Assembly: GCA_016788705.1 (NCBI GenBank) | Contig: JAEUSQ010000027.1 | Coordinates: forward strand, 65,572-129,571 | Length of the DNA stretch: 64,000 nucleotides | Direction: 5' to 3' | Origin: Bacteroidetes Order II. bacterium | GTDB taxonomy: Bacteria; Bacteroidota; Rhodothermia; Rhodothermales; UBA2364 | Shown here: positions 1 through 64,000 of the stretch, piece by piece | Numbering within the stretch: position 1 is the stretch's first letter | Layout: each line of letters starts with the position of its first letter | The notes under the pieces: model-generated | What the model was told of the DNA's origin: nothing | What the model saw: the letters and a program-made list of their open reading frames with translations, nothing else | The model's database searches: none | Position numbers and translations under genes: made by a program

Positions 1-706
1 CCGCACAAAAGACACACCAAAAGGTGCAATAGCTTGGGTCCAATCTTCGGTCTGCACGTCCATCAGCCCTACGGTTTTTGCATGGGCGGCATATGTGGAA
101 AGGGTTTCAAACGAAGGGGCAAAAAAACCCTTAGACAACTTTTCCAAAAGCCGCTGATCAGACCGGGCCAGTTGTGTATGGGCTTCTCTATGGGTCCACA
201 TAGACATCAGCAACATACCGCCGGGCACAAGCATTCTTGCACAGGATTCCATAAATTTTCGTTTATCCGTTGCATGTTCTACACTTTCTATGGCCCAAAC
301 AAGATCAAACTGACCTGGCAAATAAGGAGGATCCAATGCATCTCCTACATCAAATCGTACTTGATTTGCAAACCGCAACGAGGTGGCACGTTCTTGTGCC
401 CGTTCCGCTTGGCGTTCACTGATTGTAAGACCCGTTACAAACGTCGCATTTAATTTTGTCAGCAAATAAATACTGCCCCCGCCAATTCCACATCCCAAAT
501 CCAACACCATTTTTGCTTGCGAGACCCCACCCCAATTCAGAATGCGTTCCATCATTTGCTCTTGTGCCGTCGCCACATCGGTACGATCCTGCTCAATGGG
601 ATCAAACCACGCTTGGTGCATGTGTTCACCATATACCCCTTCCCAAACAGAGGAAGTTGCATCATAAAATTGCGCAATTTGCCGATTTATTGGTTCATCG
701 CCCATG
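1..706 (-). CDS. SAM-dependent methyltransferase, gamma-tocopherol/sarcosine-methyltransferase-like (3' end outside window)
   Basis: Reading leftward from an ATG at 706, the frame is open to base 1 (235 codons), so the C-terminus lies outside the window. Around residues 68-80 there is a class I methyltransferase motif I, VLDLGCGIGGGS, which binds S-adenosylmethionine. It is followed by TGLTISERQAERA, by the acidic stretch VRFDVGDA, and by FDLVWAIESVEHATDK with LVPGGMLLMS (motifs II/III). This order and the wording ESVEHA are typical of small-molecule methyltransferases such as gamma-tocopherol, sarcosine/dimethylglycine or cyclopropane-synthase-like enzymes; the substrate cannot be read from sequence. 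A TTG eight codons upstream is also in frame, but ATG 706 fits the family start. It lies 157 bp downstream of the glycosidase gene on the same strand. Confidence 0.8.
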
Positions 707-863
707 CTCAAAGGGATAAGCGCGTTCAAACAAAAAAAACCACCAAGTAGGCAGACGGGCAGATGACGCCCACATCTAAGATCAGGTGATGTTAAAAAAG
801 ACTGACAGGCGCTAAAATACGGGAAACAGGTCTTATTCCCAACTTTCAAACATGCTTTTTGGG

Positions 864-3479
864 CTAATAGACCTCAATTTCATCTGCAAAAATCCATGCT
901 TTTTCCCCCTCCCCTGGATGTCCGGGTGGGCAAGTTCCGATATTGGCTGCGCGAACACGAATATATCGGGTTCGACTTTGAACGTCTAGCTGAAAAGGAA
1001 CCGAAGAAGCGACTCCGCTTTCTCCATCTTGGAGGTGTGAGAGTCCGGGCAATTCTCGAAAATGCTGACCATCTTCCGAAATGGAAAAAACAACCTGACG
1101 TGGCAGAAAAATCCAACTTGCCTCGTCTTTAAAAAAATGCATGGTCACCGACTGTATCAATTGTTCAGCACCAAGGTCTATGATTACCTCCAAATCATCC
1201 CCCAAAAATCCTTGCCAGCGGGCATCTTGCACCAACGAATGCGCTTTTTCCCCATCTACCAAGGCAGTCAAGCCACTACCCGGGTATTGTGAACTAAAGG
1301 GTCTGGTATAGGTTGTATTGCGCATAAACGCTTTATGAACCATAATGGATTTTGTGGCTTCATTCACCAATAGGCCATTCATAACCACCCCACTCCGTAA
1401 AGTCATACTTTGTGTCACGGGAATAGGTGCCATATAAGGCGGGCTGTTTTCTCCAAGCGTCGTGCCATCAGTGGTATAAACCAATTTGCCTTGTCCCAAG
1501 ACGGATACGACTTTAAGGGTCAATCCACCTGGCTCTGGTGTTGGCTCTGGAATGATTTGTGGATCGGGATGTACTTGAATCAAATCGAACCAAGCCGTAC
1601 CTGCCGAAGACAACGATAAGAACGCATCCTCCCGAACAAACCGAACACTATCTTCAGGCAAACGGATGGGCATCACATATTTTTGCCACAACGAAGAAAG
1701 GCGAAACGTCTGTACTCTGTCTCCCATTCCTAAACGAAATATACCTCCATTGCCCGCAAGACGATCGCCTTTGGCCCATATACTGAGCAGATAACTTTGT
1801 CCACGTTCAATTCTAACAGGAAAAAAGCGAAACGTTATCCCTTTTCCCGTTTTTGGGGTAGTAACCCGGAACGACCGATCCCCGTGGAGTGCGGTTCGGG
1901 TATCCAGAAAATACGGACTGCCTCGTTCTTCGCCTACTTGTGCATACAACGCATCCGGAGTAGCCGGATTGGTTGCGGTTTCAAAACTTGGATCAACCAT
2001 AAGATTTCCCGGATGCAACCCAATTTGCTCCGTTTTTTCGGCTAAGGGCAATAAATAAACCCTGGTTCCATAAGCATCTATCATATCTTCCAACACAGCA
2101 TCCTGAAATACCACTTCGCGATGCGCAAACAATACTTTGGCTTTTCCGTTCCACATAATTTGGGGAATCCGAATACGCATATTTTTGGGTTTATTCTCCA
2201 AATTCACGACCAACACCAACCATTTTCCTTGATGACGGATCGTACGGATAGCCAACTGAGGGTCTTGGGTTGCAACCTCGGCAGGCGCTAAATCGGAGAG
2301 TAGAAACGGGGTCAATTCCATTACCTCTCGTGCCACAGCTCCTGCTTCGCTCCAGACATCGGTAGATTTCGGAAAACCATTCAATCCATGCCGGATAAAG
2401 TACTGAATACCCGTTGCACCACTGATAAGGGCTAAATACGTCATGGCGCGTAATTCTTGGCGGGTAGGCTCTCGCTGCCACCACTCTCCCCCACCAAACG
2501 ACTGCGGCACCATCCACACAGGTTTCTGATACCGGAAATCCCGGATAAGTTTGTCGGCAAAATCTCGCACCTGTGTAATAGGCTGATTGGGAATGGGGTA
2601 AGGGTCCGCCATCACGATGTCCATCGCAGCAGCATATTCAATAGGCTTATTTACTTCATTAAATACAATAGAAACAGGATGATATGGATCTATAGATTTG
2701 ATGAACTCATATAACTCTTCTAGTGGTTCCGGTGGGATTTGTACAGCAGAAGGTTCATCGGCAATATACCATCCCAATAAGGCCGGGTGTTTCCGGAACG
2801 CTTCGATTTCGGCCCGGAGTATTGCTTTTTTTTCTGCTGCCGATGGTGTATCTCCGCCCAAGCCCACACCGCCACCGCCAGCCACCGATAGTAAGTTGTA
2901 ATGTACTTTCATTCCGAGTTGGGCGGCACGGTCCATATATGCCTTGCGTTCTTCCCTGGTTGCCCGCTCAATTTTTTGGTATGGCGAAATCATGTTGAAC
3001 CCTTTTACCGCTTCTTCCTCAGCCAAAGTGGGCTGTACCGGAGAATACAAATAAAACCCAAACGGAAACATTGGAAGTCCCTCACTCCAAACAGCCCCTG
3101 TCAGGCGATCAATTTGTACAGCATTAGGCTCATAGGGCAATTTGGTCAATGTGGTCTTACGCACCAGACGGCGACGGTCGGCAAGCGTAATCGTGACATT
3201 CAATTCCGTTTTTGTTGTGGGAGAATACGCCAAGACCAAGTTTACTTGTAACACTTCTGGCCGGATCCGCTGTGAACCACGAGACAAAACCCGCCCCTCG
3301 GCAACAACAGACACGGTTTGAATCTGCACCGTTGTATCCGGCATTACCACCAACAAATGTCCTTCCGGCTCGTTCATATAAAATGAATAACGTGTAAAGA
3401 CCTGTAAAACAGGCTCGGCGGCGGATTGAGCCAATACAGTTCCACCCCAGAAAAGACAAAAAAGAATGTATTTAAACAT
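864..3479 (-). CDS. Secreted multidomain glycoside hydrolase with CBM-like, chitobiase C-terminal-like and F5/8 type C modules
   Basis: About 871 residues from ATG 3479, chosen because it opens a clean signal peptide (MFKYILFCLFWGGTVLAQS); a start 18 codons earlier would put a charged leader in front. After an Ig-like N-terminal domain (about 20-115) comes a TIM-barrel-like region (about 120-480) with LLGWYIADEPS, where the Glu is a probable catalytic acid, then ADPYPIPNQP and SGATGIQYFIRHG. Next is a lectin-like stretch (GNLMVDPSFETATN, about 510-650) resembling CBM4/9. A short module with YTTDGTTLGENSPPY matches the chitobiase/hexosaminidase C-terminal fold (CHB_HEX_C_1). The last 130 residues (VIIDLGAEQLIQSVTMHFF, VVFSISEDGQHF, TRYIRVRAAN) are an F5/8 type C (discoidin) carbohydrate-binding domain. 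I infer an exported polysaccharide- or glycan-degrading enzyme; the GH family is not certain. No T9SS sorting domain is visible. Confidence 0.75.
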   Translation of the reverse strand: MFKYILFCLFWGGTVLAQSAAEPVLQVFTRYSFYMNEPEGHLLVVMPDTTVQIQTVSVVAEGRVLSRGSQRIRPEVLQVNLVLAYSPTTKTELNVTITLADRRRLVRKTTLTKLPYEPNAVQIDRLTGAVWSEGLPMFPFGFYLYSPVQPTLAEEEAVKGFNMISPYQKIERATREERKAYMDRAAQLGMKVHYNLLSVAGGGGVGLGGDTPSAAEKKAILRAEIEAFRKHPALLGWYIADEPSAVQIPPEPLEELYEFIKSIDPYHPVSIVFNEVNKPIEYAAAMDIVMADPYPIPNQPITQVRDFADKLIRDFRYQKPVWMVPQSFGGGEWWQREPTRQELRAMTYLALISGATGIQYFIRHGLNGFPKSTDVWSEAGAVAREVMELTPFLLSDLAPAEVATQDPQLAIRTIRHQGKWLVLVVNLENKPKNMRIRIPQIMWNGKAKVLFAHREVVFQDAVLEDMIDAYGTRVYLLPLAEKTEQIGLHPGNLMVDPSFETATNPATPDALYAQVGEERGSPYFLDTRTALHGDRSFRVTTPKTGKGITFRFFPVRIERGQSYLLSIWAKGDRLAGNGGIFRLGMGDRVQTFRLSSLWQKYVMPIRLPEDSVRFVREDAFLSLSSAGTAWFDLIQVHPDPQIIPEPTPEPGGLTLKVVSVLGQGKLVYTTDGTTLGENSPPYMAPIPVTQSMTLRSGVVMNGLLVNEATKSIMVHKAFMRNTTYTRPFSSQYPGSGLTALVDGEKAHSLVQDARWQGFLGDDLEVIIDLGAEQLIQSVTMHFFKDEASWIFLPRQVVFSISEDGQHFRELPGLSHLQDGESGVASSVPFQLDVQSRTRYIRVRAANIGTCPPGHPGEGEKAWIFADEIEVY

Positions 3480-3769
3480 GTGGCCTACAAAAGACAGTTG
3501 GTAAAAATGTGGTTGGTGGGTTTTGATGCCCAAAACAGGCGGTAGGTCAAACGGAATACCGGGTAACCCACTAATATATAATCCACAGCAGCATGATCAT
3601 GACTGTAGCCTTAAAAAAACAACCTATTTTCTTCTTCTGGTGTTTTCTGCCCTCGTGGTGCGCATTGCATAAAACCACCCAATTAGCTTAAACTGTTGAT
3701 ATAAAAACTTATACTGTCGGATTTTCCCTCCCTTCTGGTCGTATCTACCCCTAATGCGTTGCATTATCA

Positions 3770-3935
3770 TTCATGTGGGTTAAACATTGAGCACTCTCAC
3801 ACTTCAGGAGGCTCGATCTCGAATGACTAAAGTGGCGAATACGTCACCGCATCCTATCTCGGGCAATCACTTCCGCTCCAGTAGTAAGTTAGTGGGAAAG
3901 GCTGTTCTTTATTGAGCAGCCTTTTATTTTTTTGT
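3770..3935 (+). ncRNA. Candidate structured small RNA ending in an intrinsic terminator
   Basis: The 633-bp space between the divergent genes at 3479 and 4113 has no convincing ORF but does have structure. A perfect 6-bp hairpin with an AATA loop lies at 3832-3847 (GTGGCG/CGTCAC, one G-U pair). A possible outer helix pairs CAGGAG (3805-3810) with CTCCAG (about 3876-3881), with one mismatch. A strong terminator follows at 3897-3932. A TTGCAT ... TAAACA promoter-like pair lies around 3757-3786. I do not recognise the family; tmRNA, RNase P and SRP RNA signatures are absent. A 6S-like RNA or a leader/attenuator is possible. The 5' end is a guess. Confidence 0.4.
3897..3932 (+). terminator. Rho-independent terminator of the candidate small RNA
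   Basis: The inverted repeat AAAGGCTG (3897-3904) / CAGCCTTT (3917-3924) is perfect over 8 bp with a 12-base loop. It is followed by TATTTTTTT. No gene ends just upstream on this strand, so it most likely ends a non-coding transcript. Confidence 0.75.
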
Positions 3936-4022
3936 GAGAGGTTATGTTTGCACATCCATTGGTGTCGCACAGAAGACACTTCCCCAAAAACACCTTTCTA
4001 CATTTGAATTAAGTGGGTTAAG

Positions 4023-4060
4023 AAGTCCAGAGCCGCTTTGGTTCCGGACTTATTTTTTTA
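4023..4060 (+). terminator. Second hairpin with T-run, upstream of the glycosyltransferase
   Basis: AAGTCC (4023-4028) pairs with GGACTT (4046-4051), with room for extra inner G-C pairs, followed by ATTTTTTTA. It lies about 50 bp before the ATG at 4113 and about 100 bp after the first terminator. It may end a second short transcript or act as an attenuator for the glycosyltransferase gene. Confidence 0.55.
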
Positions 4061-4112
4061 CCTTTAACTAAGATTCGCAAAACCTGATTACGCCGTTGGT
4101 TACTTTTAAGAC

Positions 4113-5147
4113 ATGAACAAAGATTTTAAGGAATGGCCAGGCGTTTCCATCATTATTCTGAATTGGAATGGGCAAACATTGATGGAAACTTGCTTACCCG
4201 CTGTTTTGCAGACGGATTATCCGGCATTTGAAGTGGTGGTGGTAGATAACGCCTCCACCGATGATTCGCTCAGTTGGTTACTTCGCACATATCCGGACGT
4301 GAAGATTATTGGAAATCCCGAAAACTGGGGCTATGCACGGGGTAATAATGTCGCCATCTACCAAACAGAAAAGCCATTTTTGGTATTATTGAACAATGAC
4401 GTTGAAGTACACCCTCAGTGGCTCCGAGAGATGATGGTGGTGATGCGCCAAAGTCCAGATATTGCCGCAGTGCAACCTAAATTGCTCCATTTTCACAACC
4501 GGGGGCAATTTGAATATGCGGGAGCTGCTGGTGGCCATTTGGATGATCTTGGCATCCCGTTCACTCGTGGACGCATTTTATCGTTCATGGAAGAAGATAG
4601 GGGTCAATACAACGATATTTCGGAAATTTTTTGGGCTTCCGGAGCAGCCTTGCTATTACGTCGGGCGGCCTTGGCGCAATCTGGTTTATTGGATGAAGCA
4701 TTTTACATGCACATGGAGGAAATTGATCTATGTTGGCGGCTAAAGCGTTCTGGATTCCGAATTATGGTTGCACCTAAGGGGGAAGTTTACCACATTGGAG
4801 GCGCAAGCCTGCCGCAAGGGAGTCCAAGGAAGTTGTATTATAACTTCAGGAATAGTTTGTTGATGCTCTACAAGAACCTACCCAAAAGCCGTTTCTACCT
4901 CATTTATCCCTTTCGCCTTTTTCAAGACACATTGGCATTTTTCCGGTTATTGTTTTCCTCGCATATCGAGGCAATGGCTGTTTGGAGGGCACACCGAGAT
5001 TTTCTAAACTTACGTAGAAACTATTCACCACCAAGCCCAAGCGAAAGCATTGTACTGCCCTCTTTACGGGGCTCGGTTTTGTGGGACGCCTTTATCCGGC
5101 GGCGTCAAACGTTTGCTTCCATCCCAAAATCGCACTTCAGACGATAA
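4113..5147 (+). CDS. Family 2 glycosyltransferase (rhamnosyltransferase-like, WcaA/COG1216 type)
   Basis: 344 residues. The GT-A fold is clear: VSIIILNWNGQTLMETCLPA at residues 11-30, VVVVDNASTDDS for nucleotide-sugar binding, and LLNNDVEVHPQWL near residue 95 as the DxD-like metal site. The acceptor/base motif is HMEEIDLCWRLKRSG (about 200-215). The C-terminal part (FRNSLLMLYKNLPKS, then basic and hydrophobic residues) suggests membrane association. Family members add sugars to surface polysaccharide, O-antigen or lipid-linked glycans at the cytoplasmic face; donor and acceptor cannot be told from sequence. It stands alone: candidate terminators lie upstream and the bidirectional terminator at 5282 follows after an AT-rich spacer. 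The start is the first ATG and is well placed before VSIII. Confidence 0.85.
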   Translation: MNKDFKEWPGVSIIILNWNGQTLMETCLPAVLQTDYPAFEVVVVDNASTDDSLSWLLRTYPDVKIIGNPENWGYARGNNVAIYQTEKPFLVLLNNDVEVHPQWLREMMVVMRQSPDIAAVQPKLLHFHNRGQFEYAGAAGGHLDDLGIPFTRGRILSFMEEDRGQYNDISEIFWASGAALLLRRAALAQSGLLDEAFYMHMEEIDLCWRLKRSGFRIMVAPKGEVYHIGGASLPQGSPRKLYYNFRNSLLMLYKNLPKSRFYLIYPFRLFQDTLAFFRLLFSSHIEAMAVWRAHRDFLNLRRNYSPPSPSESIVLPSLRGSVLWDAFIRRRQTFASIPKSHFRR

Positions 5148-5281
5148 AGGATTAAACATATATAATATATTTTACATATTAAAATCCAAATTCATTCTTT
5201 ACTATATATTAATTTTATTAATTTTTTCTTATTATTTCGTTATATAATTAAACACTCACGGTTGGAATACACTCCTACAAA

Positions 5282-5327
5282 AAAATGTTGCCCGGCCACA
5301 AGAGCCAGGCAACATTTTCATTTTTTG
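5282..5327. terminator. Bidirectional terminator between the glycosyltransferase and the maltodextrin operon
   Basis: AAAATGTTGCC (5282-5292) and GGCAACATTTT (5308-5318) form an 11-bp perfect stem around a 15-base loop that can pair further (CGG/CCAG). An A-run precedes it and CATTTTTTG follows, so it can work in both directions, ending the convergent transcripts that stop at 5147 and 5340. Confidence 0.85.
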
Positions 5328-5339
5328 ACAAGGGTTACT

Positions 5340-6179
5340 TTACCCTTTGACAGAACCCAATGTGAGGCCCGATATCAGGTAGCGACTTAACGCGAGGAAT
5401 AAAACCACCACCGGAACCGAGACCAGCAAGGCGCCCGCTGCATAAAGACCCCACTGTGTTTGCATTTGCCCCTGGAACATTTTCAACCCCACGGGCATGG
5501 TAAACATTTCTACGTCTTGCAATACTTGTGCTGCCACAATATATTCGTTCCAAGCCGTCATAAAAGAAAACAGCGCTGTAATGACAAGTGCTGGCGCCGC
5601 CAGTGGAAGGATCACCTGATAAAACGTTTGCCATGGCGTACACCCGTCAATACGTGCTGCCTCTTCCAAAGCTACCGGAATAGTATCGTAATAACCCTTC
5701 ATTTGCCAGATACAAAAGGGGAGCGCCGTAGCTGAATAAATAATAATACACCCCAAATAAGAATTAATCAGTTTCAAATTGATCAACATGATGTACATGG
5801 GGAGAAGCAGCATCGTAGCAGGGAACATTTGTGTCACCAACAATCCCTCCATATACGCTTTGCGGCCTCGAAATTTAAACCTTGAAATGGCATATCCGGC
5901 GGTTGACGCCAAAGCCACCCCTGTAAAGGTAACCACGACCGATACCATAAGCGAATTAAAAAGCCAACGCAAATAAGGCGTCTCGAAGAGCAACTTCTCA
6001 TAATTTTTCAGGGATGCCCCTTCCGGAATAAACGCCAACGAGGTAGAAAGCAGTTTATCGGACGGACGCAACGAAATGGTGATGATCTGAGAAAGCGGGT
6101 ATAATGCGATGAAGGCAAAAAGCATCAACACGCCATAAGCGGCAATCATCGAAAGAATACGTCTGGTATGCGGATTCAT
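5340..6179 (-). CDS. malG: Maltodextrin ABC transporter permease, MalG type
   Basis: 279 residues with six hydrophobic segments. The cytoplasmic EAA loop, which docks the ATPase, reads ALEEAARIDGCTPWQTF (about residues 170-187), and the C-terminus is SGLTLGSVKG, the usual MalG ending. With the MalF-like partner it forms the inner-membrane channel for malto-oligosaccharides. It is the last gene of the operon, 15 bp after malF, and has an unusually good Shine-Dalgarno for this organism (AGGAGG six bases before the ATG), which fits a downstream gene needing its own strong initiation. No ATPase (MalK/MsmK) gene is in the window, so the energy-coupling subunit must be encoded elsewhere. Confidence 0.92.
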   Translation of the reverse strand: MNPHTRRILSMIAAYGVLMLFAFIALYPLSQIITISLRPSDKLLSTSLAFIPEGASLKNYEKLLFETPYLRWLFNSLMVSVVVTFTGVALASTAGYAISRFKFRGRKAYMEGLLVTQMFPATMLLLPMYIMLINLKLINSYLGCIIIYSATALPFCIWQMKGYYDTIPVALEEAARIDGCTPWQTFYQVILPLAAPALVITALFSFMTAWNEYIVAAQVLQDVEMFTMPVGLKMFQGQMQTQWGLYAAGALLVSVPVVVLFLALSRYLISGLTLGSVKG

Positions 6180-6194
6180 AACGACCTCCTACGA

Positions 6195-7094
6195 TCAATA
6201 AACTTCATTGGATTGTGCTTTGCGCAACACCAGCCGATTGAAGGTGAATAAAATCATGAATATTACCATCGAAAATGCAGCAGCCCATCCAAATCGGTAC
6301 ATATTAAAAGCAGCTTTATAGACATAAGAAACTAAAATATGGGTCTGATCATTGGGTTCTCCAGAGTTAGATACCAGCCAAACCACATTGATATTATTAA
6401 ACGTCCATACCGTACCAAGCGTGATGGCGGGCAACATGACGGGCTTGAGTAAAGGAGCTGTAACCGCCCAAAACTTACGCCATGCCGAGGCCCCATCTAC
6501 ATCTGCCGCTTCATACAATTCTGCCGGAATGGATTGCAAGCCGCCCAAAGCAACCACCATCATAAACGGGAAGCCCAGCCAAATATTGGTAATGATGACG
6601 GCCATAAATGCTTCGAAGGGCGAGGTGAGCCACGTTACCCCAGTTTGGGAAAGCCCAAAATACTTGAGCAACAAGTTAATTGCACCATATTCATAGTTAA
6701 ACATACCACGCCATGTGAGGGCCACAATATACTGGGGTAGCGCCCAAGGGATAATTAAAATTACCCGCCAGATGGGCTTCAATTTAACAAACTTCTGATT
6801 GAGGATCACGGCCAAGAAGACCCCAATCCCCACATGGAAAATCACGTTTACCGCCGTCCAAAGGACAGTTTTAAGCAAAATCTCCCAGAAAAGAGGTTCC
6901 CGAAAAACCGAAAGGTATTGCTGTAAGCCGATGAGCCGCCAATCATTAATGTGGTAGATATTTGCATTAGACAACGACAAAAACACATTATAGAAAAACG
7001 GATATGCTACAACAGCCAGTACCAAAACTGTAGCAGGCCCCATGAGAAACACGAGGAACCAATTGTAGCGGGCCTTTTCGCTTAGGTTAAACAT
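6195..7094 (-). CDS. malF: Maltodextrin ABC transporter permease, MalF type
   Basis: 299 residues, the short MalF form found outside enterobacteria (no large periplasmic loop). The N-terminus YNWFLVFLMGPATVLVLAVVAYPF is the first membrane helix. The EAA loop is ELYEAADVDGASAWRKFWAV (about 212-231), followed by PLLKPVMLPAITLGTVWTFNN. It pairs with MalG and receives substrate from the binding protein encoded at 7711. It lies 44 bp after the LprI-like gene and 15 bp before malG on the same strand, so almost certainly one transcript. Confidence 0.92.
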   Translation of the reverse strand: MFNLSEKARYNWFLVFLMGPATVLVLAVVAYPFFYNVFLSLSNANIYHINDWRLIGLQQYLSVFREPLFWEILLKTVLWTAVNVIFHVGIGVFLAVILNQKFVKLKPIWRVILIIPWALPQYIVALTWRGMFNYEYGAINLLLKYFGLSQTGVTWLTSPFEAFMAVIITNIWLGFPFMMVVALGGLQSIPAELYEAADVDGASAWRKFWAVTAPLLKPVMLPAITLGTVWTFNNINVVWLVSNSGEPNDQTHILVSYVYKAAFNMYRFGWAAAFSMVIFMILFTFNRLVLRKAQSNEVY

Positions 7095-7138
7095 GAAGGT
7101 TTGAATTGATGCTGAGCAGGGATAAAACCTTATTTACC

Positions 7139-7666
7139 TCAAAATGTTTTAAGGCTTTCTAAGTATGAGGACAATTGCAAGGCGCGGGATTTGACCACAT
7201 CTACCCGTTCGCTCATGCGAACAGGTACCCACATGGTGCCCTGCGTGGGATAAAAATCATTGATGAAGGCAAATTCTGCATCTCGGAATGCAATCCATTG
7301 CCGTTGCAAGTTGCGGAGTTTGGTTTGCTGTGCTGGTTTCAGGGTAGCCAAAAGGCCGTTATAGGAAGTATTCAACAGGCCGTCCCATGCGCGATAGGCT
7401 TCGTCCAAGCATTGGATCATCCCAGCAGTAGAAGGATTTTTTTCTAAGCAAGTATTTAACTTGATATCAATTGGATGTTCATCTGCTTCTCCGGATAAAG
7501 TTGAAGCGGCTTCGTCGGCAGACGGTGGTTTTGCAACCGGTTTAGTCACTTTGGGGGCCGCAGAAGGTTTTGCGTTAGGCTTTGTGGAAGGTTTGCTCGT
7601 GCTCTGGGCGAGAATTGACGCGGAGGCCAAAAACAGAACACATACGATGTTCAAAATAAAACGCAT
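7139..7666 (-). CDS. Secreted LprI/DUF1311-family protein (lysozyme-inhibitor LprI-like)
   Basis: 175 residues. A signal peptide (MRFILNIVCVLFLASASILAQS) is followed by a Ser/Lys/Pro/Ala-rich linker (about 22-50) and then a domain with CLEKNPSTAGMIQCLDEAYRAWD and LRNLQRQWIAFRDAEF. These are the hallmarks of the LprI-like N-terminal family (PF07007): two Cys near the start and the QRxWIxFRDAE helix. Mycobacterial LprI inhibits lysozyme, but many relatives have no known role. It is odd that this gene sits between malE and malF, 44 bp from each, inside a sugar-uptake operon. I infer an accessory envelope protein co-expressed with the transporter; inhibition of lysozyme here is only a possibility. 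Confidence 0.8.
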   Translation of the reverse strand: MRFILNIVCVLFLASASILAQSTSKPSTKPNAKPSAAPKVTKPVAKPPSADEAASTLSGEADEHPIDIKLNTCLEKNPSTAGMIQCLDEAYRAWDGLLNTSYNGLLATLKPAQQTKLRNLQRQWIAFRDAEFAFINDFYPTQGTMWVPVRMSERVDVVKSRALQLSSYLESLKTF

Positions 7667-7710
7667 AGAAATAACAGTTTAATTGGTTGTGGGTATAAAA
7701 AATAAAGGTT

Positions 7711-8955
7711 TTACAAATACGTGTCTTCAATGAGCTTGCTACATTGGGCCTGCATTTCCTTCGCGCCTTTACGGGCAGAAATGGCGCCACTCATCACCAA
7801 TTGATATGGTCCCCGCATACCGTCCCAAATTTGCCGCAATCGCGGGTTTGTGGGCGTGGGGCGGCTTTGTTTGTATTGTGCAATGGCACCTTTTAGTAAA
7901 TCAGGCGGATTGGCAGTTACTTTGTCAAAAACAGATTTATACACCGGAATGGTAGAGAGTTTATTCACCATCTCCGTTTGCACATCCGCACCCGTAAGAA
8001 AGGAGATCACCTTGCGCACATAGGGCATTTTGTCGGGGCCAACATTCACGTTAATGGAATATCCTTTGGTCATAACGGTGGGGGTTGCCCACAATTGGGT
8101 TTGGTTGTTAAAGGGTAATTTTGCCAGACCAAAGTCTAAATTGGCATCTTTGTACCCTCCCCATGCCCACGGCCCATTAATCACCATCCCTGCTTTTCCT
8201 TCTTTAAACAGCGTTTCGGCGGTGTCGTAATCAATTTCTTTCGGGATGATTTTATGCTTATCCCTAAGGTCCAGAATAAACTGGATGGCATTGGCCGTTT
8301 TATCGTTGTCTAACGTTGGGTTGCCTGTTTTTTCATCAATGACCCACCCCCCAAAAGCGGTCAGAAAGGGCACAAAGAAAAATGGTTCCCGATAGTTCCA
8401 AACGATGGCATATTGATCTGGATTTCCGTCCCCATTGGTATCCTTGGTTAGTTTTTTACCCAAGGCAATCAGTTCATCCAAGGTTTTTGGTGGATTCGGA
8501 ACCATTTTTTTGTTATAAACAAGGGTCAGGTGGTTGCCTACTTGGTCTGCAACCGACCATTTCTTGCCTTCATATACCGCAGCGGCGTCGGGTGTATATC
8601 GGTTCCAAAATGTGGTATTAAAGACACTGTCTAAGGGTTGAATCGTTTTGGTTAGGCTTAACACCCCAATATTATCAGACGGGCCATAGAGAATGTCCGG
8701 GCCAGTTCCGCCCATGGCTGCAATGATGTAATTACTCCGTAGTTCTTCGTTTTCCTTCCACAAAATTTCCACCTGATGATCTTTGTTCAAGGCATTGTAC
8801 CGTTTCACCTGCTGAATCATCAGATTACGTTCAGAGAGGTCTTTTTGGTGCCATACCCGAATGCGAATAGGCCCATCTTGTTTGCGCGAGACTGTTGAGA
8901 AGCCCAAAAAAATGAGGGCAAACAAGACACAAACCCCAATCAGATACTTTAGCAT
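7711..8955 (-). CDS. malE: Maltodextrin-binding protein, MalE type
   Basis: About 414 residues from ATG 8955 (MLKYLIGVCVLFALIFLGF). The longer frame back to 9042 would overlap the preceding gene and begins with non-leader sequence. The mature part has the extracellular solute-binding fold: IRVWHQKDLSERNLM, GGTGPDILYGPSDNIG, WSVADQVGNHLTLVYNKKMV, AGMVINGPWAWGGYKDANLDFG, and a C-terminal GAISARKGAKEMQAQCSKLIE. It captures malto-oligosaccharides and delivers them to MalFG. The leader lacks a lipobox Cys at the expected place and no clear signal-peptidase I site is visible, so the protein may remain anchored by its N-terminal helix. The neighbours (amylase, neopullulanase, MalFG) support the maltodextrin assignment. 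Confidence 0.88.
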   Translation of the reverse strand: MLKYLIGVCVLFALIFLGFSTVSRKQDGPIRIRVWHQKDLSERNLMIQQVKRYNALNKDHQVEILWKENEELRSNYIIAAMGGTGPDILYGPSDNIGVLSLTKTIQPLDSVFNTTFWNRYTPDAAAVYEGKKWSVADQVGNHLTLVYNKKMVPNPPKTLDELIALGKKLTKDTNGDGNPDQYAIVWNYREPFFFVPFLTAFGGWVIDEKTGNPTLDNDKTANAIQFILDLRDKHKIIPKEIDYDTAETLFKEGKAGMVINGPWAWGGYKDANLDFGLAKLPFNNQTQLWATPTVMTKGYSINVNVGPDKMPYVRKVISFLTGADVQTEMVNKLSTIPVYKSVFDKVTANPPDLLKGAIAQYKQSRPTPTNPRLRQIWDGMRGPYQLVMSGAISARKGAKEMQAQCSKLIEDTYL

Positions 8956-9007
8956 AAACAGTTTGTTTTTAAATGGAAAAACATCTCTTTGCAAAATCAA
9001 GATAATG

Positions 9008-10819
9008 TCAAGGGCCGGATTTTGAAAGTACAAAAACAGCACCTGATTCCGGAGGTATCTGGATGGTTAGCCAGCCATCCCGCAACGAGGCGCCAACGGT
9101 TTCGCCCGGAGTAACAACAGCAGGCACCTGAATTTTCCGATAGTTCTTGGCCATTACTCGGATGGTGTGGGGCGACTGACTGGGATTGACCACGACTACG
9201 GCTTGGTCGCCCGCAGGATCTTTCCGACCAAAAGCAAAGGCAGGTTGGGCATCATTCACGTAGAGGATCGAAAAATCGCCGTTTGAAAATACTGGAAAGC
9301 GTTTACGAAACGCAATCATACTTTGATAAAAACCAAAAATAACTTGATCGAAGCGGTTGGGGTCTGGCTTTCGGGCTATTCCACGCGGATCAATGACTTC
9401 GTCGTCATAGTCCAGATCCGCCCAGAGCATGGGTTTTCGGTCATCGGGGTCGTCGCCACCCCACATACCCGCTTCGGTTCCATAATAGATCATGGGCGCT
9501 CCCAGCATGGTGAACCGAAAAAGTTCGATTAAGCGTTGACGGTGCCGCTCTTGTTGGTGGGGTTGCCGAATTTGGTATTGCGGCATCCATCTTGGCGAAT
9601 TGGCGCGATCGTATGGCTCTTTGTCTGCATTTACAATCATAGAGGCCAATCGGTCGGTATCATGTGAATCCGTAAGATTTTGCATGGCAAACGGGCGATC
9701 TCCCGCATACTCGGTCACATGTTTCACTAGGCGCTCGGTGAATTCAGTGGTTTTAATCCGTCCATCAATCAGATAGTCGTGTACGGGGATCGCAAATCCT
9801 TCATAGTTCATGCTTGCAGTAAACCCGCCATCGGTCACCAAAGAGTGGGCTTTATGCCAGACCTCGGTGATGGTAATCGCATTGGGATTTAGTTTCCGGA
9901 CGTGTGCATTCCAGTCGGCCCAAAACCCTACTGGCACTTCGTCTGCCACATCCAAACGCCAGCCATCAATGCCATCTTTAGGGTTCCCATCTCCGTTCGG
10001 ATCCATCCAACGATTGGTAATCGCAAAAACATGTTGCTTCACTTCTGGATGCAGGTCTTTTCCATCGGGCGTATCGGCAAAAACAGGCAGAGCCTCTACA
10101 TCCCACCAACCTTTATATTTAAATTCATTTTCGGGTGTGCCTGGGTTATCAAACGATTTGACCATGTACCAATCTTTATATGGTGATTTTTCTTGTAATT
10201 GAACCAAATTTTTAAACGCAAAAAAATCACGTCCGGAGTGGTTAAATACACCATCTATAATCACCCGGATGCCCCGTTCGTGTGCTTCGTTCACCAAATG
10301 AAGGAACAGTTTATCTGCTGCGGTCCACTTCCAAGTGGCAGGATCTGCGGTTTCCGAAGCGATCAGCGCCAGATCACCTTGGGGATCGGGGCCAAAATAT
10401 GGTTCGATATGATGAAAAGAGGAGGCATCGTATTTGTGCATAGATCGGGCAAAAAACACCGGATTAAAATAAATCCCTGTTATCCCCAATTCCGAGAGGT
10501 ACGGAAGTTTGTCTAAGACCCCTTGCAAGTCTCCGCCATATCGCCGCTGGAATACCATAGGATCATAGAAACTTTTGCTTTCCAGTTCCCACCCCACCCG
10601 TTCATACCAATCCCCTGTCCAGCGTGCAGGCTGCCAAGAAGCAGGTGCGATATCATGATATTCGATGGATTCGCGGACAGGCTGATTTTTTGAATCGCCG
10701 TCCCGAAATCGTTCCGGAAAAATCTGGTACCAAATAACTTTTTTGGCCCATTCCGGCACCTGGGTTTGTGCCGAGAGGGGAAGGGGCAGGCAAAGTAAGA
10801 AGAAAAATAATTTTTTCAC
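9008..10819 (-). CDS. Exported GH13 cyclomaltodextrinase/neopullulanase-like alpha-glucosidase
   Basis: 603 residues from a GTG start that opens a signal peptide (MKKLFFFLLCLPLPLSA); no ATG nearby would keep it. The GH13 regions are all present: GVFNHSG (region I), GWRLDVADE near residue 286 (Asp nucleophile), ITEVWHKA near 318 (Glu acid/base) and LTDSHDTDR near 386 (third Asp). An early segment (WYQIFPERFRDGDSKNQP) is typical of the neopullulanase/cyclomaltodextrinase branch. It probably cuts malto-oligosaccharides or cyclodextrins released by the amylase so that MalE-FG can import them, acting in the periplasm or at the outer surface. It lies 28 bp after the amylase gene and 52 bp before malE. 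Confidence 0.88.
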   Translation of the reverse strand: MKKLFFFLLCLPLPLSAQTQVPEWAKKVIWYQIFPERFRDGDSKNQPVRESIEYHDIAPASWQPARWTGDWYERVGWELESKSFYDPMVFQRRYGGDLQGVLDKLPYLSELGITGIYFNPVFFARSMHKYDASSFHHIEPYFGPDPQGDLALIASETADPATWKWTAADKLFLHLVNEAHERGIRVIIDGVFNHSGRDFFAFKNLVQLQEKSPYKDWYMVKSFDNPGTPENEFKYKGWWDVEALPVFADTPDGKDLHPEVKQHVFAITNRWMDPNGDGNPKDGIDGWRLDVADEVPVGFWADWNAHVRKLNPNAITITEVWHKAHSLVTDGGFTASMNYEGFAIPVHDYLIDGRIKTTEFTERLVKHVTEYAGDRPFAMQNLTDSHDTDRLASMIVNADKEPYDRANSPRWMPQYQIRQPHQQERHRQRLIELFRFTMLGAPMIYYGTEAGMWGGDDPDDRKPMLWADLDYDDEVIDPRGIARKPDPNRFDQVIFGFYQSMIAFRKRFPVFSNGDFSILYVNDAQPAFAFGRKDPAGDQAVVVVNPSQSPHTIRVMAKNYRKIQVPAVVTPGETVGASLRDGWLTIQIPPESGAVFVLSKSGP

Positions 10820-10847
10820 AAAAAAGTGGGTTTAAGGGCTATTAGGA

Positions 10848-13670
10848 TTATTTAACCAAGGTCAGTTTTTGTGTTTTCACCACATTTCCTGCCTGAAGCC
10901 GCGCCACATACAAACCACTTGGCAGCCCAGAGGCATCAAAAACAATGCGATGGCTTCCCGCTGCATACAAACCTTGGGCAACCACAGCCACTTTTCGGCC
11001 TACGGCATCAAACACTTCAAAGACCACTTCGGAGGTGCTCGGAAGGCTAAATGAAAGGGTTGTAGATGGATTAAAAGGGTTTGGATAATTGGGCTGGAGG
11101 GTAAAGTCATCCGGAATTTGTGCCGTATCCACCTCGGTTGCTACACGGATAAGGCCAGGTTCTGGGGTAGGTAGTAGCTGGGTGGTATAAATCCGGAATT
11201 CACCCGGCAAGAGCGAAATGCCTTCTTGGGTATTCGTTACGTTCAGTGCATTCCCGCTAAAGAAATCGTACCATGTTCCTGTTTGCTGAAAATTGGGGTT
11301 TACCGACATGGTGGTCACGCTAAAATTGGCCACAATGGTCGCCTTCATGGTGGGGTGGGTCAGGTTGATGCGTTTAACGGGTTGACTCAAGGATTGTGTA
11401 ACCACGGTTGTGGGATCATGGAATACCGGATTGGCGCGTCGCATATTAATAATGGCTGCCCATGTTTTGTATAAGCGATACCGGACCTCGTCTTGGGCAT
11501 AAGTCCAGCGTACTGGTTTTTCGCCGGTGCGGCCATTGTAGTCTATAGCAAAATCATAGCCCAATTCACCAAATTGCCAGATCATTTTGGGGCCTGGAAC
11601 GGTAAAAAACAGGGCCCCAGCAGCTTTCATGCGCTCAATCGCCACCCATAAGTCCTTGATCTTGTAATCCCCTAATGCATTGCCATACAACAAATTTTTG
11701 ACCATCAGTCGTTCTTCGTCGTGGCTTTCCATATATGAAATCAGGTTGGCCTTGCTCCATCCCCGTTGTCCAAAATAGGCCCACTCAAAATTGGATTTTC
11801 CGCCATCATGGTAGCCCATCGTCGCTTCATTAAAGTTTCCATTTGCATTGCCCCAAAGCATCATCCCAGGCCTATCGGCAGTGGTTCCATATTCCGCCAG
11901 TTCTTTTTCCTCGCGGTTTTCTGCAAAGTGTTCTAAGATGACATAGGCGGCAGGATCGGTATTCCAAATGGCGTCAGCCATTCGTTTGAGGATACGTACC
12001 CGTGAGGCATCATAATTACCCATCGTCGCCTCGGTACTGACGGTTTGGGTAAACCCTTTTGAAAGATCAAATCGGAAGCCATCTACCTTAAATTCATTGA
12101 GCCAATAGGCATTTGCTCGATCCATCAGTTCTTGCATTTGCCACGCTTCGTGATTGGCATCATTAAATACATTGTAGGGATGTTTTGCGGTCGTATTTAG
12201 CCAATAGTTATCTGTGGTAATGGCCGCAGAAGGGTCTCCTTTGGGACTTGTATTATATAATCGAGCAAATGGCGAAGATCCGGTTTGGTGATTATATACC
12301 ACATCTATGATCACCGCCATATTTCGTTTATGGCACTCGTCAATCAGTTTTTTAAGGGCCTCGGCAGTGCCATAATACTTATCCGGCGCAAAATAGAACT
12401 TAGGGTTATAACCCCAAGATAAGTTGCCATCAAATTCTTGGACCGGCATCAGTTGAATCGCATTGACTCCCAGTTTTTGCAAATAACCAAGGGTGTCAAT
12501 AACCGACTGATACGAACGTTGGACCGTAAAATCGCGTATCAACAGTTCATATATGACCAACTCACTCTGCTTCGGACGTTGGTAGCCTGTCGCGGTCCAG
12601 TTATAGGCCGCTTTATTCGTTTGAAGCACCGAAACGTCGTACTCCGTTTTACCTGTTGGATATGCTTTGAGGCCCGGATAGTTGGAAGACGAAATAAAGC
12701 CATCATTGGAGGGATCCAGAATTTTGGTGGCAAAAGGATCCGCCACCTTAATTTTACCATCCACATAGTATTGATACGCATATTCTACACCGGGCGTAAG
12801 GCCAGTAATTTTCAGCCACCAATAAACCCGATCAACAGCCGTAGAGTCTTTTTTCATCAGATACTCTGGACGCACTTCCCAATTGTTAAAGTCTCCGATC
12901 ACATACACATATTCTTTCTTCGGTGCGTATAAGACAAAGGTGGCTTCGGTAGGTGCCCCCGGATGGTAATTTATGCCCTCCACCATACCGCTCGGACGCG
13001 GCGCTTTGGTAACAACGGGCTTAGCCTCGGCTTTCAACTCGGCAGTGGCGGTCTTGCCATCGGCATCCGTAAAGGTAACTTTAAAACCCGTGCCACCGAG
13101 GAGCGGAGCCGCAGGTACATACCTAAAAATCCCTGTTGTGGCCTCAAAATGTGTCAAGCCGTCGGTATAAGCAACCCCATTTATTTCATAGTCTATTTTA
13201 GTAATCGTTTTTGACGAGAAAAGTCCCGCAGAAAAAGCCTTGACTTGTCCCGCAGTATTGACTTCGCGAGCCGGTTGGAAAACCATTGGATTTGTGACGT
13301 CCAACACCGAGTTATTGTTATCTGCTGGGTTGATTTTGGGGTTAAGGGGGTCAGAAATCCAAGCATTACTTGTACCAGACGTATTCAGATGTAGGTGCAT
13401 CTTGTACATATACGACTGTCCGGCAATGAGCGAAATGGTCTTTTTATAAAACGCACCGGACGCATCTAAGTCCATCTGCGACACGGCCCCTGCTGCAATC
13501 ACACCCGAAGCATTTGGCCCCCAATTATTAAATTGTCCCGGAACAAAAACCCGAACGGGCGGGGCAGCATTCGGCTCCGGAATGTAGCGAAAGGTCACAT
13601 TGACCGTTTGTCCGGCGAGGGTCCACGGAGCGAGAAGCAGAAGGCATAAGCCAAGCCAACGTTTTAGCAT
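10848..13670 (-). CDS. Secreted GH13 alpha-amylase/pullulanase-like enzyme with T9SS sorting domain
   Basis: 940 residues. A signal peptide is followed by two starch-binding/early-set domains (CBM48-like: VRVFVPGQFNNWG near 40, and VYVIGDFNNWEVRPEY near 260) and the GH13 barrel (about 375-770). The catalytic residues lie in GFRFDLSKG (Asp, about 533), VILEHFAEN (Glu, about 580) and SHDEER (Asp, about 651). The last 85 residues (LQPNYPNPFNPSTTLSFSLP, GLPSGLYVARLQAGN, TQKLTLVK) are a type A T9SS sorting domain, so the enzyme is probably exported across the outer membrane and anchored or released. It is the first gene of the operon and should start starch/glycogen breakdown at the cell surface. 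Confidence 0.9.
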   Translation of the reverse strand: MLKRWLGLCLLLLAPWTLAGQTVNVTFRYIPEPNAAPPVRVFVPGQFNNWGPNASGVIAAGAVSQMDLDASGAFYKKTISLIAGQSYMYKMHLHLNTSGTSNAWISDPLNPKINPADNNNSVLDVTNPMVFQPAREVNTAGQVKAFSAGLFSSKTITKIDYEINGVAYTDGLTHFEATTGIFRYVPAAPLLGGTGFKVTFTDADGKTATAELKAEAKPVVTKAPRPSGMVEGINYHPGAPTEATFVLYAPKKEYVYVIGDFNNWEVRPEYLMKKDSTAVDRVYWWLKITGLTPGVEYAYQYYVDGKIKVADPFATKILDPSNDGFISSSNYPGLKAYPTGKTEYDVSVLQTNKAAYNWTATGYQRPKQSELVIYELLIRDFTVQRSYQSVIDTLGYLQKLGVNAIQLMPVQEFDGNLSWGYNPKFYFAPDKYYGTAEALKKLIDECHKRNMAVIIDVVYNHQTGSSPFARLYNTSPKGDPSAAITTDNYWLNTTAKHPYNVFNDANHEAWQMQELMDRANAYWLNEFKVDGFRFDLSKGFTQTVSTEATMGNYDASRVRILKRMADAIWNTDPAAYVILEHFAENREEKELAEYGTTADRPGMMLWGNANGNFNEATMGYHDGGKSNFEWAYFGQRGWSKANLISYMESHDEERLMVKNLLYGNALGDYKIKDLWVAIERMKAAGALFFTVPGPKMIWQFGELGYDFAIDYNGRTGEKPVRWTYAQDEVRYRLYKTWAAIINMRRANPVFHDPTTVVTQSLSQPVKRINLTHPTMKATIVANFSVTTMSVNPNFQQTGTWYDFFSGNALNVTNTQEGISLLPGEFRIYTTQLLPTPEPGLIRVATEVDTAQIPDDFTLQPNYPNPFNPSTTLSFSLPSTSEVVFEVFDAVGRKVAVVAQGLYAAGSHRIVFDASGLPSGLYVARLQAGNVVKTQKLTLVK

Positions 13671-13712
13671 AAAATATGGGGTTTAAAATTCTCTGATAGA
13701 ATGGTCTTTGGG

Positions 13713-13744
13713 TAAATATAAGGTAAAATCGCTTAAACGAGAAA
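13713..13744 (-). promoter_or_regulatory. Promoter of the maltodextrin operon
   Basis: On the minus strand, TTTC (13744-13741), exactly 20 bases, then TATATTTA (13720-13713) match the Bacteroidota primary-sigma promoter TTTG-N19/20-TAnnTTTG. It lies about 43 bp before the amylase ATG at 13670. The -33 element overlaps the first AAGCGCTT operator. Confidence 0.55.
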
Positions 13745-13798
13745 GCGCTTACACCTGTCAATTATGGAGATTGTGACAAATGAAGTAAGCGCTTGCAC
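13741..13798. promoter_or_regulatory. Two LacI/GalR-family operators upstream of the maltodextrin operon
   Basis: The palindromic core AAGCGCTT occurs twice: at 13743-13750 (GAAAGCGCTTAC) and 13787-13794 (GTAAGCGCTTGC), 44 bp apart centre to centre, about four helical turns. This core is typical of LacI-family sites for sugar operons, including MalR-like and CcpA-like sites. Site 1 overlaps the -33 box, so a bound repressor would block the promoter, and the spacing would allow a DNA loop. No LacI-family gene lies in the window. The rest of 13800-13983 holds no gene that I can see. Confidence 0.65.
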
Positions 13799-13983
13799 TA
13801 TGAGTTGATTCGGAAGGGCTTTTGCAAAAACCCGTTAGACAATAATGCGAAAAGAAGATAAGTCTCTGCCCTGAAACTACCAAGACGCGATGCTCCAGTT
13901 CTTCAGAGTGCTTTTATTGATACGATAGGTAGTGGCCTGTTTTTGACTTTTTCCGAGAAGCGACTTGACCTCCCCTTCATGCT

Positions 13984-14694
13984 TTATTCAATGATTGGTG
14001 TAACAAATTTATACCCCACTCCTTTTATGGTCTCGATGCGCATCTCACCGATCTTACGGCGAATTTTTCGGACGTGTACATCTACGGTTCGTACCACTAC
14101 ATAGACATCACTCCCCCAAATTTCCTCCAGCAGGTCATCACGGGTAAATACCGTTCCCGGATACGAAGCAAGTAAAAACAGGAGTTCAAATTCTTTCTTG
14201 GGAAGTTTGATCGGTTTGCCTTGCAAGCGAACCACATATTCTTCTCGGTTGATTTCAATATCCGGAAATTGCAGGATTTGTGGGCCATCCGTCGATTTCC
14301 GGGTACGCCGCAAAACAGCCTGTACCCGACTCACCAGCAAACGCGGAGAGACGGGCTTGGTCAGGTAATCATCCGCTCCAGCTTCAAGGCCCAACACTTC
14401 ACTTTCCTCGTTCATCTTTGCTGTAAGCATGATAATAGGCGTATGTGCAATAGGTTCTTCGGCCCGAATGGCCTTGCAAACAAAAACACCGTCTAAACCA
14501 GGCATCATGATGTCTAAAATCACGAGATCGGGTTTTATCTTGCGCGTTTTTTCCAATCCCTCGGCGCCATTAAACGCCAATTGGGTGGCGTATCCGGCTT
14601 TGTTCAGGTTATACTTTAGCAATTCCAATATATCCGGCTCGTCGTCTATGAGCAAGATAGTGGCTAACGCTGTACTGTGTGGGCGTGCTGGCAT
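13984..14694 (-). CDS. OmpR/PhoB-family response regulator
   Basis: 236 residues. The receiver domain has the acidic pair in LLIDDEPDILELL (about 14-26), the phospho-acceptor in VILDIMMPGLDG (about 59-70), the Thr switch in PIIMLTAK and the Lys in YLTKPVSPRLLVSRV. The C-terminal winged helix (about 140-232) ends with FTRDDLLEEIWGSDVY, VRTVDVHVRKIRRKIG and IKGVGYKF, as in DNA-binding PhoB/OmpR proteins. No partner histidine kinase is adjacent. It overlaps the degenerate receiver gene upstream by 31 bp, so the two are probably translationally coupled and may work together. Confidence 0.9.
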   Translation of the reverse strand: MPARPHSTALATILLIDDEPDILELLKYNLNKAGYATQLAFNGAEGLEKTRKIKPDLVILDIMMPGLDGVFVCKAIRAEEPIAHTPIIMLTAKMNEESEVLGLEAGADDYLTKPVSPRLLVSRVQAVLRRTRKSTDGPQILQFPDIEINREEYVVRLQGKPIKLPKKEFELLFLLASYPGTVFTRDDLLEEIWGSDVYVVVRTVDVHVRKIRRKIGEMRIETIKGVGYKFVTPIIE

Positions 14695-15110
14695 GAAAAA
14701 AGGGGGTTATAAGGGGTAGGGGTGCGGCGAAGCAAAACACGAAGACGCGCTACCAATCGTGTAAAAGAAATCGGCTTTTGCAGATACGCATCTATTCCAC
14801 TGTCTAATGCCTCGGCTTCGTGACGAATGGCTTCGTGCGAAAGTGGTAACCGCGATGGGCCTACCAGCGCCAATATCGGAATACGATACGCATCTAATAC
14901 AGCCCGAAACTGGGGGGCTTTCCGGATAAATTCCAGATCAAAAACCTCCATCTCTAATAAGATGACACAAGGCTCCGATGACCATTGTCGGGCTACCCGT
15001 TCTTCTCCATGCCGGATATGATGAAAAACAAAGCCTTCGGCTACCAGATACTCCGTTTGTATCGGGTTCCGAAGATTGCCGGCAGGGACATAAAGAATGT
15101 TTCCAGACAT
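14664..15110 (-). CDS. Degenerate (pseudo-)receiver domain protein
   Basis: 148 residues with the outline of a CheY-like domain but most phosphorylation residues changed. The beta-1 acidic pair is missing (ILYVPAG instead of ILxVDDD). The acceptor Asp position reads VILLEMEVFD, so Asp is replaced by Glu. The beta-4 Thr/Ser position is Val (ILALVG). The beta-5 Lys is kept (YLQKPISFTRLVARLRVLLR) and the last helix is typical. An Asp-to-Glu change can mimic phosphate, so the protein may be locked in one state. It has no output domain. Its 3' end overlaps the start of the OmpR regulator by 31 bp, suggesting that it modulates that protein, for example by forming mixed dimers through helix 5. The assignment rests on fold pattern only. 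Confidence 0.65.
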   Translation of the reverse strand: MSGNILYVPAGNLRNPIQTEYLVAEGFVFHHIRHGEERVARQWSSEPCVILLEMEVFDLEFIRKAPQFRAVLDAYRIPILALVGPSRLPLSHEAIRHEAEALDSGIDAYLQKPISFTRLVARLRVLLRRTPTPYNPLFSCQHAHTVQR

Positions 15111-15248
15111 GAAGGGTTTGCGTCATATTTTACGTGAAGATAGCCTTCCGAGATTGCGAAATGATTAGCCACATATTACCCTTGCGTTACCGAACACACA
15201 GTATTCCTACCTGTGGCCATTAGTAAATTGATTTTTTATGTATTTCAT

Positions 15249-15977
15249 ATGGACTTCTTACCAGAATTATTTGTAAACAACCGCACTTGGGCCGCGACGC
15301 TTGCGGAACAAGACCCCGACTTGTTTGAAAAAATGGCCACACAGCAAAATCCAGAAATTCTCTGGATCGGTTGCTCCGATAGCCGTGTACCCGCTAATCA
15401 GATTGTTGGCCTGTTGCCCGGCGAGTTGTTTGTTCACCGAAACGTGGCCAATATGGTGCATCATACCGATATGAACTGCCTCTCGGTCATGCAATACGCC
15501 ATCGAAATGCTACACATCCGCCACATCATTGTGTGCGGCCACTATGGATGCGGAGGTGTAAAATCGGTTGTAGATTCAACCCGTCATGGACTGATTGACA
15601 ACTGGTTACAGCCCATCAAAGAAGTATATAAACGACATGAAGCCCTTTTTCCGCCAGATTTATCACACAAAGACCGGATCAACCGTCTATGCGAATTGAA
15701 TGTCGTGGAGCAAGTGTACAATGTAAGTCAATCTACCGTCGTGCAAAATGCATGGGAACGTGGCCATTCTCTTACCTTACACGCCTGGATTTATGGTCTT
15801 CACGATGGCCTCCTGCGCGACCTTGGCATGTGTATTGCCAACCAAGAAGAAGTGGAACCGCTGTATATTCAAGCACTCGAATTACTCGAAGCAGCAAATG
15901 TAGTAGTCCCCACCGAATCTCAGATCAATGAATCTTTGATCAAACAAGAATCCCTTTCTTCAACCTCGAATCATTGA
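15249..15977 (+). CDS. can: Beta-class carbonic anhydrase
   Basis: 242 residues from ATG 15249 (MDFLPELFVNNRTWA); an earlier ATG at 15213 would add a non-conserved hydrophobic leader. The zinc site is intact: Cys in IGCSDSRVPANQI (about 42), with its Asp-Arg dyad, and His and Cys in CGHYGCGGV (about 97-101). HRNVANMV is the other conserved block. The enzyme interconverts CO2 and bicarbonate in the cytoplasm, supplying bicarbonate for carboxylases. Length and spacing match the E. coli Can-type clade. The GNAT gene begins three bases after its stop, so both are likely on one transcript. Confidence 0.92.
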   Translation: MDFLPELFVNNRTWAATLAEQDPDLFEKMATQQNPEILWIGCSDSRVPANQIVGLLPGELFVHRNVANMVHHTDMNCLSVMQYAIEMLHIRHIIVCGHYGCGGVKSVVDSTRHGLIDNWLQPIKEVYKRHEALFPPDLSHKDRINRLCELNVVEQVYNVSQSTVVQNAWERGHSLTLHAWIYGLHDGLLRDLGMCIANQEEVEPLYIQALELLEAANVVVPTESQINESLIKQESLSSTSNH

Positions 15978-15980
15978 CCC

Positions 15981-16472
15981 ATGACCATCCATCCTGCTCA
16001 GATTACACTTAAAATAGCCACCTCTTCTGAAGACTTCCGTTCTGCCCGCCAGCTCATTGAAGACTATGCCCGCTTTTTAGATGTGGATTTGTGTTTCCAG
16101 AACTTTGCCCAAGAATTGGAAGGATTATCCACCATGTATGGCCCACCTGACGGCTGCCAACTGCTCGCCTTCCACGATAACCAATTGGCAGGTGGCGTGG
16201 GCCTTAGGCGTTTTAATGAAGAATGGTGTGAAATGAAACGCCTTTATGTGTATCCTTCATTTAACGGTTTGGGAATCGGCACGTTGTTGGTAGATGCAGT
16301 GATTGCAGAAGCCAGACGCTTAGCTTATAAACAAATGGTCTTAGATACCATTCCTAAACTGGATACCGCCTTGCAAATGTACTTTAGGCGTGGATTTTAT
16401 GAAATACCGCCCTATTACAACAATCCATACCGCCACACTACCAAGGTGTACTTTCTGGCATTATCACTTTAG
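15981..16472 (+). CDS. GNAT-family N-acetyltransferase
   Basis: 163 residues. The acetyl-CoA-binding motif is seen as MKRLYVYPSFNGLGIGTLLVDAVI (motif A, with the NGLGIG turn), followed by EARRLAYKQMVLDTIPKLDTALQMYFRRGFYEIPPYYNNP, the usual C-terminal half of small GNAT proteins. The N-terminus (EDFRSARQLIEDYARFL) is like a group of GNATs often annotated only as acetyltransferases; the acceptor (amino acid, amine or protein) is unknown. It lies three bases downstream of the carbonic anhydrase gene and is probably co-transcribed with it. Confidence 0.85.
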   Translation: MTIHPAQITLKIATSSEDFRSARQLIEDYARFLDVDLCFQNFAQELEGLSTMYGPPDGCQLLAFHDNQLAGGVGLRRFNEEWCEMKRLYVYPSFNGLGIGTLLVDAVIAEARRLAYKQMVLDTIPKLDTALQMYFRRGFYEIPPYYNNPYRHTTKVYFLALSL

Positions 16473-17080
16473 AAATACACCCAAAAAGTATTCGCTTTCA
16501 GGATAAAAAAATAGGCGTCTGGGTAGAATACATTACTGTTATATAACGCCAAAAACCATCTATTTATTTATCAATAAATTTTACAATACTTGTTGTTTTT
16601 TTGACCAATAAAAACATTATGTTTATTCGGTTTTTTGAAAAAAGAGCACCTTGCTTAGGTATCGTATAATACTACTTTTGCGATTCATCTACTCGTCTGG
16701 TATTGTACGTCCGCCACTGCGCTTTAATACCATTACGGCACTTGCAAACCCGCCTCTTGCCTATGAACGGTGCCATCGCCCGATGTTCGTAGAGCGTCAT
16801 GATTTGGGCTTTACCATGATTTGACAGGAAGGATTGGGTTGTCTGCATCCGTTTTTTGGCGACGCCCTGAGACAAATCCTGTATGCTGGTCGTTACCAAT
16901 TTTACAGAGACCCTAATTCCTGAAACGGGGGAAACAGTAGAAAATGATTGACTCGTCAGAACGAATGAAAATGTTTTTTTAATTCCTCATCATCTTATCC
17001 ATGATTTTAATCATCCATTACACTTATCAGATCCACTATCTTGCCCTGTAATTAATTTCTAATCATCTTACACAACAACA
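16473..17080. other. Gene-poor AT-rich spacer at the left edge of a probable acquired block
   Basis: No convincing gene is seen. The first 200 bases are very AT-rich, with an imperfect inverted repeat around AATAAAAACATTATGTTTATT near 16606-16626. A 75-codon open frame on the minus strand (16672-16899, basic, containing CKCRNGIKAQW) faintly recalls the zinc-finger start of IS1-type InsA proteins, but I cannot support that. The spacer may be the scar of the insertion that brought in genes 17081-20935. Confidence 0.4.
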
Positions 17081-17491
17081 ATGGATAAGAACAGAGAAGC
17101 CCTCGTCGCATTTTACCGGAAAGGACTCACCGTCAACGCCGAAACCACACCTACCGCAGTATTGACCGCAGTTTTAGCCGATGATTTCATTTCTCATGGC
17201 TCGGTGGAAAGCAAGGGAAAACCACAACTTATCGGACAAGTAGAGTTCTTCTGGAAACTCATCCCGGACTTAAAATGGGAGCCACAGGACATTGCCAACG
17301 ATGGCAATAAATACGTCGTGCGCAGTTTGGTCAGCGGCACTCCGAAAGGCGATTTTATGGGATTGCCAACAGACGGCACAAAATCATTCCAAATTATGTC
17401 CATTGATTTTCACACCGTCATTGATGGCAAACTGACTTCCGTGCATCATTTGGAAGATTGGGGTACGGCGATGAAGCAATTGAAAGGGTAA
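17081..17491 (+). CDS. SnoaL-like (NTF2 fold) protein
   Basis: 136 residues with the small cone-shaped NTF2/SnoaL fold pattern: a first helix (NREALVAFYRKGLT), LADDFISHGS with the conserved His, FFWKLIPDLKWEPQDI, VVRSLVSGTPKGDFMG, and the ending FHTVIDGKLTSVHHLEDWG. Members include polyketide cyclases and ester cyclases, but most small genomic copies have no known reaction. It is the first gene of a rightward run of six and is separated from the O-methyltransferase by 49 bp. It is cytoplasmic, with no signal peptide. It probably binds a small hydrophobic compound; no function beyond the fold can be claimed. Confidence 0.72.
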   Translation: MDKNREALVAFYRKGLTVNAETTPTAVLTAVLADDFISHGSVESKGKPQLIGQVEFFWKLIPDLKWEPQDIANDGNKYVVRSLVSGTPKGDFMGLPTDGTKSFQIMSIDFHTVIDGKLTSVHHLEDWGTAMKQLKG

Positions 17492-17540
17492 CAGTTGACC
17501 TTTTTTGACCGAAATGGGAGCGAGCTAAGTTTTTTTAAAA

Positions 17541-18167
17541 ATGAACGCACAAATCCAAGCCACCCTCGACCGCCTCCACGCTGAAGCCGCCAGAAACCTG
17601 CCTGCTATGTTTCTCGCACTTTCAAAAGCCGTGTTTCGCCCTTTACAACCGGAGGACATGAAAAACGCCTACATCGCCGTCAGTCGGCAGCAGGGGGAAC
17701 TGATGTACCGCACCATCCTCGACAGCGGCTACCGCCACATCGTGGAGTACGGCACTTCGTTTGGCATTTCCACGATTTACTTAGCGGCGGCGGCAAGGGA
17801 AACGGGCGGCAGGGTCGTCACCACCGAACTGCTGCCCGAAAAAGCCGAAAAAGCACACCAAAACTTCGTGGAAGCGGGCGTGGACGACCTGATTGACATC
17901 AAAGTAGGTGACGTGATGCAGACCCTCAGGGGTTACGACGAACCGATTGACCTGCTTTTCCTCGATGGCTGGAAGGAACAATACCTGCCGCTGGCGCAAA
18001 TGCTGGAACCCAATTTTACCCAAAACGCCCTGCTCGTCGCCGACAACCTCGGCATGGAAGGCGTGAAACAGTACCTCCAATACGTCCGAAACTCGCCGAA
18101 ATACCGCTCCCAGACCATCGGGACGGACAAGGGCGGAACGGAATTCACGCATTTTATCAACAACTGA
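17541..18167 (+). CDS. Class I SAM-dependent O-methyltransferase
   Basis: 208 residues. Motif I is VEYGTSFGISTIYLAAAA (about 70-87), followed by GRVVTTELLPEKAEKAHQN with the acidic Glu that binds the ribose of S-adenosylmethionine. Motif III is IDLLFLDGWKEQYLPLA. This is the layout of the catechol/caffeoyl-CoA O-methyltransferase group (MTF3); the substrate is unknown. GC content and the use of CGC/GCC codons are visibly higher than in the carbonic anhydrase and gltB neighbours. The stop TGA is followed at once by the ATG of the next gene, so the two are translationally coupled. Confidence 0.82.
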   Translation: MNAQIQATLDRLHAEAARNLPAMFLALSKAVFRPLQPEDMKNAYIAVSRQQGELMYRTILDSGYRHIVEYGTSFGISTIYLAAAARETGGRVVTTELLPEKAEKAHQNFVEAGVDDLIDIKVGDVMQTLRGYDEPIDLLFLDGWKEQYLPLAQMLEPNFTQNALLVADNLGMEGVKQYLQYVRNSPKYRSQTIGTDKGGTEFTHFINN

Positions 18168-18584
18168 ATGATCCAACCGAAAGTACCCATCTGGATTTAC
18201 GCCCTGCAAACGGTGCTTTGCCTCATCCTGCTTGAACAGGCCGTTTCTTACTGGCAAATGAACTATTGGGGTGATTTCGCGGTCACGGCCAGTCAAAAAC
18301 GGGAAATCCTCGAACTGGCGGGTCGCACCACTGCCATGTTTTTAGTGGGCGTGCTTGTCATGCTGAGCCAGAACCCACACTATTTTGTGCCGCTTTTCCT
18401 ACTGAATATTTTCAGGGAAACACAGGAGACCTTCATTGATGCGATGTACGAAACCGACACGTACCCGTGGGTCAATATTTTGGTACATGCAGTGATTATT
18501 GCGCTGGAAGTGCTGGCATTGGTGAAGGTGTATAAAATTTCGACCACACACAAATTCCATAGACAATGCACAAAGGAAGATTAG
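18168..18584 (+). CDS. Small integral membrane protein of unknown function
   Basis: 138 residues with four likely membrane segments: IWIYALQTVLCLILLEQAV (about 8-26), AMFLVGVLVML (about 52-62), HYFVPLFLLNIF (about 68-79) and ILVHAVIIALEVLALV (about 103-118). I do not recognise the family; a DoxX-like or DUF-type membrane protein is possible. It starts directly after the stop of the O-methyltransferase and overlaps the next gene by 19 bp, so it belongs to the same transcript. Confidence 0.65.
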   Translation: MIQPKVPIWIYALQTVLCLILLEQAVSYWQMNYWGDFAVTASQKREILELAGRTTAMFLVGVLVMLSQNPHYFVPLFLLNIFRETQETFIDAMYETDTYPWVNILVHAVIIALEVLALVKVYKISTTHKFHRQCTKED

Positions 18585-19144
18585 AAGCATTCAGTGATGG
18601 TGTTCTGGTAATTATTGTTACCATTATGGTGTTAGAACTTAAGGTGCCTGAAGGCGCAGCATGGCAAGATTTATGGCCGCTTTTACCCAAATTTTTAAGC
18701 TATGCCCTCAGTTTTTTGATGGTGCTGATTTACTGGAATAGCCACCACCATCTCATGCAAACGATTAAAACCGTAAACGGTAAGATCATGCTGGCAAATG
18801 GACTTTGGCTTTTTGTGATTTCCTTGCTTCCTTTTGCTACTTCCTGGATGGGCGAAAATGATTTTCAGTCAAATCCTGTTATTTTACAAGGTGTTATCTT
18901 CATTCTGGCAGGATTCGTGAGCCGGTTTTTATCCTTAATGATTATTAAATCGGAGGGGTCAGATTCTATTTTAGCAAAATTACAAAACGATAACTGGAAA
19001 GGTACCATTTCTTGGATTTCGTACTCCATTGGAATTACTTTAGCTTTTTATTATCCAGGTGTATCTGCTGTTATTTATTTTTTTGTGGCCTTTATGTGGC
19101 TGGTTCCCGACAAAAGGATCGAACACTTTTTGAAAAACAATTAG
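18566..19144 (+). CDS. TMEM175/DUF1211-family potassium channel-like membrane protein
   Basis: 192 residues. The N-terminus RLEAFSDGVLVIIVTIMVLEL carries the family signature (R-x-x-A-F-S-D-G-V, with the Ile/Leu-rich first helix that lines the pore). HHHLMQTIKTVNGKIMLANG and LWLFVISLLPFATSWMG follow, as in bacterial TMEM175 homologues; about six membrane segments are predicted by eye. Bacterial members conduct potassium as tetramers. It overlaps the upstream membrane-protein gene by 19 bp. It is much more AT-rich than the O-methyltransferase and SDR genes on either side, so the block is itself a mosaic. Confidence 0.82.
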   Translation: MHKGRLEAFSDGVLVIIVTIMVLELKVPEGAAWQDLWPLLPKFLSYALSFLMVLIYWNSHHHLMQTIKTVNGKIMLANGLWLFVISLLPFATSWMGENDFQSNPVILQGVIFILAGFVSRFLSLMIIKSEGSDSILAKLQNDNWKGTISWISYSIGITLAFYYPGVSAVIYFFVAFMWLVPDKRIEHFLKNN

Positions 19145-19184
19145 CAAATAATTATTGGAGTTATTATCTAATATCACCAGAAAA

Positions 19185-20015
19185 ATGGCAACTAAAACAA
19201 CCCTCATCACGGGCGCCACCGACGGCATTGGCAAGGCCCTCGCCGCGAAACTTCTTGCACAGGACTGGGACGTGACCATCGTGGGCCGGTCGCCCAAAAA
19301 ATGTGTCGAGACCGTGGAAGAACTGAAACGCCTCACAGGGCGCAACCACATCTCCGCCATTGAAGCCGACCTCAGTTCGATGCAAAAAACGAGCGAAGTC
19401 TGCGACCGCTTTCTGGCGGCGCATACTTCGCTCGACTTGCTGGTGCTGAACGCCAACGCCATCGCCAACGAGCGCATCATCACATCGGAAGGAAACGAGC
19501 AAAACTTTGCCATCGGCTATTTGTCCCGCATTTTGATGCTTAAAAAATTAGAAGAAACACTGGCGAATACGCAGGGAAGCCAAATCCTTTCGGTCATCGG
19601 GTTGGACGTGCAAAGGCTTGATTTTGAGGACATTACAATCGAAAAAGATTTCAACGGTCGCAAAGGACTGACCCGCTGGCAATGGGCGATGAACCTTTTC
19701 GTGCAGGATTACGCCACCACCGGAGCAGTGCCCATCAACCTCTATATGCCCGGTCTGGTGAAAACCAAAATTCTCTCAAACGAGCCGCAACCCATGCGGG
19801 CTTTCGTCAAAATTATGAACCTCATCATCGGGCTGACACCCGAAAAAGCCGCCAACAACGTGTTGAAAGTGGTGGATGACATTGCCCAAAAGCACAAAAA
19901 CGGCGCAACCTACGCTTGGGCAAAAGAGCGTTCCGCACTGAAATTGGATACACAGCTAGGCGATTTGGAGCGGTTGGAGGGGTTGACTAAGGAGATTTTG
20001 AGGCAGTATTTATAA
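19185..20015 (+). CDS. Atypical short-chain dehydrogenase/reductase-like protein
   Basis: About 276 residues from ATG 19185; a TTG ten codons earlier is rejected because it precedes the fold. The nucleotide-binding site is present (TTLITGATDGIGKALA, Gly-rich motif at about 9-16; IVGRSPKKC; IEADLSSM). The usual NNAG is LNANAIA. Where classical SDRs have YxxxK followed by LANLLF, this protein has RWQWAMNLFV, so both the catalytic Tyr and Lys appear to be missing, and the Ser of the ISS block reads SVIG. It resembles retinol-dehydrogenase-like SDRs. It may bind NAD(P) without reduction, or be a divergent enzyme. The AraC regulator gene follows 26 bp later. Confidence 0.72.
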   Translation: MATKTTLITGATDGIGKALAAKLLAQDWDVTIVGRSPKKCVETVEELKRLTGRNHISAIEADLSSMQKTSEVCDRFLAAHTSLDLLVLNANAIANERIITSEGNEQNFAIGYLSRILMLKKLEETLANTQGSQILSVIGLDVQRLDFEDITIEKDFNGRKGLTRWQWAMNLFVQDYATTGAVPINLYMPGLVKTKILSNEPQPMRAFVKIMNLIIGLTPEKAANNVLKVVDDIAQKHKNGATYAWAKERSALKLDTQLGDLERLEGLTKEILRQYL

Positions 20016-20041
20016 TTGTCCGTTTCTTTGCATTTTAAAAA

Positions 20042-20935
20042 ATGAAACCCGATATCCAACGCTACGCCTTCAAGGAAGAAGCCAAAATCGGCTTCGAAAT
20101 CGTGGATTTGGGCGAGGTGTATGCCCGCCACAAAGCCCAGGTAACCGTGCCACACCGCACGGATTTTTACCATATCCTATGGCTGAAAGCAGGTGTGTCG
20201 CAACATTTTGTAGATTTCCAAACCGTTGATATTGAGCCTAATACGCTGCTTTTTATCAACAAGGATGCCGTCCATGCTTTTGAAAACGTGGAACAGGTAT
20301 CGGGAAAGGGCATTATCTTTTTGGATAATTTTTTCTGCAGCAGCGAGCAGGATGCGCAGTTTCTCCATAATTGTGTTTGCTTCAATAACTTCCGCACGAT
20401 TTCGAGGCTGAATGTGACGCAGGGTTGCACCGATTTTAAGGCTATTTTTGCAATGATGAACGAGGCTTTCCAGAAGCCACCGGAGCCATTTCAAATTGTT
20501 TTTCTGCGCAATCTGCTGCATAATTTCCTCATACTTTCCGAGCGGTTTTTGCGGCAGCATAGCGATTTCCAAGCATTGCCCGCTGGCATTGACATGGACA
20601 TATCGGCGGCTTTTCGCAACCTGCTCAACGCCCATTTTATAACTGAAAAAAACGTAGGCTTTTACGCCTCGCAACTCAACATCACCGAAAACCGGCTTTA
20701 CCACGCCACCCAGTATATTTTGGGCAAAAGCCCCAAACAGGTCATCAACGACCGCCTCGTGCTGGAGGCCAAGCGGCTGTTGGTCAACTCTGCCAAGCCC
20801 GTCAAGGAAATCAGTTTTGAGCTCGGTTTCGGCGAGCCGACCAATTTCAACCAATTTTTCAAAAAAAACGTGGGGCTAACGCCGGGGGAATGGCGGATGG
20901 CAAATGGGTGGGTCCAAGATCGGTTACAACGATAG
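20042..20935 (+). CDS. AraC-family transcriptional regulator
   Basis: 297 residues. The N-terminal cupin-like sensing domain (FYHILWLKAGVSQHFVDFQ, NTLLFINKDAVHAFE) is followed by a C-terminal double helix-turn-helix (about 185-290): NVGFYASQLNITENRLYHAT, GKSPKQVINDRLVLEAKRLL and KEISFELGFGEPTNFNQFFK. This is the AraC/XylS DNA-binding unit. It is the last gene of the rightward run starting at 17081 and is the obvious candidate regulator of it, a common arrangement for small mobile catabolic or stress cassettes. Base composition is like the SDR and O-methyltransferase genes. Confidence 0.88.
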   Translation: MKPDIQRYAFKEEAKIGFEIVDLGEVYARHKAQVTVPHRTDFYHILWLKAGVSQHFVDFQTVDIEPNTLLFINKDAVHAFENVEQVSGKGIIFLDNFFCSSEQDAQFLHNCVCFNNFRTISRLNVTQGCTDFKAIFAMMNEAFQKPPEPFQIVFLRNLLHNFLILSERFLRQHSDFQALPAGIDMDISAAFRNLLNAHFITEKNVGFYASQLNITENRLYHATQYILGKSPKQVINDRLVLEAKRLLVNSAKPVKEISFELGFGEPTNFNQFFKKNVGLTPGEWRMANGWVQDRLQR

Positions 20936-21020
20936 TCTTCAGTAAAGTACTTATACTTTTTATTAATATTATTCTTAACAGATTAAGATCAAATCTTATC
21001 ATTTTTAAGCGATCCGCCGG

Positions 21021-21644
21021 TCACACCGTTAGTGATGCAAACGCCCGTAGCAGACCTTCGAAGCGTTGTAGCATCAAAAAAGCCGACAACCCCATTGCTG
21101 CGGTAGAAAGAACCAAACTCCACTGGCGAATTTTCAGGCGCGTGTATGTTAGCACCAAATAGCCCAGCCCCATGGCAATGGCGACGATCACAATTTGTCC
21201 CACTTCTAACCCGACATTAAAGGAGAATAGCGGCAACAAGATGCTTTCTTCCTCGCCAAGCAAGTCTCGTAGAAAATTTGAAAACCCCAAACCATGGATC
21301 AGACCAAACGTAAAAGCCATGGTGTATTTCCATCTAAGCGGGGGCAATATTTCGGTGTTCCGAGGTTCGGGCATCACCACATTCATAGCACCTGTAATGA
21401 AAATGGTGAGGGGAATGAGAAACTCAATCAGTGCGGCATCAACCTGAACAATGCGCAAAGTGGCCAACGCCAAGGTAACCGTATGCCCCAGTGTAAACGC
21501 CGAAAGCAATATCAAGATGCGTTTCCAATCTCGAAAGGTATAAAGGGCAATCAACGAAATCACAAAGAGGATGTGGTCGTAGCCTTGCACATCGGCAATG
21601 TGCTCGAAGCCCATCCGAAGCCATACAAAGAAGGTAGTGAGCAT
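21021..21644 (-). CDS. HupE/UreJ-family membrane protein
   Basis: 207 residues from ATG 21644 (MLTTFFVWLRMGFEHIADVQ); an upstream in-frame start would add a polar leader. The motifs GFEHIADVQGYDHILFVISL, SAFTLGHTVTLALAT, AFTFGLIHGLGFSNFL and SFNVGLEVGQIVIV give the six-helix pattern with conserved His/Asp of the HupE/UreJ_2 family, associated with nickel or cobalt uptake or with hydrogenase/urease accessory roles. No hydrogenase or urease genes are near, so only general metal handling can be suggested. It is convergent with the AraC gene and stands alone. Confidence 0.78.
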   Translation of the reverse strand: MLTTFFVWLRMGFEHIADVQGYDHILFVISLIALYTFRDWKRILILLSAFTLGHTVTLALATLRIVQVDAALIEFLIPLTIFITGAMNVVMPEPRNTEILPPLRWKYTMAFTFGLIHGLGFSNFLRDLLGEEESILLPLFSFNVGLEVGQIVIVAIAMGLGYLVLTYTRLKIRQWSLVLSTAAMGLSAFLMLQRFEGLLRAFASLTV

Positions 21645-22122
21645 AGGAATTTTGAAAAAGTGTACAACGGGTGTAAAGATACGACGATTACACCGCACCC
21701 TGATCCTTTTATTTTTAAAGACCTCTGGTGGTTTATCTGGGATTCCATAGCCAAGTTTGTTAATGAACTTTTCATCCTTCTTCCTTCCATACTAATGAGC
21801 CAAACGAAGCATCCCTTTAAAAACAAAGGCTCCAAAAATCAATGGCCTTATTTATTTAAGTCATAATATTGAATATACACCCAGTACTTTTCATCAAAAA
21901 AGCCATATGCCTTATTTATTTAATAAAATAGACAACAACACTAAACAATCAAAGAAGTGGAAGCGTTTTCCTAATTTTCTTTTTCTGAATATTTGCTTTT
22001 AGATAAATCTTAGTGCTTATTTACCAATACCTATTACTTTATTATGCAATATAGGTCTATTACCAAAATAAGTAAAGAACCAATCAATCATACCATACCT
22101 GGGGTTGGCAGAACGAAAAGAC
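21645..22122. other. AT-rich spacer upstream of gltB
   Basis: About 480 bp with no gene that I can support between the divergent genes at 21644 and 22123. The right half (21840-22090) is strongly AT-rich and probably holds the gltBD promoter, but no element is clear enough to mark. No operator-like inverted repeat stood out. Confidence 0.4.
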
Positions 22123-25100
22123 ATGATGAAAAAAGGACTTCCAAGTGCACGCGGGCTTTATCATCCCGAATTTGAAAAAGACAGTTGTGGCGTAGGTTTC
22201 ATTGCCCATATAAAAGGCGAAGCCAGTCATCAGATTGTAGCAGATGCCAATCAGATGCTTATCAACATGGACCACCGTGGTGCTTGTGGTTGCGAGGCCA
22301 ATACAGGCGATGGCGCGGGCATCCTGACGGCCATTCCAGATACATTTTTTCGAAAAGTAACGGCTTATTTGGGCTTTGACCTTCCGGAAAAAGGACGATA
22401 TGGGACAGGTAATTTTTTCTTCGGGCATATGGAAGGAGAACGGCAACGAATGAAAGACGTTGTGGAAGAGATGGTTGCCCGTGAAGGTCTCGTCTTTATT
22501 GGATGGCGAGATGTCCCTACCGACCCGATCCGCGCCGATCTTGGCCCAACCGCCCGCTCACACCGCCCTTATACAGAACAACCTTTCATTGGCGCACCAA
22601 CAAGCATGACCTCCGATGCCTTTGAACGTAAACTTTACCACGTCCGCAAGCGCATCACCAATCAATTACGGTTGATGGAGGAGGACTTCTATGCGTGTAG
22701 CCTCTCTGCACGTACCATTATTTATAAAGGCCGACTAACACCTGAACAGGTGGTGCATTATTACCCCGACCTTGCAGACCTTGACTATGAAAGCCACCTC
22801 GCGATGGTACACAGTCGGTTTTCCACAAACACCTTTCCCTCGTGGGACCGTGCCCAACCAAAGCGCATGATGGCCCACAATGGCGAGATCAACACCCTCA
22901 AAGGGAATGTGAACTGGATGTATGCACGTCAGGGGCAACTAAAATCCGATTTAATTGACACCTCCTTGGCTCAACCCATCTGCGAGCCAGATACCTCGGA
23001 TTCCGGAAATTTTGATAACGTATTAGAATTATTGGTACTTAGTGGTCGATCTCTTCCCGAAGCCATTGCTATGATGATTCCAGAAGCTTGGGAAAACCAC
23101 GAAGGCATGAGTGCTGCCAAACGTGCATTTTATGAATATCATGCCCATCTTTTAGAGCCGTGGGATGGTCCTGCCTCCATATCTTTTACCGACGGGCGGT
23201 ACATCGGGGCAGTATTAGACCGAAATGGCCTGCGCCCAAGCCGCTACTACGTTACCAAAGACGACCGGGTGATTATGGCCTCGGAAGCAGGTGTACTTCC
23301 CATTGCCGCAGGTTTAATTCAGGCCAAGGGCCGCTTACAACCTGGCCGCATGTTTCTTGTGGATTTTGAACAAGGGCGCATTGTGCCCGACGAAGAGCTC
23401 AAAAAGCAACTTGCAGAAGCGCAACCTTATAAATCATGGTTACGCGACCAACAAATCACCCTTTCAGAAATTGTGGCCACTACCGACTTTGACACGATTC
23501 CAGCCACCACAGACAACCTAACCGCCCGGCTAAAGGTCTTTGGCTACACCACCGAACACCTAAATTTCATCTTGAAGCCAATGATTAAAGCAGGTTCCGA
23601 ACCACTTTTCTCTATGGGAAACGATGCACCTTTAGCCCCATTGTCGCACCGAGACCGCTTGCTCTACGACTATTTCCAGCAACATTTTGCCCAAGTAACC
23701 AATCCCCCGATTGACTCTACCCGGGAATACCTGATCATGTCGCTCCAGTGCTATGTTGGACCACAAGGCAATCTGTTGGCGCCTTCACCAGAATCCGCTC
23801 ACCGATTGCGATTAGACGACCCAATCTTGTCTAATGAAGAAATGGCTGCCCTCAAAAAGATGAATCATCGTGGTTGGACTTCTTCTGTAATAGACATTAC
23901 GTATCCAGTTTCCGAGGGCGTAAGAGGGTTGGAACAGGCCATTGACCGAATTTGTAAAGAAGTAGAGCGTGCCATCTGGCAAAACCATAGTGTCGTGATT
24001 TTATCCGACCGCCTCGCTTCCCGAAACCGGATTCCAGTTTCGTCTTTATTGGCCTCATCTTCGGTTCATCATCATCTGATCCGTACCAAATTGCGTACCC
24101 GTGTAGCCCTCATCTTAGAAACGGGTGAAGCACGCGAAGTACACCATCATGCGGTGCTTTTGGGATACGGCGCAGATGCCATAAACCCTTATCTTGTCTT
24201 CGAATCGGCGATGTCAGAATACGAAAAAGGTGCTTTTGGCCACGAAATGACCAAAGAGGGTCTTGTTATGTCTTATAAAAAAGGCGTGAGTAAAGGAATC
24301 TTGAAAGTTATGGCCAAAATGGGCATTTCAACCCTGCAAAGTTATAAAGGTGCACAGATTTTTGAGGCCGTAGGCTTAAATAAAGCCTTGGTGGAAAAAA
24401 GTTTTTCAGGAACCATTAGCCGGATCGGCGGCATTTCTTATGAAGAATTGGCCGAAGAAGCCCTCCAGAGGCATCGGTTGGCATTCCCCGAACAACTGGA
24501 TGCCTCCCAACTTGATAACCCCGGCGAGTATCACTGGCGCAGCAACGGAGAACGTCATATGTGGACTCCCGAAGCCATTGCGCACTTACAAAAAGCAGCC
24601 CGTACCAACAGCCGAGACGCCTATTATGCTTTTGCCAAGGTCGTGGACGGCACAGCGGAAAACGCCAGTACCCTACGAAGTTTATTGCGCTTTAAAGCGG
24701 GCGCCACAGCCATTCCACTACATGAAGTAGAGCCCGCTTCCGAGATTGTCAAACGCTTTGTGACCGGCGCCATGAGCCTTGGCTCTATTTCAACAGAAGC
24801 GCACGAAACCTTGGCGGTTGCGCTCAACCGACTCGGGGGAAAATCAAATACGGGCGAAGGGGGGGAGGATTATTTCCGGTTCGAGGCTATGCCCAACGGC
24901 GACTCCAAGCGGAGTGCCATTAAACAAGTGGCTTCCGGTCGGTTTGGGGTCACCATGTGGTACCTACACAATGCCGATGAACTACAAATCAAGATGGCCC
25001 AAGGGGCAAAACCTGGTGAAGGGGGCGAATTACCAGGCCATAAGGTGAGTGAATACATTGCGTCTGTGCGTCGCTCCATGCCCGGCGTTGGGCTTATTTC

Positions 25101-26643
25101 CCCACCACCCCACCACGATATTTATTCCATAGAAGACCTCTCGCAACTCATCCACGACCTAAAAAACGCCAATCCCCGTGCCCGGATCAGCGTCAAATTG
25201 GTCTCGGAAGCTGGCGTAGGAACCATTGCCGCAGGCGTTGCCAAGGCCAAAGCAGACCATATCCTGATTTCCGGACACGATGGCGGCACGGGGGCTTCGC
25301 CCATCAACTCCATCAAACATGCAGGGTTACCGTGGGAGTTAGGGCTCGCAGAAACCCACCAAACATTGGTGATGAACGGGTTAAGAAGCAGGGTTACGCT
25401 CCAAACCGATGGGCAATTAAAAACAGGACGTGATGTGGTGATCGCAGCCATTTTGGGCGCGGAAGAGTTTGGATTTGCCACGGCGCCGCTCATTACCATG
25501 GGGTGTATTATGATGCGGAAGTGCCACCTGAATACCTGTCCGGTGGGAGTGGCTACCCAAGACCCGGTTTTGCGTAAGAAATTTAAAGGACTTCCCGAAC
25601 ACGTCGTAAACTATTTATGGATGGTGGCCGAACATGCCCGCGAGATTATGGCTTCATTGGGCGTGATATCCATCACGGAATTGGTAGGCAGAGTAGAATT
25701 GGTCGAAGAAAATCCAGACATTCGGCATTGGAAAACCAAAACCATTGATTTATCGGCCCTATTGGTTCCAGCCGAATCCCTCTATGGCAATATGCCCGTG
25801 GTTTGTTCCGAACCACAAGACCATGGACTGATGAAGTCCATAGACAATACCTTAATTGCGCTCGCATTTCCTGCTTTGGAACAAGCCAAACCCATTCGGC
25901 TTGCCCTACCCGTAAAAAACACCGACCGTGTAATCGGCGCCATGCTGAGCAGCGAAGTTGTCCGGCGTTTTGGGGAACCCGCCTTGCCAGAAGATACCAT
26001 TTGGATTAAACTACGCGGTTCCGCCGGACAAAGCTTGGGCGCCTTTACCGTCCAAGGAGTTACCTTAGAAGTCGAAGGAGATGCAAACGACTATGTAGGC
26101 AAAGGCCTTTCTGGCGGAAAAGTGGTGGTTTATCCGGATCGGGTGGCCACCTTCCGGCCTGAAGAGCATATTGTGGTGGGCAATGTCTGTTTTTATGGCG
26201 CAACAAGTGGGGAAGCCTATATTCGTGGACAAGCAGCGGAGCGGTTTGCCGTCCGTAACTCCGGCGCAAAAGTGGTGGTAGAAGGCGTGGGCGACCATGC
26301 TTGTGAATACATGACGGGCGGCCGCGTAGTCATTCTTGGCCCTACGGGACGTAATTTCGCCGCTGGAATGAGTGGTGGAATTGCTTATGTACTGGACTCT
26401 GTGGGCACGTTTGAAAGGCATTGCAATACCGAACTGGTAAATTTGGAAGGGGTTACTGAACCAGAAGAACTCATGGAACTGCACGAGTTGATTTCGCGCC
26501 ACCTACAATATACTGGCTCCACCATTGCCGAAGAAATACTAAACCATTGGCAGGCAAGAGTCAGGCAATTTGTCAAAGTGATGCCAAGAGACTATAAGCG
26601 GGTTCTTTCTGCCCTAAAGCAAAAACAATCTATACTTGCCTAA
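22123..26643 (+). CDS. gltB: Glutamate synthase large (alpha) subunit
   Basis: About 1506 residues from ATG 22123; a TTG six codons earlier is less likely. A short propeptide precedes Cys22 in [12 protein letters not shown], the nucleophile of the class II glutamine amidotransferase domain. The middle FMN-binding synthase domain has the 3Fe-4S cluster as [16 protein letters not shown] (about Cys 1128, 1134, 1139) and [15 protein letters not shown]. The C-terminal GXGXG beta-helix follows ([21 protein letters not shown]). With GltD it makes two glutamates from glutamine and 2-oxoglutarate. Length matches the bacterial NADPH enzyme. gltD starts 38 bp downstream. Confidence 0.97.
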
Positions 26644-26681
26644 AAACCCTTTGCACCAATAGACCAAACGAAAATAACTAC

Positions 26682-28154
26682 ATGGGAAAGCCAACCGGAT
26701 TTATTGAATTTGCCCGAAAAACCATCCCATATCGTCCACCTCTTGAACGGATTCAAGATGCCAAGGAGATATACACCCGCACAGACGAATCTGCCCTGAT
26801 TACACAAGGAGCCCGTTGTATGGATTGTGGCATCCCGTTTTGCCATTCCGAAACGGGATGTCCGGTGGATAACCTAATACCGGAATGGAATGATTTGGTG
26901 TTTCGAGGCGAATGGAAAACAGCCCTCGACAGGTTACATAAAACCAATAATTTTCCAGAATTTACGGGCCGTGTTTGTCCTGCACCCTGTGAAGGCTCTT
27001 GTACACTGGGCATCAACGAACAACCGGTAACCATCAAAAACATTGAACAATCCATCATTGACCGTGGTTTTGCAGAAAGTTGGGTCACCGCTACGCCACC
27101 CCGATTCCGGACAGAGTTTCGGGTTGCAGTAGTGGGAAGCGGCCCTGCTGGACTGGCTGCCGCCGATGAGTTGAACAAACACGGACATACCGTGACTGTG
27201 TTTGAACGCAATGACCGAATAGGCGGACTGTTGACCTATGGCATTCCAAACATGAAATTGGACAAAGGTGTAGTGGAACGACGGGTAAGACTATTAGAAG
27301 CAAGTGGGGTACACTTTGTGACCAATGCCAATATTGGGATAAACATAGACCCACAGACGCTGCGTAATGATTTTGATGCGATTGTATTGGCCGTAGGCGC
27401 TACTCGGCCCCGTGACTTATCTGCTCCTGGCCGTGAATTAAAAGGTATTCATTTTGCAATGGATTTCTTGGAAGCCAATACCAAACGGCTCTTGGATGGC
27501 GAGGCGGCAACCAGTCCTTTCATTGATGCAAAAGGCAAAAAGGTCATCGTAATTGGGGGCGGGGATACCGGAACCGATTGCATTGCAACCTCCGTCCGAC
27601 ATGGGGCCACCTCGGTGGTAAATTTCGAGATAATGCCCAAACCGCCGAACGAGCGTGCCGAAAGCAACCCATGGCCAGAGTGGCCGCGTATCTTCCGTGT
27701 GGACTATGGGCATACCGAGGCCGAAGCCGTTTTTGGCGAAGACCCACGTACCTATACACTTGTTACAAAAGGCTTTATTGGCAATGAGAATGGCCAAATT
27801 ATTGGAGTAGAAACCGTCAATATTGCCTGGGAGGGCGGCAAACTGAGCGAGATTGCTGGAACCGAAAAAGCATGGGAAGCTGATTTGGTCTTTCTCTCTA
27901 TGGGATTTTTGGGGCCGGAAGCGACGCTTGCCAAGGCATTTGGTTTACAAACAGATGCACGATCCAATTTTAAGGCGGCTTTTAAACGCCACGAGACTTC
28001 GATACCGGGTATTTTTGCCGCTGGCGACTGTCGGCGTGGCCAATCTCTGGTAGTTTGGGCCATCCGCGAAGGCCGTGAAGCCGCGCAAAGCGTCCATCAA
28101 TACCTCACCAAAACCCTTCAATTTGCCAAGCCCGTTGAAGCGGTTGCCGTATAA
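26682..28154 (+). CDS. gltD: Glutamate synthase small (beta) subunit
   Basis: 490 residues. The N-terminal cysteine-rich region ([19 protein letters not shown], about 46-64, and [14 protein letters not shown]) holds the 4Fe-4S clusters. An FAD site follows ([39 protein letters not shown]), then an NADPH site ([18 protein letters not shown]) and the C-terminal FAD block [18 protein letters not shown]. It passes electrons from NADPH to GltB. It is co-transcribed with gltB and ends at the terminator at 28202. Order and lengths are those of a standard bacterial gltBD operon. Confidence 0.96.
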
Positions 28155-28201
28155 GTTTCTACAGACTCCTCTTTCTTACACCATCTAAAACTAGGGCTAA
28201 G

Positions 28202-28232
28202 AGCCGCCGGGACATCCGTCGGCTTTTTTTGG
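28202..28232 (+). terminator. Rho-independent terminator of gltBD
   Basis: AGCCGCCGG (28202-28210) pairs with CCGTCGGCT (28216-28224) over nine positions with a single mismatch and a five-base loop, followed by seven T. It lies 48 bp after the gltD stop. From 28233 to 28434 I see no other feature. Confidence 0.85.
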
Positions 28233-28434
28233 GACTTGGAAAATATACCTATCAGGACATATAGAATCGTAAAAGAAACCAACCATCGAACCTACCAGCT
28301 GCATTGTTTCATAAGGGTAGTATTACAAATTGCGAAACGCTAAACAAGTAGAAAACCCTTGTGACCCAATAATTTGTAAACGGGTGGCTTAACGCCGTAT
28401 TTTGGAAATCCACACCACCACATGCTTAAACATC

Positions 28435-29796
28435 ATGCAACAAGCCTTTCAAGCGCAGGCCCCCCCTTCCGAAATACTTCGGAAAAACGGCTTTCCGCTC
28501 CATCATATCTCGGCTTTTCTCGCGACCTTATCCGACGACCGTTCGCGGATTCAAGCAATCGCTCAGACCCAAACAGAGGCGTTAACGGGTTATTTTGTCC
28601 CAGGAAGATTGGAAATTTTGGGCAAACACACCGACTATGCCGGCGGGAGCAGTATTGTTTGCGCCATAGATAAGGGGTTCCGAATATATGGCTACAAAAC
28701 CGATGGCGCCGCGATCTATCTTCATCATTTAGACGAAAAGAAGAGCCTTTCCATCAACCTTTCCCATTGGTCCCCCGATCCTATTGGCTGGTCGGCTTAT
28801 GCCCTTGCCGTTATTCGGAGACTCACCTCCAACTTCGGGAAATTGTCCGGCGGGCATCTTTTTTTCACATCGGACTTGCCTCAGGCAGCCGGCATGAGCA
28901 GTTCCAGTGCCTTCATCATTTCTCTTTTAATGGTTTTGTCGGACCTAAACCAACTTCAAGACCATCCACTTTGGGTTAGCCAGATCAAGACAAAGGAAGA
29001 TTTGGCCACCTATGCCAGTTGCATTGAAAATGGCACGAGTTTCGGTTCGCTCAGGGGCGAGAAGGGTGTAGGCACAAAAGGTGGTAGCCAAGACCATGTC
29101 GCGATCATATGTAGCCATTCGGGGCACTTGAATCATTTTTCATATGCCCCCACTCGCTTCCAAAAGGCGCTTCCAATGCCCGATCAATTTCAGTTCGTCA
29201 TCGCACATTCGGGGGTTTTGGCAGAAAAAACCGGAGAAGCCCAATCCCTTTATAACCGTGCTGCGGGCCTGGCCAACGCCCTCGTTGAAACCTGGAACAA
29301 GCATGAACAAAGCCAATTTACCCATATTGGCGCCTTGATCCAAAGCCCGGCTTTTGACCTTTATACTCTCTGGAAACATCTTCTGCTAAAACGTGGAAAA
29401 CCCTTCTCAGATATTGCACTCATGGATCGGCTGGATCATTTCATCGTCGAGTCCGAATTGGTACAGGAGGCAATGAGCGCCCTTGAACGAGACCAATTGG
29501 TGGCGTTTGGACGCCTGACCTTCCAGTCGCAGCACTATGCAGAGCGGTTTCTTAGGAATCAAATTCAGGAAACAAGTTTTCTGGTCGCGTCAGCCAAACG
29601 ATTGGGGGCATTGGCTGCATCAGCTTTTGGTGCTGGATTTGGAGGGGCTGTATGGGCAATGGTACATACATTCGATGTTCCCATTTTCCTACAACAATGG
29701 GAAGCCACTTATGCCCATACATTTCCTAACCGGCTCGCACATTCTCAATTTTTCCCTATTTTACCAGGCCCCCCCGTGTTTGAATTGCCTTTATGA
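28435..29796 (+). CDS. Galactokinase-like GHMP-family sugar kinase
   Basis: About 453 residues from ATG 28435; a TTG 11 codons earlier is possible but unneeded. Motif 1 is PGRLEILGKHTDYAGG (about 55-70), the galactokinase signature, but with Lys where GalK usually has Glu (GEHTDY). Motif 2 is LPQAAGMSSSSAFI (about 152), the phosphate-binding loop of GHMP kinases. Motif 3 is SAFGAGFGGAVWAM (about 400). SQDHVAII contains the usual catalytic-Asp block. It should phosphorylate galactose or a related sugar at C-1, but it is longer than most GalK proteins. The GH53 galactanase two genes downstream supports galactose as substrate. Confidence 0.8.
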   Translation: MQQAFQAQAPPSEILRKNGFPLHHISAFLATLSDDRSRIQAIAQTQTEALTGYFVPGRLEILGKHTDYAGGSSIVCAIDKGFRIYGYKTDGAAIYLHHLDEKKSLSINLSHWSPDPIGWSAYALAVIRRLTSNFGKLSGGHLFFTSDLPQAAGMSSSSAFIISLLMVLSDLNQLQDHPLWVSQIKTKEDLATYASCIENGTSFGSLRGEKGVGTKGGSQDHVAIICSHSGHLNHFSYAPTRFQKALPMPDQFQFVIAHSGVLAEKTGEAQSLYNRAAGLANALVETWNKHEQSQFTHIGALIQSPAFDLYTLWKHLLLKRGKPFSDIALMDRLDHFIVESELVQEAMSALERDQLVAFGRLTFQSQHYAERFLRNQIQETSFLVASAKRLGALAASAFGAGFGGAVWAMVHTFDVPIFLQQWEATYAHTFPNRLAHSQFFPILPGPPVFELPL

Positions 29797-29831
29797 TTTG
29801 TACCTTTAGGTTTGCTTAATACAAGACTTGT

Positions 29832-30503
29832 ATGGGATTTTTTGACTTTATTCGCACCAACCATTCCGCACCTCTGGTTCAGCAATGTCTGACCGAAATG
29901 CAGGTAATGTTGGAAATTGCAGAAGAAATCTTTACCGCATCTACTGCTTATGCCTTAGATAACCAAGCCCTTAAAGTTGACCTGAAGGCACGGGACGATG
30001 AAATCAATAACCGAGAAATTGGCATTCGTGGCAGACTTCAAGAGCATTTTCATCAAGAACCCAAGCAAGACATCACCATTGGTCTCATCTTGATGAGCAT
30101 TGTACAAGACGCCGAACGGGCGGGTGATTTGGGTAAATCCATTGCCAAAATGGCGGATCTGGCCCACCGTAATCGCATTGGGACACGGGTGCAAGAATTG
30201 CGTAACATCCGCAACCTCATTGCCCACATGTTTCCACAAATGAAGCAAGGATTTATTGGAAAAGATATTGAGGTCGCACGAGAGGTAATGAATCAGAACA
30301 TCACTGTAAAAACCTTGACCTCGCAGTTTATGCGCAATCTGGCCAATGATTCCGAAATAACGGTGAACGAGGCAGTGGTCTTGGCAGGTCTTGCCCGCAT
30401 GATTTCTCGCGTTTCAGCCCATTTATCCAATATTATGTCTTCCGTGGTCATGCCCTTTGACCAAATTCGGCGCGCCCCCAGTTGGAGTGAGGAACCCGAA
30501 TGA
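29832..30503 (+). CDS. PhoU-domain protein
   Basis: 223 residues, helical throughout, with the repeated PhoU three-helix pattern: LVQQCLTEMQVMLEIAEEIF ... KVDLKARDDEINNREIGIRG in the first half, then ITIGLILMSIVQDAERAGDLGKSIAKMADLAH, which carries the ExxD-type metal-binding signature (DAERAGD). PhoU proteins bind metal clusters and link phosphate transport to PhoR/PhoB signalling, but single copies away from pst genes, as here, may control other transporters. It starts 35 bp after the galactokinase-like gene and its stop overlaps the next start (ATGA), so it is inside a galactan operon, an unusual location. Confidence 0.82.
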   Translation: MGFFDFIRTNHSAPLVQQCLTEMQVMLEIAEEIFTASTAYALDNQALKVDLKARDDEINNREIGIRGRLQEHFHQEPKQDITIGLILMSIVQDAERAGDLGKSIAKMADLAHRNRIGTRVQELRNIRNLIAHMFPQMKQGFIGKDIEVAREVMNQNITVKTLTSQFMRNLANDSEITVNEAVVLAGLARMISRVSAHLSNIMSSVVMPFDQIRRAPSWSEEPE

Positions 30504-31585
30504 ACATCCCGAAACGATTACTTTGCTTGCGGTCAGCCAGTTTCTGGCTTCTGGCCCTCTTCTCTTCGGCTTGTTCCAATCAGCTGGTGCCTATTCCCGA
30601 AGAGGAAGAACCTTCTTTTTTCGTTCAAGGGGCCGATATTTCCTTCTTACCGGAACTCAGGTCTCATCCTATGACGACCCGATTTCAAGGCCAACCAGAA
30701 GACCCCTTGCTTACCCTCAAACGATCTGGTGTCAATGTTATCCGCCTTCGGCTATGGAAGCAACCTGCCGAAGAAACCTCTTCTTTTTCAACCGTCAAAA
30801 AACTAAGTGCTGAAATCAAAAATCTGGGCTTAAAAACCCTCATCAGTGTTCATTATTCCGATACTTGGGCAGATCCTGGAAAACAAACCAAGCCCCTTGG
30901 CTGGAAAAACATCACGGGCGAGCAACTGCAAGACAGCGTTTATGCCTATACCCGGAAAATTATGGAGGAAATAAAACCTGATTTTATTCAATTAGGAAAC
31001 GAAATAAATGGCGGTTTTTTATGGCCGGATGGAAATTATGAAAACATTTTGGTCTTCAAATTATTACTTAAGAAAGCAGCTTTAGCAGTACGCCAAGTAA
31101 ATCCAAAAACCAAAATCATCCTCCATTATGCCGGAATCGAATTTGCAGAATCTTTCTTCACAAAACTGTCTGATATAGATTATGACATCATGGGACTTAG
31201 CTATTATCCCATATGGCATGGAAAAGACCTAAACAAATTAAAAGAAGATTTGGCAAGACTAACTACGACAATGCAAAAATCTGTCTTAATTGCAGAAATG
31301 GCTTATCCCTTTAGCTTGGGTTGGAATGATTGGACGAACAATATTGTCGGTCTTGAATCTCAATTACTTTCTGGGTTTCCTGCCACTCCAAAAGGCCAGA
31401 AAGAGTACGTTTTAGCAGTAAAAAACTTACTCAAAGCAAACCCCAAGAGCATCGGATTTTGCTACTGGGGGGCCGAATGGATCAGCTTCAAGGGCAATCG
31501 TGCAACCAATGGATCTTCTTGGGAAAATCAGGCATTTTGGGATTTTAATAACGACAGTTTACCTGTCTTAGAAGCCTATCAATAA
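30500..31585 (+). CDS. GH53 arabinogalactan endo-beta-1,4-galactanase, lipoprotein
   Basis: 361 residues. The N-terminal leader has a lipobox-like LFSSACSN, so the enzyme is probably a lipoprotein facing the periplasm or cell surface. The GH53 barrel is clear: FVQGADISFLPELRSHPM at the start, VNVIRLRLWKQP, VHYSDTWADPGKQTKP, FIQLGNEINGGFLWPDG (acid/base Glu, about 169), MGLSYYPIWHG and LIAEMAYPFSLGWND (nucleophile Glu, about 265), ending with GFCYWGAEWI. It cleaves beta-1,4-galactan side chains of pectin. Its ATG overlaps the PhoU stop by four bases. With the galactokinase-like gene it forms a small galactan-use operon. Confidence 0.9.
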   Translation: MNIPKRLLCLRSASFWLLALFSSACSNQLVPIPEEEEPSFFVQGADISFLPELRSHPMTTRFQGQPEDPLLTLKRSGVNVIRLRLWKQPAEETSSFSTVKKLSAEIKNLGLKTLISVHYSDTWADPGKQTKPLGWKNITGEQLQDSVYAYTRKIMEEIKPDFIQLGNEINGGFLWPDGNYENILVFKLLLKKAALAVRQVNPKTKIILHYAGIEFAESFFTKLSDIDYDIMGLSYYPIWHGKDLNKLKEDLARLTTTMQKSVLIAEMAYPFSLGWNDWTNNIVGLESQLLSGFPATPKGQKEYVLAVKNLLKANPKSIGFCYWGAEWISFKGNRATNGSSWENQAFWDFNNDSLPVLEAYQ

Positions 31586-31594
31586 TGTTTTATA

Positions 31595-33613
31595 TTAAGG
31601 AATCTGAAAATAAATTAATATGCACGTTCCTTCCTGACTACTTTTTAATTCCATTTTTCCATCTAATTGACGAACCAATCCTTTGACCAAATTCATGCCA
31701 AGCGTCTGACGATTAAATAAGCGAACATCTTCTGGGATACCAACACCATTGTCCGTTACATTCAAGTAATAATAAGATTCTTTCTGATAAAAGGATACTT
31801 CTATTTTGCCATGAGACCTATTTTTGAAGGCATATTTATAACAATTTGTAATAAGCTCATTAACGATCAAACCTGTTGGTACTGCAGTATCAATGTCTAA
31901 CTTAGAATTATCTATATTAAGATCAACAAAAATAATTTGACTTTCTAATTTATATGACAATTCTATATTGTTAATAAGAGTTGTAATAAAGTCTTGAATA
32001 CTTAAAGTTGACAAGTCCTCTGACTGATATAAGTTTTGATGAATTAATGCAATTGAATACACACGATCTTGCCCTTCTTTCATAAGTTTTTTTGCTTGTT
32101 CATCTTTCATATTTCGGGCTTGTTTTTCAAATAAACCTGAAATAATTTGCAAATTATTTTTGACTCTATGATGAATCTCTTGAAGTAGCCTTTCTTTATC
32201 ACCTAAAGAACTTTCCAACATTTTTTTTTGATCCACAATTATCTTATTATCATTTTTAATCTTATATATTATAATGATACCCACGAATAAAACAAGACCA
32301 AGTACAATCACAGCCAAGTTTTTTAACCACTGCTCTTGACGACCAACCTTGATCGCATCCTCTATTTTATTTTCATATCTTTCGGCATCTACTCGCATTT
32401 CAATTTGCCAAATCTTTCGTTTATCTTTTTGTTTTTCCAAACTATCCTCTATCACATTAACAAGTTTAAGAAACTTATACGCATTTAGATAATCATTTTT
32501 AATTTCAAAATAATTCACATTATTATAATAAAATGGAAGTAACTTAAAATAATTACCTTGATCATTAAAGCGAATATATTTCTGCAAGAGCCTCGAACGT
32601 TCTAAATATTTTTTTGCCTCCTCAACTTTATTTTGCCTTAACTTTAACTTGACAACAACTTGAAGTGCGTCGAACTCTGCTATGGTCTGACTAATTGAAT
32701 TCGGGTCTTTATAATTATAGTTCATCTGATACAATTTATACCCTCTTTCGGCATAAAAATTTGCACTCCGAATATCATTTAACTCCATATAATAGGAAGC
32801 TATATCCAAAGAAGAAAGTCCTTGCCAAAATATCTTCCTCCAGTCTTGTGGGTTCTGATTAGCACCTATTACATGGTTTGCATTATAAATCAACTGAGCA
32901 TACAAAATAGCCTTTGCATAATCTTTTTGGTTTGCATAAATGGCTTGAATCAGATTCAAAGTCAGCGTATAAAAAATCTCAGATGTACTTTGCGTATATC
33001 TAATAGATAGACTTAAACTCTCTAAGGCTTTTTCATAATCTCCCAACGAGTAAAAAGTTCTTCCCATATGATATAACATCCAATCACCATTATATAAATA
33101 AAAATTCTTGAACCCAAGCGCTTTCATGCTTGACAATTTTTTAAGATACGAAGAATACATTTCTTGTTCTTTCAATCTTCCATTAGCAAAATCATTTAAT
33201 TCTAACGACATTTCTGCAACAATCCTTTCAACTTCAAACCCTGTATTTTGCTCTGAAATTCTAATAATTTCTTTTAACCCTTCAACAGCTTCAGTAACTG
33301 AATAGTTGAAAGGGTGCATGACATGCCCTTTTGTATATAACCAAAAAGCTAATAATTTTTTATTTCCTTTACGATCTATATATTTATAAATTTGTTCATA
33401 AGTATATTTATCATATAAATAAAAATTCTTAATAAATATCATCCGTTCTTCATCATTATCCAACTTATTAAAATCATGAATTGTTGATTTAATAAATGTA
33501 TTCCCTTGTTGTGACAATATTTGAAGTGAAAAAATAAAAAATACACATAAAGAAACAAATAGCTTTTTTATACAGCCATCATAAAATCTACAATAAATAT
33601 ATGGCAGATGCAT
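31595..33613 (-). CDS. TPR-containing sensor histidine kinase (HisKA_2 type)
   Basis: 672 residues. The leader (KKLFVSLCVFFIFSLQIL) suggests export of the N-terminal part, which consists of about 380 residues of helical repeats of TPR type (DYEKALESLSLSIRYTQS, YAKAILYAQLIYNAN). One membrane helix follows (LAVIVLGLVLFVGIIIIYKI, about 425-445). The kinase core has EIHHRVKNNLQIISGLF (phospho-accepting His about 480) and the ATPase boxes GLIVNELITNCYKYAF and VTDNGVGIP. This dimerisation type usually pairs with CheY or LytTR regulators. It is visibly far more AT-rich than its neighbours. There is no adjacent regulator; the LytTR gene 5 kb away is a candidate partner. It ends 9 bp from the convergent GH53 gene. 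Confidence 0.88.
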   Translation of the reverse strand: MHLPYIYCRFYDGCIKKLFVSLCVFFIFSLQILSQQGNTFIKSTIHDFNKLDNDEERMIFIKNFYLYDKYTYEQIYKYIDRKGNKKLLAFWLYTKGHVMHPFNYSVTEAVEGLKEIIRISEQNTGFEVERIVAEMSLELNDFANGRLKEQEMYSSYLKKLSSMKALGFKNFYLYNGDWMLYHMGRTFYSLGDYEKALESLSLSIRYTQSTSEIFYTLTLNLIQAIYANQKDYAKAILYAQLIYNANHVIGANQNPQDWRKIFWQGLSSLDIASYYMELNDIRSANFYAERGYKLYQMNYNYKDPNSISQTIAEFDALQVVVKLKLRQNKVEEAKKYLERSRLLQKYIRFNDQGNYFKLLPFYYNNVNYFEIKNDYLNAYKFLKLVNVIEDSLEKQKDKRKIWQIEMRVDAERYENKIEDAIKVGRQEQWLKNLAVIVLGLVLFVGIIIIYKIKNDNKIIVDQKKMLESSLGDKERLLQEIHHRVKNNLQIISGLFEKQARNMKDEQAKKLMKEGQDRVYSIALIHQNLYQSEDLSTLSIQDFITTLINNIELSYKLESQIIFVDLNIDNSKLDIDTAVPTGLIVNELITNCYKYAFKNRSHGKIEVSFYQKESYYYLNVTDNGVGIPEDVRLFNRQTLGMNLVKGLVRQLDGKMELKSSQEGTCILIYFQIP

Positions 33614-33681
33614 TTTTATTATATCAAAAAAATAAGATTTTTTCTAAAAAGAAAAAACTTTAAAAGCTACGTGACGTAAAT

Positions 33682-34794
33682 TTATTTTACAAATACCGTA
33701 CCATCGGATGCAATGTGAGGCATGGTGTTGGGAAAGTCCAATTTAGACAATCTCCGCAAGGTAGAAATGGCCGAATTTGACTTGTCTTTTGTTAAAATCC
33801 CACGTCCTGTAAGTACAAAAGGATGGATTTTCCCGCTTGAGAACCTCCCCTCGGCATCCAATTTCACCTCCAAGACCATCGTTTCCGCAGTAGGGCCTGC
33901 CAGTTGGAACCAGCCATAGGTAGCAAAATTACCGAGCGAATAGGCAATCAGGCGGTCTTTATACACCTCCATTCCGCGCAACACATGCGGCCCATGACCC
34001 AGCACCAGGTCCGCACCAGCATCAATAACGGTTTTAGCAAAAAGTGGTAAATTACCGCGGGCTTCTCCAAAAAACATCTCTGTTTTATTAGGAACACGGG
34101 TATTTCCAGAACCTTCTGCCCCACCATGAAACGAGACCACCACCAAGTCTGCTTTGGCATCTGCATCTTGTACCAGTTGGCGTGCGGCTTCCAATTCATT
34201 CACATTGGGTGCAACATTATTGTGGGCAAACCCAATAAACGCCACCTTTTTGCCTTTAATCTCCTTAAAAGTAGTTGCAAAAGACTGACGATCCCCACCT
34301 GCATGAAGAATGCCAACTTCATCCAACGTCTTACGTGTACTTAGACGGCCTGCTTCACCAAAATCATTCGCATGGTTATTGGCCACACTTAGCACATCTA
34401 ATCCTGCATTTTTGAGGTGTTTTCCGTAGCGATTTGGCATTTTAAAGGCAAAACAATTCCCACTTTTTCCACACTTACCAGAGGCTCCTTCGTCAATTAA
34501 AGGGCCTTCTAAATTGGCAAAGGCGATATCTGCTGCCTGAAATAAAGGCGCAACAGGATCGAGTAGCCGAGCACCGTCTTCGGGTGGCATTCTGGTTGTA
34601 TTGGGAAAAGTGGATCCCAGCATGATGTCACCTGCCGCAGCAATCGTAATTGGCTCCAAATTCTTAACAGGGGTGTTTGTAGCAACCGACCCATTGACTT
34701 TGTCTATTTCCTGTTTTTCATTTTTCGTACAACCCGCAAGAAACCAACAACAGATTAATAAACATGAGGTTCGGTATAATGTAGAAAATGTCAT
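33682..34794 (-). CDS. CapA-family metallophosphatase-fold lipoprotein (PGA_cap)
   Basis: 370 residues from ATG 34794. A lipoprotein leader ending WFLAGCTKNEK is followed by the CapA/PgsA domain: AAAGDIMLGSTFPN (metal-binding Asp), FANLEGPLIDEG, VLSVANNHANDFGEAG, VVSFHGGAEGS, DLVLGHGPHVLRGMEVYKDR and IAYSLGNFATYG. The family is named for poly-gamma-glutamate capsule synthesis, but most lone copies lack the CapBC ligase, as here, so a capsule role is not shown. A close paralogue of nearly the same length lies at 56762. It is on the same strand as the small-lipoprotein cluster, 186 bp after it. Confidence 0.88.
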   Translation of the reverse strand: MTFSTLYRTSCLLICCWFLAGCTKNEKQEIDKVNGSVATNTPVKNLEPITIAAAGDIMLGSTFPNTTRMPPEDGARLLDPVAPLFQAADIAFANLEGPLIDEGASGKCGKSGNCFAFKMPNRYGKHLKNAGLDVLSVANNHANDFGEAGRLSTRKTLDEVGILHAGGDRQSFATTFKEIKGKKVAFIGFAHNNVAPNVNELEAARQLVQDADAKADLVVVSFHGGAEGSGNTRVPNKTEMFFGEARGNLPLFAKTVIDAGADLVLGHGPHVLRGMEVYKDRLIAYSLGNFATYGWFQLAGPTAETMVLEVKLDAEGRFSSGKIHPFVLTGRGILTKDKSNSAISTLRRLSKLDFPNTMPHIASDGTVFVK

Positions 34795-34980
34795 CAAAAT
34801 ATGGGGAAAATTTCAAAAAACGAGCATGTCAGTTTATCATCATTCCCTCCGAATAAATTATCCGGTGATGTGAGCGCAAATATAATAACTGGCATGATTT
34901 AAAGTTAGCATTTTTATACTGATCATACAACTTTTACGGACCTATCTTCCTTTATAAACCTGCAAACATACCAGCCCAAT

Positions 34981-35466
34981 TTACATGTGTTCGTTAAAAC
35001 TGAGATTCGCCATAAACGGAATTTCTTTGTTACCGTTGTTGGTAAACGCAATCGTTTGGTCTCCTGATTTAGTAGCATGATCCGAACAAGGGCCATCTTC
35101 TGCAAGATCGCGTACTTTTCCATTTACGGTCACGGTTACTTTTGTACCCAGGTCTGTATCGGGCATAATACATGTCATGAACCCTTTTTGTACAAAAGCC
35201 ACATACGCCTTGGTTTCACCTGCGTCCAAAGTGATTTTCAGATCGGTATCAGAGGCACCTTTTGCCAATTTTATACGCTCAGACTGACTGCCCGTGGTTT
35301 CTGCCGACTCAATTTCGTCCGAAGTTTCATCCGGCACAGGTGTCTCTTCCTTGGGTACGGAAGACGTAGTGGGAGCACTTTCTGGTTTGGCTTCAGGCGC
35401 AGAGGCATTATTGCCACAGCCGGGAAGTACAAAAACCAAAAGCAAGAAATAAATATTTTTTTTCAT
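34981..35466 (-). CDS. Small lipoprotein with PliG-like domain (paralogue 1)
   Basis: About 161 residues from ATG 35466 (MKKNIYFLLLVFVLPGCGNN), which gives a lipobox LPGC. A Ser/Glu/Pro-rich linker (about 20-65) leads to IKLAKGASDTDLKITLDAGE followed by TKAYVAFVQKGFMTC. This repeats the pattern seen in the genes at 37087 and 37537 ([VI]K[FL]xKGxSD-x(5)-T[IL]-x-A ... G[QF]). The pattern resembles the beta-sandwich of periplasmic g-type lysozyme inhibitors (PliG) and, more loosely, PPC domains. It has two extra Cys (TCIMPD, GPCSDH) that could form a disulfide. Function is inferred only from pattern. Confidence 0.6.
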   Translation of the reverse strand: MKKNIYFLLLVFVLPGCGNNASAPEAKPESAPTTSSVPKEETPVPDETSDEIESAETTGSQSERIKLAKGASDTDLKITLDAGETKAYVAFVQKGFMTCIMPDTDLGTKVTVTVNGKVRDLAEDGPCSDHATKSGDQTIAFTNNGNKEIPFMANLSFNEHM

Positions 35467-35634
35467 CCGTTTTTGTATTTTTTTGATTATATAAATAACC
35501 GGTTTACACAATGTAAACATTCACAAAAAGAATTTGACAATCTGTCATCTTATAAATATTTACAGATGAAGGATCGCCAAGATTGATTAAAATAACGATA
35601 TTACATCACTTTCTAAATACCTAAGTACAAGACT

Positions 35635-35808
35635 ACAGAGTCATCATAATATATTTTTGTGATGTTTTTACGCTTAGTTAATGATTTTCAGAGCCTTGGA
35701 TTTCATATTCATTTGGCTGTTTGAAACCACCATTCCAAGTGACACGTGTTGTTATCGAGGAATCAAGGAAGCAAGAATATCGCTATGTTTAAAGAAGTAA
35801 GGTACACT
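35635..35808 (-). pseudogene. Decayed PliG-like copy, related to the gene at 37087
   Basis: On the minus strand the translated pieces FFKHSDILASLIPR, then ITTRVTWNGGFKQPNEYEIQ, then KRKNITKIYYDD follow the order and wording of the intact paralogue (DFKDSDIVASLVPPGTTNVT, WSGGPKEPNEYEIQ, TRKPITMTLYLDI). They lie in different frames, with an in-frame TAA after the first piece and another near 35678. Nucleotide similarity with 37155-37270 is obvious by eye. No start or signal peptide remains. It lies between two intact small-lipoprotein genes. Confidence 0.75.
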
Positions 35809-35838
35809 AAAACTTAGAATCTTGGCACACCTTATTTT

Positions 35839-36405
35839 TTATTCGCAACTAATTTTAGAAATAAGCCATTTCCCATCTTCTTTCATCATCTCCAATTTGC
35901 TGGCTCCTACAGTAGTCTTTACTTGACTTGTGCCAAGCCCAGCTACCTTAAGTGTACCCGTTGTATATTCTTTTGGATCCCAATCTTGTCCGCAGAATAC
36001 CCTGTCGTAATCTTCACCCGATAAAGGGGCTACATTACCATTTTCGCTATCTTTTGCCCAAATCGCTTCGTATTTTTTCAGATACGCCATGTCATTGTCA
36101 ATATAGGCTTGGCCGAGAAAACCGCTTTTCATCATTTGAGCGTGATAGGCAGCCACTTTTGGCATGTCCAATTTTGAAAACTTGCCTTTTGAGTCAACAT
36201 ATTCAATGGGATCAATACCCGACGCATACCATTTGTAAAAATTATGTACCGCATCGGTGATCGCCGCTAAGTCAGTATTTGGGTCAACCTTATTTTCACC
36301 TATATCAACCCGTTTATCAGTCGGCATAGTATCCTTGGGCGCTTCTTTACAAGCGAAAAAAGCACCCAAAGCGAGGTAGGTTATTGTTAGCTTTATTATT
36401 TTCAT
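35839..36405 (-). CDS. DUF3828-like lipoprotein
   Basis: 188 residues. The leader KLTITYLALGAFFACKEAPK ends with a plausible lipobox (FFAC). The rest has VHNFYKWYASGIDPIEYVDS, MAYLKKYEAIWAKDSE, VFCGQDWDPKEYTTGTLKV and the ending KEDGKWLISKISCE. The tryptophan/tyrosine pattern FYKWY and the closing GKWLIskI resemble DUF3828 proteins, small exported proteins of unknown role, some encoded beside toxin or lysozyme-related genes. It lies 36 bp after the gene ending at 36442, in the leftward cluster. Confidence 0.6.
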   Translation of the reverse strand: MKIIKLTITYLALGAFFACKEAPKDTMPTDKRVDIGENKVDPNTDLAAITDAVHNFYKWYASGIDPIEYVDSKGKFSKLDMPKVAAYHAQMMKSGFLGQAYIDNDMAYLKKYEAIWAKDSENGNVAPLSGEDYDRVFCGQDWDPKEYTTGTLKVAGLGTSQVKTTVGASKLEMMKEDGKWLISKISCE

Positions 36406-36441
36406 TGAACGAGGAATTTTAATAACTAAATTATTTACTAT

Positions 36442-36996
36442 TTACAATTGATCTGCGGCCGATTCTTTCCATGCGCCTGTCGCGGCCGTCGGGATGGGCG
36501 TCATCTGTTGCCAGGATTGCGTCATGATTTGTGTGCGGGTAAATTTCTTCGCCGGTTTTACGGTATAGTCATTTACGGTTTCGGTCAGTTCTTTTGTGTC
36601 ATTGGGAAACGAAAGGGTATGTGTTTTTTGCACGTTCCCCTTGCCGTCTTTCAAGGTATAGGTTACCTCGTGGTGGTACTCGCTTTGGGCGGTTTCTACC
36701 GTCATGGTGGCATCGTCTTTGGCGTAGGTAACGGTTTCCATCACGGTATCACCTTCCGAGTCGTTTATTTTCGCGGGTGTGCTTTTCCACGTCGCCAGAT
36801 CGAAGTTCCCAAAATGCTCGAAGTTGATTTGCGGACTATTAAAAGGCGGGGGGGTGGTTTCCGGAGCTGGTTTGGACGTTTCGGCATCGGGTGGCGCCGG
36901 GGCTGGTTTTTCACCACCGCCACACGCGGAAAACAGGAGCGTACCCAGTAAAACAAGCACGGTATTGAGGCGTAAAGCCGTAAACATGGATTGCAT
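36442..36996 (-). CDS. Lipoprotein of unknown function with Pro/Ala-rich linker
   Basis: About 184 residues from ATG 36996 (ATG 36987 is equally possible). The leader LVLLGTLLFSACGGGEKPAP has the lipobox FSAC. A Pro/Ala/Thr linker follows, then FEHFGNFDLATWKSTPAKIN and a beta-rich domain (TVMETVTYAKDDATMTVET, EVTYTLKDGKGNVQKTHT). It ends QIMTQSWQQMTPIPTAATGAW plus nine residues. I do not recognise the family. The same C-terminal wording (DQSWQQVKPLLTSTVGTWQE) is found in a remnant at 38004-38129, so this gene too has been duplicated. It belongs to the leftward cluster behind the LytTR-type site at 38210. Confidence 0.6.
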   Translation of the reverse strand: MQSMFTALRLNTVLVLLGTLLFSACGGGEKPAPAPPDAETSKPAPETTPPPFNSPQINFEHFGNFDLATWKSTPAKINDSEGDTVMETVTYAKDDATMTVETAQSEYHHEVTYTLKDGKGNVQKTHTLSFPNDTKELTETVNDYTVKPAKKFTRTQIMTQSWQQMTPIPTAATGAWKESAADQL

Positions 36997-37086
36997 AAAG
37001 AATGTAGGTTTGGGGTTAATACTCAAAAAGACGGCAGGCCCATGATGGTCTCAACACAAGCCTGCCGCAGAATAAAGCCGGATGGT

Positions 37087-37470
37087 TTACATGATGTCTA
37101 AATAAAGCGTCATTGTGATGGGCTTCCGGGTGGTGTTCTTCACCTTCAGCTTGTGGTTTCCGGTGTCCTGAATTTCGTATTCGTTAGGCTCTTTCGGACC
37201 GCCGCTCCAAGTAACATTGGTGGTACCGGGAGGAACCAGCGAGGCCACAATATCGCTATCCTTAAAGTCGTAGCCAACGGTAAAGCCCATCGTTTGACCT
37301 TTTCTTGCATTGATTACAAAGGTAATAGAACCGTTGGCTGGAATGGTACGTGTTAACATTGCGTCCGAAGCACCCCTTGCAAATTTGACCGTTTCAGTTT
37401 TGTTGGTTTGTGCAAATGCAAATCCAGCAAAGAGGAATAATACCGCCAGAATTGAATTGACTTTTTTCAT
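37087..37470 (-). CDS. Small exported PliG-like protein (paralogue 2)
   Basis: 127 residues. A signal peptide (MKKVNSILAVLFLFAGFAFA) is followed directly by one beta-rich domain: VKFARGASDAMLTRTIPANG, FVINARKGQTMGFTV, then WSGGPKEPNEYEIQDTGNHK with LKVKNTTRKPITMTLYLDI. The order of motifs (VxFxKGxSS..., A+KGQ..., xSGxYxLxV..., final strand) and the size match PliG, the periplasmic g-type lysozyme inhibitor of enterobacteria, as I remember it. The SGxY position is altered to TGNH here. It has a decayed copy at 35635-35808. A single PPC-type domain is the alternative. It should be periplasmic, lacking a lipobox. Confidence 0.62.
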   Translation of the reverse strand: MKKVNSILAVLFLFAGFAFAQTNKTETVKFARGASDAMLTRTIPANGSITFVINARKGQTMGFTVGYDFKDSDIVASLVPPGTTNVTWSGGPKEPNEYEIQDTGNHKLKVKNTTRKPITMTLYLDIM

Positions 37471-37536
37471 TGTCTTAGCCTTTTAATGGTTTGGTTAATT
37501 TAAACGTGGTTGCTTTATTTTTGGAAGGGCTTATGG

Positions 37537-37920
37537 TTAATAATGTTTACCATTCCCTGCAAAAAATCTAATATTAAAGGTTTTTTTACTATTTCCAGTA
37601 TTTGAGACTCTAATCAGGTATTTTCCAGAGTCATTGGCTAAAACCCGTAAGCCACCGGGTTCTGTTTCATGGTCAGAGGCCATGCTGGGATTTTGTAACG
37701 TAATGGCGATATTTTCGGATTGACTGCCAAGTGCAGAAACAATGATCGCTTGCCCACCTCGCACCTCAATCGAGTAGGTTTTAGAAGCATTTTTAGACAA
37801 AGTTACTGCAATGGTTTTTTCACTTTTTCCTTTACCAAATTTCACCACTTCTTGGGCGTACACATGGGAAAAGGATACAGTGAATCCTAAAAAAAACAAA
37901 ACGATGAATAACTTTTTCAT
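37537..37920 (-). CDS. Small exported PliG-like protein (paralogue 3)
   Basis: 127 residues from ATG 37920 (MKKLFIVLFFLGFTVSFSHVYAQ); the longer frame back to 37974 would bury the signal peptide. The mature domain reads VVKFGKGKSEKTIAVTLSKN, YSIEVRGGQAIIVSALG, then LANDSGKYLIRVSNTGNSKK and FNIRFF. The DSGKYLIRV stretch keeps an SGxY motif like those of periplasmic lysozyme inhibitors, making this the most PliG-like of the three. It is the first intact gene reading leftward from the regulatory site at 38173-38238. Confidence 0.62.
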   Translation of the reverse strand: MKKLFIVLFFLGFTVSFSHVYAQEVVKFGKGKSEKTIAVTLSKNASKTYSIEVRGGQAIIVSALGSQSENIAITLQNPSMASDHETEPGGLRVLANDSGKYLIRVSNTGNSKKTFNIRFFAGNGKHY

Positions 37921-38003
37921 AACGACTATATTAATTGTGAAAGATGATTTTCTGTTTAAGGTCCGTAAAAACATTAATGATCTGTATCACCATATTGGTC
38001 GGT

Positions 38004-38129
38004 TTAGCCTTCTTGCCAAGTACCCACTGTGGAAGTGAGTAAAGGCTTTACTTGCTGCCAAGATTGATCCATGTTTAATGAACCCACTTTGGATGATAAG
38101 TTGCCTAATTTATGGAATAGTATTACCTT
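38004..38129 (-). pseudogene. Remnant of a lipoprotein gene related to 36442-36996
   Basis: The minus-strand frame ending at the TAA 38006-38004 reads LNMDQSWQQVKPLLTSTVGT then WQEG. The intact gene ends QIMTQSWQQMTPIPTAATGAW. Seven of about ten core positions agree and the distance to the end of the protein is similar. Upstream, the frame closes at a stop near 38130 and no leader is present, so only the 3' tail survives. It lies between the regulatory site at 38210 and the first intact gene of the cluster. Confidence 0.4.
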
Positions 38130-38172
38130 TTATTATGTGGTATTTCACTAAAACACCACATCTAAAGCTTTT

Positions 38173-38238
38173 AGAAAATAGCCCGTTTAAAATCTAAATG
38201 CAAAAAACAGGGACGAAACCTTAGTTTGGTGGGACGAA
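38173..38238 (-). promoter_or_regulatory. LytTR-type direct-repeat operator and promoter facing the small-protein cluster (site 1)
   Basis: GGGACGAA occurs at 38210-38217 and 38231-38238, repeat starts 21 bp apart. Read on the minus strand this is TTCGTCCC-N13-TTCGTCCC. Five bases further on is TTTG (38204-38201), then exactly 20 bases, then TATTTTCT (38180-38173), close to the Bacteroidota promoter. Transcription would run left into the small exported-protein genes. Confidence 0.7.
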
Positions 38239-38383
38239 CAGGCATACACACACTTATCACACATCTTTCTAGTCATCTCAGACTGCCAAAGACCGAACAC
38301 AACATTAATTACGGCATCTAAATCACTTAAAATCAAGCATTCTACCTATCTTAGACCCATTCAACGGCAGAGACTTGTACAAA

Positions 38384-38412
38384 TTCGTCCCACGAAAAGG
38401 TGGTTTCGTCCC
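38384..38412 (+). promoter_or_regulatory. LytTR-type direct-repeat operator upstream of the LytTR regulator gene (site 2)
   Basis: TTCGTCCC at 38384-38391 and 38405-38412, again with repeat starts 21 bp apart, reading toward the regulator gene whose ATG is 125 bp downstream. A TTTG lies at 38424-38427, but the following -7 element (TATGCATT at 38445) is weaker and closer than at sites 1 and 3. This suggests autoregulation. Confidence 0.68.
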
Positions 38413-38536
38413 AACCCACTTGCTTGCTTTGACACATTTCTGTATCATTATGCATTGGCAAACAGATGATGAAAGCCCCCATGGTTTGCCGTATCCAATC
38501 TATCTCCTGAAGTTAAATTTTGAGGTTTTGTCAAAT

Positions 38537-39289
38537 ATGATAGAAAAAAAACGAATACTTATCGTTGAAGATGAATTCATTACCATGGATATGCTTAGAG
38601 ATATTCTTGAATCCGCTGGATATGAAATCTCTGGGGATGCCATGCGTGCATCGGAAGCAATTGATGTACTGGAACGATTCGAAACCGATATTGTGGTGTT
38701 GGATATTAACCTAAAAGGGGATAAAGATGGCATTTGGCTGGCGGAGCAAATTCGTAAACATTACCACATTCCATTTATCTTTTTAACGGCATACAGCGAC
38801 CATATCACAGTGGACCGAGCATCCAACACCAATCCCTACGGTTATTTGGTAAAACCCTTTACAAAGGCAGATGTATTTTCTGCTTTAGAAGTGGCACTAA
38901 AGAACTATCAAAAGGAAATAAGTCCATTAGAGATCACAACTTACGACAAAACAGTTCACGGCTCTCTATTAATTAGCCAACATATTTTCATTAAAGATAA
39001 TTTTTCTTATAAAAGAGTTAAAATATCTGACATTCTTTATATACAATCTTACAAGAATTATCTAGAAATTTATACCCTAAATAGACAAATAATGGCCAGA
39101 ACCACCTTACAAAAGATGATGGATATGCTTCCAACAGAATTTTTCATTCAGGTTCATCGTTCTTTTATTGTAAATATACGTTTTGTTGAAGAAATAAATC
39201 CAAATATAATTACTATCAAAGATCACTTAATTCCCCTAAGTAAAAGTTTTAGAGATCGCTTTATAGATCATTTTAAATTCTTTGAATAG
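38537..39289 (+). CDS. LytTR-family response regulator
   Basis: 250 residues from ATG 38537 (MIEKKRILIVEDEF); the frame stays open to 38375 but that part is non-coding in character and contains site 2. The receiver has the acidic pair (VEDEF), acceptor Asp56 (IVVLDINLKGDKDG), switch Thr (PFIFLTAY) and Lys (YGYLVKPFTKADV). The LytTR DNA-binding domain (about 145-248) has ISDILYIQSYKNYLEIYT, TLQKMMDMLPTEFFIQVHRS and FIVNIRFVEEI. LytTR dimers bind pairs of short direct repeats about two turns apart, which is what sites 1-3 are. It is probably phosphorylated by a HisKA_2 kinase such as that at 31595, and is the likely regulator of both flanking clusters. Confidence 0.92.
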   Translation: MIEKKRILIVEDEFITMDMLRDILESAGYEISGDAMRASEAIDVLERFETDIVVLDINLKGDKDGIWLAEQIRKHYHIPFIFLTAYSDHITVDRASNTNPYGYLVKPFTKADVFSALEVALKNYQKEISPLEITTYDKTVHGSLLISQHIFIKDNFSYKRVKISDILYIQSYKNYLEIYTLNRQIMARTTLQKMMDMLPTEFFIQVHRSFIVNIRFVEEINPNIITIKDHLIPLSKSFRDRFIDHFKFFE

Positions 39290-39323
39290 TTATGTTCATC
39301 TATTCTATTATGAAGTTAATAAA

Positions 39324-41261
39324 TTATTTTACAACATCTATTCCATTGCCTTTTAAGTGAATTATGCGACGATTTAAGACCAGATTATCCAGCGTTAGTC
39401 GTAAAAGATAAACGGCAGCTGGTAAGGAGTCAGCGGGGATCCATTGCCACTCATGAAGTCCTTCTGGGCAAATTTCTTCGGTTATTTTTGCTACTTTAGA
39501 ACCATTCAGGTCATAAACCTCCAAAAGAACTGGAGATGCATTTTCAAGATTGACTTGGATTGTTTTTATCCTTGAAGAAGGATTGGGAAAAACATAAAGA
39601 AGCGTAGATTTCTTAGTAGGAGTAGGCTGATCAGCCAAGTTATTGACCACAACATCTGGAGATTTTTTTCGATTTATCATGAGCATCACTTCTCCCGCAG
39701 ACAATATTCCTTGCGTAGTTCCGCCGTGTTCCAATCGAACAACTTGTTGCATTCCTTTTTCCAAGTAAACAGACCCAATTTTTTGCCAACCATTCTTTTG
39801 GGCATCGGTTTGGTTGACTAAGGCACCCGTCTCACCCGTTTTTCCAAACACTTGATACCGTGCGTGGGTGGTTTGCGTGACATCGGCAGATTGATGGGCA
39901 TACACATCGAACCATGCAGAGAATGGAACGAGAAAGGAATAGGCCATCTGTGCGTTTACTTCCTCACTTCCCCAAAGGGTTGTGTTTTTGAAACCTGTTT
40001 TGGGCAAAGCACTCCATGTGCCGCTTATTGGCGTTTTGAAGGCACTAAAAGTAGCAGGCGGACGAAATGCGCCTCCTTTTCGCCCCGGAACAAATGCTGG
40101 CTTGGCATAGGCGGTCTCTTTCAACAGATTGCCGAGCGCATTGTTCTGGGCGCGGAATCCTTCATAAAAGAAATAGACCTCGCCCAGAACTCCTTTTGCC
40201 CGGTTGGTTTCGATGAGCTTAGAAAGATAGTCTGCCGAAATAAGATATGACCCCACTTTCATCAAAACTCCTGCATAATATCCAGAAGAAGATGTGGTAT
40301 TATAAGATAAAGACAGATTCAATTCTTTTGTATAATCATTGAAATTGTAGCGATAAAGTTGGGGAATCACCTCGTCGGCAAGACCATCCTTCATCCAAGT
40401 TGGGGAATCTTGTAAGTACTCGGCATATGCCCACGGATACAAACTAGGGCTTGCTGCTACGGTAAGGTGGGTTCCGTGTTTTTTTACGACCTCTCGGACG
40501 CTCCTGAACCACTCGTTTAACTTGTCTGCACGCCACCGCACCCATGCGGGGTCTTTGGGGTCATCGGGGGGATTTGCGCCACCGTGTTCTTTTTGATAAA
40601 GCGCTACAGTATAAGGCTCGTAACCACCTTCATAGGGCATAGCCGGAATTCGGTCGGAGTATTCGATACCGTCCACGTCATAATTCACCACCACCTCTTC
40701 GGTCATTTCTCGGATCAAGGCTTGCGGCCCCGGATGGATATTACTCATCCAGTCGAAGCCATTTTTTACAACCAATTTTCCAGTTTTATCGCGAAGTGCC
40801 CAATCCGGATATTTCTGAAGGATATGACCGCCATTCTGCGAATATGACGTAGAAAAGCCCATTTCGAACCAAGGCAGAACCTCCATTCCATTCCGGTGTG
40901 CCTCGATTACAATCCGTTCTAAGGCATCTCGTCCGGCAAAGCGAGGATGGATAGCGGTGCCAAAATATCGCTCAAAGACGGCACTTGGGTACAGCGGAAA
41001 GTCCCCGTTGGCACCATTTGAGTTCCAGACAACGGGCACGACAGTATTAATCCCAACCGAGGCCAAAAAATCCATCGCTTCCGCAATCCGCGCATCCTCG
41101 AACATGACCTGGCTGTCCACATTGGTAATTTTGACTGCACGCAACTCGCTAATGGGTTGGGCCTTCAACGAACCATTTGCCATATTGCAAAGCACCACCA
41201 TAGAGAATACCCTTCCAATAGCGCATCGTATCCATTTTCGACAGATAAAGCCATTTAGCAT
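39324..41261 (-). CDS. Secreted GHL10-type glycosidase (YngK/DUF187-like) with T9SS sorting domain
   Basis: About 645 residues from ATG 41261, chosen because CAIGRVFSMVVLCNMANGSLKA behaves as a signal peptide; longer starts (to 41342) are possible. The catalytic-type barrel begins ELRAVKITNVDSQVMFEDAR, then SVGINTVVPVVW, AHRNGMEVLPWFEMGFS, YDVDGIEYSDRIPAMPYEGG and EWFRSVREVVKKHGTHLTVA: the glycosyl-hydrolase-like 10 family (PF02638), whose members act on glycan or peptidoglycan-related sugars. The last 90 residues (LLYVFPNPSSRIKTIQVNLE, AVYLLRLTLDN) are a T9SS sorting domain. It ends 34 bp from the convergent LytTR gene and is divergent from the giant-protein cluster, sharing the intergenic region with site 3. 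Confidence 0.85.
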   Translation of the reverse strand: MLNGFICRKWIRCAIGRVFSMVVLCNMANGSLKAQPISELRAVKITNVDSQVMFEDARIAEAMDFLASVGINTVVPVVWNSNGANGDFPLYPSAVFERYFGTAIHPRFAGRDALERIVIEAHRNGMEVLPWFEMGFSTSYSQNGGHILQKYPDWALRDKTGKLVVKNGFDWMSNIHPGPQALIREMTEEVVVNYDVDGIEYSDRIPAMPYEGGYEPYTVALYQKEHGGANPPDDPKDPAWVRWRADKLNEWFRSVREVVKKHGTHLTVAASPSLYPWAYAEYLQDSPTWMKDGLADEVIPQLYRYNFNDYTKELNLSLSYNTTSSSGYYAGVLMKVGSYLISADYLSKLIETNRAKGVLGEVYFFYEGFRAQNNALGNLLKETAYAKPAFVPGRKGGAFRPPATFSAFKTPISGTWSALPKTGFKNTTLWGSEEVNAQMAYSFLVPFSAWFDVYAHQSADVTQTTHARYQVFGKTGETGALVNQTDAQKNGWQKIGSVYLEKGMQQVVRLEHGGTTQGILSAGEVMLMINRKKSPDVVVNNLADQPTPTKKSTLLYVFPNPSSRIKTIQVNLENASPVLLEVYDLNGSKVAKITEEICPEGLHEWQWIPADSLPAAVYLLRLTLDNLVLNRRIIHLKGNGIDVVK

Positions 41262-41388
41262 GTTGAGCGTAACGGTATCTGATTTGCTTTTCGCGTAATC
41301 AATTGTTTCTATTATTCTGTATCCCTTCATAACTTTATACAAGATAAGGTATTAAGTGGCTTCGGCACCATAAAAAACACGGGGATCA

Positions 41389-41455
41389 TTCGTCCCTCCA
41401 AATGGGATATTCGTCCCAAATGTTTTGACATCATTGAAAAATTTCGATACCTTTC
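41389..41455 (+). promoter_or_regulatory. LytTR-type direct-repeat operator and promoter of the giant-protein cluster (site 3)
   Basis: TTCGTCCC at 41389-41396 and 41410-41417, repeat starts 21 bp apart. Six bases further on is TTTG (41424-41427), exactly 20 bases, then TACCTTTC (41448-41455), near the consensus TAnnTTTG. Geometry and orientation match site 1. The ATG of the first gene of the cluster is at 41616, leaving a leader of about 155 bp. The rest of the spacer 41262-41615 shows nothing else. Confidence 0.72.
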
Positions 41456-41615
41456 CTTATCGGCCCAAGTATTCAAGTCCCTACAATCTTCTTTTTTTGA
41501 ATGTTTGGCCACAAAAACATACCACGTCAGACATCTTTCTCGAAAAATTCTATAAGGCAAAAGAATCATACAATGGTTCCCATGCCTTGCCCTTTGATAT
41601 ATATATTAGATTGTT

Positions 41616-43328
41616 ATGAAAAGCAACCTCTTAGTCGTCCTATATGTGTGGGCGCTAGGGAGTATGGTGGTTTTGCACGCGCAAACCACACCCCCAACCT
41701 CTCAAAGTGGGGACAAACGACCCGCCTTGGTACGTATGTCTGGCTCACTGGGGCTGAACGGAGACTTTTTCCGAACCAGCCGCGCCCGCCAAACGGCTCC
41801 AGATTTACTGGGGCGTGTTTATTCGGACTTTACCCTGCATTTGGGCAAAGTACAACTCCAGTCCAATATCCTTTATTCCAGCGAACAAAACCGGTTCCAG
41901 GAATCCCTAAACCAATTAGGATTGCGGGGACGCTGGCGTGGTTTATCCTTTTCGGTGGGTGACCATTACCCCACCCTTTCTACATTTAGCCTAAACGGTA
42001 CAAAAGTAAAAGGGGCTTCTGCACAAATGGATCTTGGTGGTCTATTTATCTCCGGTAGCTGGGGGACGAACGGCGTTGGTAAACAGAAAGATTTGGAAAA
42101 TGGCGGGAAATATGAAGCCTACACCCAAGATGTCCGTGCTTTGAGAATTGGCCTTGGCAAGCCTGATGGAACCCATTTGCACGTGGTGGTTTTCTCGGCA
42201 AACGATGACAGCACATCCGTCAATGGCAGGTTACAAACCATAAAACCTCAACAGAACCTTAGTTTGTCCACCTCCACTTCCATCAAATTATTTAAAGGCG
42301 CTTTTCAATTAAATGGCGAGGCTACAGGCTCTGCCTTTAACCCAAATCAATTTGGTTCCAAAGTTGATATCACCACCTTTTCTAAAGAACAAGGTATTCC
42401 AGAATCGGCCACCAATTTCCTCAGTAAGTTTTTTTCCCCAACCTCAGGTACCGCACTCAGTTATGCCCTAAAAGGCGATACCCGCATTCGGTTGCCTTTT
42501 GGTGGGCTTAATGGTTCAGGGCGATATATCGCCCCCGGATTTAGTGCGCTGGGTGCACCGGGGTTGGTAAGCGATGTTTTCGACTGGAGTGCTGGAGCCA
42601 ATATTGGGTTGGCGAAAGGTAAAATCATTGCCAGTGGTCAATACAGCCGAAACCAGAACAACCTATCCGGGCTTTTGCTCAGCACCACCCAGCGGCACGT
42701 GTATTCGGCCAATCTCCAACTTCAACCAATCTCTTCGATAACATTGGTTGGTGGATTTCAGCGTATGGAAAGTAAAACCGAAGGAGAGATTCAGGCCGCA
42801 TACGAACAAATGTTTACCAGTTGGAACCTTAGCCCAACACTAACCATCACCCGACCCAATGGCCGCTTCCATAATGTATCTCTAAATTTCACCCTGAATG
42901 AATTTGGCGCCCCGGCACTACCTCAACAAGGTGCGGCCAATTTCCGCAATATTGGTGGGATGGCTTCCTTAAACAGTATGATTGGAAAGGGCTTGTCTTT
43001 GCTGGCATCCGGAACCTACATGAAGGATTCGTCTGCCTTTTCCAATGGAACGACGCAAGGCATCAATGCTGGCTTGGTTAAACCCTTGTTAAACAAGAAA
43101 TTACGTATCAGTCTATTGGGGAGTATCGACCGCAGCAATTTCCAAATGACCGGGGTCGAGAGCGCCACAGAGACCCTTCGTTTTGCAGGAAGACTCAACT
43201 CTACGTGGAACCTGACCCCTAAAGATGCTTTCCAATTTGGCTTTACAGGTACAAGGGTACAACTTTCCTCGCTTACGACTCCCGTTCGGGAAATTCGGAG
43301 CAATGCCGCCTATACCCGCACGTTTTAA
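41616..43328 (+). CDS. Predicted outer-membrane beta-barrel-type protein, first gene of the giant-protein cluster
   Basis: 570 residues with a signal peptide (MKSNLLVVLYVWALGSMVVLHA). The mature protein is made of short alternating strands with Gly/aromatic turns (LGRVYSDFTLHLGKVQLQSN, GGLFISGSWGTNG, LSLSTSTSIKLFKGAFQLNG, IGLAKGKIIASGQYSRNQNN) and ends with strands LRFAGRLNSTWNLTPKDAFQ and AAYTRTF, with an aromatic C-terminus as in outer-membrane barrels. I do not recognise a named family. It lies 27 bp before the 3710-residue gene and probably provides its outer-membrane anchor or export partner; this is inference from context. Its promoter carries LytTR-type site 3. Confidence 0.65.
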   Translation: MKSNLLVVLYVWALGSMVVLHAQTTPPTSQSGDKRPALVRMSGSLGLNGDFFRTSRARQTAPDLLGRVYSDFTLHLGKVQLQSNILYSSEQNRFQESLNQLGLRGRWRGLSFSVGDHYPTLSTFSLNGTKVKGASAQMDLGGLFISGSWGTNGVGKQKDLENGGKYEAYTQDVRALRIGLGKPDGTHLHVVVFSANDDSTSVNGRLQTIKPQQNLSLSTSTSIKLFKGAFQLNGEATGSAFNPNQFGSKVDITTFSKEQGIPESATNFLSKFFSPTSGTALSYALKGDTRIRLPFGGLNGSGRYIAPGFSALGAPGLVSDVFDWSAGANIGLAKGKIIASGQYSRNQNNLSGLLLSTTQRHVYSANLQLQPISSITLVGGFQRMESKTEGEIQAAYEQMFTSWNLSPTLTITRPNGRFHNVSLNFTLNEFGAPALPQQGAANFRNIGGMASLNSMIGKGLSLLASGTYMKDSSAFSNGTTQGINAGLVKPLLNKKLRISLLGSIDRSNFQMTGVESATETLRFAGRLNSTWNLTPKDAFQFGFTGTRVQLSSLTTPVREIRSNAAYTRTF

Positions 43329-43355
43329 AGATTAAGACTTAACCGCTCTTCAAAT

Positions 43356-46300
43356 ATGCGTAAAATACCTTTACTGGTCATTTTTTGGCTCTTGACCACT
43401 GTATCTGCCTCGGCACAATGGTCCCTAAACATCACCGGAATCCCTTATGTATCTCCGCCAAATCTGACACGAGATATTCTGGATGGATACCGCCAAACTG
43501 CACGGGTGAACTTGGTACATGGCGCTGCTTCGCCAGCAACGGTACAATTCCACCTCGCGGTGTACACGAGTTATAACAAGCTCACCCCAGTAAACGGCAC
43601 CACGCCTGGCCTAAGTTCCATCCTTTCCACCATACAAGGACTTGCGGGTAGCTCGGTCAACCGCTTAATCGCTATCGCCAGTAGCGACCCTGTCACCCTG
43701 ACAGGACCATTAACTTATAGCAAAACCTTTGAAGCCTTTTGGGCCGAATACAAATTTAGCAGTTCATACGCCCCTGAATTGGAATCCAAACTTAATGCTG
43801 GACAAATTATGGAAGGCACCCATGCCGTATATGTATGGGTTACTGAAGCAGGCGGCGCACCACTGGCTTATGACGGACGAATTTACACGGTCAGTACCCC
43901 CTCGGCCCCTACCCTGCTCTTTCCGGCGGATGGGCGGACGTTACTCGCTCGCACCACTCCAGATTTTCGTTGGACGCCCGTCTCCACATCCTATCCAATT
44001 CCGGTGGTGCTTTATCGGTTGCGGATTGTGGAAGTATTGAATGGACAATCGGCGGTCCAAGCCATGAAAACCAATCGGATTTATTACGAGGCCATAACCA
44101 CAAATATTACCCAACACCGATACGACCTCTCCCTACCCGAATTATTACCCAATCGGACATATGCTTGGCAGGTAGAATCTTTGGACAGTACTGAAGAACC
44201 CCTTTCTTCGACCTATCAAAGTGAAGTTTTTACTTTTAAAACACCGGAAGACGGGGTCTCTGTACCAGTCACCATCCCAGACCCACCAAAAACCAAAGCC
44301 AGCATTCAATTGGTGACCCCTCTTCCCACGGCCTTTAACCAAGTGGCGGGTGCACCTTTAAACTCAAACTTTTTGGCAAAGGTTAGTCCAATTGCTTCTT
44401 GGTCAGATCTAAACTTAGAAATCATTCGCATCACAGACCCCAGTATAGACATACAAACGCTTCGTAATGCAAGCACGTTCGAATCGTATTGGCTTGCAGG
44501 CGACCAAGACGGCCCAACCCCTACAAGCCCCAAACGCATTGAAGTTTTGGAAGGACCTGTTTCATATGATGGTAGTGGCGCCCTTAAAGTAACCGGTTTA
44601 AACCTACGCCCCATTGGGGTTCCTTCGTATGCCGTTTTTCGTTATACCGGAAAAAATGCCCTCCATACTTCCGACATTCCGGATGTCCTGTATCCTGTAT
44701 TAAAATCAGAAGTGGGCGTCGCCTATTTACCTGGTGCTTCACCCAACCCGCTTGAGCAAAAAATTGAAATACTGCGCCCTTCAATAGACAGCGTAACACC
44801 GCTCCAAGCTAAGGAAACATTAACCATAGAAGCGAAATTCACGCCAACCCAAACAGGCACGCCGGAGGGTGGCTGGCGTAATGTAAAGGTGCAAGTCATC
44901 TTACTTTCGGTAACGGGAGCGCCAACGGCCAATATGATCACCCAGGACAGCTTTGATGCTTTGGTGACCAAAGCCAAAAACGAGGGTGACTTCTCGTTAA
45001 GCGAAACAGTGCTTACCTTAGAAGAAACGGGCGAATTACGCTACACCAGTCCACCATTTCCAGAATTAGGAAAAAACTACTGGCTCGCCTATCGTTTGGT
45101 TGGCGAACTCGGTTCGGGTGCAAATACCAAGACCTTCACCTCTGCCATTGGGCGCATCGAAGTCCAGTCAATACCACGAACCCTAAGCTTAGCCGTTGAT
45201 GGTTTCACGCCTCGCACCACCATTCGCCGCAGTTCACAAGACTTTAGCGTTCAAGCAAGCCCAGCAAATCTGCTTTCAGAGTCCTCTGTGAGTACCGTTA
45301 TTTGGTATAAAGAAGTGACGGGCGCAGACAGCACAATGACGGGACGGCAACGGGCTTTTAATGAACTTAGCCGTTTATTCAGTCGCCCCAATGCCAATCC
45401 GTCCATTCCCTCGGACTACACCGAGTGGATGCACCCTATTGATGCCAGCACAGGAAATGGCACCATGCGCCTGCCCATTAAAGGTAAAAATGCAATAGTT
45501 GTTTATCGTTTGGTCTGGGACCTTGCAGGGGAGAAGCTCTACTCAGCCCCCATTTACCTTTATTATAATGGTAGTTTGCCGCAGTTTGATCCTGAAATCG
45601 TCCTCAATTCGCCCTCAACGAATCAGGTCAACCAAACGGCGGCGAATTCAAATGTGGTTACGTTTAGCGGTACGCTCGCGCCTTTCTACCCCAATAACAA
45701 TGATCCCGCAAAAGGCATTTGGCAGGGAAATGATTTACGCATTGAGGCCATCCGCATTACGGACCCAAGCATCACCCCACAAACCATCACGACGCAAGCC
45801 AGTTTTAACAACTTACTTACCCAAGCAGAAGCTGGTTCTAATGTCCAACTTACCCGCCTTAGCTTCCCCACCACCCTTCAAGCCGATGGTTCTTTTAGCG
45901 CGGTTGCAAGCAATCTAACCGCCAATATCGGGGTTGATTATCGGGTGGTATTTCGGGTGAAAGGTGTACTTTCGGCTGAAATAGAAGATGAATCGCAAGA
46001 CCAAACGGCCTTTTCGCCTTTGGGTTGGTATGAGGTCAAAGCCGTAGATCCGCTTGTTGTAAAAGTGGAGGGTCATACGCAAGGCGCAAGGGTTCAAGAA
46101 ACCTACCAACGGTTTACCTTTACCTATGAAGAATCCAGCTATTCAGACCCACAGTTTGAAGGATGGTATAAAATCCTAAGCCCACAAGATTCGTCAGCTA
46201 CGGCAAAGCGGGCGCTCATCAATACCTTAGGTGCAACCTTAGGCCCCCGGCCTGCCAGCCCTGCCTTGCCTGCTGGATTTACCCCTTTTAGCCTCCCCAG

Positions 46301-49300
46301 TTATACTGTTTTTGCGGGGAGTTACGAAGGTTCTTTTGGATTTCCAGCGGCCATCCTGAATGAAAATGCGGTTTTGGTCTATCGCATTAGCGTCAAAAAC
46401 AGCAAAGGGCAGAAGGTGTACTCAAATCCCATCTCGCTTGTGTACCAAAAAGAAGAGCTACGATTAGAGGTGCTTACCCCAGTAACACAAACGCTCATGA
46501 GCATCAATGGCGGTAGCACAGTTGATTTTAAAGGAAAGTTGGTTCCTGCGGCGAGAAGTGGTAGGTGGAAAAACCCCTATCTGGTCTATTACCTTGTCTA
46601 TGACCCGAACCTAAAACCAACGGATGTCAATACAAAACAAGAACTTGACCGTGTTCGTAATTTAGTAAATGAGGGCAGTTTGTCCTTTCCTCAGCGACCA
46701 GGAAGTAAATACATTAGCCTTTCCCCCAATGCTACGGGAGAAGTCCAAGTTTTAGGCGAAAGTTTCCCAGATATAGGACAGGATTATTGGGTACTCTATC
46801 AATTCGGCGCTACCTACGATAAAAACGGCAACAATATTAGCCTTGAGTCCACATTCGGCAAAATCCAAGTCAAGTCAAAAGGGTCTTTTTCCTTAAATGT
46901 ATCTGGGTATCAGCCCCGTTTACAAACCGCTGTCAATACGTTGGACTTTCGTTTTGATTACAATGCAGACCTTTGGGGGGCGAATTACACCTTCCAACTC
47001 GAAGGTTTTTATAAAGAATTGTTTTCATCCGATGACGTAAGCCCCAGCAACAAAGACGCACTATTTAATACCTTGACAACGGCGATGGCACAAAACACCA
47101 CGCCAGCAGGGTTTAGCACATGGAAACAAACCCTTAGCAATCCCGCCACAAAATCAGGTCAGATGATGCTTCCCAGCGAGTGGTTGGGCAATTCGATTGT
47201 AGGATTTAGGCTTAAAGCAAGCAATGGATACTATACCTTTTACACCCAGCCTGCTATTTTCGAGTACCAGCCAAGTGGTTTTAAGCCGAGGCTCTCGATC
47301 ACACAGCCGATGGGCGCAGGGCCTTTCACAGCCACTGCTGGGCCTGATTTTGTATCGTTTACCGCTAAACCAGAACCTGTTTTTCCAGCGGAGGCAAGGG
47401 CCACAAAAGGAACCTGGGAAAGTATTACCTTAGAAACGGTCACGGTTTATGACCCAACCATCCCCAGTAATACCCTTAAATCGCACGCTGACTTTGAGGC
47501 TTTCGCGGCAAAAGGGAAGGGCTGGACGGCGTTTGACCACAAGGTGACCAGCTTTGAAGAAACCAAACAGCCTAGTGGCTATAGTGACTTCCAACAAACC
47601 GCCACCTTAGCCTTCCCTACCTATCGGTTTGCCCGTTTGGGACAAGATTATTGGGTAGCCCTCCGCTTTAAAGGCATTTTTGTTCGGCAAATCAATGGAC
47701 TGCCCCAACGCACAACCTGGTATTCAGACATAGCGCATTACGAAATCAAAGAGCCAGAAACCCCCACGAGGCGCAATGGGATTACGCTTAAAAACCCATC
47801 GGGCATTCCAGTTACCAAAGCCTCCGAAGAGCCAATTGGCGATCATTTTGCCGCACAAGCCTATCCCACTGGAGGCTGGTCAAGATTGGTCTTGCGGATT
47901 ATTTACTTAACAGACAAAAACGTAAGCCCCTCATCCCTCTTTGATGCAGGTAATTTTACCAATTATTTTACCAACTCACAGCAAACGGCAGAGATAAGGG
48001 TTTCAATGGACGCACAGGGCAATATTAGCCATGGCAACATAGAACTCCCCAACCTTGGCACCGACTTCTACGCTATTTATCAGTACGTTGGCAGAAGGGA
48101 TGACTGTGGTTTGGACATTCCCTGCGGCTCGGACATTGGCATTGTGTATGTCCCCAAATCTATAGCCAAATTAAAGCCATTGGCTTTGCTTACCAGTCAT
48201 GGGAGTGGACAAAATGACCGCGATGCAGGTACAAGCGAGTCCTTTACGGGCCAAATTAGCCCCTATTTGCCCGGCAATACCGACAATAGCAAAGGCGTTT
48301 GGAAAGACCTAAAGCTACAAGTTTTAAGCACCAAAGACTATAACACCCTTTTTGGTGAATTAGACCAACGTAAAAAAGAGGCCGCTTTTTATCAAGGCGC
48401 ATTTACCAAACTGGTCAATAATGCCAAAGACCCGAAATCGGGGTTAAGCCTCACCGAAACGAGCATTACCCCAGACGCAAGTGGCAACCTGAACCTTTCG
48501 CAGCTTTTATCGGAACAGGGGCATGACTATTGGGTTGCGGTGCGGTTTGCAGGAACTTTTGTTTCGGAGCGAAACGGGGTCACAACCGAGCAAAACATGG
48601 CAACCTCTTATGCGCGGTTCTTGGTCAAGACCAAAGCCACGTTCAGCATTGCCGTCGAAGACTACAGTCCCTACATGGTTTTGGATAAAAAGACCCAAGA
48701 TTTTAGCCTCAATTCTACCATCCTTAGTCAATTAAAAGAGGTCAAAATACATGTTGCCTATCAAATCATGCCCGATAATGCCGAGATGGCAATGTCTTCG
48801 GCGTTGAGAGAGCTAAAATCCGCAACGGAAGCGCTGATCTATAACAACGAAACCCTCCCTGCTACCTACAAAACATGGACGCAACCGTTTACGGATTTGG
48901 TGAATGGAAAAGACAAACTCGCCGTTACGGATACCACCTTGTTCCGTGCCGCTTTGGTCTATTGGGTGAGTGGGAAGTTTAACGGGGACGTTTTTAAGAG
49001 TAACCCTATCTTTTTGGATTTAAAGATTCCTCGCCCCGAACCTAAATATGTGGTCACCCAAACCATACCCAAACCAGACGCAACCACCTCGGCAGATGCA
49101 GGAAGTGTACAAACCTTCCGCATCAAAACCACCCCTTGGGATGTTTACAACGACCAAAAGGTCACCGACAAATGGGATCGGGTGAGCATGCAAGTGGTCT
49201 ATGTTTGGGATGATTTCCCCACCAATGTCGTTACCACCCAAGAAGAGTTCAATAAGCTCTTTAACGAAAAAGAAATACGCGGCACTGCCGTGACCAAAAT

Positions 49301-52300
49301 GCGGACGGAAGAAATCAATGCGCGTTGGCTCATCAATGGCGAATTGGAAGTGCCCTCTTATACGTTCCAAGAAATGGGGCGCGATTATTGGGCGGTGGTT
49401 CGCTTTAAAGGGGTCTATCTCAAAGGAACCAATGCGTTTGGAACGGGCAACAAAAACGAATCTTTCTCCAAACCCGTTCACTTCAAAATCAAGACCAAAG
49501 CCACCTTCTCGGCCAGTGTGAAGAACTATAAAAAACGCATGACCATCCGTCAACGGGAACAAGCCTTTAGTTTTGATGCAGACCCGCCGACGCTTTTGAA
49601 AAATGTGGCATTGGTTGGCTTATTTAAAAACTTAGCCCCCGAAGACACCACAGATGCCGACGTATTAGCCGCCTTCCGCAAAATGGAAGATGCGTTTGAC
49701 GAAATGGAAGAAGATGCCGACGAATCTCCCGACGGCTTCCAATCTTGGACACAGCCCATCCCCAACCTTGCCCTGAAGTCAGGCACCATGACCTTCCCCG
49801 ATCAAACCACCGAACGGACCATCGTGGGCTTTGTACTGAGAGGGAATGTCAACGGAGCGGAAATATATACCGATCCAATCCTCTTGGACTATAACCTACC
49901 CTCCCCCAGCAACCGCATTTTTACCGTAAAAACCAAAGTCGAGGTTAAAGACCCTCAAAATGTAGCCATTGCTGCACCCGAATGGGATCAAATCAAACCA
50001 GAGCTAACTATCAAAATTGGGCGGCAAACCAAAACCTTTAAGCCCTCTTCTTTTAAAGATGGAAATTTGGTCTTTGCCTTCAAGCTCCCAGTTGAAGTAC
50101 AACCGACCAATAAAGGGGCGGCTCCGCTGCCTTTTACGGTGAGCTTAGATGGCGACGTAGGCTATACTTCTGCGGAGGCTACGGGGATGCTCAATAAGAA
50201 AAATGTGGAGGTACCAACGATGGTGGTGCAGGCACGAAAGGCAGGCGAGTACTTTGTCTCAGGCATTGTAAAAGACTCCGATAGCGACCCCGTTCAGAAC
50301 ATCGAGTTGAAAATCTCGGTGGATGGCGTAACCGCAACCATAGCCAATGTCAAAAGCGATGCGGCTGGGAAGTTTAAGTTCACGGTCAAACTACCGACGG
50401 GCAAGATACCAACCGCAAAAAATACAATCAACTTTACCATTTTACCCGTTCTAACATCCGAACAAAAACAACTCTATAAGCCGAGTAGTGAAAACGGAGC
50501 CTTAGATGGGCGCGACCAGAACAAATTACTGGTCAAACTAAAATCCCTTAATGCCTCTGTGATCGCGGGTACACTCGTTTCTAAAGGAGCCAAAAAACCC
50601 GTGCGCATGGCCGAGGTCGAGGTCTATGAAGCCAAAAACCTCAAACATCGCCTTAAAAAAGTGATGACCGATGAAGATGGAAAGTTCTTAGCCGTCGGAT
50701 TATTGGAAGGTGAATATGTCTTAAAAATCGAAAAGACAGGCTATAAAACCATCGCGAAGCACCCTGCCACTGGCTCCATAAAAGTGGAAACAGGCAAAAA
50801 AGCAGACGTAAAAGAAGTACAAATGGAGCTTAAGCCGCTCACCGTACAAGTATCCGTTCGCCCGAAAAAAGGCCCTGTCACCCAAGAACCTACCGTTGTC
50901 TATGCCATCAAAAAAACCGATCTGAACCAATATCAAGAGTGGCGGGAAACGAATCCCTTGGGCCGATTTGAAACCAGTGGACTTAAGGTGGTGCAAAAAC
51001 AAAATGCACGGCTCAATAATAAACCCGTTGCCTTTACTTTTAATGACGTGGACATCGAGCGGTCGCAAGATGCCTATGTCTTTATTTCTTCCTCCATTGA
51101 CCTGAATGATGCGCTCGGCGAACAAACAACCCCAATGGACTCGGTGATTACCATTCGCCAAACGGCTTATCCTTCTATTTATCTAAAAGGCAAGGTATTA
51201 AAACAAGGCGCAACTTCTGGCTTGGCAGGAATTCCCCTTAAACTAACCACCAAGCAAAACCCGCCAAAGGTCTTTACGGCAAAAACAGACGAAAATGGCC
51301 TATACAACTTCTGTCTTGGCGGCATGACGGCAATGGACTGCTCGGCAGCCATTCGAGATTTCGGATTCACAGTCGAGGTGGTGATTGCCCCTAAAGTGCT
51401 CACCAGCAAAGACCCTGCCCCACCTGATAAAGCCCTGTATTCATGGACTTCACCCGATGTTGATTTCATCACCGATGTTCCAGACTTTAAAATAGATGCC
51501 AAATGGGTATCGGGCGGCGCAAACCCGACAACCCCGCTACCGCGCCCCAAAAGCAATACCGTCTGGAGTACAGAAGAGCCAGAAATCGAGGGTAAGGTAA
51601 AAATTAAAGTACGTTCATCAGGGCAGGCCGTCGCAGGAGCCACCGTCGCGTTTGGCGACAACGAAGCCGATACCGACGGCAACGGCGAGGTAACCTTCGA
51701 TAAGGTGGGTGAAGATTCTTATGACCTCATCGTCACCGCACCCGACGGCGCCAATTATTCGGTTCCTCCCACTTCGGTGCGCGTTTCTTATAGCAGTAGA
51801 AGCAACCCCCTTTTCGAGATCACCCAAGAAGCCAAAACAGGTATGGTGGTTTCGGGGCAGATTTTAGACCAAGGCAATAAACCCGTAGCCAAAGCCACCA
51901 TTTACGTAAAAGGTAATGCCCATATTTCCACCACCTCCAAAGAAGATGGGACCTACTTGCTTGCAGGTGTGGTTGGTATCAAGACAGGCGCGGGTGGTTT
52001 AGATCCGATTTTAGTAGCCGATGCAGAAGGCTATGGGCTCGAAGAACAAACCATCGCGTTTCAAGCAGGACAATCTAAAGTGGGTGCAGATTTTAAACTG
52101 ACCCAAGCAGACATTACGGAAATTTACGGATTCCGTGTGAAGTACAAAGCCCAAGACATCACCAAAACAAACAGCGGCTGGACGATCAAAGCAGGTTCTT
52201 TGATCAATATCCCTTCCAATGCACGGGTTAAGTTCGACAAAGACTTAGAGTTGCCTTTTAATAACCTCAGCCTGAATGCACAAAAACGGCCCACAACGAT

Positions 52301-54488
52301 CTTTTCTTTAGGCATCAGCGAAGTCGCCGTCCAAGCTTTTGGGTTTAATGCCAAAATCTTCAGCGACACAGGGCTTTTATTGGTACAAGAAGACACCAAA
52401 ACCAAAAAAGGTTATATCAAAGGCAAAATCCAATTCCAAGTCAAAGAAGCCTTCCAAGGGCATACCTTTAGCTTTATGGTCTCGGATGAGCCATGGCCCG
52501 CACCTTCAAAATGTGATGATACCGCCTTATGTATCACCGCAGGCGAAAACCTACTCGGCGGCGCATTGGAATATGAGAAAGGCGAAGACTTCCAATTTGG
52601 ATCGGCATCAGGGCAAAAAGTCACCCAAAAAATTGCACCCGGCGGAAAAAGCCACTTCTTGCAAGATGCGCCTATTAGCATCATCGGCACACGAATTGAC
52701 GAAGACGGCGTTTCTTATTCTGGCCGTTTTAAACTACCAGAGGTCGAGACAGGCGTAAAAGTAGATATGGAAGCCTTCTTCTCCGAGTGGGGTTTTAATC
52801 CCAAAAAACGGACGATGAAGTTCCCCAATATTGACGATGCAGAAGCCTCTATTGAACATGAAGCGAGCGGGCGCTTCCTCCATCTGATGATCAGCAACCT
52901 TAAGCTCTACGACGACGGTTTTTATCTCGAAGAAGGTTCGGCTATCTTTAATGCCTCCGATAGCCGCACACAAGGCGCAACGGGGGACGTGACCGAAGGA
53001 TACGAATTTACCTTCCGCGACTGTATGTTACGTACCAAAGATTTTGCCTTCCGTGTAGGCGAGCTTGAAATCCCGAACAACAAAGCCCTTACCGTTGCTG
53101 GTATGGCGCTCTCGGTGGATCGGATTGGGTTTGGATACGAAAACGCGTTTTATTTCCGAATGGGCGGCGGGCTGACCTTGCCGAAGGTGAACAACGCCGT
53201 AGCCATCAATGAATTAGGTTACGACGGACGGACCCAAAAAATCACGATGGATTTGGGTCTTACCCAGCCCATCAATGTTTATTCGATGAAGCTCAGTGTG
53301 GAGCGGCTGGAGTTTAATTATTCCTTCTCTACCAAAGCCGTTAAACTCGGTTTTGATGGAGCCGTCTCCTTTGGTTCAGTCATGACCTTGGGCGGTGCGA
53401 TTAGTTTAGAGCGCAAGAATAACAATTGGGATTTCCAAGTTGAAAAAATTACAGGTAAAGCCACCTTGGGGCCTGTAGATGTAGAAGAGATCAGCATTAC
53501 CCTAAAAGATGGGACCGTCGGCGGCGGCTTTAAAGCCAGTGTGATGAAAAAATTTGTCTTTGGCGCGTCTTTCATGTGGAAAGATGAACAAAACTTCGCT
53601 TTTTCTGGTACATTTGGTACTCCCATCCCCTTTGGTGCATGGACGTTTGAACGGGCAACCCTCTCGGTGAGCCGTGCTTTTAGCACTTGGAATGTAGGCA
53701 TGACAGATGTGGCCTTTAGCTCAGGCGGTAGAAACCTAACCGTTAAAGGCGGCATCAACGTCACCTTTGGTGGCGGCTCCACCATTATCAAAGTCACAGG
53801 CGAAGTCTTGCTCTATCAAGAAACCACCCAGATCGGAAAAGCAGAGGTGGTGATTGATACCGAAGTAGGCATTACAGGAAGCGTCAAAATGACAGGCTTT
53901 AGCGACCCCGCCTTGCGCGAAATGGTGGAATTTAAACGCGAACCTAGCGTATCCTTTGCCGTTATTTGGGGCGGCCCAGGCGAAAAATATTGGTACTTTG
54001 GGGGCGGCTTGGATGTAAAACTTGCCAAACTCATTGACGCATCGGCCTATGTCTTCATTGGCGAGAACGCAGACGGACTCTTAAGCCAAGCCTCCAGCAT
54101 TGCAGAAAAATTCTCCGCCCACCCCAAAGGAAAGCTGAGTGGTATTTATGCAGGTGGCATCGTCGGAGCCAGCTTTAAGGTGTGGCCAATTTCCGCCAGT
54201 GGGGGCGTAGGCATGTACTTTATGGGAGATATTAACACGCTTGCAGGTGGGTTCTATTATGCTCTTAATGGAGGCGTGGACTTATTTATCATATCAGGGT
54301 CAATGGGCTTTGCATTAGCCGCCGAGATGAATAAAACCAAGGGGCAAGCCCTTTACGTGAATGGTTCCGCCAATGTTTATGTACGCGCCTGCATCAACCT
54401 TTTAATTAAAAAGATATGCAAAAGTCTTAGCATTGGAGTATATGCCCGTACTGAAAACGGCAGCATTAAATACGGCCTCAAATGGTAG
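43356..54488 (+). CDS. Giant (3710-residue) exported modular repeat protein
   Basis: About 400 kDa with a signal peptide (MRKIPLLVIFWLLTTVSASA). Residues 20-310 hold an N-terminal domain (WSLNITGIPYVSPPNLTRDI) and an Ig/FN3-like unit (YRLRIVEVLNGQSAVQAM, YAWQVESL) that reminds me of TANFOR-type proteins; that label is unverified. Residues about 315-2190 alternate two repeat modules (separate entry). Residues about 2290-2920 hold five carboxypeptidase-regulatory-like folds (SGIVKDSDSDPVQNIELKIS; AGTLVSKGAKKP; GKVLKQGATSG; VRSSGQAVAGATV; SGQILDQGNKPVAKATIYV). The last 790 residues are Gly-rich beta-strands (AFYFRMGGGLTLPKV; GVYARTENGSIKYGLKW), perhaps a barrel or beta-solenoid. No T9SS sorting domain is seen. 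It is probably a long surface fibre or adhesin, co-transcribed with both neighbours. Confidence 0.85.
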   Translation: MRKIPLLVIFWLLTTVSASAQWSLNITGIPYVSPPNLTRDILDGYRQTARVNLVHGAASPATVQFHLAVYTSYNKLTPVNGTTPGLSSILSTIQGLAGSSVNRLIAIASSDPVTLTGPLTYSKTFEAFWAEYKFSSSYAPELESKLNAGQIMEGTHAVYVWVTEAGGAPLAYDGRIYTVSTPSAPTLLFPADGRTLLARTTPDFRWTPVSTSYPIPVVLYRLRIVEVLNGQSAVQAMKTNRIYYEAITTNITQHRYDLSLPELLPNRTYAWQVESLDSTEEPLSSTYQSEVFTFKTPEDGVSVPVTIPDPPKTKASIQLVTPLPTAFNQVAGAPLNSNFLAKVSPIASWSDLNLEIIRITDPSIDIQTLRNASTFESYWLAGDQDGPTPTSPKRIEVLEGPVSYDGSGALKVTGLNLRPIGVPSYAVFRYTGKNALHTSDIPDVLYPVLKSEVGVAYLPGASPNPLEQKIEILRPSIDSVTPLQAKETLTIEAKFTPTQTGTPEGGWRNVKVQVILLSVTGAPTANMITQDSFDALVTKAKNEGDFSLSETVLTLEETGELRYTSPPFPELGKNYWLAYRLVGELGSGANTKTFTSAIGRIEVQSIPRTLSLAVDGFTPRTTIRRSSQDFSVQASPANLLSESSVSTVIWYKEVTGADSTMTGRQRAFNELSRLFSRPNANPSIPSDYTEWMHPIDASTGNGTMRLPIKGKNAIVVYRLVWDLAGEKLYSAPIYLYYNGSLPQFDPEIVLNSPSTNQVNQTAANSNVVTFSGTLAPFYPNNNDPAKGIWQGNDLRIEAIRITDPSITPQTITTQASFNNLLTQAEAGSNVQLTRLSFPTTLQADGSFSAVASNLTANIGVDYRVVFRVKGVLSAEIEDESQDQTAFSPLGWYEVKAVDPLVVKVEGHTQGARVQETYQRFTFTYEESSYSDPQFEGWYKILSPQDSSATAKRALINTLGATLGPRPASPALPAGFTPFSLPSYTVFAGSYEGSFGFPAAILNENAVLVYRISVKNSKGQKVYSNPISLVYQKEELRLEVLTPVTQTLMSINGGSTVDFKGKLVPAARSGRWKNPYLVYYLVYDPNLKPTDVNTKQELDRVRNLVNEGSLSFPQRPGSKYISLSPNATGEVQVLGESFPDIGQDYWVLYQFGATYDKNGNNISLESTFGKIQVKSKGSFSLNVSGYQPRLQTAVNTLDFRFDYNADLWGANYTFQLEGFYKELFSSDDVSPSNKDALFNTLTTAMAQNTTPAGFSTWKQTLSNPATKSGQMMLPSEWLGNSIVGFRLKASNGYYTFYTQPAIFEYQPSGFKPRLSITQPMGAGPFTATAGPDFVSFTAKPEPVFPAEARATKGTWESITLETVTVYDPTIPSNTLKSHADFEAFAAKGKGWTAFDHKVTSFEETKQPSGYSDFQQTATLAFPTYRFARLGQDYWVALRFKGIFVRQINGLPQRTTWYSDIAHYEIKEPETPTRRNGITLKNPSGIPVTKASEEPIGDHFAAQAYPTGGWSRLVLRIIYLTDKNVSPSSLFDAGNFTNYFTNSQQTAEIRVSMDAQGNISHGNIELPNLGTDFYAIYQYVGRRDDCGLDIPCGSDIGIVYVPKSIAKLKPLALLTSHGSGQNDRDAGTSESFTGQISPYLPGNTDNSKGVWKDLKLQVLSTKDYNTLFGELDQRKKEAAFYQGAFTKLVNNAKDPKSGLSLTETSITPDASGNLNLSQLLSEQGHDYWVAVRFAGTFVSERNGVTTEQNMATSYARFLVKTKATFSIAVEDYSPYMVLDKKTQDFSLNSTILSQLKEVKIHVAYQIMPDNAEMAMSSALRELKSATEALIYNNETLPATYKTWTQPFTDLVNGKDKLAVTDTTLFRAALVYWVSGKFNGDVFKSNPIFLDLKIPRPEPKYVVTQTIPKPDATTSADAGSVQTFRIKTTPWDVYNDQKVTDKWDRVSMQVVYVWDDFPTNVVTTQEEFNKLFNEKEIRGTAVTKMRTEEINARWLINGELEVPSYTFQEMGRDYWAVVRFKGVYLKGTNAFGTGNKNESFSKPVHFKIKTKATFSASVKNYKKRMTIRQREQAFSFDADPPTLLKNVALVGLFKNLAPEDTTDADVLAAFRKMEDAFDEMEEDADESPDGFQSWTQPIPNLALKSGTMTFPDQTTERTIVGFVLRGNVNGAEIYTDPILLDYNLPSPSNRIFTVKTKVEVKDPQNVAIAAPEWDQIKPELTIKIGRQTKTFKPSSFKDGNLVFAFKLPVEVQPTNKGAAPLPFTVSLDGDVGYTSAEATGMLNKKNVEVPTMVVQARKAGEYFVSGIVKDSDSDPVQNIELKISVDGVTATIANVKSDAAGKFKFTVKLPTGKIPTAKNTINFTILPVLTSEQKQLYKPSSENGALDGRDQNKLLVKLKSLNASVIAGTLVSKGAKKPVRMAEVEVYEAKNLKHRLKKVMTDEDGKFLAVGLLEGEYVLKIEKTGYKTIAKHPATGSIKVETGKKADVKEVQMELKPLTVQVSVRPKKGPVTQEPTVVYAIKKTDLNQYQEWRETNPLGRFETSGLKVVQKQNARLNNKPVAFTFNDVDIERSQDAYVFISSSIDLNDALGEQTTPMDSVITIRQTAYPSIYLKGKVLKQGATSGLAGIPLKLTTKQNPPKVFTAKTDENGLYNFCLGGMTAMDCSAAIRDFGFTVEVVIAPKVLTSKDPAPPDKALYSWTSPDVDFITDVPDFKIDAKWVSGGANPTTPLPRPKSNTVWSTEEPEIEGKVKIKVRSSGQAVAGATVAFGDNEADTDGNGEVTFDKVGEDSYDLIVTAPDGANYSVPPTSVRVSYSSRSNPLFEITQEAKTGMVVSGQILDQGNKPVAKATIYVKGNAHISTTSKEDGTYLLAGVVGIKTGAGGLDPILVADAEGYGLEEQTIAFQAGQSKVGADFKLTQADITEIYGFRVKYKAQDITKTNSGWTIKAGSLINIPSNARVKFDKDLELPFNNLSLNAQKRPTTIFSLGISEVAVQAFGFNAKIFSDTGLLLVQEDTKTKKGYIKGKIQFQVKEAFQGHTFSFMVSDEPWPAPSKCDDTALCITAGENLLGGALEYEKGEDFQFGSASGQKVTQKIAPGGKSHFLQDAPISIIGTRIDEDGVSYSGRFKLPEVETGVKVDMEAFFSEWGFNPKKRTMKFPNIDDAEASIEHEASGRFLHLMISNLKLYDDGFYLEEGSAIFNASDSRTQGATGDVTEGYEFTFRDCMLRTKDFAFRVGELEIPNNKALTVAGMALSVDRIGFGYENAFYFRMGGGLTLPKVNNAVAINELGYDGRTQKITMDLGLTQPINVYSMKLSVERLEFNYSFSTKAVKLGFDGAVSFGSVMTLGGAISLERKNNNWDFQVEKITGKATLGPVDVEEISITLKDGTVGGGFKASVMKKFVFGASFMWKDEQNFAFSGTFGTPIPFGAWTFERATLSVSRAFSTWNVGMTDVAFSSGGRNLTVKGGINVTFGGGSTIIKVTGEVLLYQETTQIGKAEVVIDTEVGITGSVKMTGFSDPALREMVEFKREPSVSFAVIWGGPGEKYWYFGGGLDVKLAKLIDASAYVFIGENADGLLSQASSIAEKFSAHPKGKLSGIYAGGIVGASFKVWPISASGGVGMYFMGDINTLAGGFYYALNGGVDLFIISGSMGFALAAEMNKTKGQALYVNGSANVYVRACINLLIKKICKSLSIGVYARTENGSIKYGLKW
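44300..49915 (+). repeat. Alternating A/B protein-repeat array inside the giant gene
   Basis: Module A (about 130 residues) ends with a [DN]YWV-x-[LV][RY]F-x-G block, seen near residues 423 (weak), 573, 860, 1142, 1428, 1569 (weak), 1723 and 2009: eight copies. Module B (about 140 residues) starts FS-x-x-V-x-x-Y-x-P/K-R and has a GF-x-x-W-x-QP block, a GxMxLP block and a final YT-x-P-I-x-L-x-Y; five copies follow A copies 2, 3, 4, 7 and 8. Copies are diverged in DNA as well as protein, so the array is old rather than a recent tandem expansion. Confidence 0.7.
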
Positions 54489-54493
54489 TTCAC

Positions 54494-56584
54494 ATGAAAA
54501 CACGTTCTTTTATGAAATACATACTTGTTTTAGGGCTTTGGTGCATGTTGTTCTTCGACGCGCAAGCCCAAGATACCGCGCAAGCCAAGGTGAAAGACTT
54601 GGTTGGTACCGGCATTATTCTAAGAGGGCCAAACGGCATCATTCTTTGGTGGCAAAGTGAAATCCTCTCCACTGCGAAACCACAAGGCCAGGAACGCTGG
54701 ATTGGCTATGTCGTTCAGCGAAAAGGCCCCAATGATGCGAACTTTGTACGGCTAAACCCCACTCCTATTGGCCTACAACCGACTGCACAAGCCCTACAAA
54801 ATTTTGCAGGTACCCGTCATTTTAAACGGTGGCAAGATTTCTTTCAGACCGAAGACGCAACCACCATCTGGAACTTCCTCGCAGAAAATACCGATGAAAA
54901 AGTCTCGTTTCTTACCTTGCTGGATCCCTATTTGCCAGAAGCCGTGGGGCTACGGTTTTGGGATGCCTCCGCAAAACAGGGGGTGGAATACAGTTACCGC
55001 GTAGTACGGGTTTCAGAGACTGGTTTAGAGTCCCCCTCCGTTCTACGTGGAACCGTTTTACCAGAAACAGTTGCCCCTCCCATCCCCCCAACAAACTTAA
55101 TGATAAAATATGCCAATGGTTCGGTGCGGTTAGATTGGCAACCCTCTATTTCCGACCTCGCTTTCTACTATCATGTGTATCGGAGCGAAGAGCCTGAATA
55201 CGGATTTCGCCGTATCAATTCCGACCCAATCGTTCTTTTACGGGACGAAGAAGGCAATCCGATTACCAGTGGTTTTATGGATGAAAACATAGAAACAGGA
55301 ACCACTTATTATTATACTGTTAAAGCCAGCGACGTAGCCGATAACCTGAGTGAAGCCTCCGAAAGAGTTTCGGTCGCCATTCCTGCCTATAAAATACTGG
55401 CAGCTCCAGATAGCGTTGGAGCCAAGTCCATCCGAGAAGGGATTTTAATCAAGTGGCGAATGGCGCAAAATATGGGCGCACCCGCTTTTCATGTTATTCG
55501 CAAGCCCTTAGCCAAAACAGCCCTCGAAGCCAATATTCAAGGACTCAAAAGCAACAGCGTAGAAGAAAAACCTATCCGCATCACGATAAAACCCCTCACA
55601 GGCGATGCGCGTAGTTTTATAGACACCACGCCCACCCCCGGCATTCCGTATGCTTATGGCATTTTGGCACTGGAATCGGATTCAACGGAAGTGGCAGTGG
55701 CCCAATCTGAAATTGCCCAAGCAACTTGGGTGGACAACCCACCTACCTTGCCAGTATCCGACTTGACTGCCGAATCGCACCCCGAAGGCATCGAACTTTC
55801 GTGGTCTCCTATCCGAGATGCCATTGGCTATCTGATTTTTCGTTCTATTAAAGACGCTACTAATGGCTTTGAATTGGTTCAAAACCGTACCTCCGATACC
55901 CTTTGGGTGGATAAATCAGACTTTATCAAGCCGGGTTATCCCATTTGGTATCGCATTGTAACCGTAGATGGGCGAGGCATTGAAGGCAAACCTTCTATCG
56001 CGGTTGCAGGCATGAGTGGAAAGGCCGTAAAGCCCCAAAAGCCCTCTTTTATCCATGCAACCAAAAAACCAGAAGGCGTGGAAGTGATGTGGGACCCTCC
56101 TTTTACCCGCACGATGAGCAGTTTTGTTCTTCAACGTAATAACGGTACGGGTTTTACAGACCTAATCGAGGTCTCGGCAGACTCCAGTTACCTTTATTTA
56201 GACCAAAACATCAAAGGCAAAGCAAAGTACCGTGTACTTGCTAAATCGTCTGAGGGTCTTTTGAGTGAACCCTCAGACGAAATTGAAGTGGACAACACGC
56301 CCAGTGCACCCTTTGTTAAGACTTATGCCCCAAAAGATGTGGTGGCTGCGAACGACAAAGGCAAAATCCGTGTATTTTGGAAACCAGATGGCTTTGTAGA
56401 AACGTTCCGCATTTTACGCTATTCCAGTAAAAACCCCACCGTCGAAACCATTGCCCAATTGACGGGCTCGGCAACAGAGTATGTAGATACCAAAACCCAA
56501 AGCGGGATAACGTATTATTATCAAGTGGAGGCCATTGGTCCGAACCTCAGCGTGAAAAGTAAACTTGTTTGGGCGCAACGCTAA
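54494..56584 (+). CDS. Exported fibronectin type III repeat protein, third gene of the cluster
   Basis: About 696 residues from ATG 54494 (ATG 54512 is as good); an ATG at 54482 would overlap the giant gene. The signal peptide is MKYILVLGLWCMLFFDAQAQ. About five FN3 domains follow, each with a W-x-P/S strand and a final YY-x-V-x-A strand: SVRLDWQPSISDLAFYYHVY and TYYYTVKASDVADN; ILIKWRMAQNMG; IELSWSPIRDAIGYLIFR; VEVMWDPPFTRTMSSFVLQR; IRVFWKPDGFVETFRILR and TYYYQVEAIG. No enzyme domain and no T9SS sorting domain are seen. It starts within a few bases of the giant-gene stop, so synthesis is coupled. It is likely a surface partner or spacer for the giant protein. Confidence 0.82.
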   Translation: MKTRSFMKYILVLGLWCMLFFDAQAQDTAQAKVKDLVGTGIILRGPNGIILWWQSEILSTAKPQGQERWIGYVVQRKGPNDANFVRLNPTPIGLQPTAQALQNFAGTRHFKRWQDFFQTEDATTIWNFLAENTDEKVSFLTLLDPYLPEAVGLRFWDASAKQGVEYSYRVVRVSETGLESPSVLRGTVLPETVAPPIPPTNLMIKYANGSVRLDWQPSISDLAFYYHVYRSEEPEYGFRRINSDPIVLLRDEEGNPITSGFMDENIETGTTYYYTVKASDVADNLSEASERVSVAIPAYKILAAPDSVGAKSIREGILIKWRMAQNMGAPAFHVIRKPLAKTALEANIQGLKSNSVEEKPIRITIKPLTGDARSFIDTTPTPGIPYAYGILALESDSTEVAVAQSEIAQATWVDNPPTLPVSDLTAESHPEGIELSWSPIRDAIGYLIFRSIKDATNGFELVQNRTSDTLWVDKSDFIKPGYPIWYRIVTVDGRGIEGKPSIAVAGMSGKAVKPQKPSFIHATKKPEGVEVMWDPPFTRTMSSFVLQRNNGTGFTDLIEVSADSSYLYLDQNIKGKAKYRVLAKSSEGLLSEPSDEIEVDNTPSAPFVKTYAPKDVVAANDKGKIRVFWKPDGFVETFRILRYSSKNPTVETIAQLTGSATEYVDTKTQSGITYYYQVEAIGPNLSVKSKLVWAQR

Positions 56585-56761
56585 AGGCCCGAACTCCTCT
56601 GTATCCGACCAAGCAACATACGGTATAAATGGAAGCATGGGTTTTCAATCTTCCACTTGTACCGTATTTTGTTCTTAACGGATTTAAATTACAAACCAGC
56701 AAATTTGCGTTCAAGGAAGGCTTTAGCCCCTTTGCTGCAATTTGCTATAACCAGCGATTAC

Positions 56762-57877
56762 ATGCGTTTAATGCTTCTGAATGGCCTCTTGGTGGGCCTC
56801 TTGGTATTGATGGGTTGCCAGCAAGAACAGAATTTGGGCAAGATCAAAACAATCCCTGCTGCATCCGTAGCTTCTTTAGCAACAGACGTTATTCTTCGTA
56901 ACCCTTCCGACACGATTTCGGTGATAGGCGTGGGAGACATGATGCTAGGCACAAATTTTCCAGCGGGTTTTTTGCCCCCAAATGACGGAAGACACTTGCT
57001 TAAACCCGTTCAACACTGGTTACAAGACGCCGACCTTACATTTGGTAACTTAGAAGGCGTGATCCTAACAGGTGAGGGCCAAATGAAAAAGTGCAGCAAT
57101 CCTGCATTGTGCTACGCTTTTAAATCACCAGATCATTACATCGAATATTTTGTAGAAGCGGGTTTTGACCTCCTGAGCATTGCCAACAACCACGTAGGGG
57201 ATTTTGGCGATATCGGACGAGAAAATACCGTTCGTCAACTCGAGAAAACGCCCCTCAAATTTGCCGGACTCCTAAGCCACCCCAGTACCAGTTTTGAAAA
57301 AAATGGTGTTAAATACGGGTTTGCAGCCTTTTCCCCCAATAACGGAACCGTTAATATTAATGATATTCCCAATGCAAAACGTATCGTAGCAGCACTTGCC
57401 GAAAAGAATGATGTCGTAATTGTGTCTTTCCACGGGGGGGCAGAAGGCGCCAGTAAACGAAACATCACACGAAAAAACGAGCTATTCGTTGGCGAGAACC
57501 GAGGAAACCCTTATGCGTTTGCCCGTGCAGTTATTGACGCGGGTGCAGATGTTGTTTTTGGACACGGCCCTCATGTTACCCGCGCGGTTGATCTTTATAA
57601 AAACCGATTTATTGCCTATAGTTTGGGAAATTTTGCCACATATGGTCGCTTCAATCTAAAAGGCGTTTCCGGAATGGCGCCCATTATTAAGGTTTTCGTC
57701 AATAAAAAAGGCGAGTTCTTGTCTGCCCGTGTTTTTTCCATCAAACAAATTGGCGAGGGGGAACCTGTACCAGATCCTGCCCAAGGTGCTCTCCGCGAAA
57801 TCCAAACCCTTACCCAACAAGACATTCCGGAAGCACCAATCCAAATCGGGGACGATGGAATCATCCGGAAAAACTAA
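56762..57877 (+). CDS. CapA-family metallophosphatase-fold lipoprotein, second copy
   Basis: 371 residues from ATG 56762, giving the lipoprotein leader LLVGLLVLMGCQQEQ; a frame back to 56657 has no leader character. The CapA blocks are intact: IGVGDMMLGTNFPAGF, TFGNLEGVILTGEG, LLSIANNHVGDFGDIG, VVIVSFHGGAEGASK, DVVFGHGPHVTRAVDLYKNR and IAYSLGNFATYGRFN. It is clearly a paralogue of the gene at 33682 on the other strand, the pair bracketing the LytTR-linked region. Catalytic activity and any link to poly-gamma-glutamate are unproven. It lies 177 bp after the FN3 gene and 24 bp before the pentapeptide-repeat gene. Confidence 0.87.
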   Translation: MRLMLLNGLLVGLLVLMGCQQEQNLGKIKTIPAASVASLATDVILRNPSDTISVIGVGDMMLGTNFPAGFLPPNDGRHLLKPVQHWLQDADLTFGNLEGVILTGEGQMKKCSNPALCYAFKSPDHYIEYFVEAGFDLLSIANNHVGDFGDIGRENTVRQLEKTPLKFAGLLSHPSTSFEKNGVKYGFAAFSPNNGTVNINDIPNAKRIVAALAEKNDVVIVSFHGGAEGASKRNITRKNELFVGENRGNPYAFARAVIDAGADVVFGHGPHVTRAVDLYKNRFIAYSLGNFATYGRFNLKGVSGMAPIIKVFVNKKGEFLSARVFSIKQIGEGEPVPDPAQGALREIQTLTQQDIPEAPIQIGDDGIIRKN

Positions 57878-57901
57878 ATACATCTGCCTACTTGTAATCG
57901 C

Positions 57902-58468
57902 ATGACTGCTTCTTTTCAAGACCAAACCTTTCACACCACCCACTTCCCAGAGGGCCGAATCCGTGGCCAATTTGAAAATTGTCAATTTATCGGCTGTACC
58001 CTTCCCAATGCCATGCTTTCCAGTGCCGAGTTCTCCGATTGCAGCTTTGAGGACTGCGACCTGAGCATGGCCCAACTGAATGGAACGGTATTTCGAGAGA
58101 CCCGATTTATTGCTTGTAAGATGTTGGGCATGCCGTTCGACACCTGCAACGACTTCTTGCTCTCTTTCAGTTTCAAAAATTGCAACCTTGATTTTTCGTG
58201 TTTTAACGGCCTGGTTATCAAACAAACCGTTTTTGATCAGTGTAGTCTTGAAGGCGCTTTTTTCCTCAAAACCAATTTAGAAAAGTCCGTATTTAAAAAC
58301 ACCAACTTGGCAGATGCTGCTTTTGAACAGACCCATCTTGCAGGAACGGACTTCCGATCTGCCTATCACTTTTCCATTGACCCAGAAAAAAATTACCTCA
58401 AAAAAGCACGTTTTTCGGCAGATAATCTTGCTGGGCTCTTACGAAAATATGACCTCAAAATTAATTAA
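57902..58468 (+). CDS. Pentapeptide-repeat protein, Qnr/McbG-like
   Basis: 188 residues made of A/C-[DN/S/E]-L/F-x-x repeats: FENCQFIGCTLPNAMLSSAE, FSDCSFEDCDLSMAQLN, SFKNCNLDFSCFNG, TVFDQCSLEGAFFLKTNLEK and TNLADAAFEQTHLAGTDFR. This gives a right-handed quadrilateral beta-helix. It ends HFSIDPEKNYLKKARFSADN and LAGLLRKYDLKI, the wording of the C-terminal cap of Qnr and McbG, which mimic DNA and protect gyrase. No leader is present, so it is cytoplasmic. A gyrase-protecting role is a family-based suggestion, not shown here. It probably shares a transcript with the CapA copy. Confidence 0.85.
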   Translation: MTASFQDQTFHTTHFPEGRIRGQFENCQFIGCTLPNAMLSSAEFSDCSFEDCDLSMAQLNGTVFRETRFIACKMLGMPFDTCNDFLLSFSFKNCNLDFSCFNGLVIKQTVFDQCSLEGAFFLKTNLEKSVFKNTNLADAAFEQTHLAGTDFRSAYHFSIDPEKNYLKKARFSADNLAGLLRKYDLKIN

Positions 58469-58486
58469 AACCCGCACACAGTAGCC

Positions 58487-60316
58487 CTACCGACTAACTA
58501 CCAACCGACGATGTACAACAGAATGCCCTTGTGCTAAGCGCAAAAAGTAGAACCCATTAGACAACCCATCCACTGCAAAAGGTATCCTCTGTACACCTGA
58601 AGCCATTACCCCCACGTACAACATCTTTTGTGTACGTCCTAAGGCATCCACAATACTTAATCGGACATACTGGCTTTTGGGTAAAGAAAGTTCAACATTT
58701 GCTATACGTCCAACTGGATTCGGATAGGGCATTCCAAGTGCAAATAAGGCAGGCGTTTCATCGGTTATCCCAGTGCTGGGGTGATACCCAAAAGCACCAA
58801 CGGTAGAACGTGCCAAACGACCATTACCGTCGTAATCTCCCCAAACCCCATTCGAGAGATTTCCGACGGGTATGATAGGCGTTGTGGGCGCATCCCCTCC
58901 CAGAAAATCGGGGATGGATTGCGTCGCATAAGTAGTTACATTACTCACAGGAACCGGATGAAAATCTCCACCAGAAGCCTGTACCAACTGTGGTTCAAAG
59001 ACATTAAATACATTGTCTGCCAATAACTGCGCTTCGTTACAAGTCAGGTTCGAAGCCGCACATCCATCCCCACTTCCACCGATCCCAAGGGGATGCGTGG
59101 AAGGGCCATTCCAGAAAACATTTCCTTTTATCTGAAGATTGGCATCGGTCAGGGTAGGATTGGGGACGTTGCTACCAACAGGTGGTGTGATTGGGCCATG
59201 TATTGCTAAGTGCTGCCATTGTGATTGAAACCCCAAAGGATTATAGAATAGATTGTTGTAAATAAAGATGTTACGGTTTGGAATAAAATTAAAGGAAGGA
59301 TCGTACCCCCATCCCCCAGCGGCCCGATTGGCATTGCACTTGGCCGTATCTCCATCACAACTCCGTCCACCAAAAACCACTTCTAAGACATGAGATCGGG
59401 AGCCAGTCCGGTAAGCGGTATTGTGTGCCATCAATATATTATATCCCCCATTCACCCCCAGTCCTGCACCCTCCGTATCATGTATTATATTGTTGATGAT
59501 TTTGATATCATAAGCTTCATAATGTAACCAAGGAGATACCATAAACTCAAATCCTGTGCCTTGACCTGCGGTAATGCCCCCGGTACCACAATTATAGACC
59601 TCGTTGGCCTCCACGGTAAACTGCGCCGAACCTCCTTTCAAGTATAAACACCAGTCTTGCGCATTATGGATTTTATTCCGGAAAATATGCCCGTATTGTA
59701 CTGCCACTAAATCTATGGCGTTGTCATCAGCGCCCGAAATGTCGTTATCTTCGATATAAATATATTGGGACTGATTAATCTTCACGGTCTCATGAGCCGC
59801 TCGGCTTCCGTTTGAAGCAGATTGAAAGAAATTATTTCTGATTAAACCATATTGTATCTGCTCAAAATGCAAGACATCTCCTGATGGATTTGGAATGATT
59901 TGCAAATCCATTAAGTATAAATAGCGGCAATCAAAGACATTCAAGTCACCCTGCAACGTCACCGTTCCTCGGCCTTGCGCGGCTTGAATGATCACTGGAA
60001 AGGCATACGTCCCATACTTTTTTTCCATGTAATTTGGCAGGCTTGCTTCAGGATACGTCCCAGGTAGAAGCTGAATTCGGTAGCCCATGGTCAAGGGGGT
60101 AGAGGTCGGAATACGATTCCAAGCAGCCGTCAATGTACGAAGCGGCGCTACCGATGTACCCGCAGCGCCATCGTTGCCCGAAGGTGAGACAAAGACCTCT
60201 TGAACAAGAGGACTCCCAATAGCATAAGCAGATGTTTGGGCATGAATTAATGGAACTTCGAGCATTAGAAGAATCCATAAAACAAGATAACTCTTTGGGT
60301 AAAGGAGCGTTTTCAT
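58487..60316 (-). CDS. Secreted right-handed parallel beta-helix protein with T9SS sorting domain
   Basis: 609 residues. A signal peptide (LVLWILLMLEVPLIHA) is followed by VFVSPSGNDGAAGTSVAPLR, the opening of DUF1565/pectate-lyase-like helices. Then come PbH1-type rungs: FEQIQYGLIRNNFFQSASNG, YIYIEDNDISGADDNAIDLV, FTVEANEVYNCGTGGITAGQ and IKIINNIIHDTEGAGLGVNG. Members include polysaccharide lyases and epimerases, but no catalytic set can be read here. The last 80 residues (FALGMPYPNPVGRIANVELS, GLSNGFYFLRLAQGH) are a T9SS sorting domain, so it is displayed or released outside the cell. It is convergent with the pentapeptide gene, only 18 bp between stops. Confidence 0.85.
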   Translation of the reverse strand: MKTLLYPKSYLVLWILLMLEVPLIHAQTSAYAIGSPLVQEVFVSPSGNDGAAGTSVAPLRTLTAAWNRIPTSTPLTMGYRIQLLPGTYPEASLPNYMEKKYGTYAFPVIIQAAQGRGTVTLQGDLNVFDCRYLYLMDLQIIPNPSGDVLHFEQIQYGLIRNNFFQSASNGSRAAHETVKINQSQYIYIEDNDISGADDNAIDLVAVQYGHIFRNKIHNAQDWCLYLKGGSAQFTVEANEVYNCGTGGITAGQGTGFEFMVSPWLHYEAYDIKIINNIIHDTEGAGLGVNGGYNILMAHNTAYRTGSRSHVLEVVFGGRSCDGDTAKCNANRAAGGWGYDPSFNFIPNRNIFIYNNLFYNPLGFQSQWQHLAIHGPITPPVGSNVPNPTLTDANLQIKGNVFWNGPSTHPLGIGGSGDGCAASNLTCNEAQLLADNVFNVFEPQLVQASGGDFHPVPVSNVTTYATQSIPDFLGGDAPTTPIIPVGNLSNGVWGDYDGNGRLARSTVGAFGYHPSTGITDETPALFALGMPYPNPVGRIANVELSLPKSQYVRLSIVDALGRTQKMLYVGVMASGVQRIPFAVDGLSNGFYFLRLAQGHSVVHRRLVVSR

Positions 60317-60629
60317 AAATGATCGTGATTGGATAAAGACAAGTTTCAGGGATCAAATACCCCATATAAAGTCATAAAAATTACTACAAATAAGTAAGTA
60401 ATTAAAGACATAGATTTTACAGGAACAGCTATATGTTCGGTAAAACTCTTGGCCCTCCAAAGATCCGCAAGGCCACTACCGAGAACCTTTAACAAGTTAA
60501 GATCTATTAATTATTACGATTTCTATTGCGAGAACAGATCGGTACCATGGAAAAATATACGTGGTAATCGGATTTTATGCACCTACTGTCTGGAAAACCG
60601 CAAAGCCATAAGGCTCGTCGGAATATCCA
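60317..60629. other. Intergenic spacer with one long inverted repeat
   Basis: No gene is seen in these 313 bp. Around 60438-60482, TCGGTA ... TGGCC pairs in order with GGCCA ... TACCGA, giving a two-part stem around an approximately 16-base loop. No T-run follows. It lies between two leftward genes (smc ends at 60630, the beta-helix gene starts at 60316) and may be a processed leader or chance structure. Confidence 0.3.
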
Positions 60630-63600
60630 CTACGAGATGGCCTGTTCTTCCTGCGCCTCGAAAGACACACGTACTACCTTACTGACCCCCATTTCTTGCA
60701 TGGTAATGCCATACATCCGGTCAGCAGCCTCCATTGTCAATTTATTATGCGTCACCAAAATGAATTGTGTGGTATCGGCAAATTGGCGGATCAACCGCAT
60801 GAAGCGTTCAATATTCGCATCGTCTAACGGCGCATCCACTTCATCAAGAATACAAAAAGGTGAGGGTTTCACCAAATAAATGGCAAACAGCAGCGCAATG
60901 GCGGTTAGGGTTTTTTCCCCACCAGAAAGCTGAGAAATACCAGAAGGTTGTTTGCCTCGTGGTTTAGCCACAATCTTTATGCCCGCCTCCAACGGATCTG
61001 CATCATCCAAAAGCAGTTGTGCCGTATCCCCGGGATGAAACAGGCCTTCAAAGAGAGATTGAAAGTGGCGATTGATTTCGGCAAACGTTTCGTTGAAGCG
61101 CCGTGTAGCTGTTTGATTGATCTCTTGTATCGTTTCAAGCAAGGTATTTTCGGCAGACTTCAAGTCCTTTTGTTGGTCCTCAATAAAGGAAAGCCGCTCC
61201 TTTTCCCGCTCATAATCCTCTAAAGCCAATTCATTCACCGCCCCAAGAGAACGTATCTTTTGACGCAGTTCTGCCACTTCTTTCTTTGCCGATACGTCGT
61301 CTATATCCTTGTTTACGACCAACATGTCTCCTTCTTCAATGGACAACGCAAGTTCCAAACCCAACTCATCCATAGTACGCTGGATCAATGCCTCAAGGCG
61401 GGTATTACGTTCCGCCAATTGCACTTCGATCCGGTTTTCTTCTCGTTGCAAGTCATCTCTTTTGCGTCGTACTTCACGGATTTGTGCTTCATCGGCGGCA
61501 ATGGCCCCACGTGACTGCACCACATTCAATTCCGCTTCGTGAACCACCTCATCTTGTTCCGTTTTTTCGGCATACCAGACAGCTAAGTTTGTCTCCAATT
61601 GGGCTTGTAATTCGGTAGCGGTCTCTTTACTTTTTTGGACTTGGGCAATCTCACCCTGTCGGTTTTGTGTCCGCCGACGAAGCATTTCCGCCTCTTCTTG
61701 TTTCCGGCGAAGTTCATTTTTCAGGTTCTGGGCATGGTTTTCGGCCTGAATGGCCAGGATATTGGTTTCGTTCAGCGCTTGCCCGGCCATGCGTTGCTGG
61801 GCTTCAGCAGATTTAAAAACCAATTCAGCCGCTTGGCGTCGCGTTTCAGCCTCTCCTGTTTGCCCCTGGAAAACACGAACCAACGCTTCTTTTTCGGTAT
61901 GTTTATTCCTGATTTCTGCGGACTCAGCCCTCAACAATTCGATCCGCACAGTCAATTCTTGCGCTCGTTTGGCCGAGGCCAAGTGCTCAAATTGGGCACG
62001 CTCGCTGGCTTTTTCCACTTCGGTTTGTTGCCGTTCTGCTTTCTGAAGGCCCAACCGTAATAAGGGTAAATTTATCCCTGCCAACTCATCCCGAATTTGT
62101 CGGAATTGCCCTGTTTGTTCTTGTTTTTGTTGTTCCAAAACGTGTAATTCTTCGCGTGCTTGGGCCAAACGTTCACGCCTACCCAGCCGATTGGCGGTAG
62201 CGGGCGCATGTTTTTTACTCCCTCCATGAAGGGTTCCGTTTGTATCCGCCCATTCGCCAGTGGGTGCCATAAAGCGTAGATAAGACCCTGCTCCTTGGGG
62301 TTTCGACGCCAGTTCTTGGGCCTGTTCGAACGACTCGACAAGAAACACATTTCCCAGCAATACCTGAGCCAATACAGAATAAGCTGGCGCCGCCCGAATC
62401 ACAGAGACAGCAGACAAAGCCCCATCCACCATTGGTGGCACAACTGCCTCCTTTGGCAATCGGTTGAGCAACAAAAAATCAGAACGACCCTTGCCCTGCG
62501 ACCTTAGCAGCGCAATTGCAGCACTTGCCTCTGCTTCTGATGATACCACAAAACATCCTGCAAATTCTCGTAAGGCGGCATCTATGGCAACCTGATAGGC
62601 CACATCACACGCCAAGACATCCGAAACCGTTAGGGGTGGAGCAGCACTCCAATCAGTTTTTTTGGCCAAAAATTGTACTGCCTGAGAAAATTCTTCGTAA
62701 CTCGCCACCAAATTTTCCAACAACTTAGCTTCTGCTCCCAAGGCCGATGCCTTTTGCTCGGTTATACGGAGCATTTGTTGTGCTTCATTAAGGGCAGCCG
62801 TTTTTAACTCGTGTAACTTTTCTCCTTCGGTAAGTATGATATGGGCCTGATCAGTGGCTTTTTGGGCTTGTTCAAGCGACTCCGCAACCCATTGCGTTTT
62901 CTCGAACAACGAAACCTGACTTTCTTGATATGCCTGTCGGTCTTCTTCCAAACGCGCAACCTCGCCTTCCATCAGTTCCAACCTATTCGCCAAGCGCCCC
63001 AACTCCGCTTGCAAAAAAGAACGTTCTTGCGCCACTTTACGCTCTGCAATCCGCAATCCCTCCAATTCCTGTAACGCTTGTTCATATCCAGCCTGTGCAT
63101 CCTGTTGTTTTTTTTGCGCCTCGACCCGTTCACGTACCTGTTCTACAGACACTTCTAAAGCGGCTTCGAGTGCCATAGACAACGACGCTACATGTTTAAG
63201 GAGTTGTTCGTGCCGCATATCAGCTTCTACAGCCTCATTTTTTAACCGCGAAAGGGTGCGTTCGGCTTGTATATGGCGCTCCTTTTCCACACGCAGATCG
63301 GCTTCGGCTTTACGGATTACATCCAAATGTGCCGCCCGTTTTTGTTGTAAATCAGCTAAATGCGTCTCCAGATGGGTTAGATAAAGGCGGTGCTGCTCCA
63401 CTTGGGCTTCAAATGTGGTCAGTTCTCCTTGAAGGGCTGTCAAAGTGTGTTCCACGTCCACCTTTCGTGCCGAATATTGGGCAATTTCTGTTTGTAAACG
63501 CCCAAATTCCCTCAGGGCTAACTGGGTTTCCAGCTCCGCAAGCCGATCCTTTAAATGCTTATATTTCCGGGCTTTTCCTGCCTGATTTGCCAAGGAACGC

Positions 63601-64000
63601 ACCTGCCGCTCTAATTCGTCCACCAAATCTTGTACACGCGCCAGATCTTGCTGCGTGCTTTCCAACTTTTGAAGGGCTTGTTTCCGCCTAATCTTGTATT
63701 TTGTAATACCTGCCGCTTCTTCAAAGAGCCTTCTGCGCTCGGTTACATTTTCCGACAAGATCTCCTCGATCATTTTCAACTCAATCACCGAATAGGCACC
63801 AGCCCCCATCCCTGTATCCATGAACAAATCCGTGATGTCTTTTAAGCGGCACGACACATTGTTCAACAAATACTCCGACTCCCCGCTCCGGTACAGCCGT
63901 CGCGTGATCACCACTTCGCTGTATTCCAATGGCAAGATACCTCGGTTATTTTCGATATGTAACGATACTTCTGCCAAGCCCAAGGCCCGACGTTTGGCCG
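60630..64000 (-). CDS. smc: Chromosome segregation ATPase SMC (5' end outside window)
   Basis: The frame is open to the right edge (AKRRALGLAEVSLHIENN at the edge), so the Walker A head is missing; about 1123 residues are present of a usual 1150-1200. The N-terminal head part includes RSGESEYLLNNVSCRLKDI. Two long coiled coils (about 140-480 and 650-930 of the visible part) flank the hinge (LARSQGKGR-like blocks; FMAPTGEWADTNGTLHGGS). The C-terminal head has ISQLSGGEKTLTAIALLFAI (ABC signature) and FCILDEVDAPLDDANIERF (Walker B), then FILVTHNKLTMEAADRMYGI (H-loop). SMC, with ScpAB, loads at the origin region and organises the chromosome. No scp genes lie in the window. Confidence 0.96.
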   Translation of the reverse strand, partial: AKRRALGLAEVSLHIENNRGILPLEYSEVVITRRLYRSGESEYLLNNVSCRLKDITDLFMDTGMGAGAYSVIELKMIEEILSENVTERRRLFEEAAGITKYKIRRKQALQKLESTQQDLARVQDLVDELERQVRSLANQAGKARKYKHLKDRLAELETQLALREFGRLQTEIAQYSARKVDVEHTLTALQGELTTFEAQVEQHRLYLTHLETHLADLQQKRAAHLDVIRKAEADLRVEKERHIQAERTLSRLKNEAVEADMRHEQLLKHVASLSMALEAALEVSVEQVRERVEAQKKQQDAQAGYEQALQELEGLRIAERKVAQERSFLQAELGRLANRLELMEGEVARLEEDRQAYQESQVSLFEKTQWVAESLEQAQKATDQAHIILTEGEKLHELKTAALNEAQQMLRITEQKASALGAEAKLLENLVASYEEFSQAVQFLAKKTDWSAAPPLTVSDVLACDVAYQVAIDAALREFAGCFVVSSEAEASAAIALLRSQGKGRSDFLLLNRLPKEAVVPPMVDGALSAVSVIRAAPAYSVLAQVLLGNVFLVESFEQAQELASKPQGAGSYLRFMAPTGEWADTNGTLHGGSKKHAPATANRLGRRERLAQAREELHVLEQQKQEQTGQFRQIRDELAGINLPLLRLGLQKAERQQTEVEKASERAQFEHLASAKRAQELTVRIELLRAESAEIRNKHTEKEALVRVFQGQTGEAETRRQAAELVFKSAEAQQRMAGQALNETNILAIQAENHAQNLKNELRRKQEEAEMLRRRTQNRQGEIAQVQKSKETATELQAQLETNLAVWYAEKTEQDEVVHEAELNVVQSRGAIAADEAQIREVRRKRDDLQREENRIEVQLAERNTRLEALIQRTMDELGLELALSIEEGDMLVVNKDIDDVSAKKEVAELRQKIRSLGAVNELALEDYEREKERLSFIEDQQKDLKSAENTLLETIQEINQTATRRFNETFAEINRHFQSLFEGLFHPGDTAQLLLDDADPLEAGIKIVAKPRGKQPSGISQLSGGEKTLTAIALLFAIYLVKPSPFCILDEVDAPLDDANIERFMRLIRQFADTTQFILVTHNKLTMEAADRMYGITMQEMGVSKVVRVSFEAQEEQAIS

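Follow-up and report, generated by a model that had tools for sequence, protein, structure and literature searches.

Three pairs of the octamer TTCGTCCC lie around the gene of a LytTR response regulator (38537–39289, plus strand), and comparative sequence evidence strongly supports them as putative operators of that regulator. Taken as a whole, the data are best explained by a chain in which a sensor kinase acts through the LytTR regulator on the paired repeats and three units are activated, a reading that we regard as highly probable.

Paired octamers around a LytTR regulator gene

The window, by which we mean the entire 64-kb stretch of DNA analysed, contains three sites of the form TTCGTCCC-N13-TTCGTCCC, each perfect, with repeat starts 21 bp apart, exactly where the preliminary description had placed them. 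Site 1 (38210–38238, minus strand) points to a minus-strand operon of small exported proteins, site 2 (38384–38412, plus strand) lies 5' of the regulator gene, as expected for autoregulation, and site 3 (41389–41417, plus strand) lies 5' of an operon encoding a giant protein. The regulator gene does lie between sites, namely sites 2 and 3, and the other copies of the octamer in the window (at 42063 and 55242) are indeed single and within long open reading frames. Known binding sites of LytTR proteins are short direct repeats, two or three in number and two helical turns apart (PMC4847170, PMC11347149), which is the arrangement found in all three pairs. An Rfam scan of the window returned no RNA family.

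The pairs are far more frequent than chance would predict. The 29-mer pattern has three perfect matches in the window, while shuffled sequences give 0.48 matches at up to 3 mismatches; from base composition, 2e-5 perfect pairs would be expected per window and 0.0014 per genome. Pattern and profile searches were extended to the whole source genome (G000; 4.28 Mb in 66 contigs), where these three are the only perfect pairs, all inside 3.2 kb around the LytTR gene. One further copy, with 1 mismatch, is found at C53:69968, so the motif is not confined to the window. Matches with up to 3 mismatches number 58, against 61 for a reversed control; we therefore rejected copies with 2–3 mismatches as background, and those inspected were mostly intragenic. 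A sequence-only profile built from 11 sites of four genomes, and hence trained on the sites that it recovers, returned exactly those 11 sites with E values of ~1e-8 or better, the next match being at 0.03; 150 first-look candidates were scored per genome, and weak sites could be missed. The matches in the source genome, from its 150 candidates, were the three sites of the window and the remote site on contig C53.

Position relative to the core promoter

The −7 element of Bacteroidota housekeeping promoters is TAnnTTTG, with TTTG near −33 (PMC7366714), and the pairs lie just upstream of core promoters of this kind. At site 3, the promoter (41424–41455, plus strand) consists of TTTG (41424–41427), N20 and TACCTTTC (41448–41455). 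At site 1 (promoter 38173–38204, minus strand), TTTG (38204–38201) is followed by N20 and TATTTTCT (38180–38173), with the TA of the −7 box 29 bp after the end of the repeat. The consensus TTTG-N20-TAnnTTTC had been assigned to both; given the −7 octamers TACCTTTC and TATTTTCT, it is exact for site 3 but approximate for site 1. Site 2 shares the geometry with weaker boxes (38419–38450, plus strand), namely CTTG (38419–38422), N20 and TATCATTA (38443–38450). A sigma-70 scan is uninformative for Bacteroidota promoters.

The spacing is strikingly constant. In the four genomes, all 11 sites have a TAnnTT-like −7 box whose TA is located 29–31 bp past the second octamer, and TTTG or CTTG follows the octamer by ~6 bp at most of them. 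This places the centre of the pair ~45 bp upstream of the −7 box, which would correspond to roughly −55 from the transcription start. The position bears on the direction of control. The same LytTR protein might repress from these sites or exert mixed control: some LytTR proteins repress, and CoxC does so on three repeats that overlap the −35 box (PMC11347149). Here, however, the repeats leave the −33 box uncovered, stopping ~6 bp short of it on the upstream side, and at several sites that box is degenerate (ACGG in the more distant genome G060, CTTG at site 2), which fits activator-dependent promoters. Moreover, the direct repeats from which AgrA activates have their centre near −60 (PMC4227749). 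We consider repression or mixed control unlikely, and activation by the regulator, with its activity controlled by phosphorylation, the likely mode.

Conservation in relatives

Comparison of the intergenic regions showed that the sites are kept at orthologous promoters in both relatives of the same genus. Genome G002 has them at the identical three places and strands: site 1 at L160:17684–17712 (minus strand, perfect), site 2 at L160:17740–17768 (plus strand, 2 mismatches, which counts against the operator reading) and site 3 at L161:866–894 (plus strand, perfect). In G001, site 3 is present and perfect (L162:13561–13589, minus strand), and sites 1 and 2 fall off the contig. The regulator is conserved alongside, its orthologue being 79% identical in G002 and 91% identical in G001 over a fragment cut by the contig end. 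When four sites were aligned between the source genome and G002, 60 of 64 half-site bases matched, compared to 26 of 52 spacer bases (Fisher p 8e-8) and 141 of 400 flanking bases (ungapped). Half-sites that are kept while spacers and flanks drift indicate that selection acts on the two octamers.

This pattern also speaks to the idea that a mobile or repeat element, or duplicated promoter DNA, left the repeats behind as remnants with no regulatory role. Near-identical sequence at three close places is what such an origin would leave, but the likeness is limited to the two 8-mers, both N13 spacers and flanks vary among sites as well as species, and the three or four copies per genome are always found at promoters, in register with the −7 box. 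We give this origin hardly any credence next to an operator function.

Each of the three genomes of the genus has one site elsewhere (contigs C53 in G000, C22 in G001 and C10 in G002). In G001 and G002, this fourth site precedes homologous small exported proteins of 153 and 174 aa, which are ~35–41% identical, and the two genes sit in different gene neighbourhoods; the site thus travels with its target gene. The target gene has decayed in the source genome, where residues 89–153 alone are left, with three stops.

Among 394 genomes of the phylum, every one of the three from the genus has perfect pairs (6 sites in total), as do 5 of the 391 others, with one pair each. Four of those five pairs lack a −7 box TA at 28–31 bp, and a search of the five genomes for a close orthologue of the regulator found none. 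In G431, the pair is accompanied by a perfect TATATTTG at +30 and may be the site of a different regulator. The pair is thus rare at unrelated genes and conserved within the genus, the opposite of what a spurious motif would show.

The regulator and its assignment to the sites

The proposed DNA-binding protein has 250 aa and consists of a receiver domain (Response_reg, PF00072, 4e-21) followed by a LytTR domain (PF04397, 6e-18, covering almost the whole model). The phospho-acceptor aspartate D56 is invariant in 8 aligned homologues, as expected for a receiver domain, and the only solved structures matching the LytTR domain were 3d6w and ComE (4cbv). Outside the genus, identity is 63% in G060 (locus L061; labelled Saprospiraceae) and 33–47% in more distant Bacteroidota.

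We infer that this regulator binds the pairs. A different one could do so, given that the source genome yields 21 matches to the regulator sequence and hence some 20 other LytTR or receiver-domain proteins, or the repeats could be bound by an unrelated factor. The sites, however, cluster round the 38537 regulator, with one before its own gene, and half-site identity goes with the relatives of this regulator. In G060, the kinase, the regulator, a perfect site and a 795-aa T9SS-tailed FG-GAP protein stand in a row, so that the site comes after the 63% orthologue, and the 150 candidates scored in that 7.3-Mb genome held no other convincing match. Binding by another protein appears improbable, more so than repression, and the 38537 regulator remains by far the best candidate.

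Proposed target genes

The run downstream of site 1 (33682–37974, minus strand) encodes exported proteins and a PGA_cap protein (33682–34797), with the kinase gene next on the same strand; its gene set is largely retained in G002. Three of the exported proteins (37537–37974, 37087–37470 and 34981–35520) had been called PliG-like, which holds up at the level of profiles and, for one, of predicted fold: aligned with their orthologues, they gave a profile that matches four PliG structures (E 6e-4 to 1.4e-3), and the predicted model of 37087–37470 (pLDDT 78) has PliG structures as its best six Foldseek matches (E 2e-8 to 7e-6, TM 0.63–0.67). PliG is a periplasmic inhibitor of g-type lysozyme; the proteins resemble it in profile and predicted fold but share only ~20% identity with it, and inhibition by them is putative. 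Two further exported proteins complete the run (36442–37026 and 35839–36405).

The operon downstream of site 3 (41616–58468, plus strand) encodes five proteins and is syntenic in G002, and in G001 as far as the contig reaches. A 570-aa protein rich in β-strands, and a putative outer-membrane protein, is probably an outer-membrane barrel; its predicted model (pLDDT 51) is not reliable enough to search by fold. The giant exported protein (43356–54488) has 3710 aa with CarboxypepD_reg/Ig-like repeats, and is accompanied by a 700-aa fn3 protein, then a PGA_cap protein (56657–57877) and a 188-aa protein, all on the plus strand. A paralogous triad of 575, 2100 and 648 aa on contig C57 was considered as a further target and rejected, a matching site being absent. 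It sits behind genes resembling sigma-factor and kinase genes, and the giant-protein gene triad therefore appears to be a module that can be placed under alternative control.

A likely partner kinase

The gene at 31595–33613 (minus strand) encodes a kinase of 672 aa with HisKA_2 (7e-27), HATPase and TPR domains. According to Pfam and hydropathy, an N-terminal signal or transmembrane segment is followed by a periplasmic TPR region, a transmembrane segment near residues 428–450 and the HisKA_2/HATPase part. In G060, a homologue that is 44% identical over its whole length directly precedes the regulator gene, and a kinase that looks to be of the same type is found beside the regulator in five further relatives (loci L062, L063, L064, L066 and L067; Pfam typing covered the window and G060 kinases). 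With a kinase gene next to that of the regulator in six relatives, the 31595–33613 product is the likely partner of the LytTR regulator, to which it would transfer phosphate. This partner has a HisKA_2/HATPase_c architecture with TPR rather than the LytS type.

Recurrence across Bacteroidota

Homologous regulators (E below 1e-50) are found in 48 of the 394 genomes, and the layout of such regulators with 21-bp-phased repeats, often before large secreted proteins, recurs in the phylum. At 28 homologous regulator loci, perfect 8-bp repeats at a spacing of 21 bp are present in 13, whereas no other spacing from 10 to 40 exceeds 6. When a −7 box 28–32 bp downstream was required, a spacing of 21 gave 10 matches in 9 loci, and other spacings at most 5 matches. 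Pairs ending in AACA with a −7 box, an ending picked after the −7-box result had been seen, number 6 at a spacing of 21, and all remaining spacings between 12 and 33 together give 1. In more than half of the homologous loci sampled, no perfect repeat with 21-bp spacing lies within 1.5 kb. The clearest class-level homologue, in G087 and beside a large T9SS protein, has no recognisable repeat at its locus, which counts against the operator reading.

The half-sites of the homologues have diverged while keeping the 21-bp phase (TTCGTAACA, TTCAGAACA, TTCACAACA and AACTTCCCA). A TTCGTAAC pair precedes the regulator at L066, where a related pair stands ahead of a protein with at least 2626 aa; TTCAGAACA precedes a protein of at least 3250 aa in G489 and, in G336, one of 1108 aa whose tail is of the sorting type. 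The distant relatives L062 and L063 have triple 21-bp-phased arrays, that of L062 being of the AACTTCCC type and placed before a 1384-aa FG-GAP-like protein. In the flavobacterium-like genomes G477, G347 and G350, the site is upstream of the kinase gene.

Half-site similarity tracks similarity of the LytTR domain (Mantel r 0.59, p 1e-4). The receiver domain, however, shows an equally strong association (r 0.71), which weighs against the operator reading; the correlation is consistent with recognition but falls short of proof, as it leaves recognition and common descent unseparated. A short loop of the regulator matches the half-site: K-N goes with half-sites ending in CCC in 5 of 5 cases, and H-V or N-V with those ending in AAC in 7 of 7, a match that may reflect few independent events. 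Tentatively, and with slightly less than even confidence, we propose a Bacteroidota-wide class in which a periplasmic-TPR HisKA_2 kinase and a REC-LytTR regulator would have the specific task of turning on an adjacent surface protein, giant or T9SS-secreted, through double or triple half-sites in 21-bp phase at a fixed distance of ~30 bp from the −7 box, with the half-site set by the short LytTR loop (K-N for CCC, H-V or N-V for AAC).

Proposed mechanism

In the mechanism that we propose, the TPR-HisKA_2 kinase would sense a periplasmic signal and phosphorylate the LytTR regulator. Two regulator molecules would then occupy adjacent positions on the same DNA face, one per half-site and 21 bp apart. 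The bound pair, ending ~6 bp before a weak TTTG or CTTG −33 box, would aid initiation by a σABfr-type polymerase. The units driven would be the run of PliG-like and other exported proteins that ends near the kinase gene, the regulator gene itself and the operon of the giant secreted protein; within the genus, a remote fourth target would be added, the one whose gene has decayed in G000. Given the PliG-like targets, one might guess that the signal is lysozyme or envelope stress. Autoregulation and co-control of the PliG-like and giant-protein operons had been predicted from the window, and the prediction is supported by conserved sites, by their phasing with the −7 box, by their specificity within the genome and by half-sites that follow regulator kinship.

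Relation to known systems

To our knowledge, the control of giant secreted proteins is largely unknown. The sites described here tie such proteins to a specific sensor, and put lysozyme-inhibitor-like proteins under the same putative switch. They also provide a candidate LytTR operator for Bacteroidota together with its regulon and probable partner kinase, and a rule for promoter distance applicable throughout the phylum. Changes of half-site from clade to clade make LytTR recognition testable through loop swaps. Searches of open-access literature found no description of this Bacteroidota LytTR class or of its operators. The claim of a new system was nevertheless overstated in one respect: binding of LytTR proteins to such repeats is already known, whereas the novelty lies in the system with its regulon and in the way that large secreted proteins are repeatedly paired with it.

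The closest parallels are the operators of YpdB, AgrA and other members of the AlgR/AgrA/LytR family, which consist of two short direct repeats 11–13 bp apart upstream of the core promoter (PMC4847170, PMC4227749). The pairs described here are alike in their 8-bp repeats, 13-bp spacer and 21-bp phase, and differ in the half-site TTCGTCCC and in the Bacteroidota −33/−7 promoter. The kinase differs as well, being of the HisKA_2 type with a periplasmic TPR region, in contrast to the LytS-type kinase of YpdA/YpdB (PMC4847170). RcoM and CoxC operators are triple 8-bp direct repeats of the TTC type, about two helical turns apart (PMC11347149), and triple arrays are also seen at L062 and L063. RcoM and CoxC, however, are gas-responsive one-protein regulators, and CoxC represses, whereas a kinase-partnered response regulator is proposed here. 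AlgR of Pseudomonas is likewise a LytTR response regulator, although its kinase, phylum and targets differ. Its half-site, CCGTTCGTC, shares TTCGTC with the half-site described here, which offers a lead for comparing the two.

Gene content around the regulator and its targets

Both target gene runs in the window carry a PGA_cap-family protein near the distal end (33682-34797 and 56657-57877). Convergent with the regulator gene lies a gene for a GHL10-type glycosyl hydrolase (39324-41342) with a Golvesin_C domain and a T9SS-like tail, the position of which is kept within the genus. A triad paralogous to the giant-protein operon, encoding proteins of 575, 2100 and 648 aa, is present elsewhere in the genome under study (L251:4324-14375, on contig G000:C57); each of the genus's three genomes has such a triad, preceded by apparent sigma-factor and kinase genes.

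Motif copies and related arrays outside the window

Downstream of the remote fourth motif copy lies a decayed gene (G000:C53:69635-69829; about 9420-9997 of locus L163). Where its homologues are intact, in the same-genus genomes G001 and G002, the product is a small exported 'RFSKLLDRCVVL' protein. Outside the genus, a perfect TTCGTCCC pair with a perfect TATATTTG at +30 occurs in G431 (L258; G431:C83:130658-130686), where the regulator has no close orthologue. Triple, 21-bp-phased half-site arrays are found at loci of distant Bacteroidota regulator homologues (L062:69-118; L063:1048, 5088 and 5892). The genes behind the L063 arrays, assigned by eye, are cysteine-desulfurase-like, hemerythrin-like and rhodanese-like: a regulon that is quite different in kind.
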